Shown one piece after another: positions 1 through 64,000 of a stretch of 64,000 bases of DNA. Below the pieces are notes generated by a model. That model saw nothing but the letters and a program-made list of their open reading frames with translations, had not been told where the DNA came from and made no database searches. This DNA is from Ostrinia nubilalis (Eukaryota > Arthropoda > Insecta > Lepidoptera > Crambidae): positions 6,210,001-6,274,000 of the forward strand of contig NC_087095.1 of assembly GCF_963855985.1 (NCBI RefSeq), read 5' to 3'. Positions within the stretch are counted from its first letter, which is position 1. Every line of letters starts with the position of its first letter. Made by a program: the position numbers and the translations under genes.

Positions 1-139
1 CATAGTGGACTACAACGTCTGGCTGGTACGATTGCGGATTAGAATACTGTCCGGGGCAATATTAAAGTCTGAGATCCACGAGCATCTATACTCGTATTAT
101 AGAGTCATGTTCATTTAAATGCATATTATGTACTTGAAG

Positions 140-270
140 TACAGTCAGCGCAAAATATTTCGTGACACCCAAAGTAGCCAATAAGTTCGCAACATCTTTG
201 TTACAATTGGAATAAGCTTGTGTTATCAACCTTTTGGCCACTTTGAGTGACACGAACTATTTGACTGTAC
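140..270. mobile_element. MITE, GTACAGTCAGCG family, copy 1
   Basis: 131-bp element with inverted ends GTACAGTCAGCG and TTGACTGTAC and an interior related, in reverse orientation, to the sequence at 52618-52751 (shared CACCCAAAGTAGCCAATA-like core). No coding capacity. A family repeat of this sort is abundant in Lepidoptera; that is from memory. Confidence 0.7.
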
Positions 271-371
271 CTACGAGTACGTTTATTCTATATCTAGGTA
301 GTCGTCATTAGTACAATCTCCGCTTTTTAAGTCTAGTTAAAGCTTGTGTTCATCATATTTGTCTCACTCTC

Positions 372-733
372 AAGGTTCAGCCAAACCAACGCGATCAGCC
401 GGCGTGCAATGATGGCGATCAGACTTAAGCTTCAACCACACCAACGCGTGCAGATCGCCATCGCCGGCGCGATCATAGGAAAATGACAGGTCGCGTGAAC
501 TGTCATGGGTCGCGCGACCTGTCATTGGCCTTTGATCGCGGTTGAAGCATTAAAGGTTCGGCCAAACCAACGCGATCAGCCGGCGTGCAGCGATGGCGAC
601 CAGACTTCAATGCATTGATCGCCATCGCTGCACGCCGGCTGATCGCGTGTGATCGCATTGGTTTGGCCGAACCTTAATGGCATTGGTCGCCATCGCTGCA
701 CGCCGGCTTATTGCGTGGGTTTGGCTGAACCTT
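372..733. mobile_element. GC-rich MITE with nested inverted repeats
   Basis: The outer ends AAGGTTCAGCCAAACC and GGTTTGGCTGAACCTT are inverted. The motif GATCAGCCGGCGTGCA plus GCGATGGCGA recurs four times within 362 bp in both orientations, and a small inner palindrome around GACAGGTCGCG lies at about 485-530. It looks like one MITE interrupted by, or rearranged with, other copies of itself. Confidence 0.75.
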
Positions 734-765
734 CAGAGGTATTTGAACCTACAACTGTACGGGTA

Positions 766-1946
766 GGGTAAGTGCGCTAGTTTTCGTCCAATTATCGGAG
801 TTGCCAACTTTGTGATGCGAAATGAATATCTTAAAATACCCTTACTCATATGTATCATATGTCATTTTAGTCCTTATATAGTCTACTTTACGTTAATATT
901 ATATGACAATAAGTAAATACCACGGGTTTTTTTATAAAAAATATTTTATGCAAAAGAGGCGATTTCACTAGTTTTCGTCCAAAAAAATCAGTTTTCGTCC
1001 TAGTGTACGCTAGTTTTCGACCACTGTGTAGAAAAAAGGGTGCAGTTGAATTATTAACTTAAAACCAATTCTACAATACAGTAACTATGGATTGTGGTAT
1101 ATCATTTGAAAGGTAATTTTGTTAGCTTTCAAATGATATCAAAAAGATTTAAATAAGTTTCTTACCTAAATTTAGGAAAATATTGCAATAGGTCGAAGGA
1201 CAAATGGACGAAAACTAATCTACAGGAATAGCTAATTTTGGTTTTCGTCCACCCCAGTGCTTGCTCATGACGTCATGGACGAAAACACAACAACGTTTAA
1301 AGCTGTTTTTTGTTTTCGTCCACATCTTTTTAACGGTTTTTATGGGTTTATCACTGTTAAAAAGTGGACGTAAACTAAAATGTTTAATGTAATAGCAATA
1401 AAGATCATATTGGAAGAAAAAACATGGTATTTTGTAGGTCCATTGAAGTAAAATGATTATTAAAAATATTAACTGGGTGTCAGGGTTTCCGTCCACGTGG
1501 ACGAAAACCAAAATCTTGCAAAATTGTTATGCTAGTATTAGTCCACTTTAATTATCTAAGATTTCTATACAAAAACTTTAATAAACCCTTAAAATAGTGT
1601 TTATTATGCTAATAATTAGACATACGTGCCAAAAACATTACGTAAAGTAGCTAAAACAGTAATTAAACATACCATGAAAGTTCCCTACCGGCACGTTTTT
1701 TTTCTAACTTGACGACGTTTTCCATTCACCTGTGTGCAGCAGCAACTTCCGTAGATTTTTTTGGAGTTATTACTTGTCAAATTACATTTTCATACAGGCA
1801 GAACTGTTACTTAGATATTATAGATTGTAACAAGTCCAAACTTGCACGAAAAGTTAGGTTTGTATTCTAATTTTCCGTATTTGTTTGTGGCAAGTCGGTC
1901 AAATGGACGAAAACAGGAGCTGGACGGAAAACCGGCGCAATTACCC
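766..1946. mobile_element. Non-autonomous TIR transposon with dispersed GTTTTCGTCCA motif
   Basis: The ends match as inverted repeats of about 26 bp: GGGTAAGTGCGCTAGTTTTC on the left, and the complement GGGTAATTGCGCCGGTTTTC on the right. TA flanks both ends (764-765 and 1947-1948). Inside are about 13 near-copies of GTTTTCGTCCA: + orientation near 779, 969, 991, 1012, 1241, 1311 and 1486; - orientation near 1203, 1273, 1363, 1497, 1902 and 1921. No transposase frame is present. An exact hairpin ATATCATTTGAAAG/CTTTCAAATGATAT sits near 1097-1139. Confidence 0.75.
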
Positions 1947-1948
1947 TA

Positions 1949-2332
1949 CGAACTACCAGACCGGTATTTAAGTAAATTGTTTAAGTTATAATGTACAGTC
2001 CACAGTACACACACTTGATTTTTGTTGCAAAATGGTACCTAAAACAACGGAATAAGAGCAGTTTTTAGCTTGACGTCCGTCGTCGGTTCAATGGAACGTA
2101 GGTCATTTAAAATTATTACTGCGGGAACCAGGAATGTCAAATAAACTGCCTAACTCGACTTAACGGAAATTTAACGCAGGATTAATTTAAACCAGTAGGA
2201 TTTGGGGTCATTGTTCAACCATGAGGTCGTGGTGGTCGATGGCCGTCAATGAAACACCGTATAGTTTGTAAAAGTAAACTATATTGCTTGCTGTCACAGA
2301 ACAAACGTCAAACTCCGAGGGCAGTGGGCACT
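1949..2332. other. No recognised feature
   Basis: 384 bp of unremarkable sequence between two transposons; no ORF, repeat or RNA gene seen. Confidence 0.5.
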
Positions 2333-2467
2333 TAAAGCGCTTTCACATTTAGGCGATTTAGCAGCGTGACAAACGCGCGACAGACACGCTGCCGAAAATT
2401 TCATACTATGTGAACGCCGCTGCCGCGCTGCTGACGCGCTAAAAACGCCCTAATGTGAAAGCGCTCT
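2333..2467. mobile_element. Small MITE, AAAGCGCTTTCACATT ends
   Basis: 135 bp with imperfect inverted ends of about 24 bp (AAAGCGCTTTCACATTTAGG and its near complement at 2444-2467). The interior is GC-rich and has repeated GCGACA/GCTGC motifs. No coding capacity. Confidence 0.75.
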
Positions 2468-3156
2468 TATAGTACAGAAAATATAAAATGAAACCGTGAA
2501 CTGAAGTACTTACAGAGCCATTTATTGCCACCAAAATGTAATTTAAATATAATTAACAATTCTATGCCATCTCAAACTGAAATTTAAACATAGAGCCACC
2601 AAGTTGGTTCTAACAGTCATTCGGGCACAAACTGTGAAGGTTTATTTATTTATTTATTTAAACTTTTATGCCAAAATAAATTTGAACATAAGGCGAACTA
2701 ATAAATAAATAAACTAAACAAATATTAGATTAGATAACATAATATTATGTACCTCTTTCGTCCGCGATCTTGTCACGAGTAGACGTGTTACCAATTTATT
2801 TTTCGTAAAAAATAAACTTGTGTACGCAATTGTGACAGTTAAAACCATAAACATAAGGTCCATTTAAAATAATCCATTCCGCATAGTTTCTTGCGAACGT
2901 TATCGACACTGTGTGATTCATCTATTCATTGGCGATGAGCGGGACCACATTCCAGCGCGAGTGAAAGTGACAGTGCTATACAAGTTCTACCGCACACACT
3001 CCCACCTTAAAGAACGCCAGCCGTAGCACTCCATCTACGATCCCCACCGTGCTCAGTGACTACGCAGACTACGAAGTTACTACGAAGCCAGCTCGCTGAG
3101 AGTAAACACTGTGCTACGTACCACAATCAGCTGCTTGTTCCTGATAATACATTAAA

Positions 3157-4116
3157 ATGTCTCTGCAAAGGACGCCTCCTTCACAATCACCGCTAGCAGA
3201 AAATCGACCTCACATGACACAGTATTCTTCAGACCCCTCCTTAAATCGAACAACAAATACTAGTGGAGGATTTCTCACGCTCGATGACAATATTACTCAA
3301 CGAAATAAACGGCAGAAATTGGAAGACTCCCCTAGCGAGCAACCCAGTGAGTCACCCAGCGAGCTTTCTCTTTTTAAGGACGAGATAAAGGATTACATAA
3401 GGTCGCTCATCAGTGCACAGAGTAAGGAACTTACGTCCATAACCAACAAGCTACACGAGTTAACTGAGTCAAATGCAAAAATTGACGCGGCTATGTCACT
3501 GTTAACGTCACAAAATGAGGAGTACCGTGGCAAAATTGCACTCCTGGAAAATCAAGCTCAAAAGGACCGCGAATACATATGCATATTGGAAGAAAAAGTT
3601 GAAGATCTTCACAGAACCTCCCGTAAGACCTGCGTGGAAATCAAAAACGTCCCCAAAAAAGCCCTGGAAACTAGAGAAGACTTGAAACAAATGGTTGTAA
3701 ACCTCTCAAAATCAATCCATCTTGATATGAATGAGCATGATATAAATGACATACACCGCTTGAACTCAAGGGGTGATGGGGAGAGGAAACCCACAATCAT
3801 CGTAGAACTAAGGTCTGCAATTCTGCGATTTGACCTACTGAAAAAGGTGAAAGACTTCAATCTCAAAAACAAAACACGACTGCAAGCTAAACATCTAGGC
3901 TTCACTAGCAACGAAGACACACCTATCTTCATAACTGAGCATCTTACCTCCAAAGGGGCTCGTTTGTTTTTCTTGGCGCGGGATCTGAAAAGAGCTCAAA
4001 AGGTCAAGTACTGCTGGACCTCCATGGGTAAAGTACTTGTAAGGAAAGATGACACGTCAAAAATTATTCACATTCAACATGAAGCACAAGTGCAACAACT
4101 AATGCAAGAAAAATGA
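3157..4116 (+). CDS. LINE ORF1 protein, coiled coil plus FP-like C-terminal domain
   Basis: 319 residues. The first about 70 are Ser/Pro/Gln-rich with a basic KRQK cluster at about 51-54 that could be a nuclear signal. Residues about 72-157 form a heptad-like coiled coil. Residues about 158-250 (IKNVPKK ... IVELRSAILRFDLLKKVK) look like the RNA-binding fold of L1-type ORF1 proteins. The end (PIFITEHLTSKGARLFF ... GKVLVRKD) resembles the C-terminal domain shared by insect LINE ORF1 proteins and baculovirus FP proteins. No CCHC zinc knuckle. By family it is an RNA-binding chaperone that packages LINE RNA. The start ATG sits in AAA-ATG context. The FP resemblance is from memory of motifs. Confidence 0.85.
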   Translation: MSLQRTPPSQSPLAENRPHMTQYSSDPSLNRTTNTSGGFLTLDDNITQRNKRQKLEDSPSEQPSESPSELSLFKDEIKDYIRSLISAQSKELTSITNKLHELTESNAKIDAAMSLLTSQNEEYRGKIALLENQAQKDREYICILEEKVEDLHRTSRKTCVEIKNVPKKALETREDLKQMVVNLSKSIHLDMNEHDINDIHRLNSRGDGERKPTIIVELRSAILRFDLLKKVKDFNLKNKTRLQAKHLGFTSNEDTPIFITEHLTSKGARLFFLARDLKRAQKVKYCWTSMGKVLVRKDDTSKIIHIQHEAQVQQLMQEK

Positions 4117-4597
4117 CTATCTATGTGCATATTTCTCATAAAATTATTTTTCACTTATAAAATATTGTTTTTTAACTGTTTGGTAAAATTCTTAGTGTAT
4201 AATAATATGTTAAATACATACAATGTAACAAAACACACACAAACGTTTACACATATTCAAACACATTCATACACACTCCTATTGCACAATAACAGTAGCA
4301 CATTCTATACCTCACTCAAACTACACACTCACTCTCAAAACAATTATTCAAAACACAAACAAGGCTTACATTTACCTACATATATTTACACCACCAACAC
4401 TTATTATGGAAACGAACTCTTATACTACATTTATTACAGATACCTATACTCACTCTATACACCATTTACTCAATCATCTAGACAATTTTATACCACATTC
4501 ACACCCACACTTTTTTACTCTCCACTACCTAACCTGCCGCTAACTGCACAACCTAACTACCCCAGTTGTAACCTCAAGAGTAATAATTTAATTTTAA
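4117..4597 (+). other. LINE inter-ORF spacer with an open 160-codon frame
   Basis: A CA- and T-rich spacer between ORF1 and ORF2. A frame from ATG at 4123 stays open to TAG at 4603-4605, overlapping the ORF2 start by 8 bases (ATGGATAG). Its product would be low in complexity (Thr, Tyr, His, Asn, Leu), as expected from CA-rich sequence, and I recognise no domain. It may simply be open because the strand is poor in stop triplets, or it may carry ribosomes to the ORF2 start. Confidence 0.5.
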
Positions 4598-7567
4598 ATG
4601 GATAGCTTTGATACGCTTAAAGAACTCGATCAGATACAGCTCTCAGAATCACTCAAATGTAATATACAGGATTTAAAAATAAATTCTGACAATTCTACAC
4701 ATAATTTCATAGTTTTAACACAAAATATTAGAAGTATATACAAAAATTTTAATGACTTACAGCTTACATTGGCACAACTGAAATATGAATTCGATATTTT
4801 AATTTTAACGGAATGTTGGCTAAACCCTAACAAAAATATACCGCAATTAGAACATTACAAATCCTTCCAAACAAAACATCATAATAACCAAAGTGACGGG
4901 GTAGTCGCTTACACTAAAAATAGTCTATCAGTAAAATTTAAGGAGCTAAAACTTGCAAATGCTACCGGAATCGAATTACAAATCTTAAATTATACAATAC
5001 TAGGTATTTACCGCTCCCCTTCGTTTTTAAACGCAGGTAACTTTATTACATCTCTCAATAATCATTTTGAAAACACCGCCCCTCACAAAAATGTATTAAT
5101 TTTAGGTGATATCAATTTTGATTTAATTATTTCCCCAATTGAAACAAATCAAGAACGAACAAATAGATTACATTATTTGAACATGTTATCACTGCATGGA
5201 CTTTCAGCGGCTCATAACTTACCAACGAGGGGAGACGGCTGCCTTGATCATGTCTTTTTAAGAGTAGATAAAGGGAGCAACACGACTTTTACTGCGGTTT
5301 TAAATACAACAGTAACTGACCACTGCCTTGTTCTTTTGTCAATCATAAATAAATATCAACAAACGACACCTCAAAAATATAAAACCGTAGTTAACTATGG
5401 TAATGCTTGTAAGAGTCTGGTAGATGTTGACGTCTCCTTCTTTAATGTTTTTAAAGATCCTGATACGTATGCCTTTGCACTAATAGAGATGGTAAGGTCG
5501 GCTATCCTATCAAACACTAAAAAACTAATTGTTACGAATAGCAAAAGAACCATAAAACCCTGGATTACCACAGGTGCATTACGGTGTATTAGATTGAGAA
5601 ACACTATTTACTTAAAACTAAAATCAAACCCCCAAAATGAAATCCTAAAGATAACTTATAGACGCTATCGTACTTTCTGCGGGAACCTTGTTAAGAAACT
5701 AAAAACTAAGTACAACAAGGACAAAATCAAAACATCGTCACATAACCCCCGAGCCCTTTGGTCAGCCATTAATGACATCACACATTATAAGCCTCCCAAG
5801 AGCCCAAATGATGACCTACTTAATTTAAAATCATGTCCACAAACTTCAATCAATCATGTAAACAAATACTTTGTAAACATTGGACAAAAACTTGCTGAGA
5901 ACATCTCGAATACCATCGAACCCTCAGAGTCATGTAATGCAGACAACTATCATCACCTGTCCTCTTTTGTATTATTAGATACCTCTCACAAGGAAGTGGA
6001 AAGTATTCTGATGTCATTGGACTCTAAGAGTGCACCAGGCTGGGACGGAATCCCTACCCACTTTCTAAAACTCACTAAGGATATTCTCGTTCCTCTCATT
6101 AGTAACCTTGCCAACCTGTGTTTTAAGACGGGAATCTTCCCATATCTTTTTAAGCGTTCCATAGTTACTCCTGTGTATAAGAGTGGAGATAGCGACGACG
6201 TCAACAACTATCGACCCATCTCTGTGTTGACTTCGATCTCTAAAATCATTGAGAAACTATTAAACTCTAGAATAGTGAGCTACTTGACCAAGTACAATAT
6301 TTTATCTACCTCTCAATATGGGTTTAGAAAAGGAATGTCGACACAGGATGCTATCACGGATCTCACATCTGTCATAACAAAAGAAATAGATAAGGGTAAT
6401 AAATGCCTCGCGGTCTTTCTTGACCTCAAGAAAGCCTTCGACACCGTCTCTATCTCCATTCTTATACGTAGGCTGGAGAGTATCGGATTCCGTGGATCTG
6501 CTCTTTCCCTTCTCAGCAGTTATCTTCAAAACAGAAAGCAGGGTGTAAAAATCGTCAACTTTCTGAGTGACGAAGAGAATGTTACGTTTGGTGTCCCTCA
6601 GGGCAGTGTTCTCGGCCCGACGCTCTTTTTGATATATATTAATAATCTTTGCAACCTCAATAACGTCGGGGGGAGGATACTGTCCTATGCGGATGACACC
6701 GCCATTATTTTCACAGCTAAGACCTGGGATGAAGTTAGGTTGAAAGCCGAGAGGGGACTAGCCAGAGTAGGTCAATGGTTAAGTAAAAATCTCCTTACCC
6801 TTAACGCCCAAAAAACGAACTACGTATGTTTTTCTCCTTACATAAATTCACAGCCTTTACCTGACTTTGAAATTAAAATCCACTCCTGTGGGGAACCTCA
6901 AAACCCGGGTTTATCCGTCCTTAACATTTGTAATTGCCCTAAAATTCAGAAAGTTTCCAATGTTAAATATCTCGGAATTATTGTAGATCAGCGATTGAGT
7001 TGGTATTCACACTTAGAACTAACAATAGCGAGGGTAAGGAAACTCATGTGGGTTTTCAAATCTCTGAGGCATGTCATGTGTACCGCACTACTGAACAAAA
7101 TATATATCGCACTAGCTCAGTCCGTAATAACCTATTGCATCCCAGTATGGGGAGGAGCAGCGAAGTCATATTTTATAGAATTAGAACGAGCTCAGAGGTC
7201 CCTGATTAAGGTAATGTACTGTAAGCCCTTTAGATTCTCTACCGATGCCCTATATAAAACCTCTAAACTACTTACTGTCAGGAAACTATATATTTTGCAT
7301 TTGACACTAAGATATCATAAAACGCTACCTCTTGATAATGCTAAACTCAGTAAAAGAAGGTGCGATATCGTGGCCCCTATCTATCCTTCGCGAACTGTCT
7401 TTGCCACTCGGCAAAACTTATCCCAAGCCCCCCACGTTTATAATAAAATTAATCGCATTCTTAATATTTACCCCAAGTTACTGTTTGAGTGTAAGAAATG
7501 TCTCACTGATTCGCTTTTTACACTCGATTACGTTGAGGTGGAAAATATTTTCGTAAGAATTAGTTGA
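4598..7567 (+). CDS. LINE ORF2: APE-type endonuclease and reverse transcriptase
   Basis: 989 residues. The EEP endonuclease spans about 35-250, with N43 (TQNIRSI), E72 (LTECW), GDINFD (D171, N173), LDH (D217) and the terminal TDH (D241, H242) all present. RT spans about 470-770, with SAPGWDGIP, NYRPIS, QYGFRKGMST, FLDLKKAFDTV, PQGSVLGP and the catalytic YADD at 697-700. Between the palm and KYLG lies a segment with HSCG and CNC cysteines, also found in the second LINE of the window. The enzyme would nick chromosomal DNA and prime cDNA synthesis from it. All catalytic residues are intact, so the copy may be functional. Confidence 0.95.
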   Translation: MDSFDTLKELDQIQLSESLKCNIQDLKINSDNSTHNFIVLTQNIRSIYKNFNDLQLTLAQLKYEFDILILTECWLNPNKNIPQLEHYKSFQTKHHNNQSDGVVAYTKNSLSVKFKELKLANATGIELQILNYTILGIYRSPSFLNAGNFITSLNNHFENTAPHKNVLILGDINFDLIISPIETNQERTNRLHYLNMLSLHGLSAAHNLPTRGDGCLDHVFLRVDKGSNTTFTAVLNTTVTDHCLVLLSIINKYQQTTPQKYKTVVNYGNACKSLVDVDVSFFNVFKDPDTYAFALIEMVRSAILSNTKKLIVTNSKRTIKPWITTGALRCIRLRNTIYLKLKSNPQNEILKITYRRYRTFCGNLVKKLKTKYNKDKIKTSSHNPRALWSAINDITHYKPPKSPNDDLLNLKSCPQTSINHVNKYFVNIGQKLAENISNTIEPSESCNADNYHHLSSFVLLDTSHKEVESILMSLDSKSAPGWDGIPTHFLKLTKDILVPLISNLANLCFKTGIFPYLFKRSIVTPVYKSGDSDDVNNYRPISVLTSISKIIEKLLNSRIVSYLTKYNILSTSQYGFRKGMSTQDAITDLTSVITKEIDKGNKCLAVFLDLKKAFDTVSISILIRRLESIGFRGSALSLLSSYLQNRKQGVKIVNFLSDEENVTFGVPQGSVLGPTLFLIYINNLCNLNNVGGRILSYADDTAIIFTAKTWDEVRLKAERGLARVGQWLSKNLLTLNAQKTNYVCFSPYINSQPLPDFEIKIHSCGEPQNPGLSVLNICNCPKIQKVSNVKYLGIIVDQRLSWYSHLELTIARVRKLMWVFKSLRHVMCTALLNKIYIALAQSVITYCIPVWGGAAKSYFIELERAQRSLIKVMYCKPFRFSTDALYKTSKLLTVRKLYILHLTLRYHKTLPLDNAKLSKRRCDIVAPIYPSRTVFATRQNLSQAPHVYNKINRILNIYPKLLFECKKCLTDSLFTLDYVEVENIFVRIS

Positions 7568-7597
7568 AGTTGAAATTGACACACAACATAACATACA

Positions 7598-8002
7598 CAT
7601 CACACCCATGCACACTTACCTCACTTGTACATTTACATACATATACTCACATTACACCCATGCATATTTACCTCACATTTACATACATATACTCACATTA
7701 CACCCATGCATATTTACCTCACATTTACATACATATACTCACATTACACCCATGCACACCTACCTCACATTTACATACATAAAATATACTCACATCACAC
7801 CCATGCACACATACCTCACATTTACATACATACACACCACACCCATGTACACTTACCTCACATTTACATACATATTTTATACTCGCATCACACCCATACT
7901 CACATACTCAACATTTACAAACATATACTCATATCACACCTAAGCACACTTACCTCACATTTACATGCATACACATCACACCCATGCACACTTACCTTAA
8001 TT
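7598..8002 (+). repeat. 46-bp minisatellite in LINE 3' UTR
   Basis: About eight and a half copies of a unit of roughly 40-50 bp containing CACCCATGCACACTTACCTC and CATTTACATACATA. Unit length varies by short insertions such as AAAA or TTTT before TATACTC. Open frames across this array are an effect of the repeat, not genes. Confidence 0.9.
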
Positions 8003-8545
8003 ATAACCTTGTGTACTTAACAATGTTATTACTACTAGCAAATCTATCACGTAAATCTAATTTGTAACTAAGGTGGAAGAGCGAGGTACTCCCAACACAA
8101 GTATCTTACGATTACTTTCTGGGAGACCCCGGTAACTTTATTGTAAATGATTTACAGAAATAAACAATTTTTAATTTAATTAATTTATGTATGTAGCATA
8201 GCATTGTCTGTGATAGTAATTAGTACTTTTTTAATTTGAATTTAAACAATCATAGACGAATCGGTGCTTGAATATGAACTTAGGTAACGTATTAAATCCA
8301 TTTTTGAGTTGAAGCACGCTCAAGCTGGAATAATCTCAATTCAGAAACCGGGCCATAGACTACTGATCAGTACATCTATTGTTTTATTTATAAAGATGAT
8401 GTTCTTGTTTTGCTATTTTTATTAACCAACGCTGGCGTTTTTCAGTATGTATTGTGGTAAAAATACAGTAACCTGATTTACGATCTAGGCTAGAAATTGA
8501 TCAACGAATAAATTCTTGCGTTTTTGTCCGTGACAGATAAATTCT

Positions 8546-8666
8546 AAGGCTGGGTTGCACTGTCTTGCTTTAACTTTGACAAACGTCAAAAATCTGTCAA
8601 ACTCCATACAAAAACACCGGTTATCGTTATAGTTACGGTCAAAGTTGGATGGTGCAACTTAGCCTA
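8546..8666. mobile_element. MITE, GGCTGGGTTGCAC family, copy A
   Basis: 121 bp with inverted ends CTAAGGCTGGGTTGCAC and GGTGCAACTTAGCCT. The interior has AACGTCAAAAATCTGTCAAA and ACACCGGTTATCGTTATAG, shared by four other copies in the window. Confidence 0.85.
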
Positions 8667-9555
8667 AATATTTATCTAAATCAAATAAACAATCTAATGG
8701 GAACATTTGTAATATCCTACATTTCTTTTTGATGAAATGTATAAACAACTTAAAATCAGCATTCCATGGCAGATTGGTGTCGATCACTAATGTTTTTTAA
8801 AATGATAGCTTTCAGAAAAACTACAACGAACGAGTAAGTAGAACGAATACATCAAGCTCATCCCTGTTCTCCTATTGATTGTAAAAGTCGAATATAAACA
8901 AAAAATACTGAGACTTACTCGTAGCAAGATATTATTTCGCAATGCCTTATTTTCCTACTCAGTTTTCACAGAAATGGAATATTTATAGGTAACTACAGCC
9001 CAGGATACTTTCCTGAAGATTGATTTCTTTACGGTTTCTGCATCTAAAACAATACATTATAAACCGAAAAGCCATTGCATTACGAGGTGAAATCTCATAA
9101 AAATTAAGCGTTCGTAACACCAAAGTGTGGAAGTTGGAAAGTATAAGTACTTATGAAGAAATTTATTCCAAAGCACGATCTCATTTTCTTTGATGTGATT
9201 GTTGAAGGAATACATATAATTAATACTTAGGACTGTCCAACCGAGTATCGAATGTCTGACAGTATATTATAAGAAAATATGTACACTTATTACGTCGATA
9301 GAGCTTGCGGGGAATATGAAAATGATGCAAAAAATAGAACCAAAAAATTTCTAATTAATTTGAACTGATCATACGTAATCCTCCAAACAAATTAATATCT
9401 CAGATAAAAACTTCCTCTTCCAAAATTAATAAAACCTTTCATCTACATAATCAACGTAAATATTTTTAATTAAATAGTAACTTAGTATGCATAAGTAGTA
9501 AAATAAAGACAGATACTGATCACCGCATTAATAATACTGTCTTGTCAAATTAATT

Positions 9556-10135
9556 AAAGGACATCATCCATTTTGGTCCAAAATCAAAAGTGCCGGCCAA
9601 AAAATAAAAGTGCTGTATTCTGATAGAATACTAATATAGTTCTAAAAATATATGAAACGACTGACTTTGATCTCAAATACTACGACGTACAGTGGTGCTA
9701 CAGCTTTGGTGTCATAGTAACAAATGCTAAGGCGGACGTATTCTGTCAGAATACAGCACTATTTTTTTTATTAGCCGACATTTTTGATTTTGAACAAAAA
9801 ATGTATGAATAGTCGATGAATTTTAGATCTCAAATACTCGACGCACAGTGGTGCTACAGCTTTGGTGCCATAGTAACAAATGCTAAGGCGAACGTATTCT
9901 GTCAGAAGACAGCACTTTTTTTTATTGGCCGACACTTTTGATTTTGAACAAAAAATGTATGAATAGTCGATGACTTTTAGATCTCAAATACTCGACGCAC
10001 AGTGGAGCTACGGCTTTGGTGCCATAGTAACAAATGCTAAGGCAGACGTATTCTGTCAGAATACAGCACTTTTTTTTGTTGGCCGGCACTTTTGACTTTG
10101 GACCAAAAATATATGAAACGTGGATGATGTCCTTT
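9556..10135. mobile_element. TIR element with internal 155-bp triplication
   Basis: The ends AAAGGACATCATCCA and TGGATGATGTCCTTT are exact inverts, and the similarity continues inward through GTGCCGGCCAA and TGCTGTATTCTGA. Inside, a unit of about 155 bp holding ACAGTGGTGCTACAGCTTTG is present three times (marker at 9689, 9845, 9999). No coding capacity. Confidence 0.85.
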
Positions 10136-10700
10136 GTAGAGAAATTAACTGCAAAAGTCAGTTACGCGCTTCTATTGTAAGAGAGGCAGGAATATAATTT
10201 GGCTTACAGCATTATCACTGTTTCGTGGCATTGTATTAGATACTCTTTGCATACCACACAAAGTTGACAATTACGAGAAATACAAAAGTTGGAAGCAATT
10301 TACGCGGTTTTGTCGCTAGGAAGAGATTTTCCTTTGAAGATATATTATGAAGCCCTGTTTGAAATATAAAGGGGAAGATGGTAAAGAAATACCAGAAATA
10401 CACGTAGCACCATAAATGTATAGAAATTTTAATGAATAGAATCAGACATAATATTTTTATTCCTTTTCACCCTTTTCTCCCTTAATAGTCATATTTGTGC
10501 ATCTGGTTATAGAACCAATGTTGGAAAGTCAGCCATTTATGTTATCAAAAGTAGCGTATCTCTTAAACCCTCCATTTAAAAAAAAAATCTTTCATCATTA
10601 TTACTCCATCTTTTGGTCTTATCATCATTGCATGCATATTATTTTTGTTTCTTTACAGATGTGTTGTTGGAAAACCTATGACCTATTCAATAAAATTATA

Positions 10701-11070
10701 CAGTGTGTTTGGGATAGGGCTAGCGATAATTTAAGGCGTTGTTATTATGTCAATTTTAAATCGAGAAAAATGCCCCCAAAAACGTTCTCAAAACTGATTA
10801 TATGAAAAAAAAATTCATAAATTTATTTTTTAAGTTTTTATGGTTAGGTAATATTTTTCATTTTTGTGTTTTTTTTAATGACACATATTATTGGCTTACA
10901 AATGCAATTTTTTATTTATCTGTAAGACGGGCACAACAATGTTTTTTATGTAGAGTCACATAAAAAATTAAGCCCCCATTCCAATAACACATTGGGCATT
11001 TTTGTATAGTCTGGTCGCCGATATCACAGCATTGCCTTAAATTATCGCTAGCCCTATCCCGAACACACTG
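10701..11070. mobile_element. MITE with long TIRs (CAGTGTGTTTGGGATAGGGC)
   Basis: 370 bp with near-perfect inverted repeats of about 40 bp containing GATAGGGCTAGCGATAATTT, flanked by TA on both sides. The interior is AT-rich. The open frame across its left half is not a gene. Confidence 0.85.
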
Positions 11071-11916
11071 TATAAATAAATCAAGGCGGGTTAAGCCGCC
11101 GGCTGAAGCTACTTATTAAAGTTTATTTAAATGCTTAATGAATTGGAAAGTTAATAAGGTTTTATCCCTCACTCCCAATGCCTACGAAAATTCCTCTGAA
11201 GATGATCATAAATTATTATTCATTGGCATGAGTATTGTTGAAATAACTTCCATTATAAATAAAATAGAAATGCCTGCCTACTTACATAAATTTCCATTTG
11301 ACTAACAACATTGACAAACAATTATGATTATGTATTTACGTAACAAGTGTAACTGTCCTTTTGGTATTACTTTGAAATTTAGTTTCGACAGTTTCATGTT
11401 GGAAATTTTTAGCGTTTTGATTTTATTCACATTGGATAGTGTTGTTAGTTCTAAAGCTTTTGCTTTGTGAATTACAAAATTGACAATGTGTAAGTATTTG
11501 TCTAAACTGTAAAAAATCACAACAAACTGATCATTGAATCTATGATACATGAATAAAAATAATTTGTATAGCATGTTTTACAATAAATAAGGGGCAAGAT
11601 TTTGACACAGTGGGCAATGTAGGCTCCAGTGGGCTGTTAATATTCGCTGACTGATTATTACTAACATTTAAGTTTACCTGGCGTCTGCACTAAAATGAAT
11701 ATTACTTATAATAAATGTTTCTTTTTTGATGGACCTTTTTTTCTTTTTATTTTACTTTGAACTCCGTACATGATTAATTTTGACTTTAGCAAAAATAATA
11801 CCTTTAGCAGCTAGTTATGTAATTTCGTACAAAAATTATCAGCACTGAACACTTTTTAGGACATTTAAAAAAAACTTTTTTGTAGAGGATAAAAGTAGGC
11901 ACTTTGTCTTTAATTC

Positions 11917-12040
11917 TAAGGCTGAGTTGCACCAGCTTTCTTTGACTTTAACAAACGTCAAAAATCTGTCAAACTCCATACAAAATGCGCCGGTTATTAT
12001 TATAGTTAGGTACTGTTATAGTAAGATAGTGCAACCCAGC
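11917..12040. mobile_element. MITE, GGCTGGGTTGCAC family, copy B
   Basis: Same family as 8546-8666, with ends TAAGGCTGAGTTGCACC and GTGCAACCCAGC. It has diverged in the right half. Confidence 0.8.
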
Positions 12041-12307
12041 AAGAGAGAGAAGGGCAAAGTGTCACTTTTGTCACCTGCTTTGAATAGTTATTACATTTTA
12101 CTATGTCTCATCAAGGTAGGGAAGCATGCCTTTAATTAAGGGCCATTTTCGACCGTCAAGTAAGGGCCCGACCTTGTAGTAAAGGAATCTCGCTTCTAAG
12201 GGCACCCTGTGGCGAGACGCGAGAAATGTGGACTAGGCGTCTGGGATGCCAAGGTCAGGAGGCCACAAAAACTGGGGCAAAACTTTAAATTAAATTTGAC
12301 CAAAAAA

Positions 12308-12412
12308 CTAAACTTAAACTTTAACAAACGTCAAACATCTATCAAACTCCATACAATAAACACCGGTTAACGTTATAGTTACGATCAAAGTTAGGTGGTG
12401 CAAAATGGCCTA
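12308..12412. mobile_element. MITE, GGCTGGGTTGCAC family, copy C (left end lost)
   Basis: The core AACAAACGTCAAACATC, ACACCGGTTAACGTTATAG and right end AGGTGGTGCAAAATGGCCT are present; the left inverted end is missing or too mutated to see. Confidence 0.75.
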
Positions 12413-13365
12413 ATTTTTTATCGGTCTCTTTAAACGCTATTCCAACAACTGTGTGTTCTAGATTTATGTGTCACAAAAGCAAACTAGGTACTGATACGAG
12501 GTTACCTTACAAAGAAAGTAAGGATTATTTATTATAATGGGACATCACAAAGGCTATATTAATATATTCACGCTAGCTAGCACAAGTTAAAAGGAAAATA
12601 TAAAAGAGCAAACTGAACGCAATCGCGGTGCCGCCCATCGGAAACCTCCCTCGGCATTATGGTGACCTTTATAAAGAACTTTGACAACCTACAGACTGCC
12701 TAACCCTTACTATGTTTTCTACTTCTTTATAATACTCGTATTAGTTTAGATGTGACCTGAACACACAGACACCAGACTGTCACTAAAATGCCCGCGTTTG
12801 ATAAAGTACGGCCTCAGTTGAAGTCCTTTCAATAAAATGAAAAAGGGTTGACGAAAAATCTGTTGAAAAAGTGATACCCATTGACTTGTCATTTTTGGGA
12901 AAAATTGTGAACATTTTTAGCGGAAAAATTATTAAAATTGACAGCTTTTAAAAAACAAAATATACAATATCCAGTTTGAAGATATTTACACCGTTTGCAT
13001 ACAAAGCGAAGTCATTGTTTTAATGTGTCATCTTTTCTGTGCATGATCTCTATATTACAGTCAAAGATTCAACTAATATCAAAAGTGTAATAGCTCTGTA
13101 AAGATCTTCAGAAATACATGGTCGGTTTAACACGTACTATTAATAAACTAAGTTGTGAAGATATAATTTCAAACATGACGCTTGTACACAATTCGAAGTT
13201 TGGATCTTGAATTGGCAACTTGAATCAGTCTGATTGTCAATTTTGTAAATTAACTCCGTCCTTTGTATATTCCATGAGCCATACAAGCCGCCTTTGCCTG
13301 TTTATTAAGTGTGTTATACCTCCTACAATCTAGCGCTCACATTATAAGTATTTGTTTGTTACAGG

Positions 13366-13424
13366 CCTTTCAACATAGAGCCAAGGACAGTCTTCGTGGG
13401 AAAAATGTGACATTGTCACCTCGC
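13366..13424 (+). other. Probable 5' UTR part of RYa-R first coding exon
   Basis: The sequence tttgtttgttacag ends at 13365 and looks like a 3' splice acceptor, so this exon probably begins at 13366 and an upstream 5' UTR exon exists outside what I can identify. The frame stays open back through the acceptor. There is no in-frame ATG before 13425, and an out-of-frame ATG directly followed by TGA lies near 13405, a minimal upstream ORF. If an upstream exon carries an ATG in frame, the protein would be longer at its N terminus. Confidence 0.55.
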
Positions 13425-14077
13425 ATGATGCACTACACCAGCGACCCTACTTCTGGGGCTGATGTTCAGATACCCGCGTGCGTGACGACCGACTGTCTCC
13501 ACCATGGGGGAATCGAGTGGGGAGGCAACGAGACTCACACCAACCACTCCTGGGCTCAGCACGGCCTGGTCTGCGTGTTCGAGTCGTCGACGGAGGACTT
13601 TATCGGCTCCCCCTTCTTCCAAATGTGTATCTACTTCATGTACAGTGCAGTGTTTATCGTAGCTCTCTTAGGAAACGGGTTAGTGTGTTTCGTAGTCCAC
13701 ACAACCCCGCGTATGAAGACTGTAACGAATTTTTTCATAGTGAATTTAGCTGTCGGTGATATTTTTATGACGCTGTTTTGCGTGCCGTTTTCGTTTGTGC
13801 CAATGTTGGTGTTGCGGTACTGGCCTTTTGGGGAGGTTATGTGTAAGATAGTGAACTACTCGCAGACTGTGTCTGTGTTGGTGAGTGCGTATACGTTGCT
13901 GGCGATATCGATTGATCGGTATATGGCGATCATGCACCCGCTGAAGCCGCGGCTGGGGCGGGCGGCGGCCAAGATGATAGTGGCGGCGGTGTGGGTCGGT
14001 GCGTTAGCCACTGCCGCCCCTATACCCATTGTATCGCAGCTGCAAAGACCGTCGCCGTGGCACGAAGCCTGCGAAGT
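13425..14077 (+). CDS. RYa-R: RYa-R coding exon 1 (N terminus to TM4 and start of extracellular loop 2)
   Basis: Encodes residues 1-217 plus two bases of codon 218. The start is the first of two consecutive in-frame ATGs; its context (ctcgc) is weak. The extracellular N terminus (about 1-64) has glycosylation motifs and four cysteines. TM1 about 65-92, TM2 101-128, TM3 137-168 with DRYMAIM, TM4 182-204. The donor is GT|GTGAGT at 14078, a strong consensus, phase 2. The exon is GC-richer than its flanks, as expected of coding sequence here. Confidence 0.93.
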
Positions 14078-17000
14078 GTGAGTAATATTGTCCTACATAA
14101 AAATATTTAAAAATTGGAGCAATATCTGATCATTCATTGAGAGCCCAGAGATCACTGAAAGACACAGAGATTCATAAACACTTTTATGCAACTGAGCATA
14201 AAAGCAAACTTAACCTACGAATAGTTCATCAAATCTTGAAGGCTTCGTGTTTCTTTGTATTTTTATCATCCGTCATGAAAACATTACTGAATTAATTTGC
14301 AATAAAGGCAAAGACGATAATAATATTTTGAATAGCTTGACAAAGATTTGGGTGAGCCTCAAAGCCTTGGACCAATAAACATTATGAGGCAAACAGATTA
14401 ATTCGGTCGATCAAACAAATGTTTGTATTTTCTACTATTACACAATGTTATGAATGGCCATTCTATTTCATTTTTACCTGTTGGCAATCGGACTAATCTA
14501 GGCCATTAAATCAATACAAAAACAGCGATGAAAAATGAGACATATGAGACAAAAAACACAGCTTATAATAGTACCTATCACCTTATTGTAAATTATCTCT
14601 ATTTCATAATAAGTACGTACACTGTAAATGAGACGACGTGACAATCAGGGCCGGATTAACCATCTCGGGGCCCCTAGGCACAGCTCGTTTTGGGCCCCCC
14701 TTTTTTATGTCGCGGAAGAAATGCTTTGCGCACCGTCACCACTGCCGGGGGACAGGGTGGTGTGTGGGACTCAAAAGGACGGGGTGTACCAACTAAAACC
14801 TTCGCGGCGTTCCGTTATCGCCCAAGTGGGGGTGTCGCGAGTGTCCGGCCGTAGCCTTAGACTTCTGCGACACCACCGGCGACAGCTCGCCTACACGGCG
14901 GACCCTACACGCCCACCTTGTGGGGGTCCGACGGGAATGGCCCGAAACGCCAAGCCGTTCCCGTCAGACGGAGGTGACAAGGGTGCCCCCGCACCCCCGG
15001 CCTGCTGGCCGCCACCTGGAGGGAGAGTAGAACGGTCGTACAACCGCATTCTCCACCCCCTTTTCCGCCTCCGGAGCGATGAGGCGAGAGGATCGTACTT
15101 CCCCTCGCGCTCCGCTGCCTCTTTCTGAAGGATGACCTCTTCGTAAAAGGAGGCGACCGCCATCCAGCATCCTTCACTTCCCAGCATGGCGTTGACCAGG
15201 CTCGGAAGCGAAAGATCCCGGCCCACGATCGCAGTGAGGACACGGCGCTACTCCTCCCAGCACAGCGGGGATTGCTCTCGCCCGATCCTATGCAGGTACG
15301 AACCGAAGCAGTCGTGCCCGAGGAACGTGAGGAACCCGTGCGGTCGTTCCAACTATTGGTCCAGAACAGGACCAATGGCGTCCAGATTGCGGCGGCCAAA
15401 CTGCGCGCGAGTCATGTCTTCCTTCCAGCGGTCGATCATGATCTCGCGCTCTTCCTGCCTGACGGCGCCGCGCCGCTCCGGGGCCGGGCGCTTTCCACGC
15501 GCCTTCTGGTCTGCCATCCAGTGATAGATGACAGACAAGATTCCAGCTTCTAGCTCCCAGTGAGGAGTACCAGCGAGGACGCACGCCGCAGAGTGCCCTA
15601 CCGTTCGGTAGATCCTTGCGACTTTCTCCCTCTTGTTGAGTGCGTCCGCCCAGATTGAGGCGCCATACAGCGCCATGCTCCTCAGAACGCCGGCATAAAG
15701 TCGACGAAACCTCGTTTGTGGCCCTCCCAAATTTGGGAGAGCCAACTCAGTGCGCCGGCTGCCTTGAGGAGGCGTGGCGCTAGCCCGTTGAAATGCGGGC
15801 TAAAATGCCACCTCCCGTCAAGCGTGAGGCCCAGATATTTCATCTTTGACGTCAATCCTAACGTCCTCAATCACAATGTCGGCGTCGGGAGGGCCCGGAA
15901 AGAAGAGGGCCTCAGTCTTCTCCAGCGCGACTTTCAGGCCGAGGCGTCGTATTCTGCGAGCGACTAATGTGCCGCCCGGCGACGCCAGCCGTGCCGCGGC
16001 TCCAAATGTCTTCCCCCGGGCAGTAACCAGAGTGTCATCCGCATAGCATATGAAACTCATGCCCGCGAGAAGGACGCCCCGGAGGAGCCAGTTGAAACCT
16101 AGGTTCCACAAGAGTGGACCGAGCACCGAAACCTGCGGAACCCCGCTGGCTACGCCGCGCCGTTAGAGCTGGCTGTCTCTGTTAACATACAGGACTTCGC
16201 GATTCCGTAAGTAATCGGCCAGCAGCGGTCGAAGGTACTGACACTGAGAGGCACTCTGTGATGTTGAAGTGCCTAGAGTATGGTGGAATGAGGGATGGTA
16301 TTGAAAGCGTTGGCTATATCGAATAATACAGCCAACACACCCTCAGTCACCCCTCTCCCTAGCCTCCGCAGTGAGGCTTTTTAGCCTCTGAAGGGTGTCG
16401 ACGGTCGACCTGTCATGTAAACCAAAGCAGTAAGTAATATGCCAACGTTACGAAAATGAATTAGGTTCCACAACATCGAAATAATTATGACGATTGAATG
16501 TGTAAACCAAAATAAGACGAAGTTTTAAGGTGGTTTGAGTTTTGCTACATAAAAATGATCTTTAACATTTTTTTTCATTTTTTAATCGGGAGTGCTGGGC
16601 CCCTGGTCATAGTGGGCCCCTAGGCACTGGCCTAAAGTGCCTTATGGATAATACGGCACTGGTGACAATGTAACATTATTTTAATGAGGGCTCTTTGCAC
16701 CATAATTTCGGATTCACTTGCATTCGTACGTGACTATTTGCAAAGATAAATCAACATTATTCAGTTGAATTCATTTGGGAGGTCACTAATTTGTGAACCA
16801 GCGTTCTTAACGAGCAGTAACACGTAAGCGCTACTGGCCCTACAGATAAATCAGAGATAATTTACCATAAGTCTCTCAATCTTAATAAAACTATTTCTTT
16901 TAAATTATCAAATTTGCAGTGAGCAGTGGTCTAGCGTACAACATAGCGAGCAGTATACGTGCGCGCTATTGGCGCTACAGATTAATCCCAGTGATTTCAT

Positions 17001-20000
17001 TTACCATACATCAATCTCAACTGGACTCTTCTTTTGTATGTTAGGGACATTTGCAGCGAGCAGTGGTCTAGCGCGCAGCTCAGCGAGCAGTACACGTGTG
17101 CGCTATTGGCGCTACAGTTCGCGCTACCGCTGACCGCGCTAGTGTGCACATACGCGCGGATAGCGCACGTCGTGTGGGGAGGCCGCCCGCCTGGAGAGGC
17201 GCAGACGCTACGCGACTCGAGGATGCAGCATTCGAAGCGGAAAGTTAGTAATAAGTTACATAATTTGCATAATTTATATTACAACCTGTTGGTTGCCAGA
17301 TGCAACAACAATTCCAATATGAAAAGGAGCCTCTAGAAATAGATTTTCTATTATGCCTAGTTTCTCTGAGCTGAAAGTGTTAACGATAATACTAAACAAG
17401 CCTTTACTTAGTGGCTTAAGCTTTGCAGTAACGGCTAGACTCGTGGCAAACAGTAGGTACCTACCTTTAAATTCATTACGAATCGGTTAACACCATTTTC
17501 TGCATTACACTGAAATTAGGTAGTTCAGCTTAACGGTTACTATTGTATGAATGTGTGGCTTAATATCACACAGTGGTGTTCTTTCATTCGTTTGTGTTCT
17601 TTAGAATAATTTTATGAAATAAGCTAATTTACTAACAAGAGCGTCTGTCCAAAAGGGGCTATTTCCACTGGATGTGTAATGAAATTATTATTACAAAGAT
17701 TCTGGTTAAAAATGGTAAATGCTAATATTGGTCGATCTAAGTTGTGTAGAGATAGATAGATATAAATAGTTTATTAAAACAAAAAAAAACACAAAAAGCA
17801 ACAAAAAACACATTTAGGTAGGTACTTAAGTAACAAAAAAAGTTAGAGGTAAAAAACTGTGCCAACAGGCTCAGCATTTGCTCGAAAGGGCATGTCACGA
17901 AGCTGGTCTTCCACGGACGCCCTTGCTTATTTTTGATTAACTGAGTCTGTTAACAGAGATGTTTTTCGATTTACTGAGTCTGTTTACAGTCAAAATATCC
18001 TCTTTTGAACAGACCTCACTGTTACTCTGCAAGTGCAACTACCTTTACCCTTACTTACACCGTCTGTTTGTTTCAGATGATAAAAATGATGGTGACGGTG
18101 GTGGCGGTGTTTACAATCTGCTGGCTGCCGCTCAACGTTTTCATCGTAAGTTGTACATGACGTCTTATGTTACCTAGATGTCAAGGTAAAGGTCGAAAGG
18201 ACAGGTCACATTTTCTAAGCTTACCAATCTGGTCATAATTTCCATAATAAGCTAGGTACAGCTTCGAACTTTTTCCATTTTCTTATGGTTAACTTTGTTG
18301 CGGTTGATATGATAATTTCACTTAGCCTTGAAACAAACTTAGCGTTTACTGTTTTGATTTTATTTGCAATCAAGTAGATTCTGGTTTAACAGGAATTGCA
18401 GAGGTGACGTAAGAAAGAGACAGAGAGAATAGTAGAATCAAAGATAGAGAGGAAAAGTCTAGATAATAAAATGCATTAATTCCAAAAACAGTAACTATTT
18501 ATCAAGGCATGCAAAATGTAATATTTATGAAATGGCAACATTGCTTTAAATTATTTTGGTAAAATGAGAAATTATAATGGTATTCATTAAACAACGGTTT
18601 ATAATATTTCGTTTCAATTAGCTCCAAAATACACTCAGCGGCACGGAATTTGGCCCAAGCCTAAACAACCATATATGAGGTCAAATAGGTGTTGTATACA
18701 TAAGTTTCGTGTGACATGTTAACAGAAAATTTTTTTTGTTAGTTTAAGAGGCTAGATTAATAAAAAAATGCGTCTGTTTAACTTTTTTGACTCTAGAAAC
18801 GCATTTCGTTGTTGGAGCGTAAAGAGTACGGGTAAGCTTAAATTCGATATTAAATGTTGTAAAGGATTGGCATTTTGTTTTTTGTTTTTAAATTAATCTT
18901 AGGGTTATTCTCGTCTCCATAATTTGAGAATAATGTCCATTACTTCAGCTCAAGTTGCTCAAATAGTGTTGCTTAGAAGTCAAGGGCGTATGCAGCGGGA
19001 GATGGCTGAAACTTTCAATTTATGGCGTACAAACTTAAGATACACATTAAAAAGGCATGACCAGACCGCCTTTTACACAAGAAGACCAAGAAGTGGGGAA
19101 TTAAGGTGTAAATCAGCGCGCGATGACCCGATTATCGTGCTTGCAATATCAAGAAATCGGGTTCTGACTACGTTTGAGATACGCCAGCGTTTACAAACAG
19201 CAAGCCCAGTGAATGTCAGTGAGCACACAATAAGAAGAAGGATGGAGGATCATAACCTGCATACTCGAAGACCATCTCGAGGACCAGAACTTCTCCGATA
19301 CCTTCGCGAAGTGCGACTTACGTTTTCTAGAGAACATGTAAATTGTACGTTAGACTAATGGAGTAAAATCTTTATGAAAACTGTCTGTTTGCGTAGTAAC
19401 TCTTCTCCGCACCTTCTCTATACACTTCCACGGCCGTCTGGAGCTCTTAAGGTGACTCTGCAATCATCGATCCATAGAACTTTACTCCATTAGCCTTGCG
19501 TCCAATTTGGATGTTCTCTGGAAAACGTAAGTCGCACTTCGCAGAGGTATCGGAGAAGTTATGGTCCTCGAGCTGGTCTTCGAGTATGCAGGTTATGATC
19601 CTCCATCCTTCTTCTTATTGTGTGCTCACTGACATTCACTGGGCTTGCTGTTTGTAAACGCTGGCGTATCTCAAACGTAGTGAGAACCCGATTTCTTGAT
19701 ATTGCAAGCACGATTATCGGGTCATCGCGCGCTGATTTACTCCTTAATTCCCCACTTCTTGGTCTTCTTATGTAAAAGGCGGTCTGGTCATGCCTTTTTA
19801 ACGTGTATCTTAAGTTTGTACGCCATAAATTGAAAGTTTCAGCCATCTCCCGCTGCATACGCCCTTGACTTCTAAGCAACACTATTTGAGTAACTTGAGC
19901 TGAAGTAATGGACGTTATTCTAAAATTATGGAAACAAGAATAACCCTAAGATTAATTTAAAAACAAAAAACAAAACGCCAAACCCTTACAACATTTAATA

Positions 20001-23000
20001 TCGAATTTAAACTTACCCGTACTCTTTACGCTCCAACAACGAAATGCGTTTCTAGAGTCAAAAAAGTTAAACAGACGCATTTTTTTATTAATCTAGCCTC
20101 TTAAACTAACAAAAACAAATGTTCTGTTAACATGTCACACGAAACTTAGGTATACAACACCTATTTGACCTCATATCTGGTTGTTTAGGCTTGGGCCAAA
20201 TTCCGTGCCGCTGAGTGTATTTGGTAGCGAAAATTTTGCTCAATTTGATTGCGACTGTGAATTAAAACAAAATATATTAATGGGAATTTCTGTTATGAAA
20301 ACGTTCTAAAATAGATCAAAGTAAAATACATAATAAATATTACGGGTGTCAAAATTTAAGTTTCCACGTATGTTATTTACTGTAATACATATTATTAATG
20401 TAGATAAAAAAATAACTGTGAAATTGCTTCATATTCTCCTAAGAAATCTTGTTGAACAATCCTAATGTTGTAGTGATGATAGATTGCAATTTTGCAACAA
20501 AATTGTCTGATGTTCAATCGTCTGTACTTGCCAATATTTTGGCATGATACACCCTTAAAACGTCATAATCACCGGGAGGGAAAACAATTTAATAGTTCAT
20601 TGGTCAAGAAATCGAGGCTGTTTCCCCAGCGGACAGGCGGAATTGACGAGAACGAAAGAGGGAACATTTTCGGAAAAAATTCAGACGGCGCAGCGACGTC
20701 ATCTCAAGCTAAATTCTGCCATATCTTTTAATACTTAGGTGATATTTTTAAACAAAAATACATTATAATCCAATGTGTTGTCGACTGTACTTTTGTAGGC
20801 AGAACAAATTAGTCATGATGACATGGTTTTATACTAATAATTAACACAGACATTAATTGGGTTACTTTTTATGGACTGTCATAACGTTGTTTCACATAAA
20901 GTTTATTTGGGAACACCCACGTCATAGAGTTACTTAAAGGGTTTGTTTTTCAGAGTCACGGCTTCATGCTTTTATCGATTAGGTATAAATTATAATTACC
21001 TAAACTAAACCGAAGTACTTTATAATACTATCCAAAAGTACAGCCGTTGAGAATAACATAAAATCATAAAATCGACGGGTTCATCCAGTGTCTAAGTAGA
21101 TGGAAGAGCAGTCAAAGCAAAAGGTCGTGGGTCGATTCCCGCCTTAGGCAGTTCGATTTTTCAAGTTATTTTCAAATTAGTTTGAGATGCAATTCTTAAC
21201 GCTAAAAATTAAATAACTAAATACTAACTATAGTGAAATGAAATTATTCACAGAGTGACTGTATTGCTATTTGCGTGAATCAGCAGTCAAGTTTGAAGCC
21301 CGTTTGTTCTGAATTTCTAATCTGAATAGATTGTATAAGGGGGTTGCGATGTTTCAGAGCTATTCTGGGACTTTGGCAAACAGTTCGGACAAACTACAAC
21401 GCATAAATTGACTTTATAGGACTTGCTTTGATGGGGAAATCCATTGAAAGAACTTTTCTCTTGAAACTTCATGACAAAATGACGCACTTTGGGATATAAT
21501 ACTGCTTTATTTAGTTTAATTATGATGTAATGAAATCTCTTTTATGATTATCGAATTGAGTAAGTATGTATAAGATTAACGTAAGTATTTTTAGTGGAAT
21601 TACGGCAAACTTGTACCCTAATGCCCCTAACAAAGCAGCTTTGCGAGAACTTAAGTCACGCACGAAACGAGTGTGGGTGTTTCAGAAATGTATTTCTTAG
21701 GCTGCAGCGAAAGTTCAAGGGTATTGTTAAAAAATATTAAAACGTGTATTTGGTAGTCGCCTGTGTGGGTGTGAAAAAACGATCCATTTCCTTGCCACAC
21801 AAGGGACCGTATTGAACGCATATCCTACACAATAGACTATTTAATTTTTTATGAAGCTATCAGCGAGCTCGCAACATCGCGTATTTGTTAGTTCGAGACT
21901 TGAACTAGAAAACGCGCACTGCTACGAGCTCGCTAGAAGTTAATAAGTTCCAAAAAAACGTCAATGTCACAACTCTCCTTTGTTACAACTCGCCTCGGTC
22001 TCCCCAACTGTAAAACCCCTCCATATAGATTTAATATGGAAAAGACAAGTTATGACGTCGCTTTTTCACACCATACTACTGTCATTGCGCTACTAATTAT
22101 CGAGACCTTTTGGACTGATGCCTTAATTGGCTCATTGAAAGACCCATAAAAATAACGTTATGGCAATAATACACACCCGTTCTTAGCTATAACCATATTT
22201 CGAACGTATTTTCCTCCACTATTGCCGTGTTAACTAGGGGGACTGAAAGAGCGAATCCGTGACATTTATTGAAGAAATGGGCCATTTCAAGACCTGTGTC
22301 CAAGATATTAGTTAATATCATTTGATTTCAAGTTAATTTAATTCGATTTCACATAAAATTAACAAAAATGTCTCATACAAGAACTAATATTTAAAATACC
22401 TATGTAGCCTGTACCTGGTTCTGAAACTAAAATACTCCGAAACTAAGATGTTCACTATTTCAGGCATATCCAAATGAAAATAGACAAAGTCTCATTACAG
22501 CATCGGGCGAACTTGATAAAAAAGCACAAAACTCTTCAGAGTAAACCAGATACTTGTTAATGCTAGATAATAGGCACTGAAATCGGATTTAAATCTGATA
22601 CGCAGTTAACTATGTACCCAGAATCCTGAAATGAACCTTGTGTGAGCTATACCTAAGCAATTAATTCTAATTGAACGAAATAGTTCCAGTGAAATCAGCC
22701 TATGTCCATTTTAATCAAATTTTCATTTACTTGCAATTATGATTGCGCTTCATTACTCATTTTCACGAATTTTAAATTAAGTAGGTTCCTACCTGTACTT
22801 GAAACATTCGAATTAAAATTCTTAAATTTTAGTTTGAAAACGGCACAGTTGAACAATTTAGATAACTAATTCAATAATAAATCAATACCTAGATAGATAC
22901 TACATTACCAGTTTTGTTTGTTATTTGCAAGCTGACATGTAGGAATTTATAGCATTCAGGATTTCCTCTTCCTCGACCCGCCAAAAATGCGGGCCTTTCA

Positions 23001-26000
23001 CTATTCCAACAAATTGTATTCGCCCACCCAATAATAATGCACGAAGACAAATCCTGGGACTGTAAGAATTATTTTACTTGGAGGCTTAGAGCAGCGGACT
23101 GTGGGCCTCGAGTAAAAGTGGTTGATTCTATCAATGGCTTTATTCCTGTTATAAGTCAAAGTCAAAATTTCTTTATTTAAATACTTTATTTTAATAGTAG
23201 GTACTTACAAATCGTCAAATAATTTGCTCTTAAGGAGTCTCTACACGTCTCATAATCTTTTTACCCTACCAGCGCTTCGAGACCAAGATTTGGCAAGTGC
23301 TGAGAAGAAGCGCCGCAACAAACTCAGCCACCACTGTCCGACGATTGATATAAATAAATATGTTACGGTTAATGTGATAAATTGAAAATTATTAATAATA
23401 ACCGGTTATTATGAATAATTCCCGACAGTCGCGGTAAAAGTGATAAATTAATCACATTTAACAGTGATTATTTAATAATTCAGCCTTAGTACTAACAAAT
23501 TTCATAAAAGAGAACAACATCTTGTGTACGTGTTCGTGTACAGCCAAAATTTTGAACGTTTTGATATCATATATTAATATAATTTGACATAATGAGTTTG
23601 GAATGTTTCTTGCATAATATTACTTTTCCATGATGCCTATAACATAATGTTTTGATTTAAAGTGAAAAATAGGTTAAGGTGCGGCGGGGGTGGCCCTTGG
23701 GCCACCCCTAAGCCGCCTATTTAGTTTTATACACACATAAATGACCTCATATTAATCACATTTACCAAATCATGCGGTAATTATTCATAATAACCGGCGA
23801 TTATTCATAATTTTCACATTTATCACTTTGACCGTAACAACTACATAGAAATAGCAGAAGTAGGTACATGATTCAGGAGCAGTTCTCTGAAATTACCACT
23901 GAAAGTAAAATCTTTACATTTTTCCAAAAATAACCATTAGACGTCACACCAGTATACCTACTCGTAGTTTGTACATTTAACTGGCATGAGTTTTGTGCGA
24001 CAATAAGCTTTATGCTAAATGATTTTTTAACAGCATCACCTCTGAAGGTCAGTAGGTAGGGACACTTTTTATAAAGGTCAGATATGACGTAGAGAGGCTT
24101 GGAATAAGATATATCGAAAGGGATTGGGATCCATTTGTTACATTTGATCGTCCTATCACAACGATCTGGATGGGGAATGTAATAATATCCTTGCTTCATA
24201 ACATACAATTGTCATTTATTAGCACTTACTAATCTAGATGATATCAATTTGTGGTGACAGAGTAAAGCAGCGTGACAGTCAACAAATTGAACAGTGAACA
24301 AGCTGTACAATTGTTCTACATAATTATAACAACATTCCGCACTTCGTAGGGCATGCAATTTGGTCCGATTGAGCCAATTATATGGCTGTCTAATGACAAC
24401 TACATGGCGGATACCAGGGTTGTAAGCTAAGTTATAAATAACACACACCATATAGAAGAAGAAGAAGCATATCTTCGTTCATACGTTCAACCAAATGACT
24501 TCCACTGCCAGACAAAGGCCTTCCCCAAGGATTTCCACAATTACCGGTCCTGCGCTGCCCGCATTTGGAAGAATGTACTAATAAAACTTTATGTAAATGA
24601 TGCAATTCTGTATAGGTAATGTCGCCTCCCAGTAATAAAGATTCTTCTTCTTGATTTCTTTAGAGTTAAAAGTTGTTCTTTTTATAGGTTCTGTGGACAG
24701 CTCACGAGAACGATGAAGAATGGGCGTCGTGGCCGGGCATGCCGTACGTGTGGTTCGCGAGCCACTGGCTGGCCATGTCGCACTCCTGCTACAACCCCAT
24801 CATATACTGCTACATGAACAACAAATATAGGAGAGGCTTCAAACAGGTAAATTCCCTATTCTTCATCTAATAAATAGGTACTCATTATAATCATCGTCAT
24901 TTCAGCCATAAATAATGTAAAAAAATACATTTCAGAAATTATGTAATGTTCAAAAATCGACTGCCTGAAATGGTACTGAGGGCCTAGTGTGAGTTTTCAT
25001 CAAACGCGCTCACTAGTGAGCGCGTCAAAAAATTACATTAAAATGTATGACGGATTGTACAGCGCCCCTAGCGGGAAACGTTCAAAAACTAAAATTTTCA
25101 TCTAGTGAGCGCGTTTGATGTAAACTCACACTAAGCCCACTGAATCCGTCTGATAAATATGTCAAAATTTTCAAGTGTCTTCTACGCTGTGTGTGAAGAT
25201 ATCTATAACCTTTAAACTTTAACCCTCGTATAAATAAAAAAAAAACCTTATAAATTGATTTCCTTTTACAGGTGTCTTTTGTTCTCATTTGGGTAATAAA
25301 ACAAAAGACAAATACCCAAGCGCGCGAAAACAGAATAGTGACAGACAGAAAAACAAAATAGAAACGTGTTGTGACATTTATGGTCTGTGTACAAAAATTA
25401 ACGGCCTTGGGTGTCTCCAAAACAGCCGGAATTATTTTTTATAAATATTTTAGTCGTAGCTGCCAATGTTATTTTTTCAAATAAAGAAAAAAATTCTCTT
25501 GAAACATAAATTCGATTAATTTGAAACATAAATTCGATTATTTAGCCGGAAAATGCTGTATATTTTTACGAACCTCGAATACCAATAACCCATGATCGGT
25601 GTGTTTATTTATCGCGATAAAAATATTATTGGCTGATCGTAGCCATTCATTACAGGAATCGGTTGAAAATTTTCCAAATTTGCCGAATTTCGATTACACG
25701 TTATCTCCAAAATGAAACCCGATATGTACAAATGTACCTACATATTAAGTACTCGTACATGCACGTACGTACACACACACGTACTTGAAAACTGACTGTT
25801 TGGAATCAGTAATAAAACCTTTTTAAATTAATTTAATTAGGTATGCAACGCGACAGTTTAAAATTAAGTAATAAAAGTGATTGCAATATTTCTTACACCG
25901 TATTTATTTGACCAAAGCTCTGAAACAATAACGCTCAATACAGTAAAAAGTCTATTTTAATGATAGCGTACCTACCTATATCCTAGTGGAAAACCGACGA

Positions 26001-29000
26001 ATGAAGTGGAAAAGTCAGTACCTACCTTCATGATTTACAAATACCTCACATCACTTCAGCCACAGGACATCTACTGCTAATAACAATAAATCATACCTAG
26101 TTAATCAAAAATATTGTACCTTCTGTGTCCGAGTGACGTAATGGTGTATTTTTAATTACCTTCATTTATTTCTGTTATAGAAAGCAATTTGTTTGCCGAT
26201 CGATCATTATAATTGTATCGAGATTTATCACTGAATGAACGTGAAAATTCCTTGTAATTTATACCTTTTTCAAACTCGTTAATTTTCTAAGAAAAATCAC
26301 TTGAAACCAGTGATTTTGACTGAACGCGTCGTTAACTCTTTACAAACTGGTCGTTTAGACCGTTATCAATAGGTAAGAACTATTGAGAATTTGTTATTAA
26401 GAAACAAGCTACTGCCCGCGGCTTTACCCGTAATTTTAATTCTGTCTGACACCAACAATATTAATCACGCTTTACATGTTTTACTTGACGTTGCTTTATG
26501 CGTCAAAGTTATCATGAAAAATTATAAAAATAGACGTTGCTTAAGACGTCAAAAGATATCACGAAAAATTATTCTAGAAGTAGTCATTAATTTTGCGCGG
26601 CAAGTCATTGCACCCGAGTCTACATGTTCTAACTAACTAACCGCAAATTCCCTAAAGAAACCACAAGTTAGGTACTATTTATGTATGTTGAATCCCTAAT
26701 AATATCTATTCGGGTCATTCCATAAAAATCTGTATATTTTCGACGTCATTTTGTCCTAAACTTTTTTAAGATGCTTTTGAATACTTTATTAGTGTAAATT
26801 ATAGTTTATGTATTAATTATGTTATGTCTAAAAGGGCCAGTCATTTTATGCTTTATTTTAGGAGAAATTATAATTTTAAGTTTTTTCATACTACATACTC
26901 CTATGTGACTTTTAATAAAGTATAAAACTTACAACCTTAACACTTATAGATAAGTTAATATACTTAATGTAGTTGTTTTGTTAATAATACCTACTATATA
27001 AAAAACGTTATTCCCTAACTAGTAACTTAGTCCCTAGCGCCGTTTAAAGCTAGGGCCTGACGGTCTAGGGACTGACGATTTGAAGTAAAATTTAACAAAA
27101 ATGCAGATTAACTTTATATTATAAGATGCTTGATACGATGTGCCGAAAATAGCCGAAAAACCACACTTAAATACTATTAAATTATATACAATTTCCTATT
27201 GTAATCAATAAAGCTACTCAACTAGGGACTGACGAAGTGACTGTATCAACACATGTTTTCGCAACAACTGGCACGTTTGCACTAATTCAAAAAACGGCTG
27301 CCGCAAAGCCAGTATGGTCTGAGGATAACTTCGTATCGTACTTTAAACTCAACTAAATGTCATTCACTCTAAATACACATTAAAGCGCAAAATTATAAAA
27401 TCAGTGCGTGGCGAGGGAATGACGCTAAAAGCTGTGGACTCTTTTTCAACTAAAGAAAATCAAATTATTGTTTATTGAAACCGCAAAATATAAATAGAAT
27501 TTGGTGTAATATAGGTTTGAATAGAATATTCGTTAATTATAATAAAGGATCAAGTTGATGTTTTTATAAATATGGGTTCCAAAACACAAACTTTTGGAGT
27601 ACGGACATGCCTAGGGAATGACGTTTTGGGTCATTTAAAAGGAATTTAAGATGTTTGAAAAATAGTTTAAAAAAATATAAATGGGTGATGAATAAAACAC
27701 CATTGCGAGCTGTTATTTAACAATTTTGGAATAAAATATTAACAAATATTTCTTGTGAAATGTGGCGCGGACTAAGAGTTGACATATTTTTGTGGAATGA
27801 CCCATTCACACAGTTTTATTCACTAATTGAATATGTCGCTTACACAATTTGAGAGTAAGAGACTGACTGTAACCGTACGAGATGATATAAAAGGAAAAAA
27901 TAAATAAATAAAGATTAAAAGTAAAAAACTTAAGCATTTTTCAAAACTTATTCATTTAAGGTGCATTCTAGCTACCATTGTTACAAAAACCATAAAGTAA
28001 AGCTCCTTAATATCAAGCCTCCACACTATCTAACCATTCCAATCGTTTCGTATCGATCCAAAGATAACGATTGCTAGAGGTCTGAGCCGTGATCGATAAT
28101 TGGGATTTATCGTAGCCAACCCATCGTTACTCTGAGAACAACTTCAACGTTTTAGCGTTGCCCGTAAAATAAATATAGATTTATGTCGGCATCATAAACA
28201 TCGTTAGTGTACACCATTATAATAGGAAATATCTTTGTGAAGCACACACCGTAAGGTAATAAAAAACATCTATATTAATAATACAAACAACCGCAGGGAG
28301 TTTGTCAGCGTATTTCTCATTCAAGCACAGTTCAAGCAGCTTAAGTAAAGGAATATTATTATTTTTCAGACATTCTGCTTTCAACCGGTTTTTTCTGAAG
28401 TAGGTCAAAATGACGATTAAAACTCCAAAACTCGATTCACTATTTTAATTAAAAATTTAAAGCCTACGGTCAGTAATTCAGATTTAAACACTAATATTTG
28501 TTAACTGTTCCATTGTTTATATCGAAACTTATGTCTATTTTGTAGGAAAAACTTTCAAATTTACTTAATAAGTCCCATGTTTTTGGACCCCTTAATTCCG
28601 TCACAGATTCCGTCATAAGCAGCTGACGTCAGCTAAAACAGATTTAGTGACAGAGCTTAGTTTTGTTGACCTTAATTCGAGCTGCAGGCAAATTACTTGA
28701 AAATTACAACTCTAATAAGCAGAAATATTTTTTGATGTATTTTCTGCATTAAAAAACCCCTTTCTGGCAGAGGAAAATCGAAATAAAAGCTTAGAACTTC
28801 ATGCGAACGAAGTTACGCTAAAGAAAGTTACCATTATTATGAAATTATCGTTCTCTGTTTCAAATTAAAAATAGATAACCAAACAAAGTGAAGAGGAAAA
28901 TATTGCGCCCTCTTGTTCTCAATTTATTGGGAAAAAAGCTCAAAAGATATAATATGAGCCGCTTAACTAGACGTAGCTATTAAAAATGAACAGGGTGTGG

Positions 29001-32000
29001 GGCGGATTCGCAAAAACTCGAACGGTATACAGACTAAGCTTCTGAGTAGAAAATTACCTATTAGATATCTCTCGGAAAATTATAAGTATTTTTTGTTTCA
29101 ACGAAGAGTCCTTATTATGAAACTCAAGCCGAATCAATCGTAAAAGTCAAGCATCACCTATAATAATATTGACATTATACCAATTGCAAGAAATTCTTAT
29201 AATTTTTGTTTGTTTTTTTTTTTATTTATTATACCTAACTTATTATCTTTACCATGATTTAAAATTTAAAAATATCTCACAGCGTGAAATACAATTGATA
29301 ACGAAAGTTCGTAGGTTCTAGTTCCACTTAAGGCAGTAGATTTTTAATAAATTTTAACCAGCACGAATCATTACCTACTCGTACCATGTAGAAATAAATG
29401 TATCGACGGAGAACCACGAAATAAATTCCTTGGTAATATTACCTGGTAATGTCATGAATTCTGTGGAAATCCCACATAAACCAGGGTACTGTCGTGGCAT
29501 AAGTATCTAAATCCATTAAAGAGACTGTTATCTCAATAATTTAAAGGAGGGTATTTTTTCGCACTTCCTTAAACATTAAGGGATACTTTAAAATATTTGT
29601 TTTTTTTATGGGGATTGACGACAGTTTTCATAATATAATTGGCACATAATGTGGTAAAAATAGCCAACTAAGTAATTTATTAAATTGCATATAAATTTTT
29701 CCATTAGTGAGCTCATTGATACTAAACAAACAAAAAACACGAGCCGGTAGAGGTGTGGGCAGGCCTCCCACTAGGTGGACCGACGATCTGGTGAAGGTCG
29801 CGGGAGGTACCTGGGGCGGCGCAGTACCGGTCTTTGTGGAAAACCTTGGGGGAGGCCTTTGTCCAGCAGTGGAAGTCTTTCGGCTGAAACAAACGAAACA
29901 AAAGACTAAATGGCCATTTACTATCAATGATTTACCCACCTAAGTAAGTACCTAAGTAAAACAATATTGTAGAAATGTTTTACCTACTTTAGTTTTGTTT
30001 TTGTACATTTCTCCGGACGCGTAGGTGGTAATTTGTCTACCATGAAAATATTTATTACGAGGACGCTAAAGAATTACTTTGATTATACGAAATTACGTCT
30101 CGTCTAGTATAAGTATTGGGTAAAAGATAAATTGATGTACAAACTATAAATACTTGTAATTTAGTATATTTAACGACTCTTGACAACAAGCCCGGCGGCT
30201 TGGTGGTTGGATTTCAAAAGAATCATGTTGACAACTTGTCAAAAGTCGACGACTCATGTCGGCGAGTTGGTTGGTCTGATATGTAAACTGCATCATCACT
30301 ACATACTTACTTAGTAAAACAAAGTAGCTTTCCTCTCTCTCTGTCCCTATTTATGCTTAGATCTTTAAAACTACGCAACGGATTTTGATGCGGTTTTTTA
30401 ATTAGATAGAGTGTTTAAAGATGAAGGTTTATGTATACTTAATACATGCATATCAGCATTGCACCCGTGCAAAGCCCAAGCGGGTCGCTAGTTAAGTTAT
30501 ACTTAAACGTTGTGCCCCTGTAGGTATGTAACCTGCTAATTTTATAAAATGTCTCAAACAAGGACAGAACCTATATATACATAAAGGTTTCGTGTAGACT
30601 TTGATAATGAATTAATAATTTAAAAGCTTGAGCAATGCACAAGTTAAAAAAACAATCATAAAGTGCCTTTGAAATGTTTCATGAGAAGAATTTTCTTGAA
30701 ACCTTTCCTAGAGAACGCTTGTGTTATAATTAATATTCACATTTTAGATTTGGATTAGTTTTTATAATGCATAGAGTCAGACTGTAATGTTAATCAGGAT
30801 TAAAACTTTTGTAAGTGTAAATTGATTTTATCTTTACACACGATTAATAAAGGTACTTTAATCATTATAATTGGATAATGTTTTTCAAGTGTACGTAGTT
30901 AAAAGTGAGCTTTACCCAATTTACCTTCAAATATAAATCCACGGAACAAACTTTTGGGCCTGCCAATCAGATTAATTAGGTGTCTACACCTTAATTAAAT
31001 TGGATGGTGTGCTTCTACTTAGTCTGTTTTAATTACAAAGAACTTTTATTACCTAACTACTGACCTAATACACCACAGCCAGCCATTTTAGGGAGAACTC
31101 AGATAATAGATAAATTATTGACTTCCACTCCTACGTCATCAATACAGATATAGTTCTTGTAACTCACGAAGGCGAGTGAGCTTTACTTGTGTGTGTACGT
31201 GTAGGTACATGCACATAACGATAGTGTAAAGTCTGTCAAAACTTTTGAATAACCCTCCTTCTGGCGCAGTCGGGTAAAAACGAACAGTAGCGAGCCACCA
31301 CATAAATGTACTAAAGCTCACTCGCCTTCGTGAATTGCAATAACTATACATAAGTACATTTATTAGTAGGTCTCAAAATAAATTATATTGGCAATTAAAA
31401 GAACTGGCAAGACTTTGAATTGAATTTCTAGACATATTTAAATGGATGCTCTAGAATCTAGATATAGGTAAGTAAGCCATAATGTAAGAAAAATATTGCT
31501 GAAACCTTATTTACAAAATGAAAAGTGCTTTCGTTTTCTTTGCCTAACTTTGAATAGCTTTCAAAATGTTACTTACTTTGTCCAAAGTAATACTTTTATA
31601 CGCTCCATTATATGCCTGGAAAGACATTACGTAGTTTGAAAGGATATCTTACCTTGTAATATGGTTGGTACTTAAGTGTAATCAATTCATACTTTACTGA
31701 GAGTATGTACCAATAAAAGTCACCAAAATTACATTTATACGACTTCTACCGATCATTAATAATTAACATGTAATGTCAAAATTATACTGTGGTTGTACCA
31801 CAGAATAATAATAAGTACTATTGTCCACTCACGCACATTGCCCGCGGGCGGCGTGACCGGAGGGAGCGGCAAGCGTTCGGCGAACGAACGAGCAATGTTC
31901 GGTTCGCGGGCGAACATGGAAGAAGACGATCCTGACGCACTCTCTTCAACGACTTTGCACTAAACAGTCTCGATACTATTGTATACCGAATAGACAATTA

Positions 32001-34289
32001 ATTTTATACAGTCCACTCTTTTCATTTATTAACTTCCACTACACTCACTATCGAAGTAACAACTATACTATTTGTACTACATACATGTTTTATACGTTAA
32101 TTAAAAGTCCTAAAATTACACAATGAGCCAAGAAAAATTTATGAAAATTAAATGGGAGCCATTTTTTTATGCAGTACTTAGCAGGTATTTAGTGAGTTGC
32201 AGTCTAGGATGATACTTACCTGCCGTGTGAGTGCCTATTCTCTCTCGCCTTGAAAAGACCCGGATTATAGACTCGGGAAAGACTTCAGTAAGCAGTGAAT
32301 TCCAGTCCCTAGCTGTTCCCATAAAAAGAGCTAGAAAAACGTTTTTCTTGTGATGTTTCTCACGCACAGTGACAAGGAAATAATTGTGTACAAATTCGAC
32401 TTGCACTTGGCCCGTTTTTAATAGGATTTCTTTGTGGCAGGCCCTCGGCGGATGCCTGTGTTTGAAATTCAACGACGCGAGCCGGTCGTACCAGCGCGAG
32501 CGTTCCAGCGTTTGCGAAGGGGTGCCGCTGTCGGGTAAAGTAATGATAATTATTTTCTTTTACTATATTATTTTAAGACCGAATCATACAGGGTGTACGA
32601 GACAACTGCCCCGGGGGCCCCCCACATAAAGCTACAAAGGTGACAGTTCTAATTTTGGAATCGCTTTAAAGTCCTGAATGCTTACCATGAGTTTATGATT
32701 ATGTGTTCTCTAGCGACAGCGTAAAAAATGACATGAAAAATGTATGACAAATTGTGACCTTAAAACTGTTATTGTGTAGTAGTCCCCAGAGTAGCCTTTG
32801 TAATAAAGTGCTCATAAAAATTCATAAAATTTCGAAAGCTTAGCGTATGATCACTTTATAAGCTACAATACCTTCTAATATTATAAATGCGAAAGTAACT
32901 GTCAGTTTGTGTCGCTTTCACACCTCAACACTGGGATAGTTTGAGTCCTGGGAAAGGACATATTTTATCCCAGTATTTGAAAAAAAAAATCACGCTTTGG
33001 AAACCGCGGGCAGAAACCTAGTCAATTATAATTGGAACGTTATTATGAAATCGCTTAAAATAACTTTCTTAGAACGAGAACTTACGTCGACTAATCAAAT
33101 ACCTCATAGAATTATTTTAATATTCGATGGTACTCACTGTATAGGCTCATGCTCACGTACACCCTGTATGTTAAATAGAAAATAAATTCTTAGATAGAGA
33201 TCGTTGTCTACGCGAGATAGCTGAAATATTTTGTGATAATAAAAGACGTTCGCTATATTGACGTGTGCCCTTGAAATACAACTTCTGGGAATAAAAAAAA
33301 ACAGGCTAAATGCCAATCACTACAGTTTAAATCCGGTTTACATTGATTTCAGCTGTTCTAAAGATAACCATGAGGAACAAATACTCCTATTTTTGATCGA
33401 TACACTAGCATCTATCACATTTCGTTTTGTTTGGCAACGATTTATCGAAATATTTTTGGTTGAAATCAATTTCTTACATGATTGTGAAGTCTAACTATTA
33501 ATTCTATATTTTCTGTTCTGATAAATAGTCAAAACTTTTATACTTTTATCAAAGTCAGTCCAGTAATTATGCTCGTAGATTGCATTCGTTGCGTAAAGAA
33601 GTAGGTAACAAACATCCATCCATCCTCACTTTCGCGTTTATAGTATTACGACATAATACTAATGTACCAATTACTTTAGGATAAATTAAAAATTCCACAG
33701 AAAGAGCATTTTGTTCTAAGATTAATTTGAGCAAACATTTCAAATATAAGAACCTAGGTATAAATATCAAATTATTATAAATGCTTTAACGTTGTGACTT
33801 CTTTCGCCACAAATTCCTATTTATAAAACCTACCTTTACAAGAACGTAATAAGAAGGCACGTTTAATTTAGTCGAAAAATCTTTTATCTTTAAGAAGCAC
33901 TAGCAGTTCATAAAACAAATTATTTTTAATGTTACTGAAGTTTCTTGGTCAAATTAAAATATTATTACGAGCTAGGCTCAGTTCAAACAAAACTCCTTGT
34001 AACTAAAGTAAGTATTTAATGAAATTTTTACTTTAAAAAGGTAAAGGTTATCGTTATAAAAAGTAATGATCCAAACAGCTTTTTACTTTAGTTAGACTTT
34101 TAGGGTGGATTTTATTTAGTCGTCTATCAACCTTTTATTTGTGCTTAATGTACTATATTAATAAATTTATTCTATACTTATAATAAATCTGTAGAGAGGT
34201 CAATTCTGTACATGAAATATATTTTCAAAATAACTATCAGGGGGTGATTAGTGATCGATACTGATGCCAAAAATGCAATCAGTAAAATT

Positions 34290-34334
<45 letters not shown>

Positions 34335-36819
34335 ATGTTCCTAATAGAAACAAAAACTACTCGACGGATTTTAACGAAACTTGGTACAATTATTCTTCAT
34401 ACTCCTGGGCAGGTTATAGGATACTTAAGAATTCCCACGGGAACGGGCATTAGCGGGAAAATCCTTTTGTATGAAAAATCTAAACCGCTTAAGTTAGACG
34501 TTTGAAATTTGGCAAGCAGGTACCTTAGTAAACTTAAAGCTTAGTTATAACAGGATATTGCAAAATTCCTACGGGAACGGGAATTAGCGAGAAAAAACAT
34601 TTGTATGAAAAAAATTAAGCCGCGTAAGATAGACGCCTGAAATTTGGCATGCAGGTACCTTAGTAAACTTAAAGCTTAGTTATAACAGGATATTGCAAAA
34701 TTCCTACGGGAACGGGAATTAGCGAGAAAAAACATTTGTATGAAAAAATCTAAGCCACGTAAGATAGACGCTTGAAATTTGGCATGCAGGTACCTTAGTA
34801 AATTTAAAGCTTAGTTACAACAGGATATTGCAAAATTCTCACGGGAACGGGAGTTAGCGGGAAAAAACATTTGTATGAAAAACTAAACCGCGTAAGTTAG
34901 ACGCTTAAAATTTGGCATGCAGGTACCTTAGTAAACTTAAAGCTTAGTTACAACAGGATATTGAAAAATTCCCACGGGAACGGGAGTTAGCGGGAAAAAA
35001 CATTTGTATGAAAAAATCTAAACCGCGTAAGATAGTTGAAGGGGGTAAAACGGGATCCACGCGTACGAAGTCGCGGGCGGCCGCTAGTAGGTAATAAATC
35101 TTATAAAAACCTAACATCGGTACATTTTAAATCTAGGACTATGTAACTGAACTTTTTTAACCTATTTTAAGTTTTAATTGTTTAAAAAAGTTCCATCACG
35201 GGGGATTGTTTAAATTTTAAAAGTGATGGGCAGTTGTCCATCACGATAAATAAGTTTATCAAAGCTCTAAGAAAAACAACAAAACTATCGTTACATTTTT
35301 AAGCAATGCACAGGTCCCACTTTCTTGTTTTATTTTCACATCTTTAATCTGAGTCTTGAGTTTGGTATATTTCCAAATAATTGGAAAATCGCCGCCATAT
35401 CACCCATTTTTAAATGTGGTTCGAAAAAAGCACCAGATAATTATCGTCCAATAGCCCTCCTAAGCACTCTTTCTAAGGTTCTTGAAAGGATAGTTAGTAA
35501 TCGCTTAGTACCATTCCTGGAAACAAACAACATCATTTCCGATAGTCAGTTCGGTTTCAGAAAGCACAAATCGACTGAGGACGCGGTGACGCTTCTCACA
35601 AATTTAGTATCTGCCCACGTTGATAATGGCAGGTGTTGCCTAGCGGTGTTCATCGACCTTGCTAAGGCATTTGACACTGTGTCAGTAGGCCTGCTCTTAA
35701 AAAAGCTGGAATCTGTCGGGGTACGAGGAGTCTCGCACAACTGGCTGAAGAGTTACCTAACAAACCGCAGGCAACGTGTAAAAATTGGTGGTCAATTAAG
35801 TTCGGAGCGTCCCATCGACTTTGGAGTTCCTCAGGGTAGCGTCCTTGGGCCTATTCTCTTCAATCTTTACCTGAACGACATACTTAAACTGCAATTGAAA
35901 AACGCTAACCTCATAGCCTATGCAGATGACACAGCTATCTTGTTTCACAGCGACGACTGGAAGAGCGTTTACGCTATTGCTGAGGAGGGTCTCTCCGAGG
36001 TAGCAAAAGCTTTCAATAATAACTTACTTACTATGAATGTCACAAAAACCAAATATTTGGCCTTCTCAAAAACCATTGTGGCTAGCCCACCTGCCTCTTT
36101 GACCCTCCGAGTGCATAGCTGTTCATTGGGACAAAACTCAAACTGTTCTTGTGGCAACATTGATCGCACCTCTACAATGAAGTACCTTGGAGTTACACTG
36201 GACGAAAACTTAACATACAAAACGCATATATCGATACTCTCGGGCCGGGTAAGGAAACTAATCTTTGTTATGAAAAGACTCAGAGACTGTTCCCCGCCAG
36301 ACATTCTTAAAACAGTATATATCTCCCTGTGTCAATCAATCATACAATACTGTATTGCTGTGTGGGGCAGTGCTGGTAAAACCTTCTTCATCCAGCTGGA
36401 GCGAGCTCAACGTGCTCTCATCAAGGTCGCACTGAAGAAACCCTTCCGTTTTCCCACAGACGACCTTTACAGGGAATTTGGCGTACTACGGGTAAGACAA
36501 TTATTTGTCTTATGTGCTATGATCAGGACGCATAGAAGCCTACAATCTCACCCACACTATAAAGACGTTATTTCAAGACGAGTATATAAAGCCCCTCTAC
36601 CGCAGTTGCGTTCTCTGATGTCTCGGCGTAGCCCAGCCTTTTCATTGCCAAACACCTACAACAAATTATGCAAATTGTGCGACCTCAGAGACAAACCCTT
36701 ATCCTTATGCAAAGTAATGACGAAAATGAAGCTTCTAGAATTAAATTACAATGAAACAGAAGATTTAATTTAGCAAAGCACAACACATACGCACATATAA
36801 CACACAACACACACACACA

Positions 36820-36874
<55 letters not shown>

Positions 36875-39800
36875 CACACACACACACACAAAACACATAC
36901 ACCAGATAGATATATTATATAGTTAATAAGTTTAAATTAAGCAAAGTAATATGTTTTAAAATACTGCATGCAATCTGTAACTTGCTCAATTTCTAAGAAC
37001 GCCTCGTTTTGATAACTGCACTCTCTGAAACCCAAGATACAAGCTATACTGCTTAGTTTGGGTCTCACTGGAAAATATTTAAATAGGTCAATAACTAGTG
37101 CATAGTTTAAGTACATTGTTATTTTAGTCAAGAATATGTATATCTTTTTGGAAATAAAATATTATTATTATTATTATTATGTTTGTACGCTTTGGAGCTC
37201 ACGGGTCAGAAGTGGCCCGGTCCTTTATAAGGCTTGCGTGGGGATACAGATCCAACACGTAGAGGCCGTTTTAAGCGCAAAATAATCGACAAAAGTGAAA
37301 GTGGTGCACATGCTGGATCTAGTCTCTGACTATATCATGGGATGTAGCCAGAGACCATCCCCAGCCTGTGCACAGGAGCTATTGCAGTTATTGGACAATG
37401 GACTAGGGTTATGGATGTTTATTATTATTATTATTATTTTATTGAAAATGAGAGTGAACAATATTTTCAACCAAATACTTTACTTGCTTCTGAAATACGT
37501 CTAAAGTCGACGCTGGCAATTTTCGTAAGCATTAGTTACCTAAAATCTAACCCAAAATTATCACCACTCAAGTTGACATTATGATACGTACAAATCATAT
37601 TGCCTATCTAGAATTGATAATCCCTAACATCCATTGATAATAACGGTTACAATATACATAGGTATCCACCTAATAAATCTAATTTACAGGCACTAGAAGG
37701 CACTCGTATACCGAGATAAGCTGAAATGAAATGAATACAGATACGCAACGGTTATTTTGTGCAATTCAATGCAAAGTACATCCCACGTGGTATAACGAAC
37801 GAGTTGCATCATATCACGATACCACGATACTAAATAACCATATAAAAAGGCACCTCTCTCGCTATGACGTCAGAATGAAAATGTGAGAGAACAGCCCTTC
37901 CTGTTTAGTCCCTAGAGCAGGGTTTCCCAAACTATGGGTCGCGACTCAGTGGTGGGTCGCGAGCGAACATTGAGTGGGCCCTGCCTGTAGAACGACACAC
38001 CACCCTACAGATCCGAGTCCTTTATTTAGGGATATTGGTAACGGTTAAATTTCCTATAGGTGGGTCCCGAGTCTGGGAACTTGTATTAGATGAGTCGTAG
38101 CCCAGACAACTTTGGGAACCACTGCCCTAGAGCACTACCCTCTATGACACCCATCTAACAATAAAAAACTACATAATTTGAAAGGTATAAAGATCAGTTT
38201 ACTTCAGAACCTACGTAATTTTACGCGCATTGAATCGGGACTCTATAATGCAGCGGTTCCCGAATGGTGGTCCGCGGAACCCTGGGGTTCCGTGGAAAGG
38301 CCGCAAGGGTTCCGTAAAAAATATTATCCCACGTTTCGTGACCGACGTTGTTCGCTCGCACCACACTCGCACCGACTTGTTTACGCACAAGGGAGGGGCA
38401 GGGCGTGCGGGCGGAGTAGTACGGGGGTTCCGCTAGGAAAAGTATAATTTATAATCAATTAGTGTTCCTTGGCAAAAAAAAATTGGGAAACCCTGCTATA
38501 ATATGCGTCACTTCGTAAAAAATAAACCACGCTGTGCCAAAAATTCTTGCTGACCTAAAGAAAGAACATAAGCCTAGCATTTCAATGGACTGCTTTCGTA
38601 GATAAAATCAAACAAATTCAACGTAACACATAGCTAAGAGGGTTTCGTCTATCCATCTTAATTCTGCTGGTAGTGAAGTTTGTTATACAATTATCATGGA
38701 CAAGTAAGAACAACTGCTCGGTCAGGAATTCGCCTCTATCAGCAACCGAGTTACCGCAGTTTAGCAAACTTTGTAATGTAACACAAAATAATGTTCGAAC
38801 TAAGTCGAAAGTCTTAAGTCATGATCGAGCTATGAAGTACAAAGCAACTTGGGCTGGGTTGCACCATCTTACTTTAACTTTAACAAACATCAAAAGTCTG
38901 TCTAACTCCATACAAAATACACCGGTTGTCGTTATAGTCATAATTAAAATAAGGTGGTGCAACTCAGCCTTAGAGTAAGTAGGTTTGTTAAAATTACTAA
39001 AGATTAATAAAAATGTGTTACATTTAGTTCTTTTTACAAACGTTTATTGAGAACCTTAGTTATTCACATTCCTCGTTGTTAACGACCTGTGTGATAGTTC
39101 ACCAAATCCTACAGTAGGTAGATATTAATTAAACACAGGTCAGCAGTCCGAAACCGCCCCACAGATCACTTATGTACTAAAGTTATTTTTATAGTAAAAA
39201 TATCATTATACCGTTAACAGATTATGTTCTATTCTCGTTATTTTATTTAATGTACTTGGAACAATTATGGAGTCATATTTTAGGTCTACCTTTATCTTAT
39301 TTTGTATTTATTTAATAAATTGATATTTTATTTTAACTGCAGCGCCCTCTGTTGCGCGCCTTTTTGTCATGAAGTGTTATGAACCGACACGAATTTTATC
39401 GATAAACCGTCACTGTCAAAAGGGCGCTTATTTGGCGTAATAACCCCCATGTTGTTGGTACCCGCTGAAAACCAGCTTCGTAACTTGACGACTTATGTCA
39501 TGTCACGATTTTCGCTGAGCGGGCGCCTTTTCTGTATGGTTCAGTAATTTAACCTCTGTACATGTATGCACATAAATGTTAATGCTGAATAAAGGTATTC
39601 TATTCTATTCTATATAATGGCGAATTAAATTTTGTTGCTTTTGCTTTAATTTTTAAGTTATTTCTGGATAGAAGTCCAGAAAAAACTTTACCTCTCCTTC
39701 ATTTTCTTTTGGCTCTTTCAGATTGACATTAAAGTACCTTTTTAAAGTATTTCCCAAAAGGAATTGCTATTTACCTTCCCTTTGCATATCGTTGTATCAT

Positions 39801-42800
39801 TTGAGACGGATATTTAATGATGTCGTTCGCATCAATCATAATGTCAAAGTTTTGCGTTTACTGAAGTTAACGTTGTTCATTGACTAAGGTTATGTTGACT
39901 GATTAAATAGTGACTTAGACATCTATAATAAATAATGTATAAAGAAGTCGAAGCTTTGCACTACATTGCTCTGAAAAGGATAGTGCCAGGGTCTGGACTA
40001 AAGTAAGGTGTACGGATGCAATATGGTTAAGTTCAACATAGCGAGTGTTATTTAATGCCACAATCGCGAAATCTTATGCGTAGTACGTATACATCGATGA
40101 TATTTTGTATGTAAATCATTCAAAACAAAACTCTTTTTTTCTCTTAACTCCAGGGATAGATTTCAGTGCGCTTCAGTTTACAAATTAGTATTGGCCTGAG
40201 GAACAAAATGCACTATGGTTTCATTCTGGGCAGCATTTGGTCCAACTTCCATACATGGATTGGCACTGTCCTTTATGTTACTTTTTGTGAACTGGGGGCG
40301 TAGTGTGAGTTTACATCAAACGTACATATGTATTCGATATAGAGTGCGTAAAAAAATCTATGAAGATTTTAGTTCTTGAAAGTATCCCCTTGGGGCGCTG
40401 TACAATCCGTATCATACATTCATTACATTTAATGTCTTTTTTTACGCAGTCGATATCGAATACGTTTGATGTAAACTCACACTGAGTAGGTACTTTTACA
40501 AAGAAGTACTTTCACCTAATTTGTATTCAAGACACAACTTATTATCACCAAAGTTTTAGAGACTGATTAATTAGGTAGCTATAGGACTTGAAAGAAATTT
40601 AATTCTCTAAGTAATATATCAAGGAGACCGCAAGGCTCTAACTCTATACCCACGCAATGAGCGCACAAAGTGAGGAGACTTTGTTTTTACGAACTTCACA
40701 AAGCTCTAACGAAATACTACTAAACTTACTACGACTTCTGCGTGTCTTATTAATTTTGCTCGACGTATGCGTGGGCAGATGTGTCGGCATTGTACATAAA
40801 GACAAATAATAATTGGTTCCATCACTATTATTATTAACATTTATTAACCTAACTAGAGATCCAAGGGAGGAGTCGAATTTCTTATTTGTAGCGTGTACAA
40901 TTAATGTGTGATGCCCTAAATCAAAGCTCGAACTGACATGGGTACGAGAAGGAAATCGAAGCTTTATTTGGTCTAGAGCACTATGTTTTATGACTACGTA
41001 GATATTTTTGCTTCACATCTTGGCTTATTGGAATAGATGTACAAGATAAAATTACTTACTTGACAAATTGAACATTCAACACTAATCAACACTATTTACT
41101 TCTAATGCAAACTGGAAATTATCTTCTGATTTTTGTAATTTATAGGTAAGTATTGGGAAATCAGGAATGGAAAGCTAATTTCAGACTCTGACAAAGGTAG
41201 AGGTAAAATGTCGTTATCTTGCTACTTGAACTGAATACTAATAAATTGTATAACAAGTTCGTACTTTTTTGGAATCGACTTCTATATGAATTATTATTCT
41301 AGCAAAAACAGCGAAGCTCATTTTATTGTATTTTTTGGCAGCTTTTTTAAATTCCTCTTGCATGGAATTATTTCGTTACCACAATTCATTTGGTATCTTA
41401 AAAGGATTTACATAATCACACCAAAGCGTGTGTAATTAATTGCACCTAATCCTTTCACCGCAAAACAAACAAAAAATGTGGGCAACAATAAGTGAAAAAA
41501 CCCTCCTAACCCCATTCCTGAAAATGCCGAGTAACCAAGATGTGACGTGGGTTTTTTGGGTAAAACGTCACTCACTAAGGCCATAATAACGACATAGCGC
41601 TCGGTGACGTAGCATTTACGGTCATTGTTGCACGTACCTATACATAATAAAATAATATCCGTAAAAATTCTAAGTTGTATGTAAGTATTTGAGAAAGAAT
41701 ATCATCAAAATCCCATCAAAACTACATTAAACAGAAAGAGGTAAACAATATTATTATGTTAGCATGTAGGTAAGTACTCGTAGTTTAATTCAATATTAAT
41801 AAAAAGATCTACCTAATTGATTTGAAATTATGTCAATCTTCTATATTTATTTTTTTAATAGGAATAATAGCTCCTAATAAAGGCAAGAATAACATTGAAA
41901 AGACACAATAAGTACATTTTCAAACTAAATAAATAACAAACTGCTACGGAATTGACTAATACTTAAAAATAATGAGGATAACAGCCGTGAAAAACTGAGA
42001 GCGTTGATATCAGAATTATATTTCATGGGCGTAAAGTGCCAGCCAACTGCCTAAAAAACAAATAAACAAAAAATGCTCCAAAAATTACTTCTGATCTTCC
42101 ATTATCAGTAAATTATGCTGGCCAGTTTCCAAAAATTCGATCAAAAAGAGGGTCAACACATCGCTGTATAATCCATTGTAATTCTATGCATATAAATTCG
42201 CTTTGACGGGTCAAAAGCTGTATGTCAATTTGCTGTGGCCATCGTGCCTATCTACAAATTACCGCGATAATGCCAAGAGTGTGTTACGTCACTGAATTAT
42301 CTCCACAAACCAGCAATATTCTTTTTCCTCGTAATTTCAGTCACCAAGACAGACTGCCATGCCAGTAAATAAATTGACTCCGTCACAACAGCCATCCACC
42401 ACGACCTTGATGGTATAAGTAGGTATACCAACTACGAAAAGAACAGAAGTGCGGGTGAAATGTATAGAGCGCCATACGTTTCGCCCGCACAAGTTGTCAT
42501 GTATTAAGGATTTTTTTAGATTAAACTTTGTCTACATTCGGATTGGTAGTGGTATTTTTAATCGAGGCTGATTCATTACGTACAGACAGTAAACTAAGAA
42601 GTTTTTCTTTTAATAACGTTTCAAACAACTTACTGTACGACCCTGTGTGTAGGCGTTTAACCAGTTGTCCAGCTAACGGCTTATGGTTCATTCCAAAGAC
42701 AAAAACATTAATTTTGTTTTTGAACAGTCAAGTAATTAATTAGTCGACCAAATGTAAAGGCTTATTCTGTAAACCATGTCCAACATGCACAGAGCAGTCC

Positions 42801-45800
42801 TAAAAAAGATGTAAACAAATATCAAGTACCTACAGTGGACAACATGGACTATAACATTTTGCTGCAAAACAAACTCTATTACAACTAAATAAGATGCCAA
42901 AAAGTTTAGGTTGATGTGCCGTCGTCTGTACATACACGTATGCGAGCCACGCATTACTCGCGTAAAAGCACGGTCCACGGATTAACATGGTCAGTATTAA
43001 CAAACATAAATCTCACCCGCCTCACCTGAGAGAAAAATTACGAGGCAGAACCATGGAACTTTTAAAAGGGCTTTTAGCGAGCGGGAATGTACCTAAATCA
43101 AACGAGTTTTTATTAAATTGTTACCAACCTCATTTCGAAACTCTTCGCATAAAGTATTTTTTAGCACCAGCCAGGGCTAAATGATATTACGCAATACAAA
43201 AACAGTTACTTCATGCTTGTGTGTGTAAAAAAAATTGAACTAGAGATATTTTGCGTAACATCGCTACTTTGTGGATTTATTCACATTGATTAACTTCTTC
43301 TTCTTTTCGTGTCGACAACAAACCTACACAGTGTCAGCCCAAAACTCCGCCACAAGAGTGGCGTTGTCAGTAGCACTCATCAAATCCTCCTGAGTGCAGT
43401 TGCTTGGGCACTCAGGGCATGACATCAGGTGCCTCATCGACTGGGGAACAAAACCGCACCTGCACTCCATGTTCAAGCCATCCAAGAATCCCCACCTGGC
43501 CAGATTGTCACGATGACAAACCGAATTGATTAACTCATTCGATTGAAACTGATAGCATTAAAAGGAATGTGACTATTTGTATTTACAATGTCCCGTCGAT
43601 GTGCTTTAGCTATGTAGACATCTTTAGTGGCTCATAAATAAAGTCTTATACCAACGACCATTGCTCATAATCAATCAATAGTGCAAACTAAACAGAATGA
43701 TTTATCGGAAATCATACAACGTTGCATTGTATTGTAGATAACGGAAAATAGATTTCTCCTCCAAACCTGTAAATATTTACCAATGTGTCTGGTTCCTTGC
43801 GGAAGATCGATTTCAAATCGACACGATCGAAACATATTCTGACAAATAGGGAACAATAGCGTTTACATAACAGGTACTGACAGTTATTGGGTTTTGTGAC
43901 TGAGATTGTGCAATCTGAAACTCTAGAATTCACGTCCATTTTTCCAATTTGTATAAGTAATCCTATCTATTGCAATTAGGTACAATTTTGACCTTTCGTG
44001 ATTTTATTACTGTTTGGCGTTGACCGTGAAAATGTCTACTTAATTTTTCAAACGCGATAAGCAAAAATATTAATAAAAAATATAGATAGAGCCTCCATTA
44101 AATAGACTGATGTTTTTCAGTTAAGCACTAAAGCTTGACATAAATTTGGGTTTTCTCCAGATAGGTTTAAAAGCTGAGTTTAGTAAAGGGTATTGTAGTT
44201 CGCCTAAGGAATGGCGGCATTAATTTTGCTCGTAACTGCAATCATTTAGAGCCTAAAGTCCTCTTTAAAATTCATACTCTAGATTTTTGTTGAAATTTTT
44301 AATGTTTTTGAGTTGGATATTTCGACTATGTTGTCAAAATACACAAAATTGAATTTTAACTAGAGAGTTATATTAATTAGTCAAGTCAGTCATAGTCATA
44401 ATCAATCTGAGGCAGCGACACAGCATATTTTCCTGTGACAATAATGTCATTATCGAACAGTTATTTATTTTGACAAAGTTAATTACAAACTGATTTGATG
44501 AAGCTTCTATTTTATTACTTAGAGTAATTACACTGCCTTCAGCATTAATTGTATCGATGACCGATTAGTTAGTCGAATTAATTTAAACTTTGATAGTTTG
44601 CAGTCAGTGCACGTGGGCTGAATTTGCACTTTGTTAATTGAAGCAACAACTTTGTGCTTCTGCTGACCTAATTGGATCTTTTGGGATACATTTGACGATT
44701 GTCTGCTATCAGTTGGAATGAGTTTTATTTTCTACGCTCGATTGGTTTCTATTCTCACCCTAAAACTAGATTCCTGCTAAAAATAACTTGCGAATCTAGT
44801 TACTTTTTCATTCATTCGTGTATAAATAGCTGTGGGTAGGTGGCAAATCTATTAAGGAAAGTAAATATTCTCTTTCTCGTTAATCGACGCTATTACAAAA
44901 GCGATAGTTACCTAAAGTGGTCCATTTCGAACCCCCGGGGGTCGATTACTAGCTCAAGGAGCTAACGTAAAAAATTAACTGGGGTGTAGTCCTTGGGACT
45001 GAACGGGGGACCCACAGTAGGGACGTGGAATTTTGATTTCTAAAATAAATATTATAGTTACACAGATAGGACCGTACTATATTTTTGTGGGACCCCCTCA
45101 CTAACCAAACGCAGACACGCACGCAGTTTGTCCACTCAAAATCAAAAATGATGGTAGGTACTTAAGTATGCCCGTTTTCACCATCAATCCCTAATTTTTA
45201 TGTAACCTCTATGAAAACAAAATGCCTGTTAAGAGTTATCATAGGGTTATCACTTAAAAATTAGGGATTGATGGTGTAAACGGGAATTTAGAGGTCTACA
45301 AGACACAGTTTGGGGACCTCTGTACAATATAGGTCGTGTTTATGTCCCGCGATGACCGCGTCCTATAAAACTAACGTTGTGACTAACGGCTGACCGACGG
45401 GCCTTACGCGCATCGTCAGCACTTCACAAGCTGACACCGCACACGTTATATTATGAACTTATTACAAACAATAAACAAGATCTGCCGCGTTGTTTATGGT
45501 CAGCCGCATGTGTTTTGTGTGCCTTATTTGACCCTAAAAGTTTACTAAAAGTTTAGGAGAAATCCCTTAGCGTGCACATGATCTGCCAGTATGGCAGTGC
45601 ACAGAAATATTGTTGGTAAGATTTCTACGTACCTTTTAATTTGTATACCTTTGGGCAACTTACTCACTCTTACCGAATAACATTCTTAATTATTTATGTT
45701 CAGTAAAGGCTTAAGATTCCAGGAACTTGGTGTCTCAGAGTAAAAGATACTACATTCGCTAAAGCATACAAACAATAAAGTACTTATAATAATAAGTACC

Positions 45801-47381
45801 ACGAATTTTGATTCCAGAAGCTTAAAATTTCCTTTTTGTTCTCAATTGAGAGACGTAGCAAAAGGATCCTCCTCCTACATAACGATCCTGAGCACTTCGC
45901 AACTTTTTTCGGCCATTCGCATTTTAGCTTTCTGAGATCCTGAAAATCAATAAAATCACCTTCCGAACTACAATATGCCACGAGTTAACCTTGATGTGAT
46001 CGTCCACATTCACACGATTTACATGTGAAGAAAATGGTAATGCTTTGTTCTCGTTATCGCTTCTATATTGATCCACACAGGAAGTTAATTGGATTGGTAT
46101 ATTGGTTGTCTTGAATCGTGAATGAATGAAATGTAAACTTGTGCATACAATTTGAAACCGTATAGTTATTTACTTTCAAACACATTTTATTTCAATCTGT
46201 AGGTACTTTGATAAACCCAGATCTGAAGTCTATTTTGGAATAAATAGTTTGATACGCCATAACCATGGTATCAAAGTCATAACAGTAAAATATTTAAATT
46301 ATGGTCGCCCTTGATAAACACATATTTTATTGCTGTTATTTATTACTGCGAATATTTATAGTGTACAGGCCGCATCAATTATACATTTCATAGATTTTGT
46401 TCGCGTTTTCACCCATGTAGATTTTTATTGCAGAAAAACCTTACGAAGAACATAATTGCATTTACCTACCTACTCTAGTACAATGATTTCAATTTTAAGT
46501 ACAATGATTTCAGCAAAGGAATAGGTAACATTATATTAAGCCTCTTTTAAAAACTACATTTAACGTTTCAATGCGGTTTAACCTGATACTTGGCTAACCG
46601 TGATTTCCGTTCCAAATAAAGTAGATAAAGTTGTACGTGAATTTCCAAGAAAGGTCCACTTTTTCCCTAATAGCAACCTTTTACCGCAAGGATTAATGTT
46701 ATTTCGCTTTTACTATTATTTATGTCACTCGTGTAGGTACAATGACTAACACACGTTAACAGGAAAATCTATTTTATCCCATTGTGTCATCTCATACTAA
46801 TATATTTAAGTAAGTCAAGTCTCCAAACCGGGTATCATAACTCTTTTATGAAAACCAATTCGGTTCGGGACGGCAGATTCAAGCTAGCATTGTTTTGAAC
46901 AAACAACTCGTAGTAATCTATTTATTAAAATTATATTTACTAGATAGAAGGCGCCCAGCTACAACTAAATATTATGATTTTATTTAAATGAAAATGAGAG
47001 GAGGATTTTTTGCCTTCATATTTTTAGGCGGTAAACAAATATTTAATTATCTTTCTCGTGACACTTATATCGGAACACCTAAATCACGTAACCATTAGAC
47101 AGGAAGGAGTATTTCACGTCGTTCCCTTTGAGTCAATCAAAATAGTTCAAGTAAAACTACTTGACGTCGAGTAAACTTGACGTGATCCGGGAACCGGCTT
47201 TCGCAATCTTTCCTTTAATATTTTACCTTTACTGCTATACAGCTTTCCCTTGAGTATGTACTTTTGATGCTGTATGGCACTATATATAAGGCGGTTATCA
47301 CACTGCGCCGCCTGATTTAATCATTGTATGCAAGCCTCAGTTTGTATAGAAAACAGGCGCGGCACTTCACACTGACAAAGC

Positions 47382-47430
<49 letters not shown>

Positions 47431-50400
47431 GGACGCGCGCTGGTAGCTTGAGGAGCTTTTCCAGCTTCACCAGGCAGAGTGGCGAGTACAGAAGGTACTC
47501 TAGCCGTTTGGCGATCGTCGGTGCGCGTGCCGACGAGGCCGAGTGTGGGCTTCGCAATTAATATCAAGATTAATCTGCCGTCGATTTTTAACCGACTTCA
47601 AAAACGAAAAAGGTTCTATGTTCGGCTGTTTATATTTTTTTATTATTTTTTATCGAAGCTTTTTTTATGTCTATTTAAGAAAACTAGATACATAACGTAC
47701 TTTTGCTGTGCATACCATAAATAGTTACTAACTTCTTACAAAATACTTATGACTTCTCTATGAACAAGTTCTATCACAACTTGTTATCCAAAACTTTCTC
47801 TTTAATCGAAATTCATTGCGATGTTTTTTTCCTCAATACCAGAGTAAACCTATTTTACCCTTTGAAAATGGCTCAGGCCAAAAATATTCATACTCTATTT
47901 CCTAGCATTTACTCGTACCTTTCAAGTAGGCAATTTCGTTTGTTGACGCACGATCGTTGTATAAAAACAATCGAGAGTGCCATCTCTGATGGATCAGAGG
48001 ATTACCACACACATGGCTCGAAGCCACAGCCAATTATGTTCAGTCACGATCGTGGTGTAAACAAGAAACACTTAGTTTAAGTAGCGTCGGATTAATAGAT
48101 ATTAGATGTTACGCACTATTACATATCAGTTTGGAAGTGAAACTATAAATAAGCCATGTTGTAGTGTCAATGTATTGATAGCAACAGACGAGTCATAACG
48201 TTTGTTGAAAATCGGGCCTATTTAGATCTATGATTGTGTTAATTAATATGTAAATTAATGATTGTAATGTATTGACTAATTTGCCATAAAAACAGTTCCG
48301 ACTGAATTAAGGCATCCCAAAGGGTGTCCCAAAAATAGTGTCAAATCGAAGCCCAGAGGTAAAGCATCACGTGCTCTACATTTCTGAATGAAACTGATTT
48401 ATATTTCGTTGCAGGATAATGGACAATGTTGCAGCGTCAATGTTGCGCGTCATGTTGGGAATCATTTACCCCCTGTGTAACCAAGGCTCAAATTCAAGCC
48501 CCTCTTCCATTTTCTATTGAAAGATTCACGCAATAAAATGGGCGCTTATTTTTGCCTCCGAGCTCAGGTAATAATATAGCGATTCACTCATAACCGATTG
48601 ACGTGAGCAAATAGACTAGGATATGTTTCGACGTATTCTATTACAAACAAACAACACATCAAAGAGGGTTAGCTATACCAATATTGGATAATTTGGTTAT
48701 GTATTTTTGTTGTAAGTACTTTTATGATTCGTAAAGATAATACAACTTATTTCTTTTTCGAAATGACAGTAAAAATATTACAAATTCAGATTTCATGATT
48801 CTAGAGCAATGGGCTATTATCTACGTGCCTAAAAATACTACAGCGCAGATAACATCGTTCGTTTCAGCCAAATGACGTCCACTGCTGGACAAAGGCTTCC
48901 CCCAAAGTTTTCCACAATGAACGGTCCTGCGCTGCCCGCATCCTGGCTCTTTCCGCGACCTTTACCAGATCGTCCTTCCACCTGATAGGGATAATACTAA
49001 AGTTCTTTAGCTGTATTTTTGTCACCTCTTAAATGACAATCCCGTCACAAATCTCATCTTAGGCCTATTGATTGACAATACCTCAACTTCTTTTTATGTG
49101 GCAGCGAGCGGTGAAGATGACATGCATCTCCATAAATCTGAACCAAGACTTTACGGATTGTAAAATATTTCGCTTTCAGTTTTCTTCAGGTTCCTCTGCT
49201 CTGTTATCACTGTGTATCCTCGTAAAATGACCTTCGACTATAACTAATCTAAGAAAACCCACATACTATCAAATTTTAGTCGGTCCATAGTTTGGTCGAC
49301 TTCCAATTTGTTTGAGGAATCGGCTGAATACCAAATCGGTGTAATGTGAGCACTTCCATACATGTTCATACAAATCAACAGCCCGTCCAACTATCGGCCA
49401 ACTAAAAGTCTGTAGTAGCAGACTACGGGTGTCTTGATGTTACTAAAAAGGTTCATGACACTTCAGCTTTTCAGTGACTACTTCCAGGAATTAGAATCAA
49501 ACGTTTGCAGTATTTCCAGCTTTTTTTTGTTCTGCGGCACTTTTGCGATTTTGGTTAAAGTACCTAATAATGTATGTGCTCGCAGTTTATTGAACTTCGG
49601 AAGTTCTGAGCTCAAAGGGCTTTGATTGCAGTCTGCTACCAAACGTGAAATGAGGGAGATCCAACAGTAAATAGCTTATTACATACTAGTACAGAACCTT
49701 TGAGCCCATTATTCCTTAGCTCCATGCGTTGTCCACACCATTATTTGCAGGCGTTCTCGATTCTGATGGGGCTCGTAATTGAATCTCGTGTAACATAGAC
49801 CGCAATCGTGGGCCATGTTTCGCACGCGTAACTGTATGTGGTTTCGGAGAAGATTGTTTGCTCGTACATGTTACTAGACAACTGCATAGAATAGAAATTC
49901 TGTTGCGCTAAAATCTTAATGCCTTGTGATTCAGAGTAGTTTATGACCACTACCACTCTTTCCGTGAATATCGTAAAAGGTAACTAAGTAAAATACGTGA
50001 ACATCAAACCTACCCAACCCATCTGATCAGTAGTGTGGGAAATGTAGACCAAATCGTCCACTTGTCACTGGATAGAGTAGGGTTCATGCTCCTGACTAAA
50101 TGACTTGATGATGATAATAATGATGTTTTACAAAATACACAAAGTTTTTTCAGTATATTTTTAATGATAGCGGTACATCTGCTCATCTCGCTCGCTTGCA
50201 ATTGTTTATTTAAGTATTAATTTATCAATATTTAGGAAACATAGGACAGAAATCAGCAAAGTTTCCACAGTTATAATGTGTTAAACTTATCGACATTGAG
50301 CAATATCTCAGCTAGTATCCTGTCTAACAGTACAAGAAGCTTCTTAAGTCTTTATGCATCGACCAGTTGAGGATTTGACCGCACAACTTGCAGCCTTGTA

Positions 50401-52006
50401 GGTCATGGGGGACCTAAGATTTTCAAACTTAGATTCCACATAGATACTATTTTAGTATATTTTGGAGCGCATATTTTGACCAATTAGAAACTTTTTACAT
50501 AATAATATATTTTTATCATGGCCATGATTGGTAATTATATTTTATTATCCAAATGTAATGAACAAGTTTGAAATCGTCCTAAAAATAAATTAATGCCTGT
50601 TATTTGTATTGGCACTAATTATAGAGCTTACTGATTCATTCATTTGAGCTCCCGTTCCTCATAGAGAGATGTAGGTAAATGCTGATTGATTTACGTAGCG
50701 TGTGAAATATAACGCTCCACCACATCATTAAAATGCCCGAAAGTCGATCCATATGTTTTATTCCGCTAAAGGCTGTATAAAGCTGTATTGTACTCGTTTG
50801 AGACGGAAGACAGATAAATGAAAAGGTTTCCTACTCGTATCTAATTAATTAATTGCACATTCTTATTTATCTATAACAAACAAAAGATAAAGTCCTATCT
50901 AATTCAACGAATGGCAGATTATTTATCTAGGTATCTATTTTCCACGCTATAGCGTTAGTTAAGTTGAAAAATCTATAATACTTTATGCAACAATCAAACA
51001 CTAAAAAATACCGTATTACATAATTTTTTTATAACTTTTCTGAACTAAAACAATCTATAAGGTTGACAGTCTTACATTTAAATAATAACCTGAACAAAGT
51101 GGCTTTGTAGATGGTGATTCTGAGATATTAATGTCTCATACTTTCAGTCGTTTGGGTGTTACAATTAATCTGCCTGGCTTGGGGATAACGTTTTAAGGCT
51201 ATATTTTAAAGAATATAAATTTTTAGACAGTGAGTAATCTTGAATTAACTTGTGGTTGTTCAAATACTCCTGTTAAACTCTCCTAAAGCAGAAAATATCT
51301 TGGGTTTGTGTAAGCAGGGGTTCACCACAATAGTCCAGCGGTCAAAAGGGCGTGCTGAAACCTTTTATTTATTGTCGCCTTAGATCCACCGCAATATTAT
51401 TATTGAGAAGGTAAAAGTTTGTTCAGATGGATGGATGTTTATTTTACTCATTGACGCAAAAACTATCGGACGAATTTTGGTGAAACTACTATTTCACGAC
51501 CATTAATATTTGTATTTACATGGCAATCCACAGTTAGAAAGTAGACATAGATCCTATCGCACAATGAATAGAATACGCAGTCACAAATAATTAAAAAAAA
51601 CTTTACTTTTTTCCAAGAAGAGGTTTATAAGTTTAGTTAATCTTCTGTACACGCTGTATGATGGCACTCTTTTTAACCGATCGTATGCCGAGATTCCAGA
51701 CAATGCAAAATTAATTGTCTCGTCTTAATTATTGCTTAGGTATACAAGGCATTATAATGTGCGATGTATAAACGTAATAAAATTTATTTATCGACGTGCT
51801 CTTTCGCAGAAATGGTTGGTGTCAACGGGTCGACAGTACACCGGCGCACGCTGGTCGGCTGCAAGTGCCGCCTATCCCGAAACAACAGCAAATGTCCCAC
51901 GTGTGCGTCACTGAAGCAACTAAAGCTCACCGTACCGGAAGTAGAGCACTTCCCGCGCCCGCCGCCCGCCCAGGCGGTCTCAGTGCGTTCGCATTTCTCA
52001 TACTAA
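13425..52006 (+). CDS. RYa-R: RYamide receptor (neuropeptide Y-type GPCR), six coding exons
   Basis: Class A GPCR that would sit in the plasma membrane and bind RYamide-type neuropeptides. Joining six exons gives 456 residues. What I see: N-glycosylation sites NET and NHS in the first 42 residues; TM1 with GN (N84); TM2 with D112; TM3 with C140 and DRY (164-166); TM4 with W190; TM5 with P246; TM6 with CWLP (299-302); TM7 with NPIIY (343-347); a C-tail with CLC at 365-367, a possible palmitoylation site. The stretches RPPGEAQTLRDSRM before TM6 and WFASHWLAMSHSCYNPIIY in TM7 match what I know of Drosophila CG5811 (464 residues). All junctions keep frame and follow GT-AG. No other host gene overlaps it. 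An upstream noncoding or coding exon outside the annotated part cannot be excluded. Family is near certain; the RYamide assignment is strong but from memory of the family, not a search. Confidence 0.88.
14646..16661. mobile_element. hAT-type DNA transposon, non-autonomous, interrupted by a LINE
   Basis: The left end CAGGGCCGGATTAACCAT and the complement of the right end CAGTGCCGTATTATCCAT are matching imperfect TIRs. The 8-bp target duplication GTGACAAT is exact on both sides (14638-14645 and 16662-16669), as expected of hAT. Near each end is GGGGCCCCTAGGCAC or a close match. No hAT transposase is seen. The interior is mostly an R1-type LINE on the - strand. The element lies in intron 1 of RYa-R. 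Confidence 0.88.
14705..16440 (-). pseudogene. R1-type LINE relic (RT and C-terminal part), frameshifted
   Basis: On the - strand, translation gives in pieces: STVDTLQRLKSL with a following domain-A region near 16300; LGPLLWNLGFNWLLRG; CYADDTLV (YADD at about 16040-16051); KMKYLGLTLDGRW; ALYGASIWADAL; and the tail LPSLVNAMLGSEG with an Arg-rich end. The segments lie in different frames, with stops, so the gene is dead. The order and motifs fit R1-clade elements. The 5' half, including the endonuclease, is missing. A run of A on the - strand near 14702-14708 may be the poly(A) tail. GC content is far above the surrounding intron. Confidence 0.85.
16789..17117 (+). repeat. Tandem repeat of the intron 1/exon 2 boundary, period about 137 bp
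   Basis: Three successive units each hold about 68 bp of intron and 69 bp of exon. The functional exon start (17049-17117, ATTTGCAGCGAGCAGTGG...GCGCTACAG) matches 16912-16980 with few changes, and a decayed copy ends at 16845. The marker GAGCAGTA occurs at 16812, 16948 and 17085 (spacings 136 and 137). The intron parts (ATTTACCATA...TCAATCT) match as well. The upstream copies have no donor site and are out of frame with the exon. Confidence 0.88.
17045..17243 (+). CDS. RYa-R: RYa-R coding exon 2 (extracellular loop 2, TM5, intracellular loop 3)
   Basis: The acceptor is ttgtatgttag|GGAC. The first base completes codon 218 (GT+G, Val). It encodes DICSEQW with the loop-2 cysteine C221, TM5 with the FALPLTAL core (P246), and the basic loop-3 end HSKRK. 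The donor is GTTAGT at 17244, phase 0. Its first 69 bases are repeated upstream as decayed tandem copies (see the repeat at 16789-17117). Confidence 0.93.
17244..18076 (+). other. RYa-R intron 2
   Basis: 833 bp. It holds a probable LINE or SINE tail at about 17745-17935 and otherwise AT-rich sequence with no recognised feature. Confidence 0.85.
17745..17935 (-). mobile_element. Probable LINE or SINE 3' tail relic
   Basis: An A-rich start (AAATAGTTTATTAAAAC on +) followed by moderately GC-rich sequence with ACTGTGCCAACAGGCTC and CGTCCGTGGAAGACC (on -). The pattern fits a reversed retroposon tail. No coding frame recognised. Confidence 0.4.
18077..18145 (+). CDS. RYa-R: RYa-R coding exon 3 (TM6 micro-exon)
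   Basis: A 69-bp exon of exactly 23 codons between tttcag and GTAAGT, phase 0 at both ends. It reads MIKMMVTVVAVF followed by TICWLPLN, the TM6 CWxP motif of class A receptors. It is too short to be found by ORF length alone and is recognised by its motif and by fit with its neighbours. Confidence 0.94.
18933..19358 (+). pseudogene. Tc1-like transposase N-terminal fragment (left arm)
   Basis: 141 codons from ATG. It begins MSITSAQVAQIVLLRSQGRM (helix-turn-helix), then the linker RRPRSGELRCKSARDD and a second HTH (ISRNRVLTTFEIRQRLQTAS, VSEHTIRRRMEDH). It stops just before the catalytic domain. The DNA-binding half is intact, so if expressed it could bind the TIRs without cutting; that is inference. 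Confidence 0.85.
19369..19915 (-). pseudogene. Tc1-like transposase fragment with first catalytic Asp (right arm and loop)
   Basis: Read on the - strand this is the same protein as the left arm. The initiator ATG is changed to ACG (near 19915) and GAA is changed to a TAA stop after RRPARGP. Past the arm it continues into VLWIDDCRVTLRAPDGRG, the first DD region of Tc1 transposases. The second Asp and last acidic residue are absent. Confidence 0.85.
21080..21160 (+). mobile_element. Possible tRNA-derived SINE relic
   Basis: GTCGTGGGTCGATTCCCGC resembles a Pol III B box (GGTTCGATTCC) and is preceded about 40 bp upstream by GTCTAAGTAGATGG, a weak A box. A similar weaker sequence (GTAGGTTCTAGTTCCA then TTAAGGCAG) occurs at about 29305-29335. 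No cloverleaf can be drawn with confidence. Confidence 0.4.
21859..21937. repeat. 79-bp imperfect hairpin
   Basis: CTATCAGCGAGCTCGCAAC and its near complement at 21921-21937 enclose TAGTTCGAGACTTGAACTA. The whole can fold as one stem of about 35 bp with mismatches. Confidence 0.6.
23158..23335 (-). mobile_element. LINE 3' tail, reversed
   Basis: It starts GTCAAAGTCAAAATTTCTTTATT on + (an A-rich tail on -) and ends GAAGCGCCGCAACAAACTC. I recall this combination as a common lepidopteran LINE 3' end. No ORF remains. Confidence 0.55.
23362..23838. mobile_element. TIR element, GTTACGGTnAAnGTGATAAA ends
   Basis: 477 bp with long imperfect inverted repeats of about 60-90 bp, including AATAACCGGTTATTATGAAT on the left and its counterpart on the right. 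A small GC-rich palindrome (GGTGGCCCTTGGGCCACC) sits near 23690-23707. Non-coding. Confidence 0.8.
24474..24570 (-). mobile_element. RTE/CFDP2-type LINE 3' relic, copy 1
   Basis: On the - strand it contains GAGGCCTTTGTC-like sequence (here AAGGCCTTTGTCTGGCAGTG) encoding the typical C-terminal EAFVQQW motif in mutated form. It is bordered on the left by a GAAGAAGAAG run and ends about 120 bp before exon 4 of RYa-R. Confidence 0.65.
24688..24846 (+). CDS. RYa-R: RYa-R coding exon 4 (extracellular loop 3, TM7, helix 8)
   Basis: 159 bp, 53 codons, between tttatag and GTAAAT, phase 0 at both ends. Loop 3 carries an acidic stretch (HENDEEW), then PYVWFASHWLAMSH, NPIIYCYMN and the basic helix-8 start KYRRGFKQ. 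A LINE-tail relic lies about 120 bp upstream in the intron. Confidence 0.95.
24980..25138. mobile_element. MITE, TAGTGTGAGTTTACATCAAA family, copy 1
   Basis: 159 bp. The ends GGGCCTAGTGTGAG and CTCACACTAAGCCC, with ATCAAACGCGCTCACTAG and its invert inside, form TIRs of about 37 bp. A related copy is at 40296-40484. Confidence 0.85.
26712..27803. mobile_element. TIR transposon with dispersed CTAGGGAnTGACG motif
   Basis: The ends GGGTCATTCCATAAAAAT and ATTTTTGTGGAATGACCC are inverts; ATTC flanks both (26708-26711 and 27804-27807), a possible 4-bp target duplication. Inside are CTAGGGCCTGACG (27050), CTAGGGACTGACG (27065 and 27222), GAGGGAATGACG (27413) and CTAGGGAATGACG (27611), which resemble the terminal GGAATGACCC. 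No transposase frame. Family not identified. Confidence 0.7.
29741..29895 (+). mobile_element. RTE/CFDP2-type LINE 3' relic, copy 2
   Basis: It encodes RGVGRPPTRWTDDLVKVAG, the end motif of lepidopteran endonuclease-RT polyproteins, then GGGLCPAVE in a shifted frame where EAFVQQW would be, and a tail GGCTGAAACAAACGAAAC. 5'-truncated and frameshifted. Confidence 0.75.
30310..30491 (+). mobile_element. Helitron-like element, 3' part
   Basis: CTCTCTCTGTCCC, ACTACGCAACGGATTTTGAT and the terminal CCCGTGCAAAGCCCAAGCGG hairpin region, ending GGGTCGCTAG followed by T. The end form CTAG|T after a hairpin is the Helitron 3' terminus. The 5' limit is approximate. Confidence 0.7.
31149..31348. mobile_element. 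MITE with TAGTTnTTGnAAnTCACGAA ends
   Basis: 200 bp with inverted ends of about 37 bp including CACGAAGGCGAGTGAGCTTT on the left and its complement on the right, bordered by TA on both sides. The reversed open frame inside is not a gene. Confidence 0.85.
32441..32534 (+). CDS. RYa-R: RYa-R coding exon 5 (proximal C-tail)
   Basis: The acceptor tttgtggcag is followed by an open frame in the phase needed after exon 4. It reads ALGGCLCLKFNDASRSY then QRERSSVCEGVPLSG. The first residues continue helix 8, with CLC as possible palmitoylated cysteines; several serines and arginine pairs could be kinase sites. The donor is G|GTAAAG at 32535, phase 1. Coding status is inferred from phase, splice signals and composition; no transcript is available. 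Confidence 0.82.
32589..33166. mobile_element. TIR element (CAGGGTGTACG ends) with nested Helitron
   Basis: The left end TACAGGGTGTACGAGA and right end TCACGTACACCCTGTA are inverts; TA borders both ends. It begins only 54 bp after the exon 5 donor of RYa-R. A 148-bp Helitron-like insertion occupies 32874-33021. Confidence 0.75.
32874..33021 (+). mobile_element. Short non-autonomous Helitron-like element
   Basis: It begins TCTAATATTATAAATGCGAA, a common lepidopteran Helitron 5' end, and finishes ACCGCGGGCAGAAACCTAG followed by T. Only the two ends and little interior are left. Confidence 0.7.
34292..34333 (+). repeat. (GTCT)n microsatellite
   Basis: About ten and a half perfect tetranucleotide units, a frequent component of this Helitron type. 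Confidence 0.97.
34480..35035 (+). repeat. 136-bp minisatellite, about four copies
   Basis: The markers GCAGGTACCTTAGTAAACTT (about 34515, 34652, 34787, 34919) and ACGGGAACGGGAATTAGCG recur with a spacing of about 132-137 bp. Copies differ by a few percent. Confidence 0.9.
35325..36773 (+). pseudogene. LINE ORF2, reverse transcriptase part only (5'-truncated)
   Basis: An open frame of 482 codons without its N terminus and endonuclease. It contains LSLEFGIFPNNWK, NYRPIALLSTLSK, QFGFRKHKSTEDA, FIDLAKAFDTVS, PQGSVLGPILF, YADD (about residue 199), HSC...CSC before KYLGVTLDENL, and QLERAQRALIKVA. The frame is intact to TAG at 36773, so insertion is recent, but no start codon belongs to it. Confidence 0.9.
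36797..36900 (+). repeat. (AC)n microsatellite in LINE 3' UTR
   Basis: A long run of AC dinucleotides with a few interruptions (CTC, AAAAC). The open frames over it are artefacts. Confidence 0.95.
37181..37441 (+). mobile_element. LINE 3' tail with (ATT)n end
   Basis: Directly after the previous LINE: moderately GC-rich sequence (CTGGATCTAGTCTCTGACTA, CTGTGCACAGGAGCTATTGC) running into GGATGTTTATTATTATTATT. It seems to be a separate small 3' fragment, inserted at or near the (ATT)n tail of the first. Confidence 0.55.
37918..38124. mobile_element. hAT MITE with 8-bp target duplication
   Basis: The ends CAGGGTTTCCCAAACTATGG and TTTGGGAACCACTG are hAT-like inverted repeats. CCCTAGAG is duplicated exactly on both sides (37910-37917, 38125-38132). 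Interior GGGTCGCGA repeats. Confidence 0.9.
38253..38495. mobile_element. hAT MITE, second family member
   Basis: The ends CAGCGGTTCCCGAATGG and AATTGGGAAACCCTG; target duplication CTATAATG/CTATAATA (7 of 8). It lies 128 bp from the previous hAT MITE. Open frames across it are not genes. Confidence 0.85.
38851..38973. mobile_element. MITE, GGCTGGGTTGCAC family, copy D
   Basis: The ends GGGCTGGGTTGCACCATC and GGTGGTGCAACTCAGCC; core as in the other copies. Confidence 0.85.
39340..39617 (+). mobile_element. Probable LINE/SINE 3' fragment with (TATTC)n tail
   Basis: GCGCCCTCTGTTGCGCG, a GC-richer body, then GCTGAATAAAGGTATTCTATT with the pentamer repeated about three times. The form (AATAAA then short tandem tail) is that of a non-LTR tail. 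No ORF. Confidence 0.45.
40296..40484. mobile_element. MITE, TAGTGTGAGTTTACATCAAA family, copy 2
   Basis: Ends GTAGTGTGAGTTTACATC and GATGTAAACTCACACTGAG; shares GGCGCTGTACAATCCGT (inverted) with 24980-25138. Confidence 0.8.
43315..43530 (-). pseudogene. LINE C-terminal relic with Cys-rich end motif
   Basis: On the - strand one frame reads NLARWGFLDGLNMECRCGF, then QSMRHLMSCPECPSNCT and ATDNATLVAEFWADTV before a stop. The CxCG...Q.M.HL..C pattern is the C-terminal zinc-like end of some insect LINE polyproteins. About 65 codons remain. Confidence 0.7.
45168..45286. mobile_element. MITE, CACCATCAATCCCTAATTTT family, copy 1
   Basis: 119 bp; inverted ends about 35 bp (CCCGTTTTCACCATCAATCC and its complement). 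Related copy at 53563-53682. Confidence 0.88.
47380..47567 (-). mobile_element. LINE 3' end with long poly(A), reversed
   Basis: A run of 45 or more T on + (poly(A) on -) is preceded, on the - strand, by GC-rich sequence (CCAGCGCGCGTCCCTT). The GC bias and poly(A) fit R1/TRAS-type elements. The long pure tail suggests a young insertion. Confidence 0.65.
47585..47640 (+). mobile_element. Fragment of a common lepidopteran retroposon tail
   Basis: AACCGACTTCAAAAACGAAA followed by GGTTCTATGTTCGGCTG resembles the ubiquitous 'TTTTTGAAGTCGGTT' repeat of Lepidoptera, known from memory. Too short to classify. Confidence 0.4.
48865..48992 (-). mobile_element. RTE/CFDP2-type LINE 3' relic, copy 3
   Basis: The reverse strand contains GGTGGAAGGACGATCTGGTA (WKDDLVK-like), a CGGTC...TGGAAAAC block and GCCTTTGTCCAGCAGTGGAC, ending in GGCTGAAACGAACGATG. 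It matches 29741-29895 in order. Confidence 0.8.
51425..51510 (+). mobile_element. Possible Helitron fragment
   Basis: GATGGATGGATGTTTATTTT then GCAAAAACTATCGGACGAATTTTG, a block seen in the Helitron-like elements at 30310 and 34171. No ends visible. Confidence 0.4.
51810..52006 (+). CDS. RYa-R: RYa-R coding exon 6 (distal C-tail and stop)
   Basis: The acceptor ctctttcgcag is followed by AA, completing the Glu codon begun in exon 5, then MVGVNGSTVHRR and a cysteine-containing basic stretch (CKCRLSRNNSKC). A proline-rich segment (FPRPPPAQ) and the end HFSY precede TAA at 52004-52006. The exon lies 19.3 kb from exon 5. Phase, splice site and GC-rich codon use support it. It could instead be one of several alternative C-terminal exons. 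Confidence 0.8.
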
Positions 52007-52011
52007 GGCCA

Positions 52012-52239
52012 GTACCTCTAGCATGAACAACTTTCGTCTTCGAATCGTTTGCGTAATCGATAAAATTCGATACTCAATCTTCGAATTAAACGATAACGTG
52101 ACAATTTTGATTCACAAATACCACATCTCATACTAAGTTCACTTTTTATTTCGCTATTGTAGTTTTCGTACTAAATCTTTTGATGGCTATTCGAATACGC
52201 AAACGATTTGAACTCGAAAGTTTTTCGTGCTAGCCGTAC
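52012..52239. mobile_element. MITE abutting the RYa-R stop codon
   Basis: 228 bp. The left end GTACCTCTAGCATGAACAAC and the complement of the right end GTACGGCTAGCACGAAAAAC match, and similarity continues through AACTTTCG and AATCGTTTGCGTA for about 47 bp. It starts 5 bp after TAA. Confidence 0.88.
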
Positions 52240-52240
52240 A

Positions 52241-52356
52241 GGTTGCACCATCTTACTTTAACTTTGACAAACGTCAAAAATCTGTAAAACTCCCTACAAA
52301 AAACACCGGTTAGCGTTGTAGTTACGGTCAAAGTTAGGTGATGCAACTCAGCCTAA
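52241..52356. mobile_element. MITE, GGCTGGGTTGCAC family, copy E
   Basis: Directly after the previous MITE. The left end is cut to GGTTGCACCATCTTAC; the right end GATGCAACTCAGCC is complete. It lies before both AATAAA signals. Confidence 0.85.
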
Positions 52357-52617
52357 GAACCGCGCAAAGGATTTTTAGTGTCCTCATTTCACTTCGGAAC
52401 TATTTCGTGCAAATTTTCCAGGTGAATTGAGTCAACTTTCTACACCCAGGTGAATAAAGTGGAATAAACCTGCGCAAATGCCTTCGTTACCGACACAGTA
52501 TCACAGGAACCGAGTCTTGAGACTTCACTTGAGTGAAAAAACTGGACTCAAACATTGTTGATACTGATTCATGCTGTAAAAAGCTGAAACATAATGTATT
52601 CACTTGTCTGGTGGCTT

Positions 52618-52751
52618 GTACAGTTAGCGTCAAATAGTCCGTGACAACCAGTGACCAAAAAGTTGATACACAAACTTATTGTAATTGTAGCAAAGACGTG
52701 TTACAAAAATAAATATTGGCTACTTTGGGTGTGTTTACGCTGACAGTATTA
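52618..52751. mobile_element. MITE, GTACAGTCAGCG family, copy 2
   Basis: Ends TGTACAGTTAGCGTCAAA and TTTACGCTGACAGTA; interior CCAAAAAGTTGATACACAA and TATTGGCTACTTTGGGTG match the reversed interior of 140-270. Confidence 0.75.
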
Positions 52752-52818
52752 TACGAGTACAACACAAAAGCGTAAGTATTTTAAACTATTATGTTGCATT
52801 TTTACTATAAAATTATCA

Positions 52819-52958
52819 CTTCACGGGATTTATTGCAACAATATCTATTTTAACGGTAAATAAAATATTTATGACTCGTGCAACCGAGCTGAAACGTCGG
52901 GAGGGTAAATATTTTATTTACCGTTAAAATAGATATTGTTGCAACAAATCCCGTGAAG
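52819..52958. mobile_element. Near-perfect hairpin element, 53-bp arms
   Basis: CTTCACGGGATTTATTGCAA through AATAAAATATTTA is inverted after a 34-bp loop (CGTGCAACCGAGCTGAAACG). Only about one mismatch lies in the arms. Such an RNA would fold into a pre-miRNA-like stem; whether it is transcribed is unknown. Confidence 0.85.
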
Positions 52959-53562
52959 AGATAATTTTAAAAGCGTAAGTTTTTGCAGCCTGTAACTTAC
53001 ACGAACTTTATAAGAACGAACGGTTTTAAATTGACGTTGACTTGTTACTTTAGTAGTAAACCTGATTTAGTGCAATATATTTTTAAGTTACCTAACTTAA
53101 GTCTAATTTAATATATTGATGAAAAAGACTTCAATGCTACGACTGTAAAAATATTATACTTATTTTATGTTAGAAATCTTAATAATTAGTAGGTAGTTAG
53201 TAACGCCGGACTCATTCTGTTAAGAGAAAATAGTTTAGACAATGTATTGAATATTTTTTATTGTTCTTCATATATATTTTTCGATTAAATTACTGTATTT
53301 GTAGGTATCTTTATACATAATTATTGTTCTCAAGTAAGTAATAAATGTAAGCATAATCTTTTATGGAAATAAACTAAAAAGCTAAAACTATTTTTTATTT
53401 GGTAACAGAAAATCCTTAAAATTGTATTAATTTTTATCCCCACCATAAATGGCGAAGAAAATCGGCAAGACTTGGAGCGAGATCAAACGCGAAACTCAAA
53501 GCCGAACGCGATGGAGGATTGTTGTGGACACCCTCTGCCCCATCTAGGGAACATAGGACCTT

Positions 53563-53682
53563 AATGCCCGTATTCACCATCAATCCCTAATTTTTAAGTG
53601 ACCCCTATGAAAACAAAATTCCTGTTACGTGTTACCATAGGGGTCACTTAAAAATTAGGAATTGATGGTGAAAACAGGCATA
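53563..53682. mobile_element. MITE, CACCATCAATCCCTAATTTT family, copy 2
   Basis: Inverted ends ATGCCCGTATTCACCATC and GATGGTGAAAACAGGCAT; the inner pair TAAGTGACCCCTATG / CATAGGGGTCACTTA is exact. Confidence 0.9.
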
Positions 53683-54044
53683 AGTCAAGTAAGTCTCAAA
53701 TGGATATACACTCGACATCAAATAAATCGCACCTCCCGCAAAAAGCACTTTCAAACGTAAGGTTATGCATCCCCACTTCCCACCAATATTGACACCATTT
53801 AAAAGACTAGTTCTAAACTTCATTTCTCTAAAGGAAAGGTTTTTACCCCAAAAATTTGTCTTTAGAAAGATCTAGAATCACTTCTTCAAAAAATAGGTAG
53901 TTAGGTACGCTTGAGCCAACTTTTATGGGTATAAAACTGTTAAGAACGTTTACGCGAATCGCGGCATTTCAAGGGGCATCATTGGAAATGATTTGCGCGC
54001 GGCGTTTTTTAATAGTTTTCAAATGTTTATAGCAAACACAATAA

Positions 54045-55368
54045 GGGTGTCATACTTGCTATCGAACGTCGAAGTATCTATTGTCTAGATATTGACAACT
54101 ATGCATCAACGGGTCGCTACATCTACGGTACTCTATATTAATTAGTACGTTACAATGAATGTTTTGTTATCGAACGTCGATGTATTTATTGTCTAGATAT
54201 CGACAACTATGCATCAACGGGTCGCTACATCTACAGTAGGTACTCCATAATAATTAGTAGGTACGTTACAATGAATGTTGCTGTATCTATTTGTATTCCC
54301 GCTTTGGCATGGGTTTTTTAACGTACGCCCGCAACCCACGGATTTGCTCGCAAGGACTTCGTCACACACACGCACGCGTATGTACTCAAATGTCTCCGCA
54401 GCGCCTAGTCGTTGTTGCCCCGTTCCGTTGACAGCAATATGGGATCATCTTTAATATATCTGTAACAGTTTCAAAATCCGATTAAAAATCCAATGCCGCT
54501 TAAAGTGAGAGAAATGTCTAAAGTTCTAATAGAATTGAAAGTTTTATTCGGTCAAAATTCTTATAGCAATAATTAGTAATACATTTCAAATATTAAGTAC
54601 CTATACAGGGTGGAAACGATAAGTGATCTAACTCGATTATTTCTAAACTACACAAGATACCGAAAAACTGATTACTGATCCTGAAAGTGCTTCACGAGCT
54701 CTTTCAAACGATATTAGTAATAGGTTACAGACTGGATAATATCCGAAAATTCAATGTTACTAGCTTCCATACATTTAGTACTGCCACAGTAATGGCACTC
54801 ATTACTTGATAATGTTAGCAAGTAAAGCCTAAAACCAATGTTTTCCATGAATAATTTTAAATAAGAATGCAAGTTAAATAGGTGGTAGTACATAATAATT
54901 ATTTTATCATTAAAATTGAATATTTTGATATTGATAAAATTGAATATTACCTTTCGATTCAAATACCGAATATTTTTCAATCGATAAATTATCGAGAACT
55001 ATTAATAATAAATTGGCATTTAATAATTAATTACTTTATTTCATTATATAAATACACAATAATAATTATGTATGATTAAAAAAATGTTTTTTCTTAATAC
55101 TTTACCTTTTAGTACAAAATTTGGTAGGAAAATATTACTTACCCACCCTGAGAAGTTCGTTATTTACCCACCGCGACTTTTGATGTCATGACACTGATTA
55201 AACAACCGATTGATTTCATGACTTTTAATATGTTGTACCGTAGATGTAGCGACCCGTTGATTTCATGACTTTTAATATGGAGTACCGTAGATGTAGCGAC
55301 CCGTTGATGCATAGTTGTCGATATCTAGACAATAGATACTTCAACGTTCGATAGCAAGTATGACACCC
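54045..55368. mobile_element. Foldback-like element with tandem repeats in its arms
   Basis: The ends GGGTGTCATACTTGCTATCG and its complement start TIRs of about 90 bp. CAACGGGTCGCTACATCTAC occurs twice in the left arm (about 120 bp apart) and twice in the right arm in reverse. The flanks ACACAATAA and AAACAATAA could be an imperfect 9-bp target duplication. No transposase found; the interior is AT-rich with one GC-richer block at 54300-54460. Confidence 0.8.
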
Positions 55369-58300
55369 AAACAATAACAATAAATTTGTGCATCGTTTCA
55401 AAGTAAATATTTTAAAGAAGTGTTATTTTATTATATTAAGCTATTTTTATGTTGAATTAAAGAAGAATAATGGTGTAAAAATCACCTTGATTTTTGGGTA
55501 TTTCACGTTCTTTGAATTTGTGATTTCTTATTGTAAAATGCTTAAATCTAAAAATTTTCACTAACTATTTGCCTAAGGACCTATGCTATAGGATATAAAT
55601 GTTTGTTATATCGTTTTCACAGTATTTTTATAAAAAATTCAGCTTGTAAACTGACGCTAAAGTGGAAATTTGAAAACCTGTGTGGACTTATCTTGATAGA
55701 ATTCTTAAATACTATACTAATCGAAATATTTTCTCAACTAACTATTTAGACGACGAAATTGCCTAATTATTTTTGCCTATAACATATTTGTAATGTAACT
55801 GGTTAGTAAACGTAAACGCTCTTAAGTTGGGATTAATCGCTATCCATCTGTTAAAGAGGACACGTGAGATCATTATTTGGTTTTATAACCATAAAAATTG
55901 GTCTAATTGATCCCAGAGGTGAGCCTAAAGTGAGGTCTTTTTTCAAGTCACATTTATGGTATTATGTTAATCATTTATTAAGAAATTAAATGTGTTTTTC
56001 TTTAAGGATATTTATTGGACTTTCAAATAACACCAATATTGTTGGGGCACCATGATTGTGTCAGAAGTTCGCGTCGCGGAAGGTGCGATTTATTTGATGT
56101 TGAGTATATTATGAGTAGCAGCATTATTAGGAAGATAACTAATCAAATTAAATGATCCCACCAATGTTGTAAATAACACAGACATTTTGAATTAAACTTT
56201 GTAATGAATTCATTCTCCCTTTAACTTAATCAGGAACTATGGAAGACAGATTGTTAAATATCTAACTTTTAGTTCATAACATTGTAATTAATGTTTCGTC
56301 AACCACAGAAATAACATTGAAAGTGCTGTCAAGCGTAATAATTCAGGCCAACTGCCTTTTTGGAAAATAAACAATAATCAATCATAATTATCTTGAGAGT
56401 CGATTGTCCATTAAACTGTCATAATATTCCTGGAAATTTTTTCCCAAAAGGTGACGTCAAGCCGAATTTATCATATTCTGTTTTATTGACGGCCATTAAC
56501 TGAATCCCAAACCCAGAATAACTTACTGAACTTTCTATTCAGTCATAAAAGCCAGTTTTAGCTTATAGACTCTCTAAGCATGTTAAATCCCTAAAATCCC
56601 TTAGGACAACCTTTTTCTTTTAAATTTACGATTTGTGTCCATGTAAGTTTTTTAAGTGTTAAATAAACATTACAGCAACATATTAGGATTTAAAATTGAT
56701 TATGACAAATTCATGAGTAACCTTTTACAAAGTAAGTAAAAATATTTAAAAAAAACTAAAATAAGTGCTTATTTCTTTAACAGAGTACACAAAGCGCGAT
56801 GCAAACAGCTTCTTTACACCGAAGACCTGATTGAAAACTTTACATAAACTATTATCCACACATCGTTCGTGAATTTCCATAAAACCGCAACCTCGGGTGA
56901 GCTCCGCAGTAATCGCCCAAGTAATTTCCTATCAGCAGACGAGAGAAAACGGTTTGCATTTTATCTGTGGGAGACGCGTGCATCGCATATAGGAACTTAG
57001 AGTAATAAGAATTAGAATTTTGTCTTTATAATGTCACTACCTGGGAAAAGGGTTTGTGAAAAACTGTGGTCTTAAAGTAAGTTGCTATAGTCCTAATTAG
57101 ATCAAATATTAAAGTAAGACAGTTAACTTTGAAATCATAAAACCAAATGAATAATTGTCGACAGCACATCAGACTATACCTACATTTTGTTACAAAATAG
57201 CACCTTACATATTGCAAAGGAATATACCTAAAGTTATGAAAAACCATTTAATCGCAAACAAAACATTTGAATCGGTTTAAAAAAAGGACATTTACATACT
57301 ACAATGACGATTGAAAGTAGTGTTCAATGCGTGTTTAACTTTTTGTATTAGGGACCTGGTGTTGTTAATCACATGAATGTAGAAACTTACAGTAAATCTT
57401 GTATGTCCTTAGTCTGCGAGTAAGTACTACTATAGATCCTTTAGATGACTAAGTACAACGCTATTCTATTGAACAAAAGGAACAGCCCTTTAGTGGTCCC
57501 ATTAGCAATAGCTATTTATTATAAATATCGTCTGACTGCCTTCAATTTAATTGTCCTGTAATTAATGGAACGATTTTCTTCAAATACCTACTCAATTTTC
57601 CGTCAATTTAGCGGTATAATTTACGTTGTTTCTTTGTATCGTTGACTAGTGACACAATTTTAGGTAAACTTTGCCTCGTGGCACTTAACAAAAGATCCTT
57701 TTCAAAGTCAAATGGCAAGAGAGACCGGGTCACAGGGACCCAGGATCTTTATTGCCATCAGGCGCCCCACTTGGGAGTGACAGTCAAATAAAAGTACCTA
57801 ATATAAGTTGGTTTTGTTTGATGGTACTGTCTCACGACTTCGCGATAAGATTATATTAATTAATATGAAACAAACAGAGTGAAATGATGGACGTTTAATC
57901 AGTCCTTTCAAGCAACTTAAGACGTCATTTGACGGCTCAATGGCTATCGTCTTGAAACAATTTGTAATTTAACTGTCGGCAGTGACGATTTGGAAAACAA
58001 TCCATCAAGTTATAAGATGCTAAATTTATTATCATCATCATTATTCATTCATCTGGATGTGTGATAGAAGCCTGAAATATGTTAATTAGGTACCTAACGA
58101 AACATACCTATCTATGACATATACAAATCATTATTTTCACCTAACTAGTTAGTTATTTTTGAACGTAACTACTAGTTTCTAGTCATGGATGTAGCCAATA
58201 TTTTGTAACAAGTCACCTGTATTACCTAGTAACCTAAATCTAAACACATTTTCAGGCAAACCACATCAAATATTGAAGAAACATTATGTCAACAAATGTA

Positions 58301-60049
58301 ATCAAAAGCCGTTTCTACTCAGAAATCGATAGGCATCTAAGTTATATTTATCAACTCAAACCAATATTCAAATCTTCAAGTGTAGGTGTAGGTACAGTTT
58401 ATATCAATAGAACTAAATTGATTTGATATGTTTAGTAAAATGTTTAGGTACCGTTCTCTCAAGCTAATCATGACTTACGAGTAAGTAGGTAGGTACATAG
58501 AAACTCTTGTTACCTATCTATTACTACCTATTATTCCGTTCAGAAGTCAACATGGTGGAGGCGTAGGTATCATTCTGCAGAAACCAAACATGTTCTAATG
58601 TTACGATAGGTACATTTTCATTATATTTCATTCTGCCTGCCTTACACGTGGCTTGATGCTACATTCGAACATTGTAGCTATTCTATTAATTTTAAGCTTA
58701 CACTTAATAATTGCGTTCATAAACCGTAGACAGCCTTACAGGGCATTTCGTCTCTCATTGTTTGTATACCCCGAGGTAATTTATACAATCAAATAAACAC
58801 CAATCTTCAGAGTAAGCTCAAAAACCTTGTCGATATCAGCCAGCGAAACTACAAACAATTTTCTCGGCAGAGAGCATTCAAATAGAGCCATCTTTCATCA
58901 AAATGAGGGCAGTCTGTACCTGCTTTAGATCCTTTCAAGGTTACCTCCTTTTACAAAGTGAATGCTAGAGCATAAAACATTTTCTTTTGTTGTGCTCAAA
59001 ATAACAACTCAGATTTGTAAAGATCTGTCGCGAAATTCAGCTGAATCATCACGTCCTAGTTCTGGATTGAATGCTATTCGACCAGTTTTCCCTGGATTTT
59101 CTTATGTTGGATTGCGTCCAGGTTATTAAAAGTAAGAACCTCAAACATAACAAACTGAATAAAAAGCGTGTCTACTGATGCTAGTAATAAGGACAACACA
59201 TAATTTTTCCCCAGCGATATAAAATTGTCATCCGGCATCTGGGAAAAAAAATCACCTGAATGTGAAACCGGGAAGAAGGTATCATTTTGTTATTAGTCGC
59301 CGAGAATGTCAGCCCTAGGTCAAGCTATTGTGTTTACAAATGTTCCGAAAAATCTCTTCATTAAATAATGGGTATTTTTTTAGGTTTCTCAAACGTCTTT
59401 CAGTCCACTGTGCTTAAAAATTGCAGAACGATTTTCACATAGGTACCTACTTATCAAGTCGTGGGCGTTCGACGTATTCAACATTATTTATCGTTTTTAC
59501 TTTAATTTAAAAGTACTTTTTTAATTTCTAGAATAAAATTATGTTTTGTAATATTATACTAACAAACAAGTGGTTAAAACAAAATTAGTTATAACTACAC
59601 AAAACTTTCTCTACGGGCGACCAAAAGTAAAATAATAAAACCGAGATTTACTCTACTTATATTCTACCATTTCTATTACTCTTTTTCTGCTACTGTGAGT
59701 AAAAATACGAAACATGTAGCTCGAAACATGTTGTGGAATAAGATCAAAGTATGGATGGCTTTCAAAAAGCATTGTTTAATGGAATACTAACATAAACTTG
59801 TTTTTAAAATGCATTAAATGCCGTTGTTTTTAATATTGTTCACTGAAAATATAAAGCGACCTAAACTAATAGTAGGATAGGTCCCTTTGTATCAAACCAT
59901 AAAATAGACTCCACGCCCTAGGGGACCTTTTAATCTCAGCGTTTTCTTACTGCTTTCACAAGTAGGTAATTTCGTTAATATTAACGTTATACTTATAAGT
60001 AGTCTAGATCACATTACTTACAGCTTTAGCACAAATTAATTAGGTAGAC
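55369..60049. other. AT-rich intergenic DNA, no recognised gene
   Basis: I read both strands and found no coding frame with domain character, no tRNA and no clear inverted-repeat element. Short frames here are compatible with chance. Confidence 0.5.
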
Positions 60050-60059
60050 TCTGTTTTTT

Positions 60060-60415
60060 GGCACTTTTATCATCTTCGCTACGATCGCCAATTTTGCGAC
60101 TTTATCGATGCAGCATCGCGATTTCGCGACTTCATGCGTTCGGACGCAGTATCGGAATCGCGCGTTTTAGCAACTGCTTTCGCTGCGTCGAGCTTCCGAA
60201 AAGCTACGCAATCGCCGCGTTTGGCGTTTTTAAGTGTGCGGTGTGAAACGTGTAGCCGCTACATTCAGCTTCTAAAAAGCGCCTAAATCGCCGATCGCCT
60301 CTGTACGAGCGGCGCAGGACCGGTCTTTGTGGAAATCCTTGCGGGAGGCCTTTGTCCAGCAGTGTACGTCTTTCGGCTGAAACGAACGAACGAACGCCGA
60401 TCGCCATTGCTAACA
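60060..60415. repeat. GC-rich repetitive block with repeated CGATCGCC/GCGAT motifs
   Basis: Many copies of GATCGCC, TCGCGA and GCGATT on both strands, with AGCTTC-AAAA-GC repeated at about 60189 and 60267. It resembles a GC-rich MITE but I cannot place its ends. It is interrupted by a LINE tail at 60300-60394. Confidence 0.5.
60300..60394 (+). mobile_element. RTE/CFDP2-type LINE tail, 95 bp, with 11-bp target duplication
   Basis: CGGCGCAGGACCGGTCTTTG, GGAGGCCTTTGTCCAGCAGT and TTTCGGCTGAAACGAACGAA are the last bases of the same LINE family as 29741. CGCCGATCGCC is repeated exactly at 60289-60299 and 60395-60405, so the insertion is a 5'-truncated copy with its target duplication. Confidence 0.88.
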
Positions 60416-63400
60416 GTAGCATGTGTGCTATGAGCATATTATCAAGGAGATTATCTGCATAATAGGATACTGCATTACCTACTATAATTAATACCTATTC
60501 AAGAATAAATTATAGCCCGTGATTGGTTTAACCAATATTAATAATAATATACATGTACGAGTATACCAAATATTATTGTCTCGAATCCAATATATTAAGT
60601 TAAATTGGAAAAAACTCTCATCATTATTTCATTTTCGTTGGATTTTCCTAAAACGGTTTTACATTTTAAATGATAAACATCATAATCTATAATTTAATAT
60701 TAGAGCTCGATTTTTCTTTCACTCACTGAGTCAAGAAAAATTGTGAAATGAGTATTGTTGTTCATCGCAGGTTTTTTAATTGTATTTTCTCATCGAAATC
60801 TCAAAAGAGTATTCTAAGTTACTTACTTTCTTTCTTCGTTACGAATTTGTTGAGAAACTTTTTGATGTCGGTTCTTGAAAAAGTTTTTTGAGATTGCGAT
60901 TGAGCAGAACAAAAAGTCAGTGAAGAATTAATAAAATTAAAATTCCTATGAAAATCGCTGTCCCCAAAGGATTCGGGATAACGACCAAACCAAGAGTTCT
61001 TAAGGTGATTACTGATCCGAAAGTACCACTACCGCCTTTCTTTATTTATTTAAATTAAACCGGGGCACTTAAATGTATTGCTGAATTACAGCTACAAGTA
61101 GAGTTACGCCCGTTATTTATTCACAAACGCAGCAAATCGAACGCACAGCGTTGAATAGAGCTCTGTGATTGTTTCGTGTGTCACCCTGTGCGAGCCTGTG
61201 CTTCCACGCGCACTGTGAGACCTCATAGTAATGTTTGTGAGTGAGTGAATACGGGCGTGAGTCATTTCAAGTTGCCATTCCATGTAATATGTATAGGGAG
61301 AACAAAACCCCCGTTGACATAATATAAATTCTAAAGAACTGTGAATCAATTCGTCTCTTGTTTTGAACAGAAATGAATCGGACAATAGTTCTAGTTCTCT
61401 TTGGATCCCGTTTCGGTGAACAAAGGCGATCATGTGTCCCACAGGAACGTGTATTGTTTCCTGTAAATCTTAGGTTTCCACCCTTAGGCAAATAGTAGAC
61501 CTAGCTTTCTGTTCGTGGAAAAATGTTAGCTACAATGAATACTATTCAACTCATTGTCAGATCTTTGTTTCACCGGGAACTGCTCCAAAACTACTAAAAT
61601 TATTATAAAAATATCTTACATAGCCCACTTAAAAATACCGAATTTCAAATAATATGTATAATATAATAATACGTATAATGTGATTGTGATCTAAATATTA
61701 TTAAAATAATCTAAGCAAAGACTTATATAACACTGCATACACAATCCCATAAATGATTCCCATATTAAGTATGGGATTATGAATTAAGTTTAGTGTCGTT
61801 TATCAAAAGAGCCAAAGTTTTGAAGTACGGACCACGATACAAATACTTACTTAAAGCAAATAAGTAATTGTAACATCTTACGGAGTTACTATGAGTTTTT
61901 ATAATTCAAACAAAAATGTAGACTGATGCATTATTAAAACATAGCTCTAATACATAGGTATGTAATATGAACTTATGTAGGAAATATTTAGGATGATCTC
62001 GATATTGTAAACAAAAAATAGCCCCAAATTGGTGATAAACACTTAAAACTTTGAAACGTGACAATTACAAAGTTATTTTATTCGATACGCCTCAGTTAGG
62101 GTCGAAAAGGCGAATGTGTAAACCCAGTTATTAGAAACTTTGTTCGGAAACATTTGCATAAATCTGCTAACTTCCGAAACAACCTTTTATGAAGTTTCTT
62201 CATATAAAGTTAGTGGAAGATCACATTTGCAACTTAACCTCCTAACTGGAATTGCTTTGTATTTCATACACTTACAGCTTTGTGACTTCACATTTGACAA
62301 TAAGATTCCAAGACACAACTTCTTAAAAACACTTAAAACCGAAAACCGTGTAAGATTTTAATTTGCTGTAAAATGAGATTTTCAGTAGCTTTCAAAACTA
62401 ACTAGGTAATCAATAAAATTTAATAGTTATTCAAATGTAGCGAAGCGTTCACGCACAAAGAGGCCCGACCGACTTGCGACAAGTAGCTATGTATTTAGAA
62501 GTAACTTATTTTATTGGGTAGGTAGGTATGTGGAGTCAAATACCACACAATACGAGGGTCTTCATTGAAATAAGTAACTCACAGCCGTGTTTCCAACTTT
62601 TGCAACTTATTTCAGCTCACACAATAATATGGTATTACAGCCAATTTCTCGATTCTCTAAAGATTAAAATTCATCCCCAAAGTAATAACTAAGTACTACA
62701 TTATAACAATTGTTTTCCAATTCACAGAAGCGACGGTACCATTTTCCCAGAAGCGAGGATTTAGGTTAGCTTATGTAAAAAGTTATTTTATGGGTGAAAG
62801 TAATGTAGACAGGTTAAGTACCTCGGAAGATTCAAATTAATTTTATTTCTTTTTACATCCTTTAGCTATTTACATATTTTTACAAAAGCAATGCTGGGTT
62901 TTTATTTTTAGAATCAAATTAGATTCAGACATAAGGTCTGACCCTAAATTCATATTTCACAGAAAAAGTACGTTTAAAAATACTTCAAATCACACTGTCG
63001 CATTACAAACAACTGGTTCGTTATAATAGTGGAAATGTCTCGTTAATTAAAGAAAACCAATCCTATTCCATGTAATATTTAAGATCAAAATCTTAACTTA
63101 CAAGCTGCTTTTGGTTAGTTTCATTTAGATTCTTAATGGACGGTGAAGACAAAGGAACCAATGACAGAATTAGAATGCTAATGTTTTGCACTAAATTTCC
63201 CAAACAATGCTCAGGTAACTCGGATAGTTGATTGAATTTTCAAAATTTACCCACCTATTACAATATTAATTGGATCGTTTGTCCTAAAGTTAACCTTTAA
63301 TTAAAATAGTGTTTTACGTTATCTCTAACGATCTCTGTAAAGGTTTAGCGATTAATAACTATTGTTTTTACACATGAAGGCAAATACTCGTATTATACAA

Positions 63401-64000
63401 ATTGAAATGCCAATAAACGGTGAAACTAACCACGTTATCCTAATTACTTTTTAATCAATTATTAAATTAAATTTTTAGTTCATGAAAATCATATTCCTTA
63501 AATGGAATAAGGAATCTAATGTCTTAAGTTTCAATCATCGTTAAAAATATTTTGGAAAATCTTGGAGGTCAACTACCCTTATCCTATTTTTTTTCGATAC
63601 ACTAACAAACTTCTAGCTATCATTTCAAAGAATGAGTGCATTATACTTTGTAAATAAAAATAAAAACAACATTATCCACTCTAACAAAAAACGGTTAGAC
63701 ATTTTATTTACAAAAAATAATACTCGTACCTACAATCCTTTAGGTTACCTAATCAGTCAAAAAAATGGAGAAATGATGACGTCATCTAGAATTTCTTCGG
63801 TAGTGACATCACAACGGTTTTAACTTCTAAGTACGAGTCCACGCAGTTCATGCCACTGAAACAAAAAATAATAATGTGAACATAATGCATGTAATAAGTA
63901 CTGATTTAAACAGAAATAGAAAAAACTTTATTAATACAGTATTCAATATTTGAACAGGTGCAACGCAATATTGAATAGATTAACATTTACAATATTTACT
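60416..64000. other. Intergenic DNA, no recognised gene
   Basis: AT-rich, no feature I can support. A reverse frame at 61113-61442 is open for 109 codons but shows no domain and its codons are not biased. Confidence 0.5.

Follow-up and report, generated by a model that had tools for sequence, protein, structure and literature searches.

The start of exon 2 of a receptor gene in Ostrinia nubilalis, together with the end of the preceding intron, is tandemly repeated. The repeat lies in a 64,000-nucleotide stretch of contig NC_087095.1 (positions 6,210,001 to 6,274,000, forward strand), hereafter the window, in whose coordinates all features are given. Two head-to-tail copies, the upstream copy B and the functional exon start, copy C, both span the intron end and the exon start, and the repeat is real; a third, decayed copy (A) of the exon start lies further upstream. 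Very probably, the array originated by a tandem segmental duplication across the intron-exon boundary, and the upstream copies are now intronic, decaying pseudo-exons. Of the two readings offered in the initial annotation, slippage or unequal exchange that left pseudo-exons is thus the better supported, and indeed the best-supported of all those considered.

The host gene was identified through its protein product. A rhodopsin-type receptor domain (Pfam PF00001, 7tm_1) was found in 13278–14078 with an E-value of 8.2e-39. Using this domain and a comparison of the spliced product with the Ostrinia furnacalis RYamide receptor-like protein P0001, the first coding exon was placed at 13425–14077 on the forward strand, ending with the phase 2 donor GAAGT|gtgagt and encoding TM1 to TM4, as assigned by position in the receptor family. 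Exon 2 (17045–17243), exon 3 (18077–18145) and exon 4 (24688–24846), all on the same strand, were placed using the spliced coding sequence and P0001, and the four coding exons joined give an open frame of 360 residues. P0001 was the best database match of the spliced coding sequence, listed at 100% identity with full (100%) query coverage; by eye, the window product differs from it by one residue near the N-terminus. Many further proteins matching the window product are RYamide receptors by their source names. Based on the 7tm_1 domain and the best matches to named receptors, the window gene is annotated here as a predicted RYamide receptor, a rhodopsin-like GPCR. The C-terminal part of P0001 was visible by eye in the window open frames 32384–32626 and 51758–52003.

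The position of the exon 2 acceptor determines which part of the repeat is coding. Homologous proteins carry Asp-Ile/Val/Leu-Cys at the junction, with the Asp and the Cys invariant in a 24-sequence alignment, and exon 2 of a paralogous receptor gene starts with GGATATTTGCC, preceded by cacag. The window reads gttag|GGACATTTGCAG at 17044/17045, and because of the junction residues in the homologues and the start of the paralogue exon 2, the acceptor was assigned to this gttag|GGACATTTGC boundary. Therefore, the TTTGCAG word downstream of it is coding (Ile-Cys-Ser), the real end of intron 1 is 16981–17044, and in the repeated unit 64 bp are intronic and 73 bp exonic, the exonic stretch (17045–17117) being the duplicated part of exon 2 represented by copy C. 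The initial annotation had correctly extended the unit into the intron; its division into 68 bp of intron and 69 bp of exon is replaced by this one.

Junction lengths across the receptor family were compared in the best 120 of 584 homologues, since counting an exon 2 motif in these 120 proteins was of little use, with 66 of them giving no motif match at all. Among the 119 proteins that span the junction, 118 were within two residues of P0001 in length, and the sole exception, longer by 144 residues, was P0002 of Phthorimaea operculella. These protein sequences show the normal junction of the family; of the homologues, only the O. furnacalis protein bears on the use of copy B, since B may be absent from the other species. 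That deposited protein, P0001, has no extra residues and a normal junction, with the copies skipped.

The self-comparison that had been proposed as a check bore out the repeat. In 16440–17250 the strongest ungapped diagonal was at offset 137 (35/40 identical), followed by offset 135 (30/40). Copies B (16912–16980) and C (17049–17117) were identical at 61 of 69 bases (88%) without gaps and with a period of 137, in agreement with the earlier description of the middle copy as close to the real exon. Copy A (16793–16845, forward strand), which was located by alignment to copy B and ends with CCCTACAG, gave 41 identities, 11 mismatches and 4 gap columns against B, and none of 500 shuffles was as good; it is decayed yet related, as had been stated. 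The spacing from A to B is 135–136, so that the proposed period of 137 over about three copies holds for B and C and not for A and B. Compared as whole units, A with B, A with C and B with C each scored better than all 500 shuffles.

The intron part of the unit is also repeated between B and C. The 66 bp spacer before copy B (16846–16911) is homologous to the intron 1 end: aligned with the 68 bp that precede copy C (16981–17048), it shows 46 identities, 15 mismatches and 12 gap columns. The local score was 36, which no shuffle out of 500 attained, although the margin was narrow, the shuffle maximum being 35. The intron half of A, in contrast, showed no significant likeness to that of B and a marginal one to that of C: 334 of 500 shuffles were as good against spacer B and 58 of 500 against spacer C, and in an anchored test, 50 of 60 random intron stretches were as good against B and 4 of 60 against C. 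Repetition of the intron sequence thus stands for B and C, whereas the intron half of A could not be assigned to the unit.

Copy B has lost the acceptor that it would share with C. It reads TTA, a gap and TC where C has TTAG, so that no AG is left at the true acceptor position in the spacer before it; in A the homologous position cannot be placed. What B retains is the TTTGCAG word (to 16919), 12 bases past the true acceptor position in the register of C, which could act as an acceptor. The ttgcag of the middle copy had been described as a retained acceptor-like site; it is not the homologue of the acceptor, as the word corresponds to coding sequence and the AG of the true acceptor is the part that was lost. 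The remaining description of this 69 bp pseudo-exon was accurate: its frame (ICSEQWSSVQHSEQYTCALLALQ) is open from 16861 to 17130, no donor directly follows it, and, 137 not being a multiple of 3, B and C are in different frames. Both A and B read CTACAG|AT at their 3′ ends, with no donor directly 3′ of either.

These features are consistent with a simple course of events. Replication slippage or unequal exchange, acting once or twice and presumably after the split of the two receptor genes, would have duplicated about 137 bp in which the last 64 bp of intron 1 are joined to the first 73 bp of exon 2. The remainder of exon 2, with its donor, follows directly on the last copy only, and therefore only the acceptor at 17044/17045 gives a working receptor. 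The upstream copies, with no donor after them, would have been absorbed into a longer intron 1 as decaying pseudo-exons, with copy B probably unspliced and its decay probably neutral. That intron and exon sequence are both repeated, at nearly constant spacing, supports the duplication across the boundary.

The state of copy B counts to some degree against this reading, as its exon half seems rather intact for a pseudo-exon under no constraint. No indel separates B from C in the exon half, as compared with 7 internal events between the spacers (P = 0.026 in a crude Poisson model with equal rates). Six of the 8 differences between B and C in the 69 bp fall at third codon positions (one-sided binomial, about 0.02), and 7 of 9 do so when the segment is begun one base earlier (P = 0.008). 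Substitutions were 14/58 in the spacer and 8/69 in the exon part, which is not a significant difference (Fisher P = 0.098). Constraint on C alone would yield part of both the no-indel and the third-position patterns. Besides, the Cys codon is TGT in C and TGC in both B and the paralogue; since the paralogue shares TGC with B, at least one of the B–C differences seems to have arisen in C, and some of them may sit on the C branch. Purifying selection on B is not claimed from the third-position pattern, because the tests are weak and constraint on C explains part of it.

Gene conversion between exon 2 and the pseudo-exon, by which B would stay close to C as the spacers diverge, is improbable, if the strongest of the alternatives. 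It would account for an exon half that is 88% identical and ungapped next to spacers of lower identity with 12 gap columns; the fall of identity at the exon edge is, however, equally expected from constraint on C alone. The comparison of the paralogue with the window gene points the same way, with identical codons at 39/51 in exon 2 and 76/124 in exon 1 (codons 50–217; Fisher P = 0.057), as does a run of 45 identical bases in exon 2 of the two paralogues, which hints at conversion in that exon. Yet neither of the conversion contrasts reached P = 0.05.

It is slightly less probable still that copy B acts as a weakly used alternative acceptor that lowers the receptor level. Splicing from 14077 to 16920 would produce a 324-base exon 2 with B in frame, the regular exon 2 out of frame and a stop at 17131–17133, and thus either a shortened protein or a transcript destined for decay. 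The TTTGCAG of B is the first AG after an AG-free stretch of 47 bases (52 bases at C), no stop codon interrupts the frame between exon 1 and the end of B, and the lack of indels and the mostly third-position differences in B would suit a used acceptor. Against this, B has no AG where the homologous acceptor would be, the pyrimidine fraction before the CAG of B is 0.59 as compared with 0.71 before the acceptor of C, and the tests for conservation of B are weak. When the B-spliced product was used as a protein query, none of the 16 candidates had an E-value of 0.001 or below. The more specific proposal, that B has been selected as a poison acceptor diverting transcripts to a frame-shifted, stop-containing exon 2 and so tuning the level of a neuropeptide receptor, would be the less probable of the two. 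Use of B as a decoy or poison acceptor is conceivable but lacks support: the splicing decoys suggested in the initial annotation received no positive evidence, the O. furnacalis junction being normal and the search with the B product giving nothing at the above threshold.

Chance similarity or an assembly error can practically be dismissed. Against spacer B, the intron half of A scores no better than chance, but nothing favours either explanation for B and C; none of 500 shuffles was as good as the units, and the copies differ at no fewer than 8 of 69 positions, a divergence that duplicating a single sequence in assembly would not produce. Two further readings were considered and rejected. As mutually exclusive tandem exons, A and B would cover at most 73 of the 199 bases of exon 2, and they lack donors. 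Intron gain by tandem duplication requires a GT between the copies, where CTACAG|AT is found, and P0001 has no extra residues.

In a search of the 495 Mb genome in its 52 contigs, which skips simple repeats and very common words, the only match to the array besides itself was exon 2 of the paralogue, and an origin from a dispersed repeat or transposon is unsupported. This paralogue, a second RYamide receptor-like gene (C8:6076971–6078525, in locus L003), is found about 146 kb upstream in the same orientation, and by eye its first two exons match the O. nubilalis protein P0012. Its intron 1 showed no significant likeness to the intronic array (132 of 200 shuffles as good), to unit B (109 of 200) or to spacer C (31 of 200); with no trace of the array there, inheritance from the common ancestor of the paralogues is unsupported. 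The paralogue intron 1 has a direct repeat of its own, 71 bp long, 99% identical and spaced 130 bp (L003:7823–8023).

Tandem arrays of similar period were also found elsewhere in the window, one of 154 bp × 3.0 at 9662–10117 and one of 135 bp × 4.5 at 34430–35035. Three 10 kb stretches around the paralogue contained no array with a period above 21 bp, so that arrays of such period may be rarer than the window suggests; this control is poor, because the same array finder also missed the A-B-C array. Other repeats were noted within the receptor gene, namely a 27 bp direct repeat in intron 2 (17930–17989; 89% identical, spaced 33 bp) and an apparent large inverted repeat, seen by eye, in intron 3 (18600–20220). 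The latter holds two open frames, 18903–19355 on the forward strand and 19562–19945 on the reverse strand, that encode similar proteins, which we take to be transposase-like. The window open frames 4598–7564, 35271–36770 and 15821–16162 (reverse strand) look by eye like reverse transcriptases, presumably of non-LTR elements, and the last of them sits within intron 1 of the receptor gene.

The closest known case is that of the potato RdRp gene, in which, according to the part of the report available to us, a duplication across one intron-exon boundary created a new intron by way of a cryptic GTAAG donor (PMC4974935). The duplicated segment there likewise crosses a single intron-exon boundary and carries an intron end; at the moth locus, in contrast, the copies are not followed by a donor, those upstream are intronic and no new intron is evident, so that the moth locus has the same geometry without the new donor (PMC4974935). 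Copy A contains a donor-like GTAAGC at 16824–16829, where the exon has GTGTGC, which recalls the GTAAG given for potato in the same portion of that report (PMC4974935). With this sequence as its donor, A might serve as a micro-exon. In a Drosophila case, as outlined in the accessible text, exon sequence was tandemly duplicated and one copy then turned into an intron (PMC2891723). The tandem exon duplication with one copy becoming intron is shared with the moth, whereas the Drosophila duplication, on the same partial account, involved a coding part with a proto-splice site and the moth unit brings an existing intron end (PMC2891723). The moth locus also fits the class, as far as the source at hand describes it, of partial exon copies lying in an intron of their own gene, which is a class and not a mechanism.

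Within the family, the repetition of coding sequence in a conserved GPCR, regarded as unusual in the initial annotation, is not unique. The 587-residue P. operculella protein P0002 carries tandem copies derived from the same exon as the window locus: the later part of exon 2 occurs four times in it, and the three additional copies make up its 144 extra residues. Unlike in the moth locus studied here, these copies come from the later part of the exon and lie inside a protein known as a gene prediction. In two of the three extra copies the first residue is the Phe that follows Leu-Gln; A and B end at the same codon boundary. Among the 10 papers listed on the RYamide receptor in Lepidoptera and the 8 on Ostrinia together with RYamide, no title or abstract opening deals with the repeat.

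The mutation is of a known kind, an ordinary tandem duplication that changes little by itself, and the extra copies appear to be decaying leftovers in the intron. The locus offers a readable case of a duplicated 3′ splice region, in which the copy attached to the donor works and the upstream copies enter the intron. Together with sister species, it could be used to ask if disabling is required for duplicated acceptors, and in which order it proceeds.
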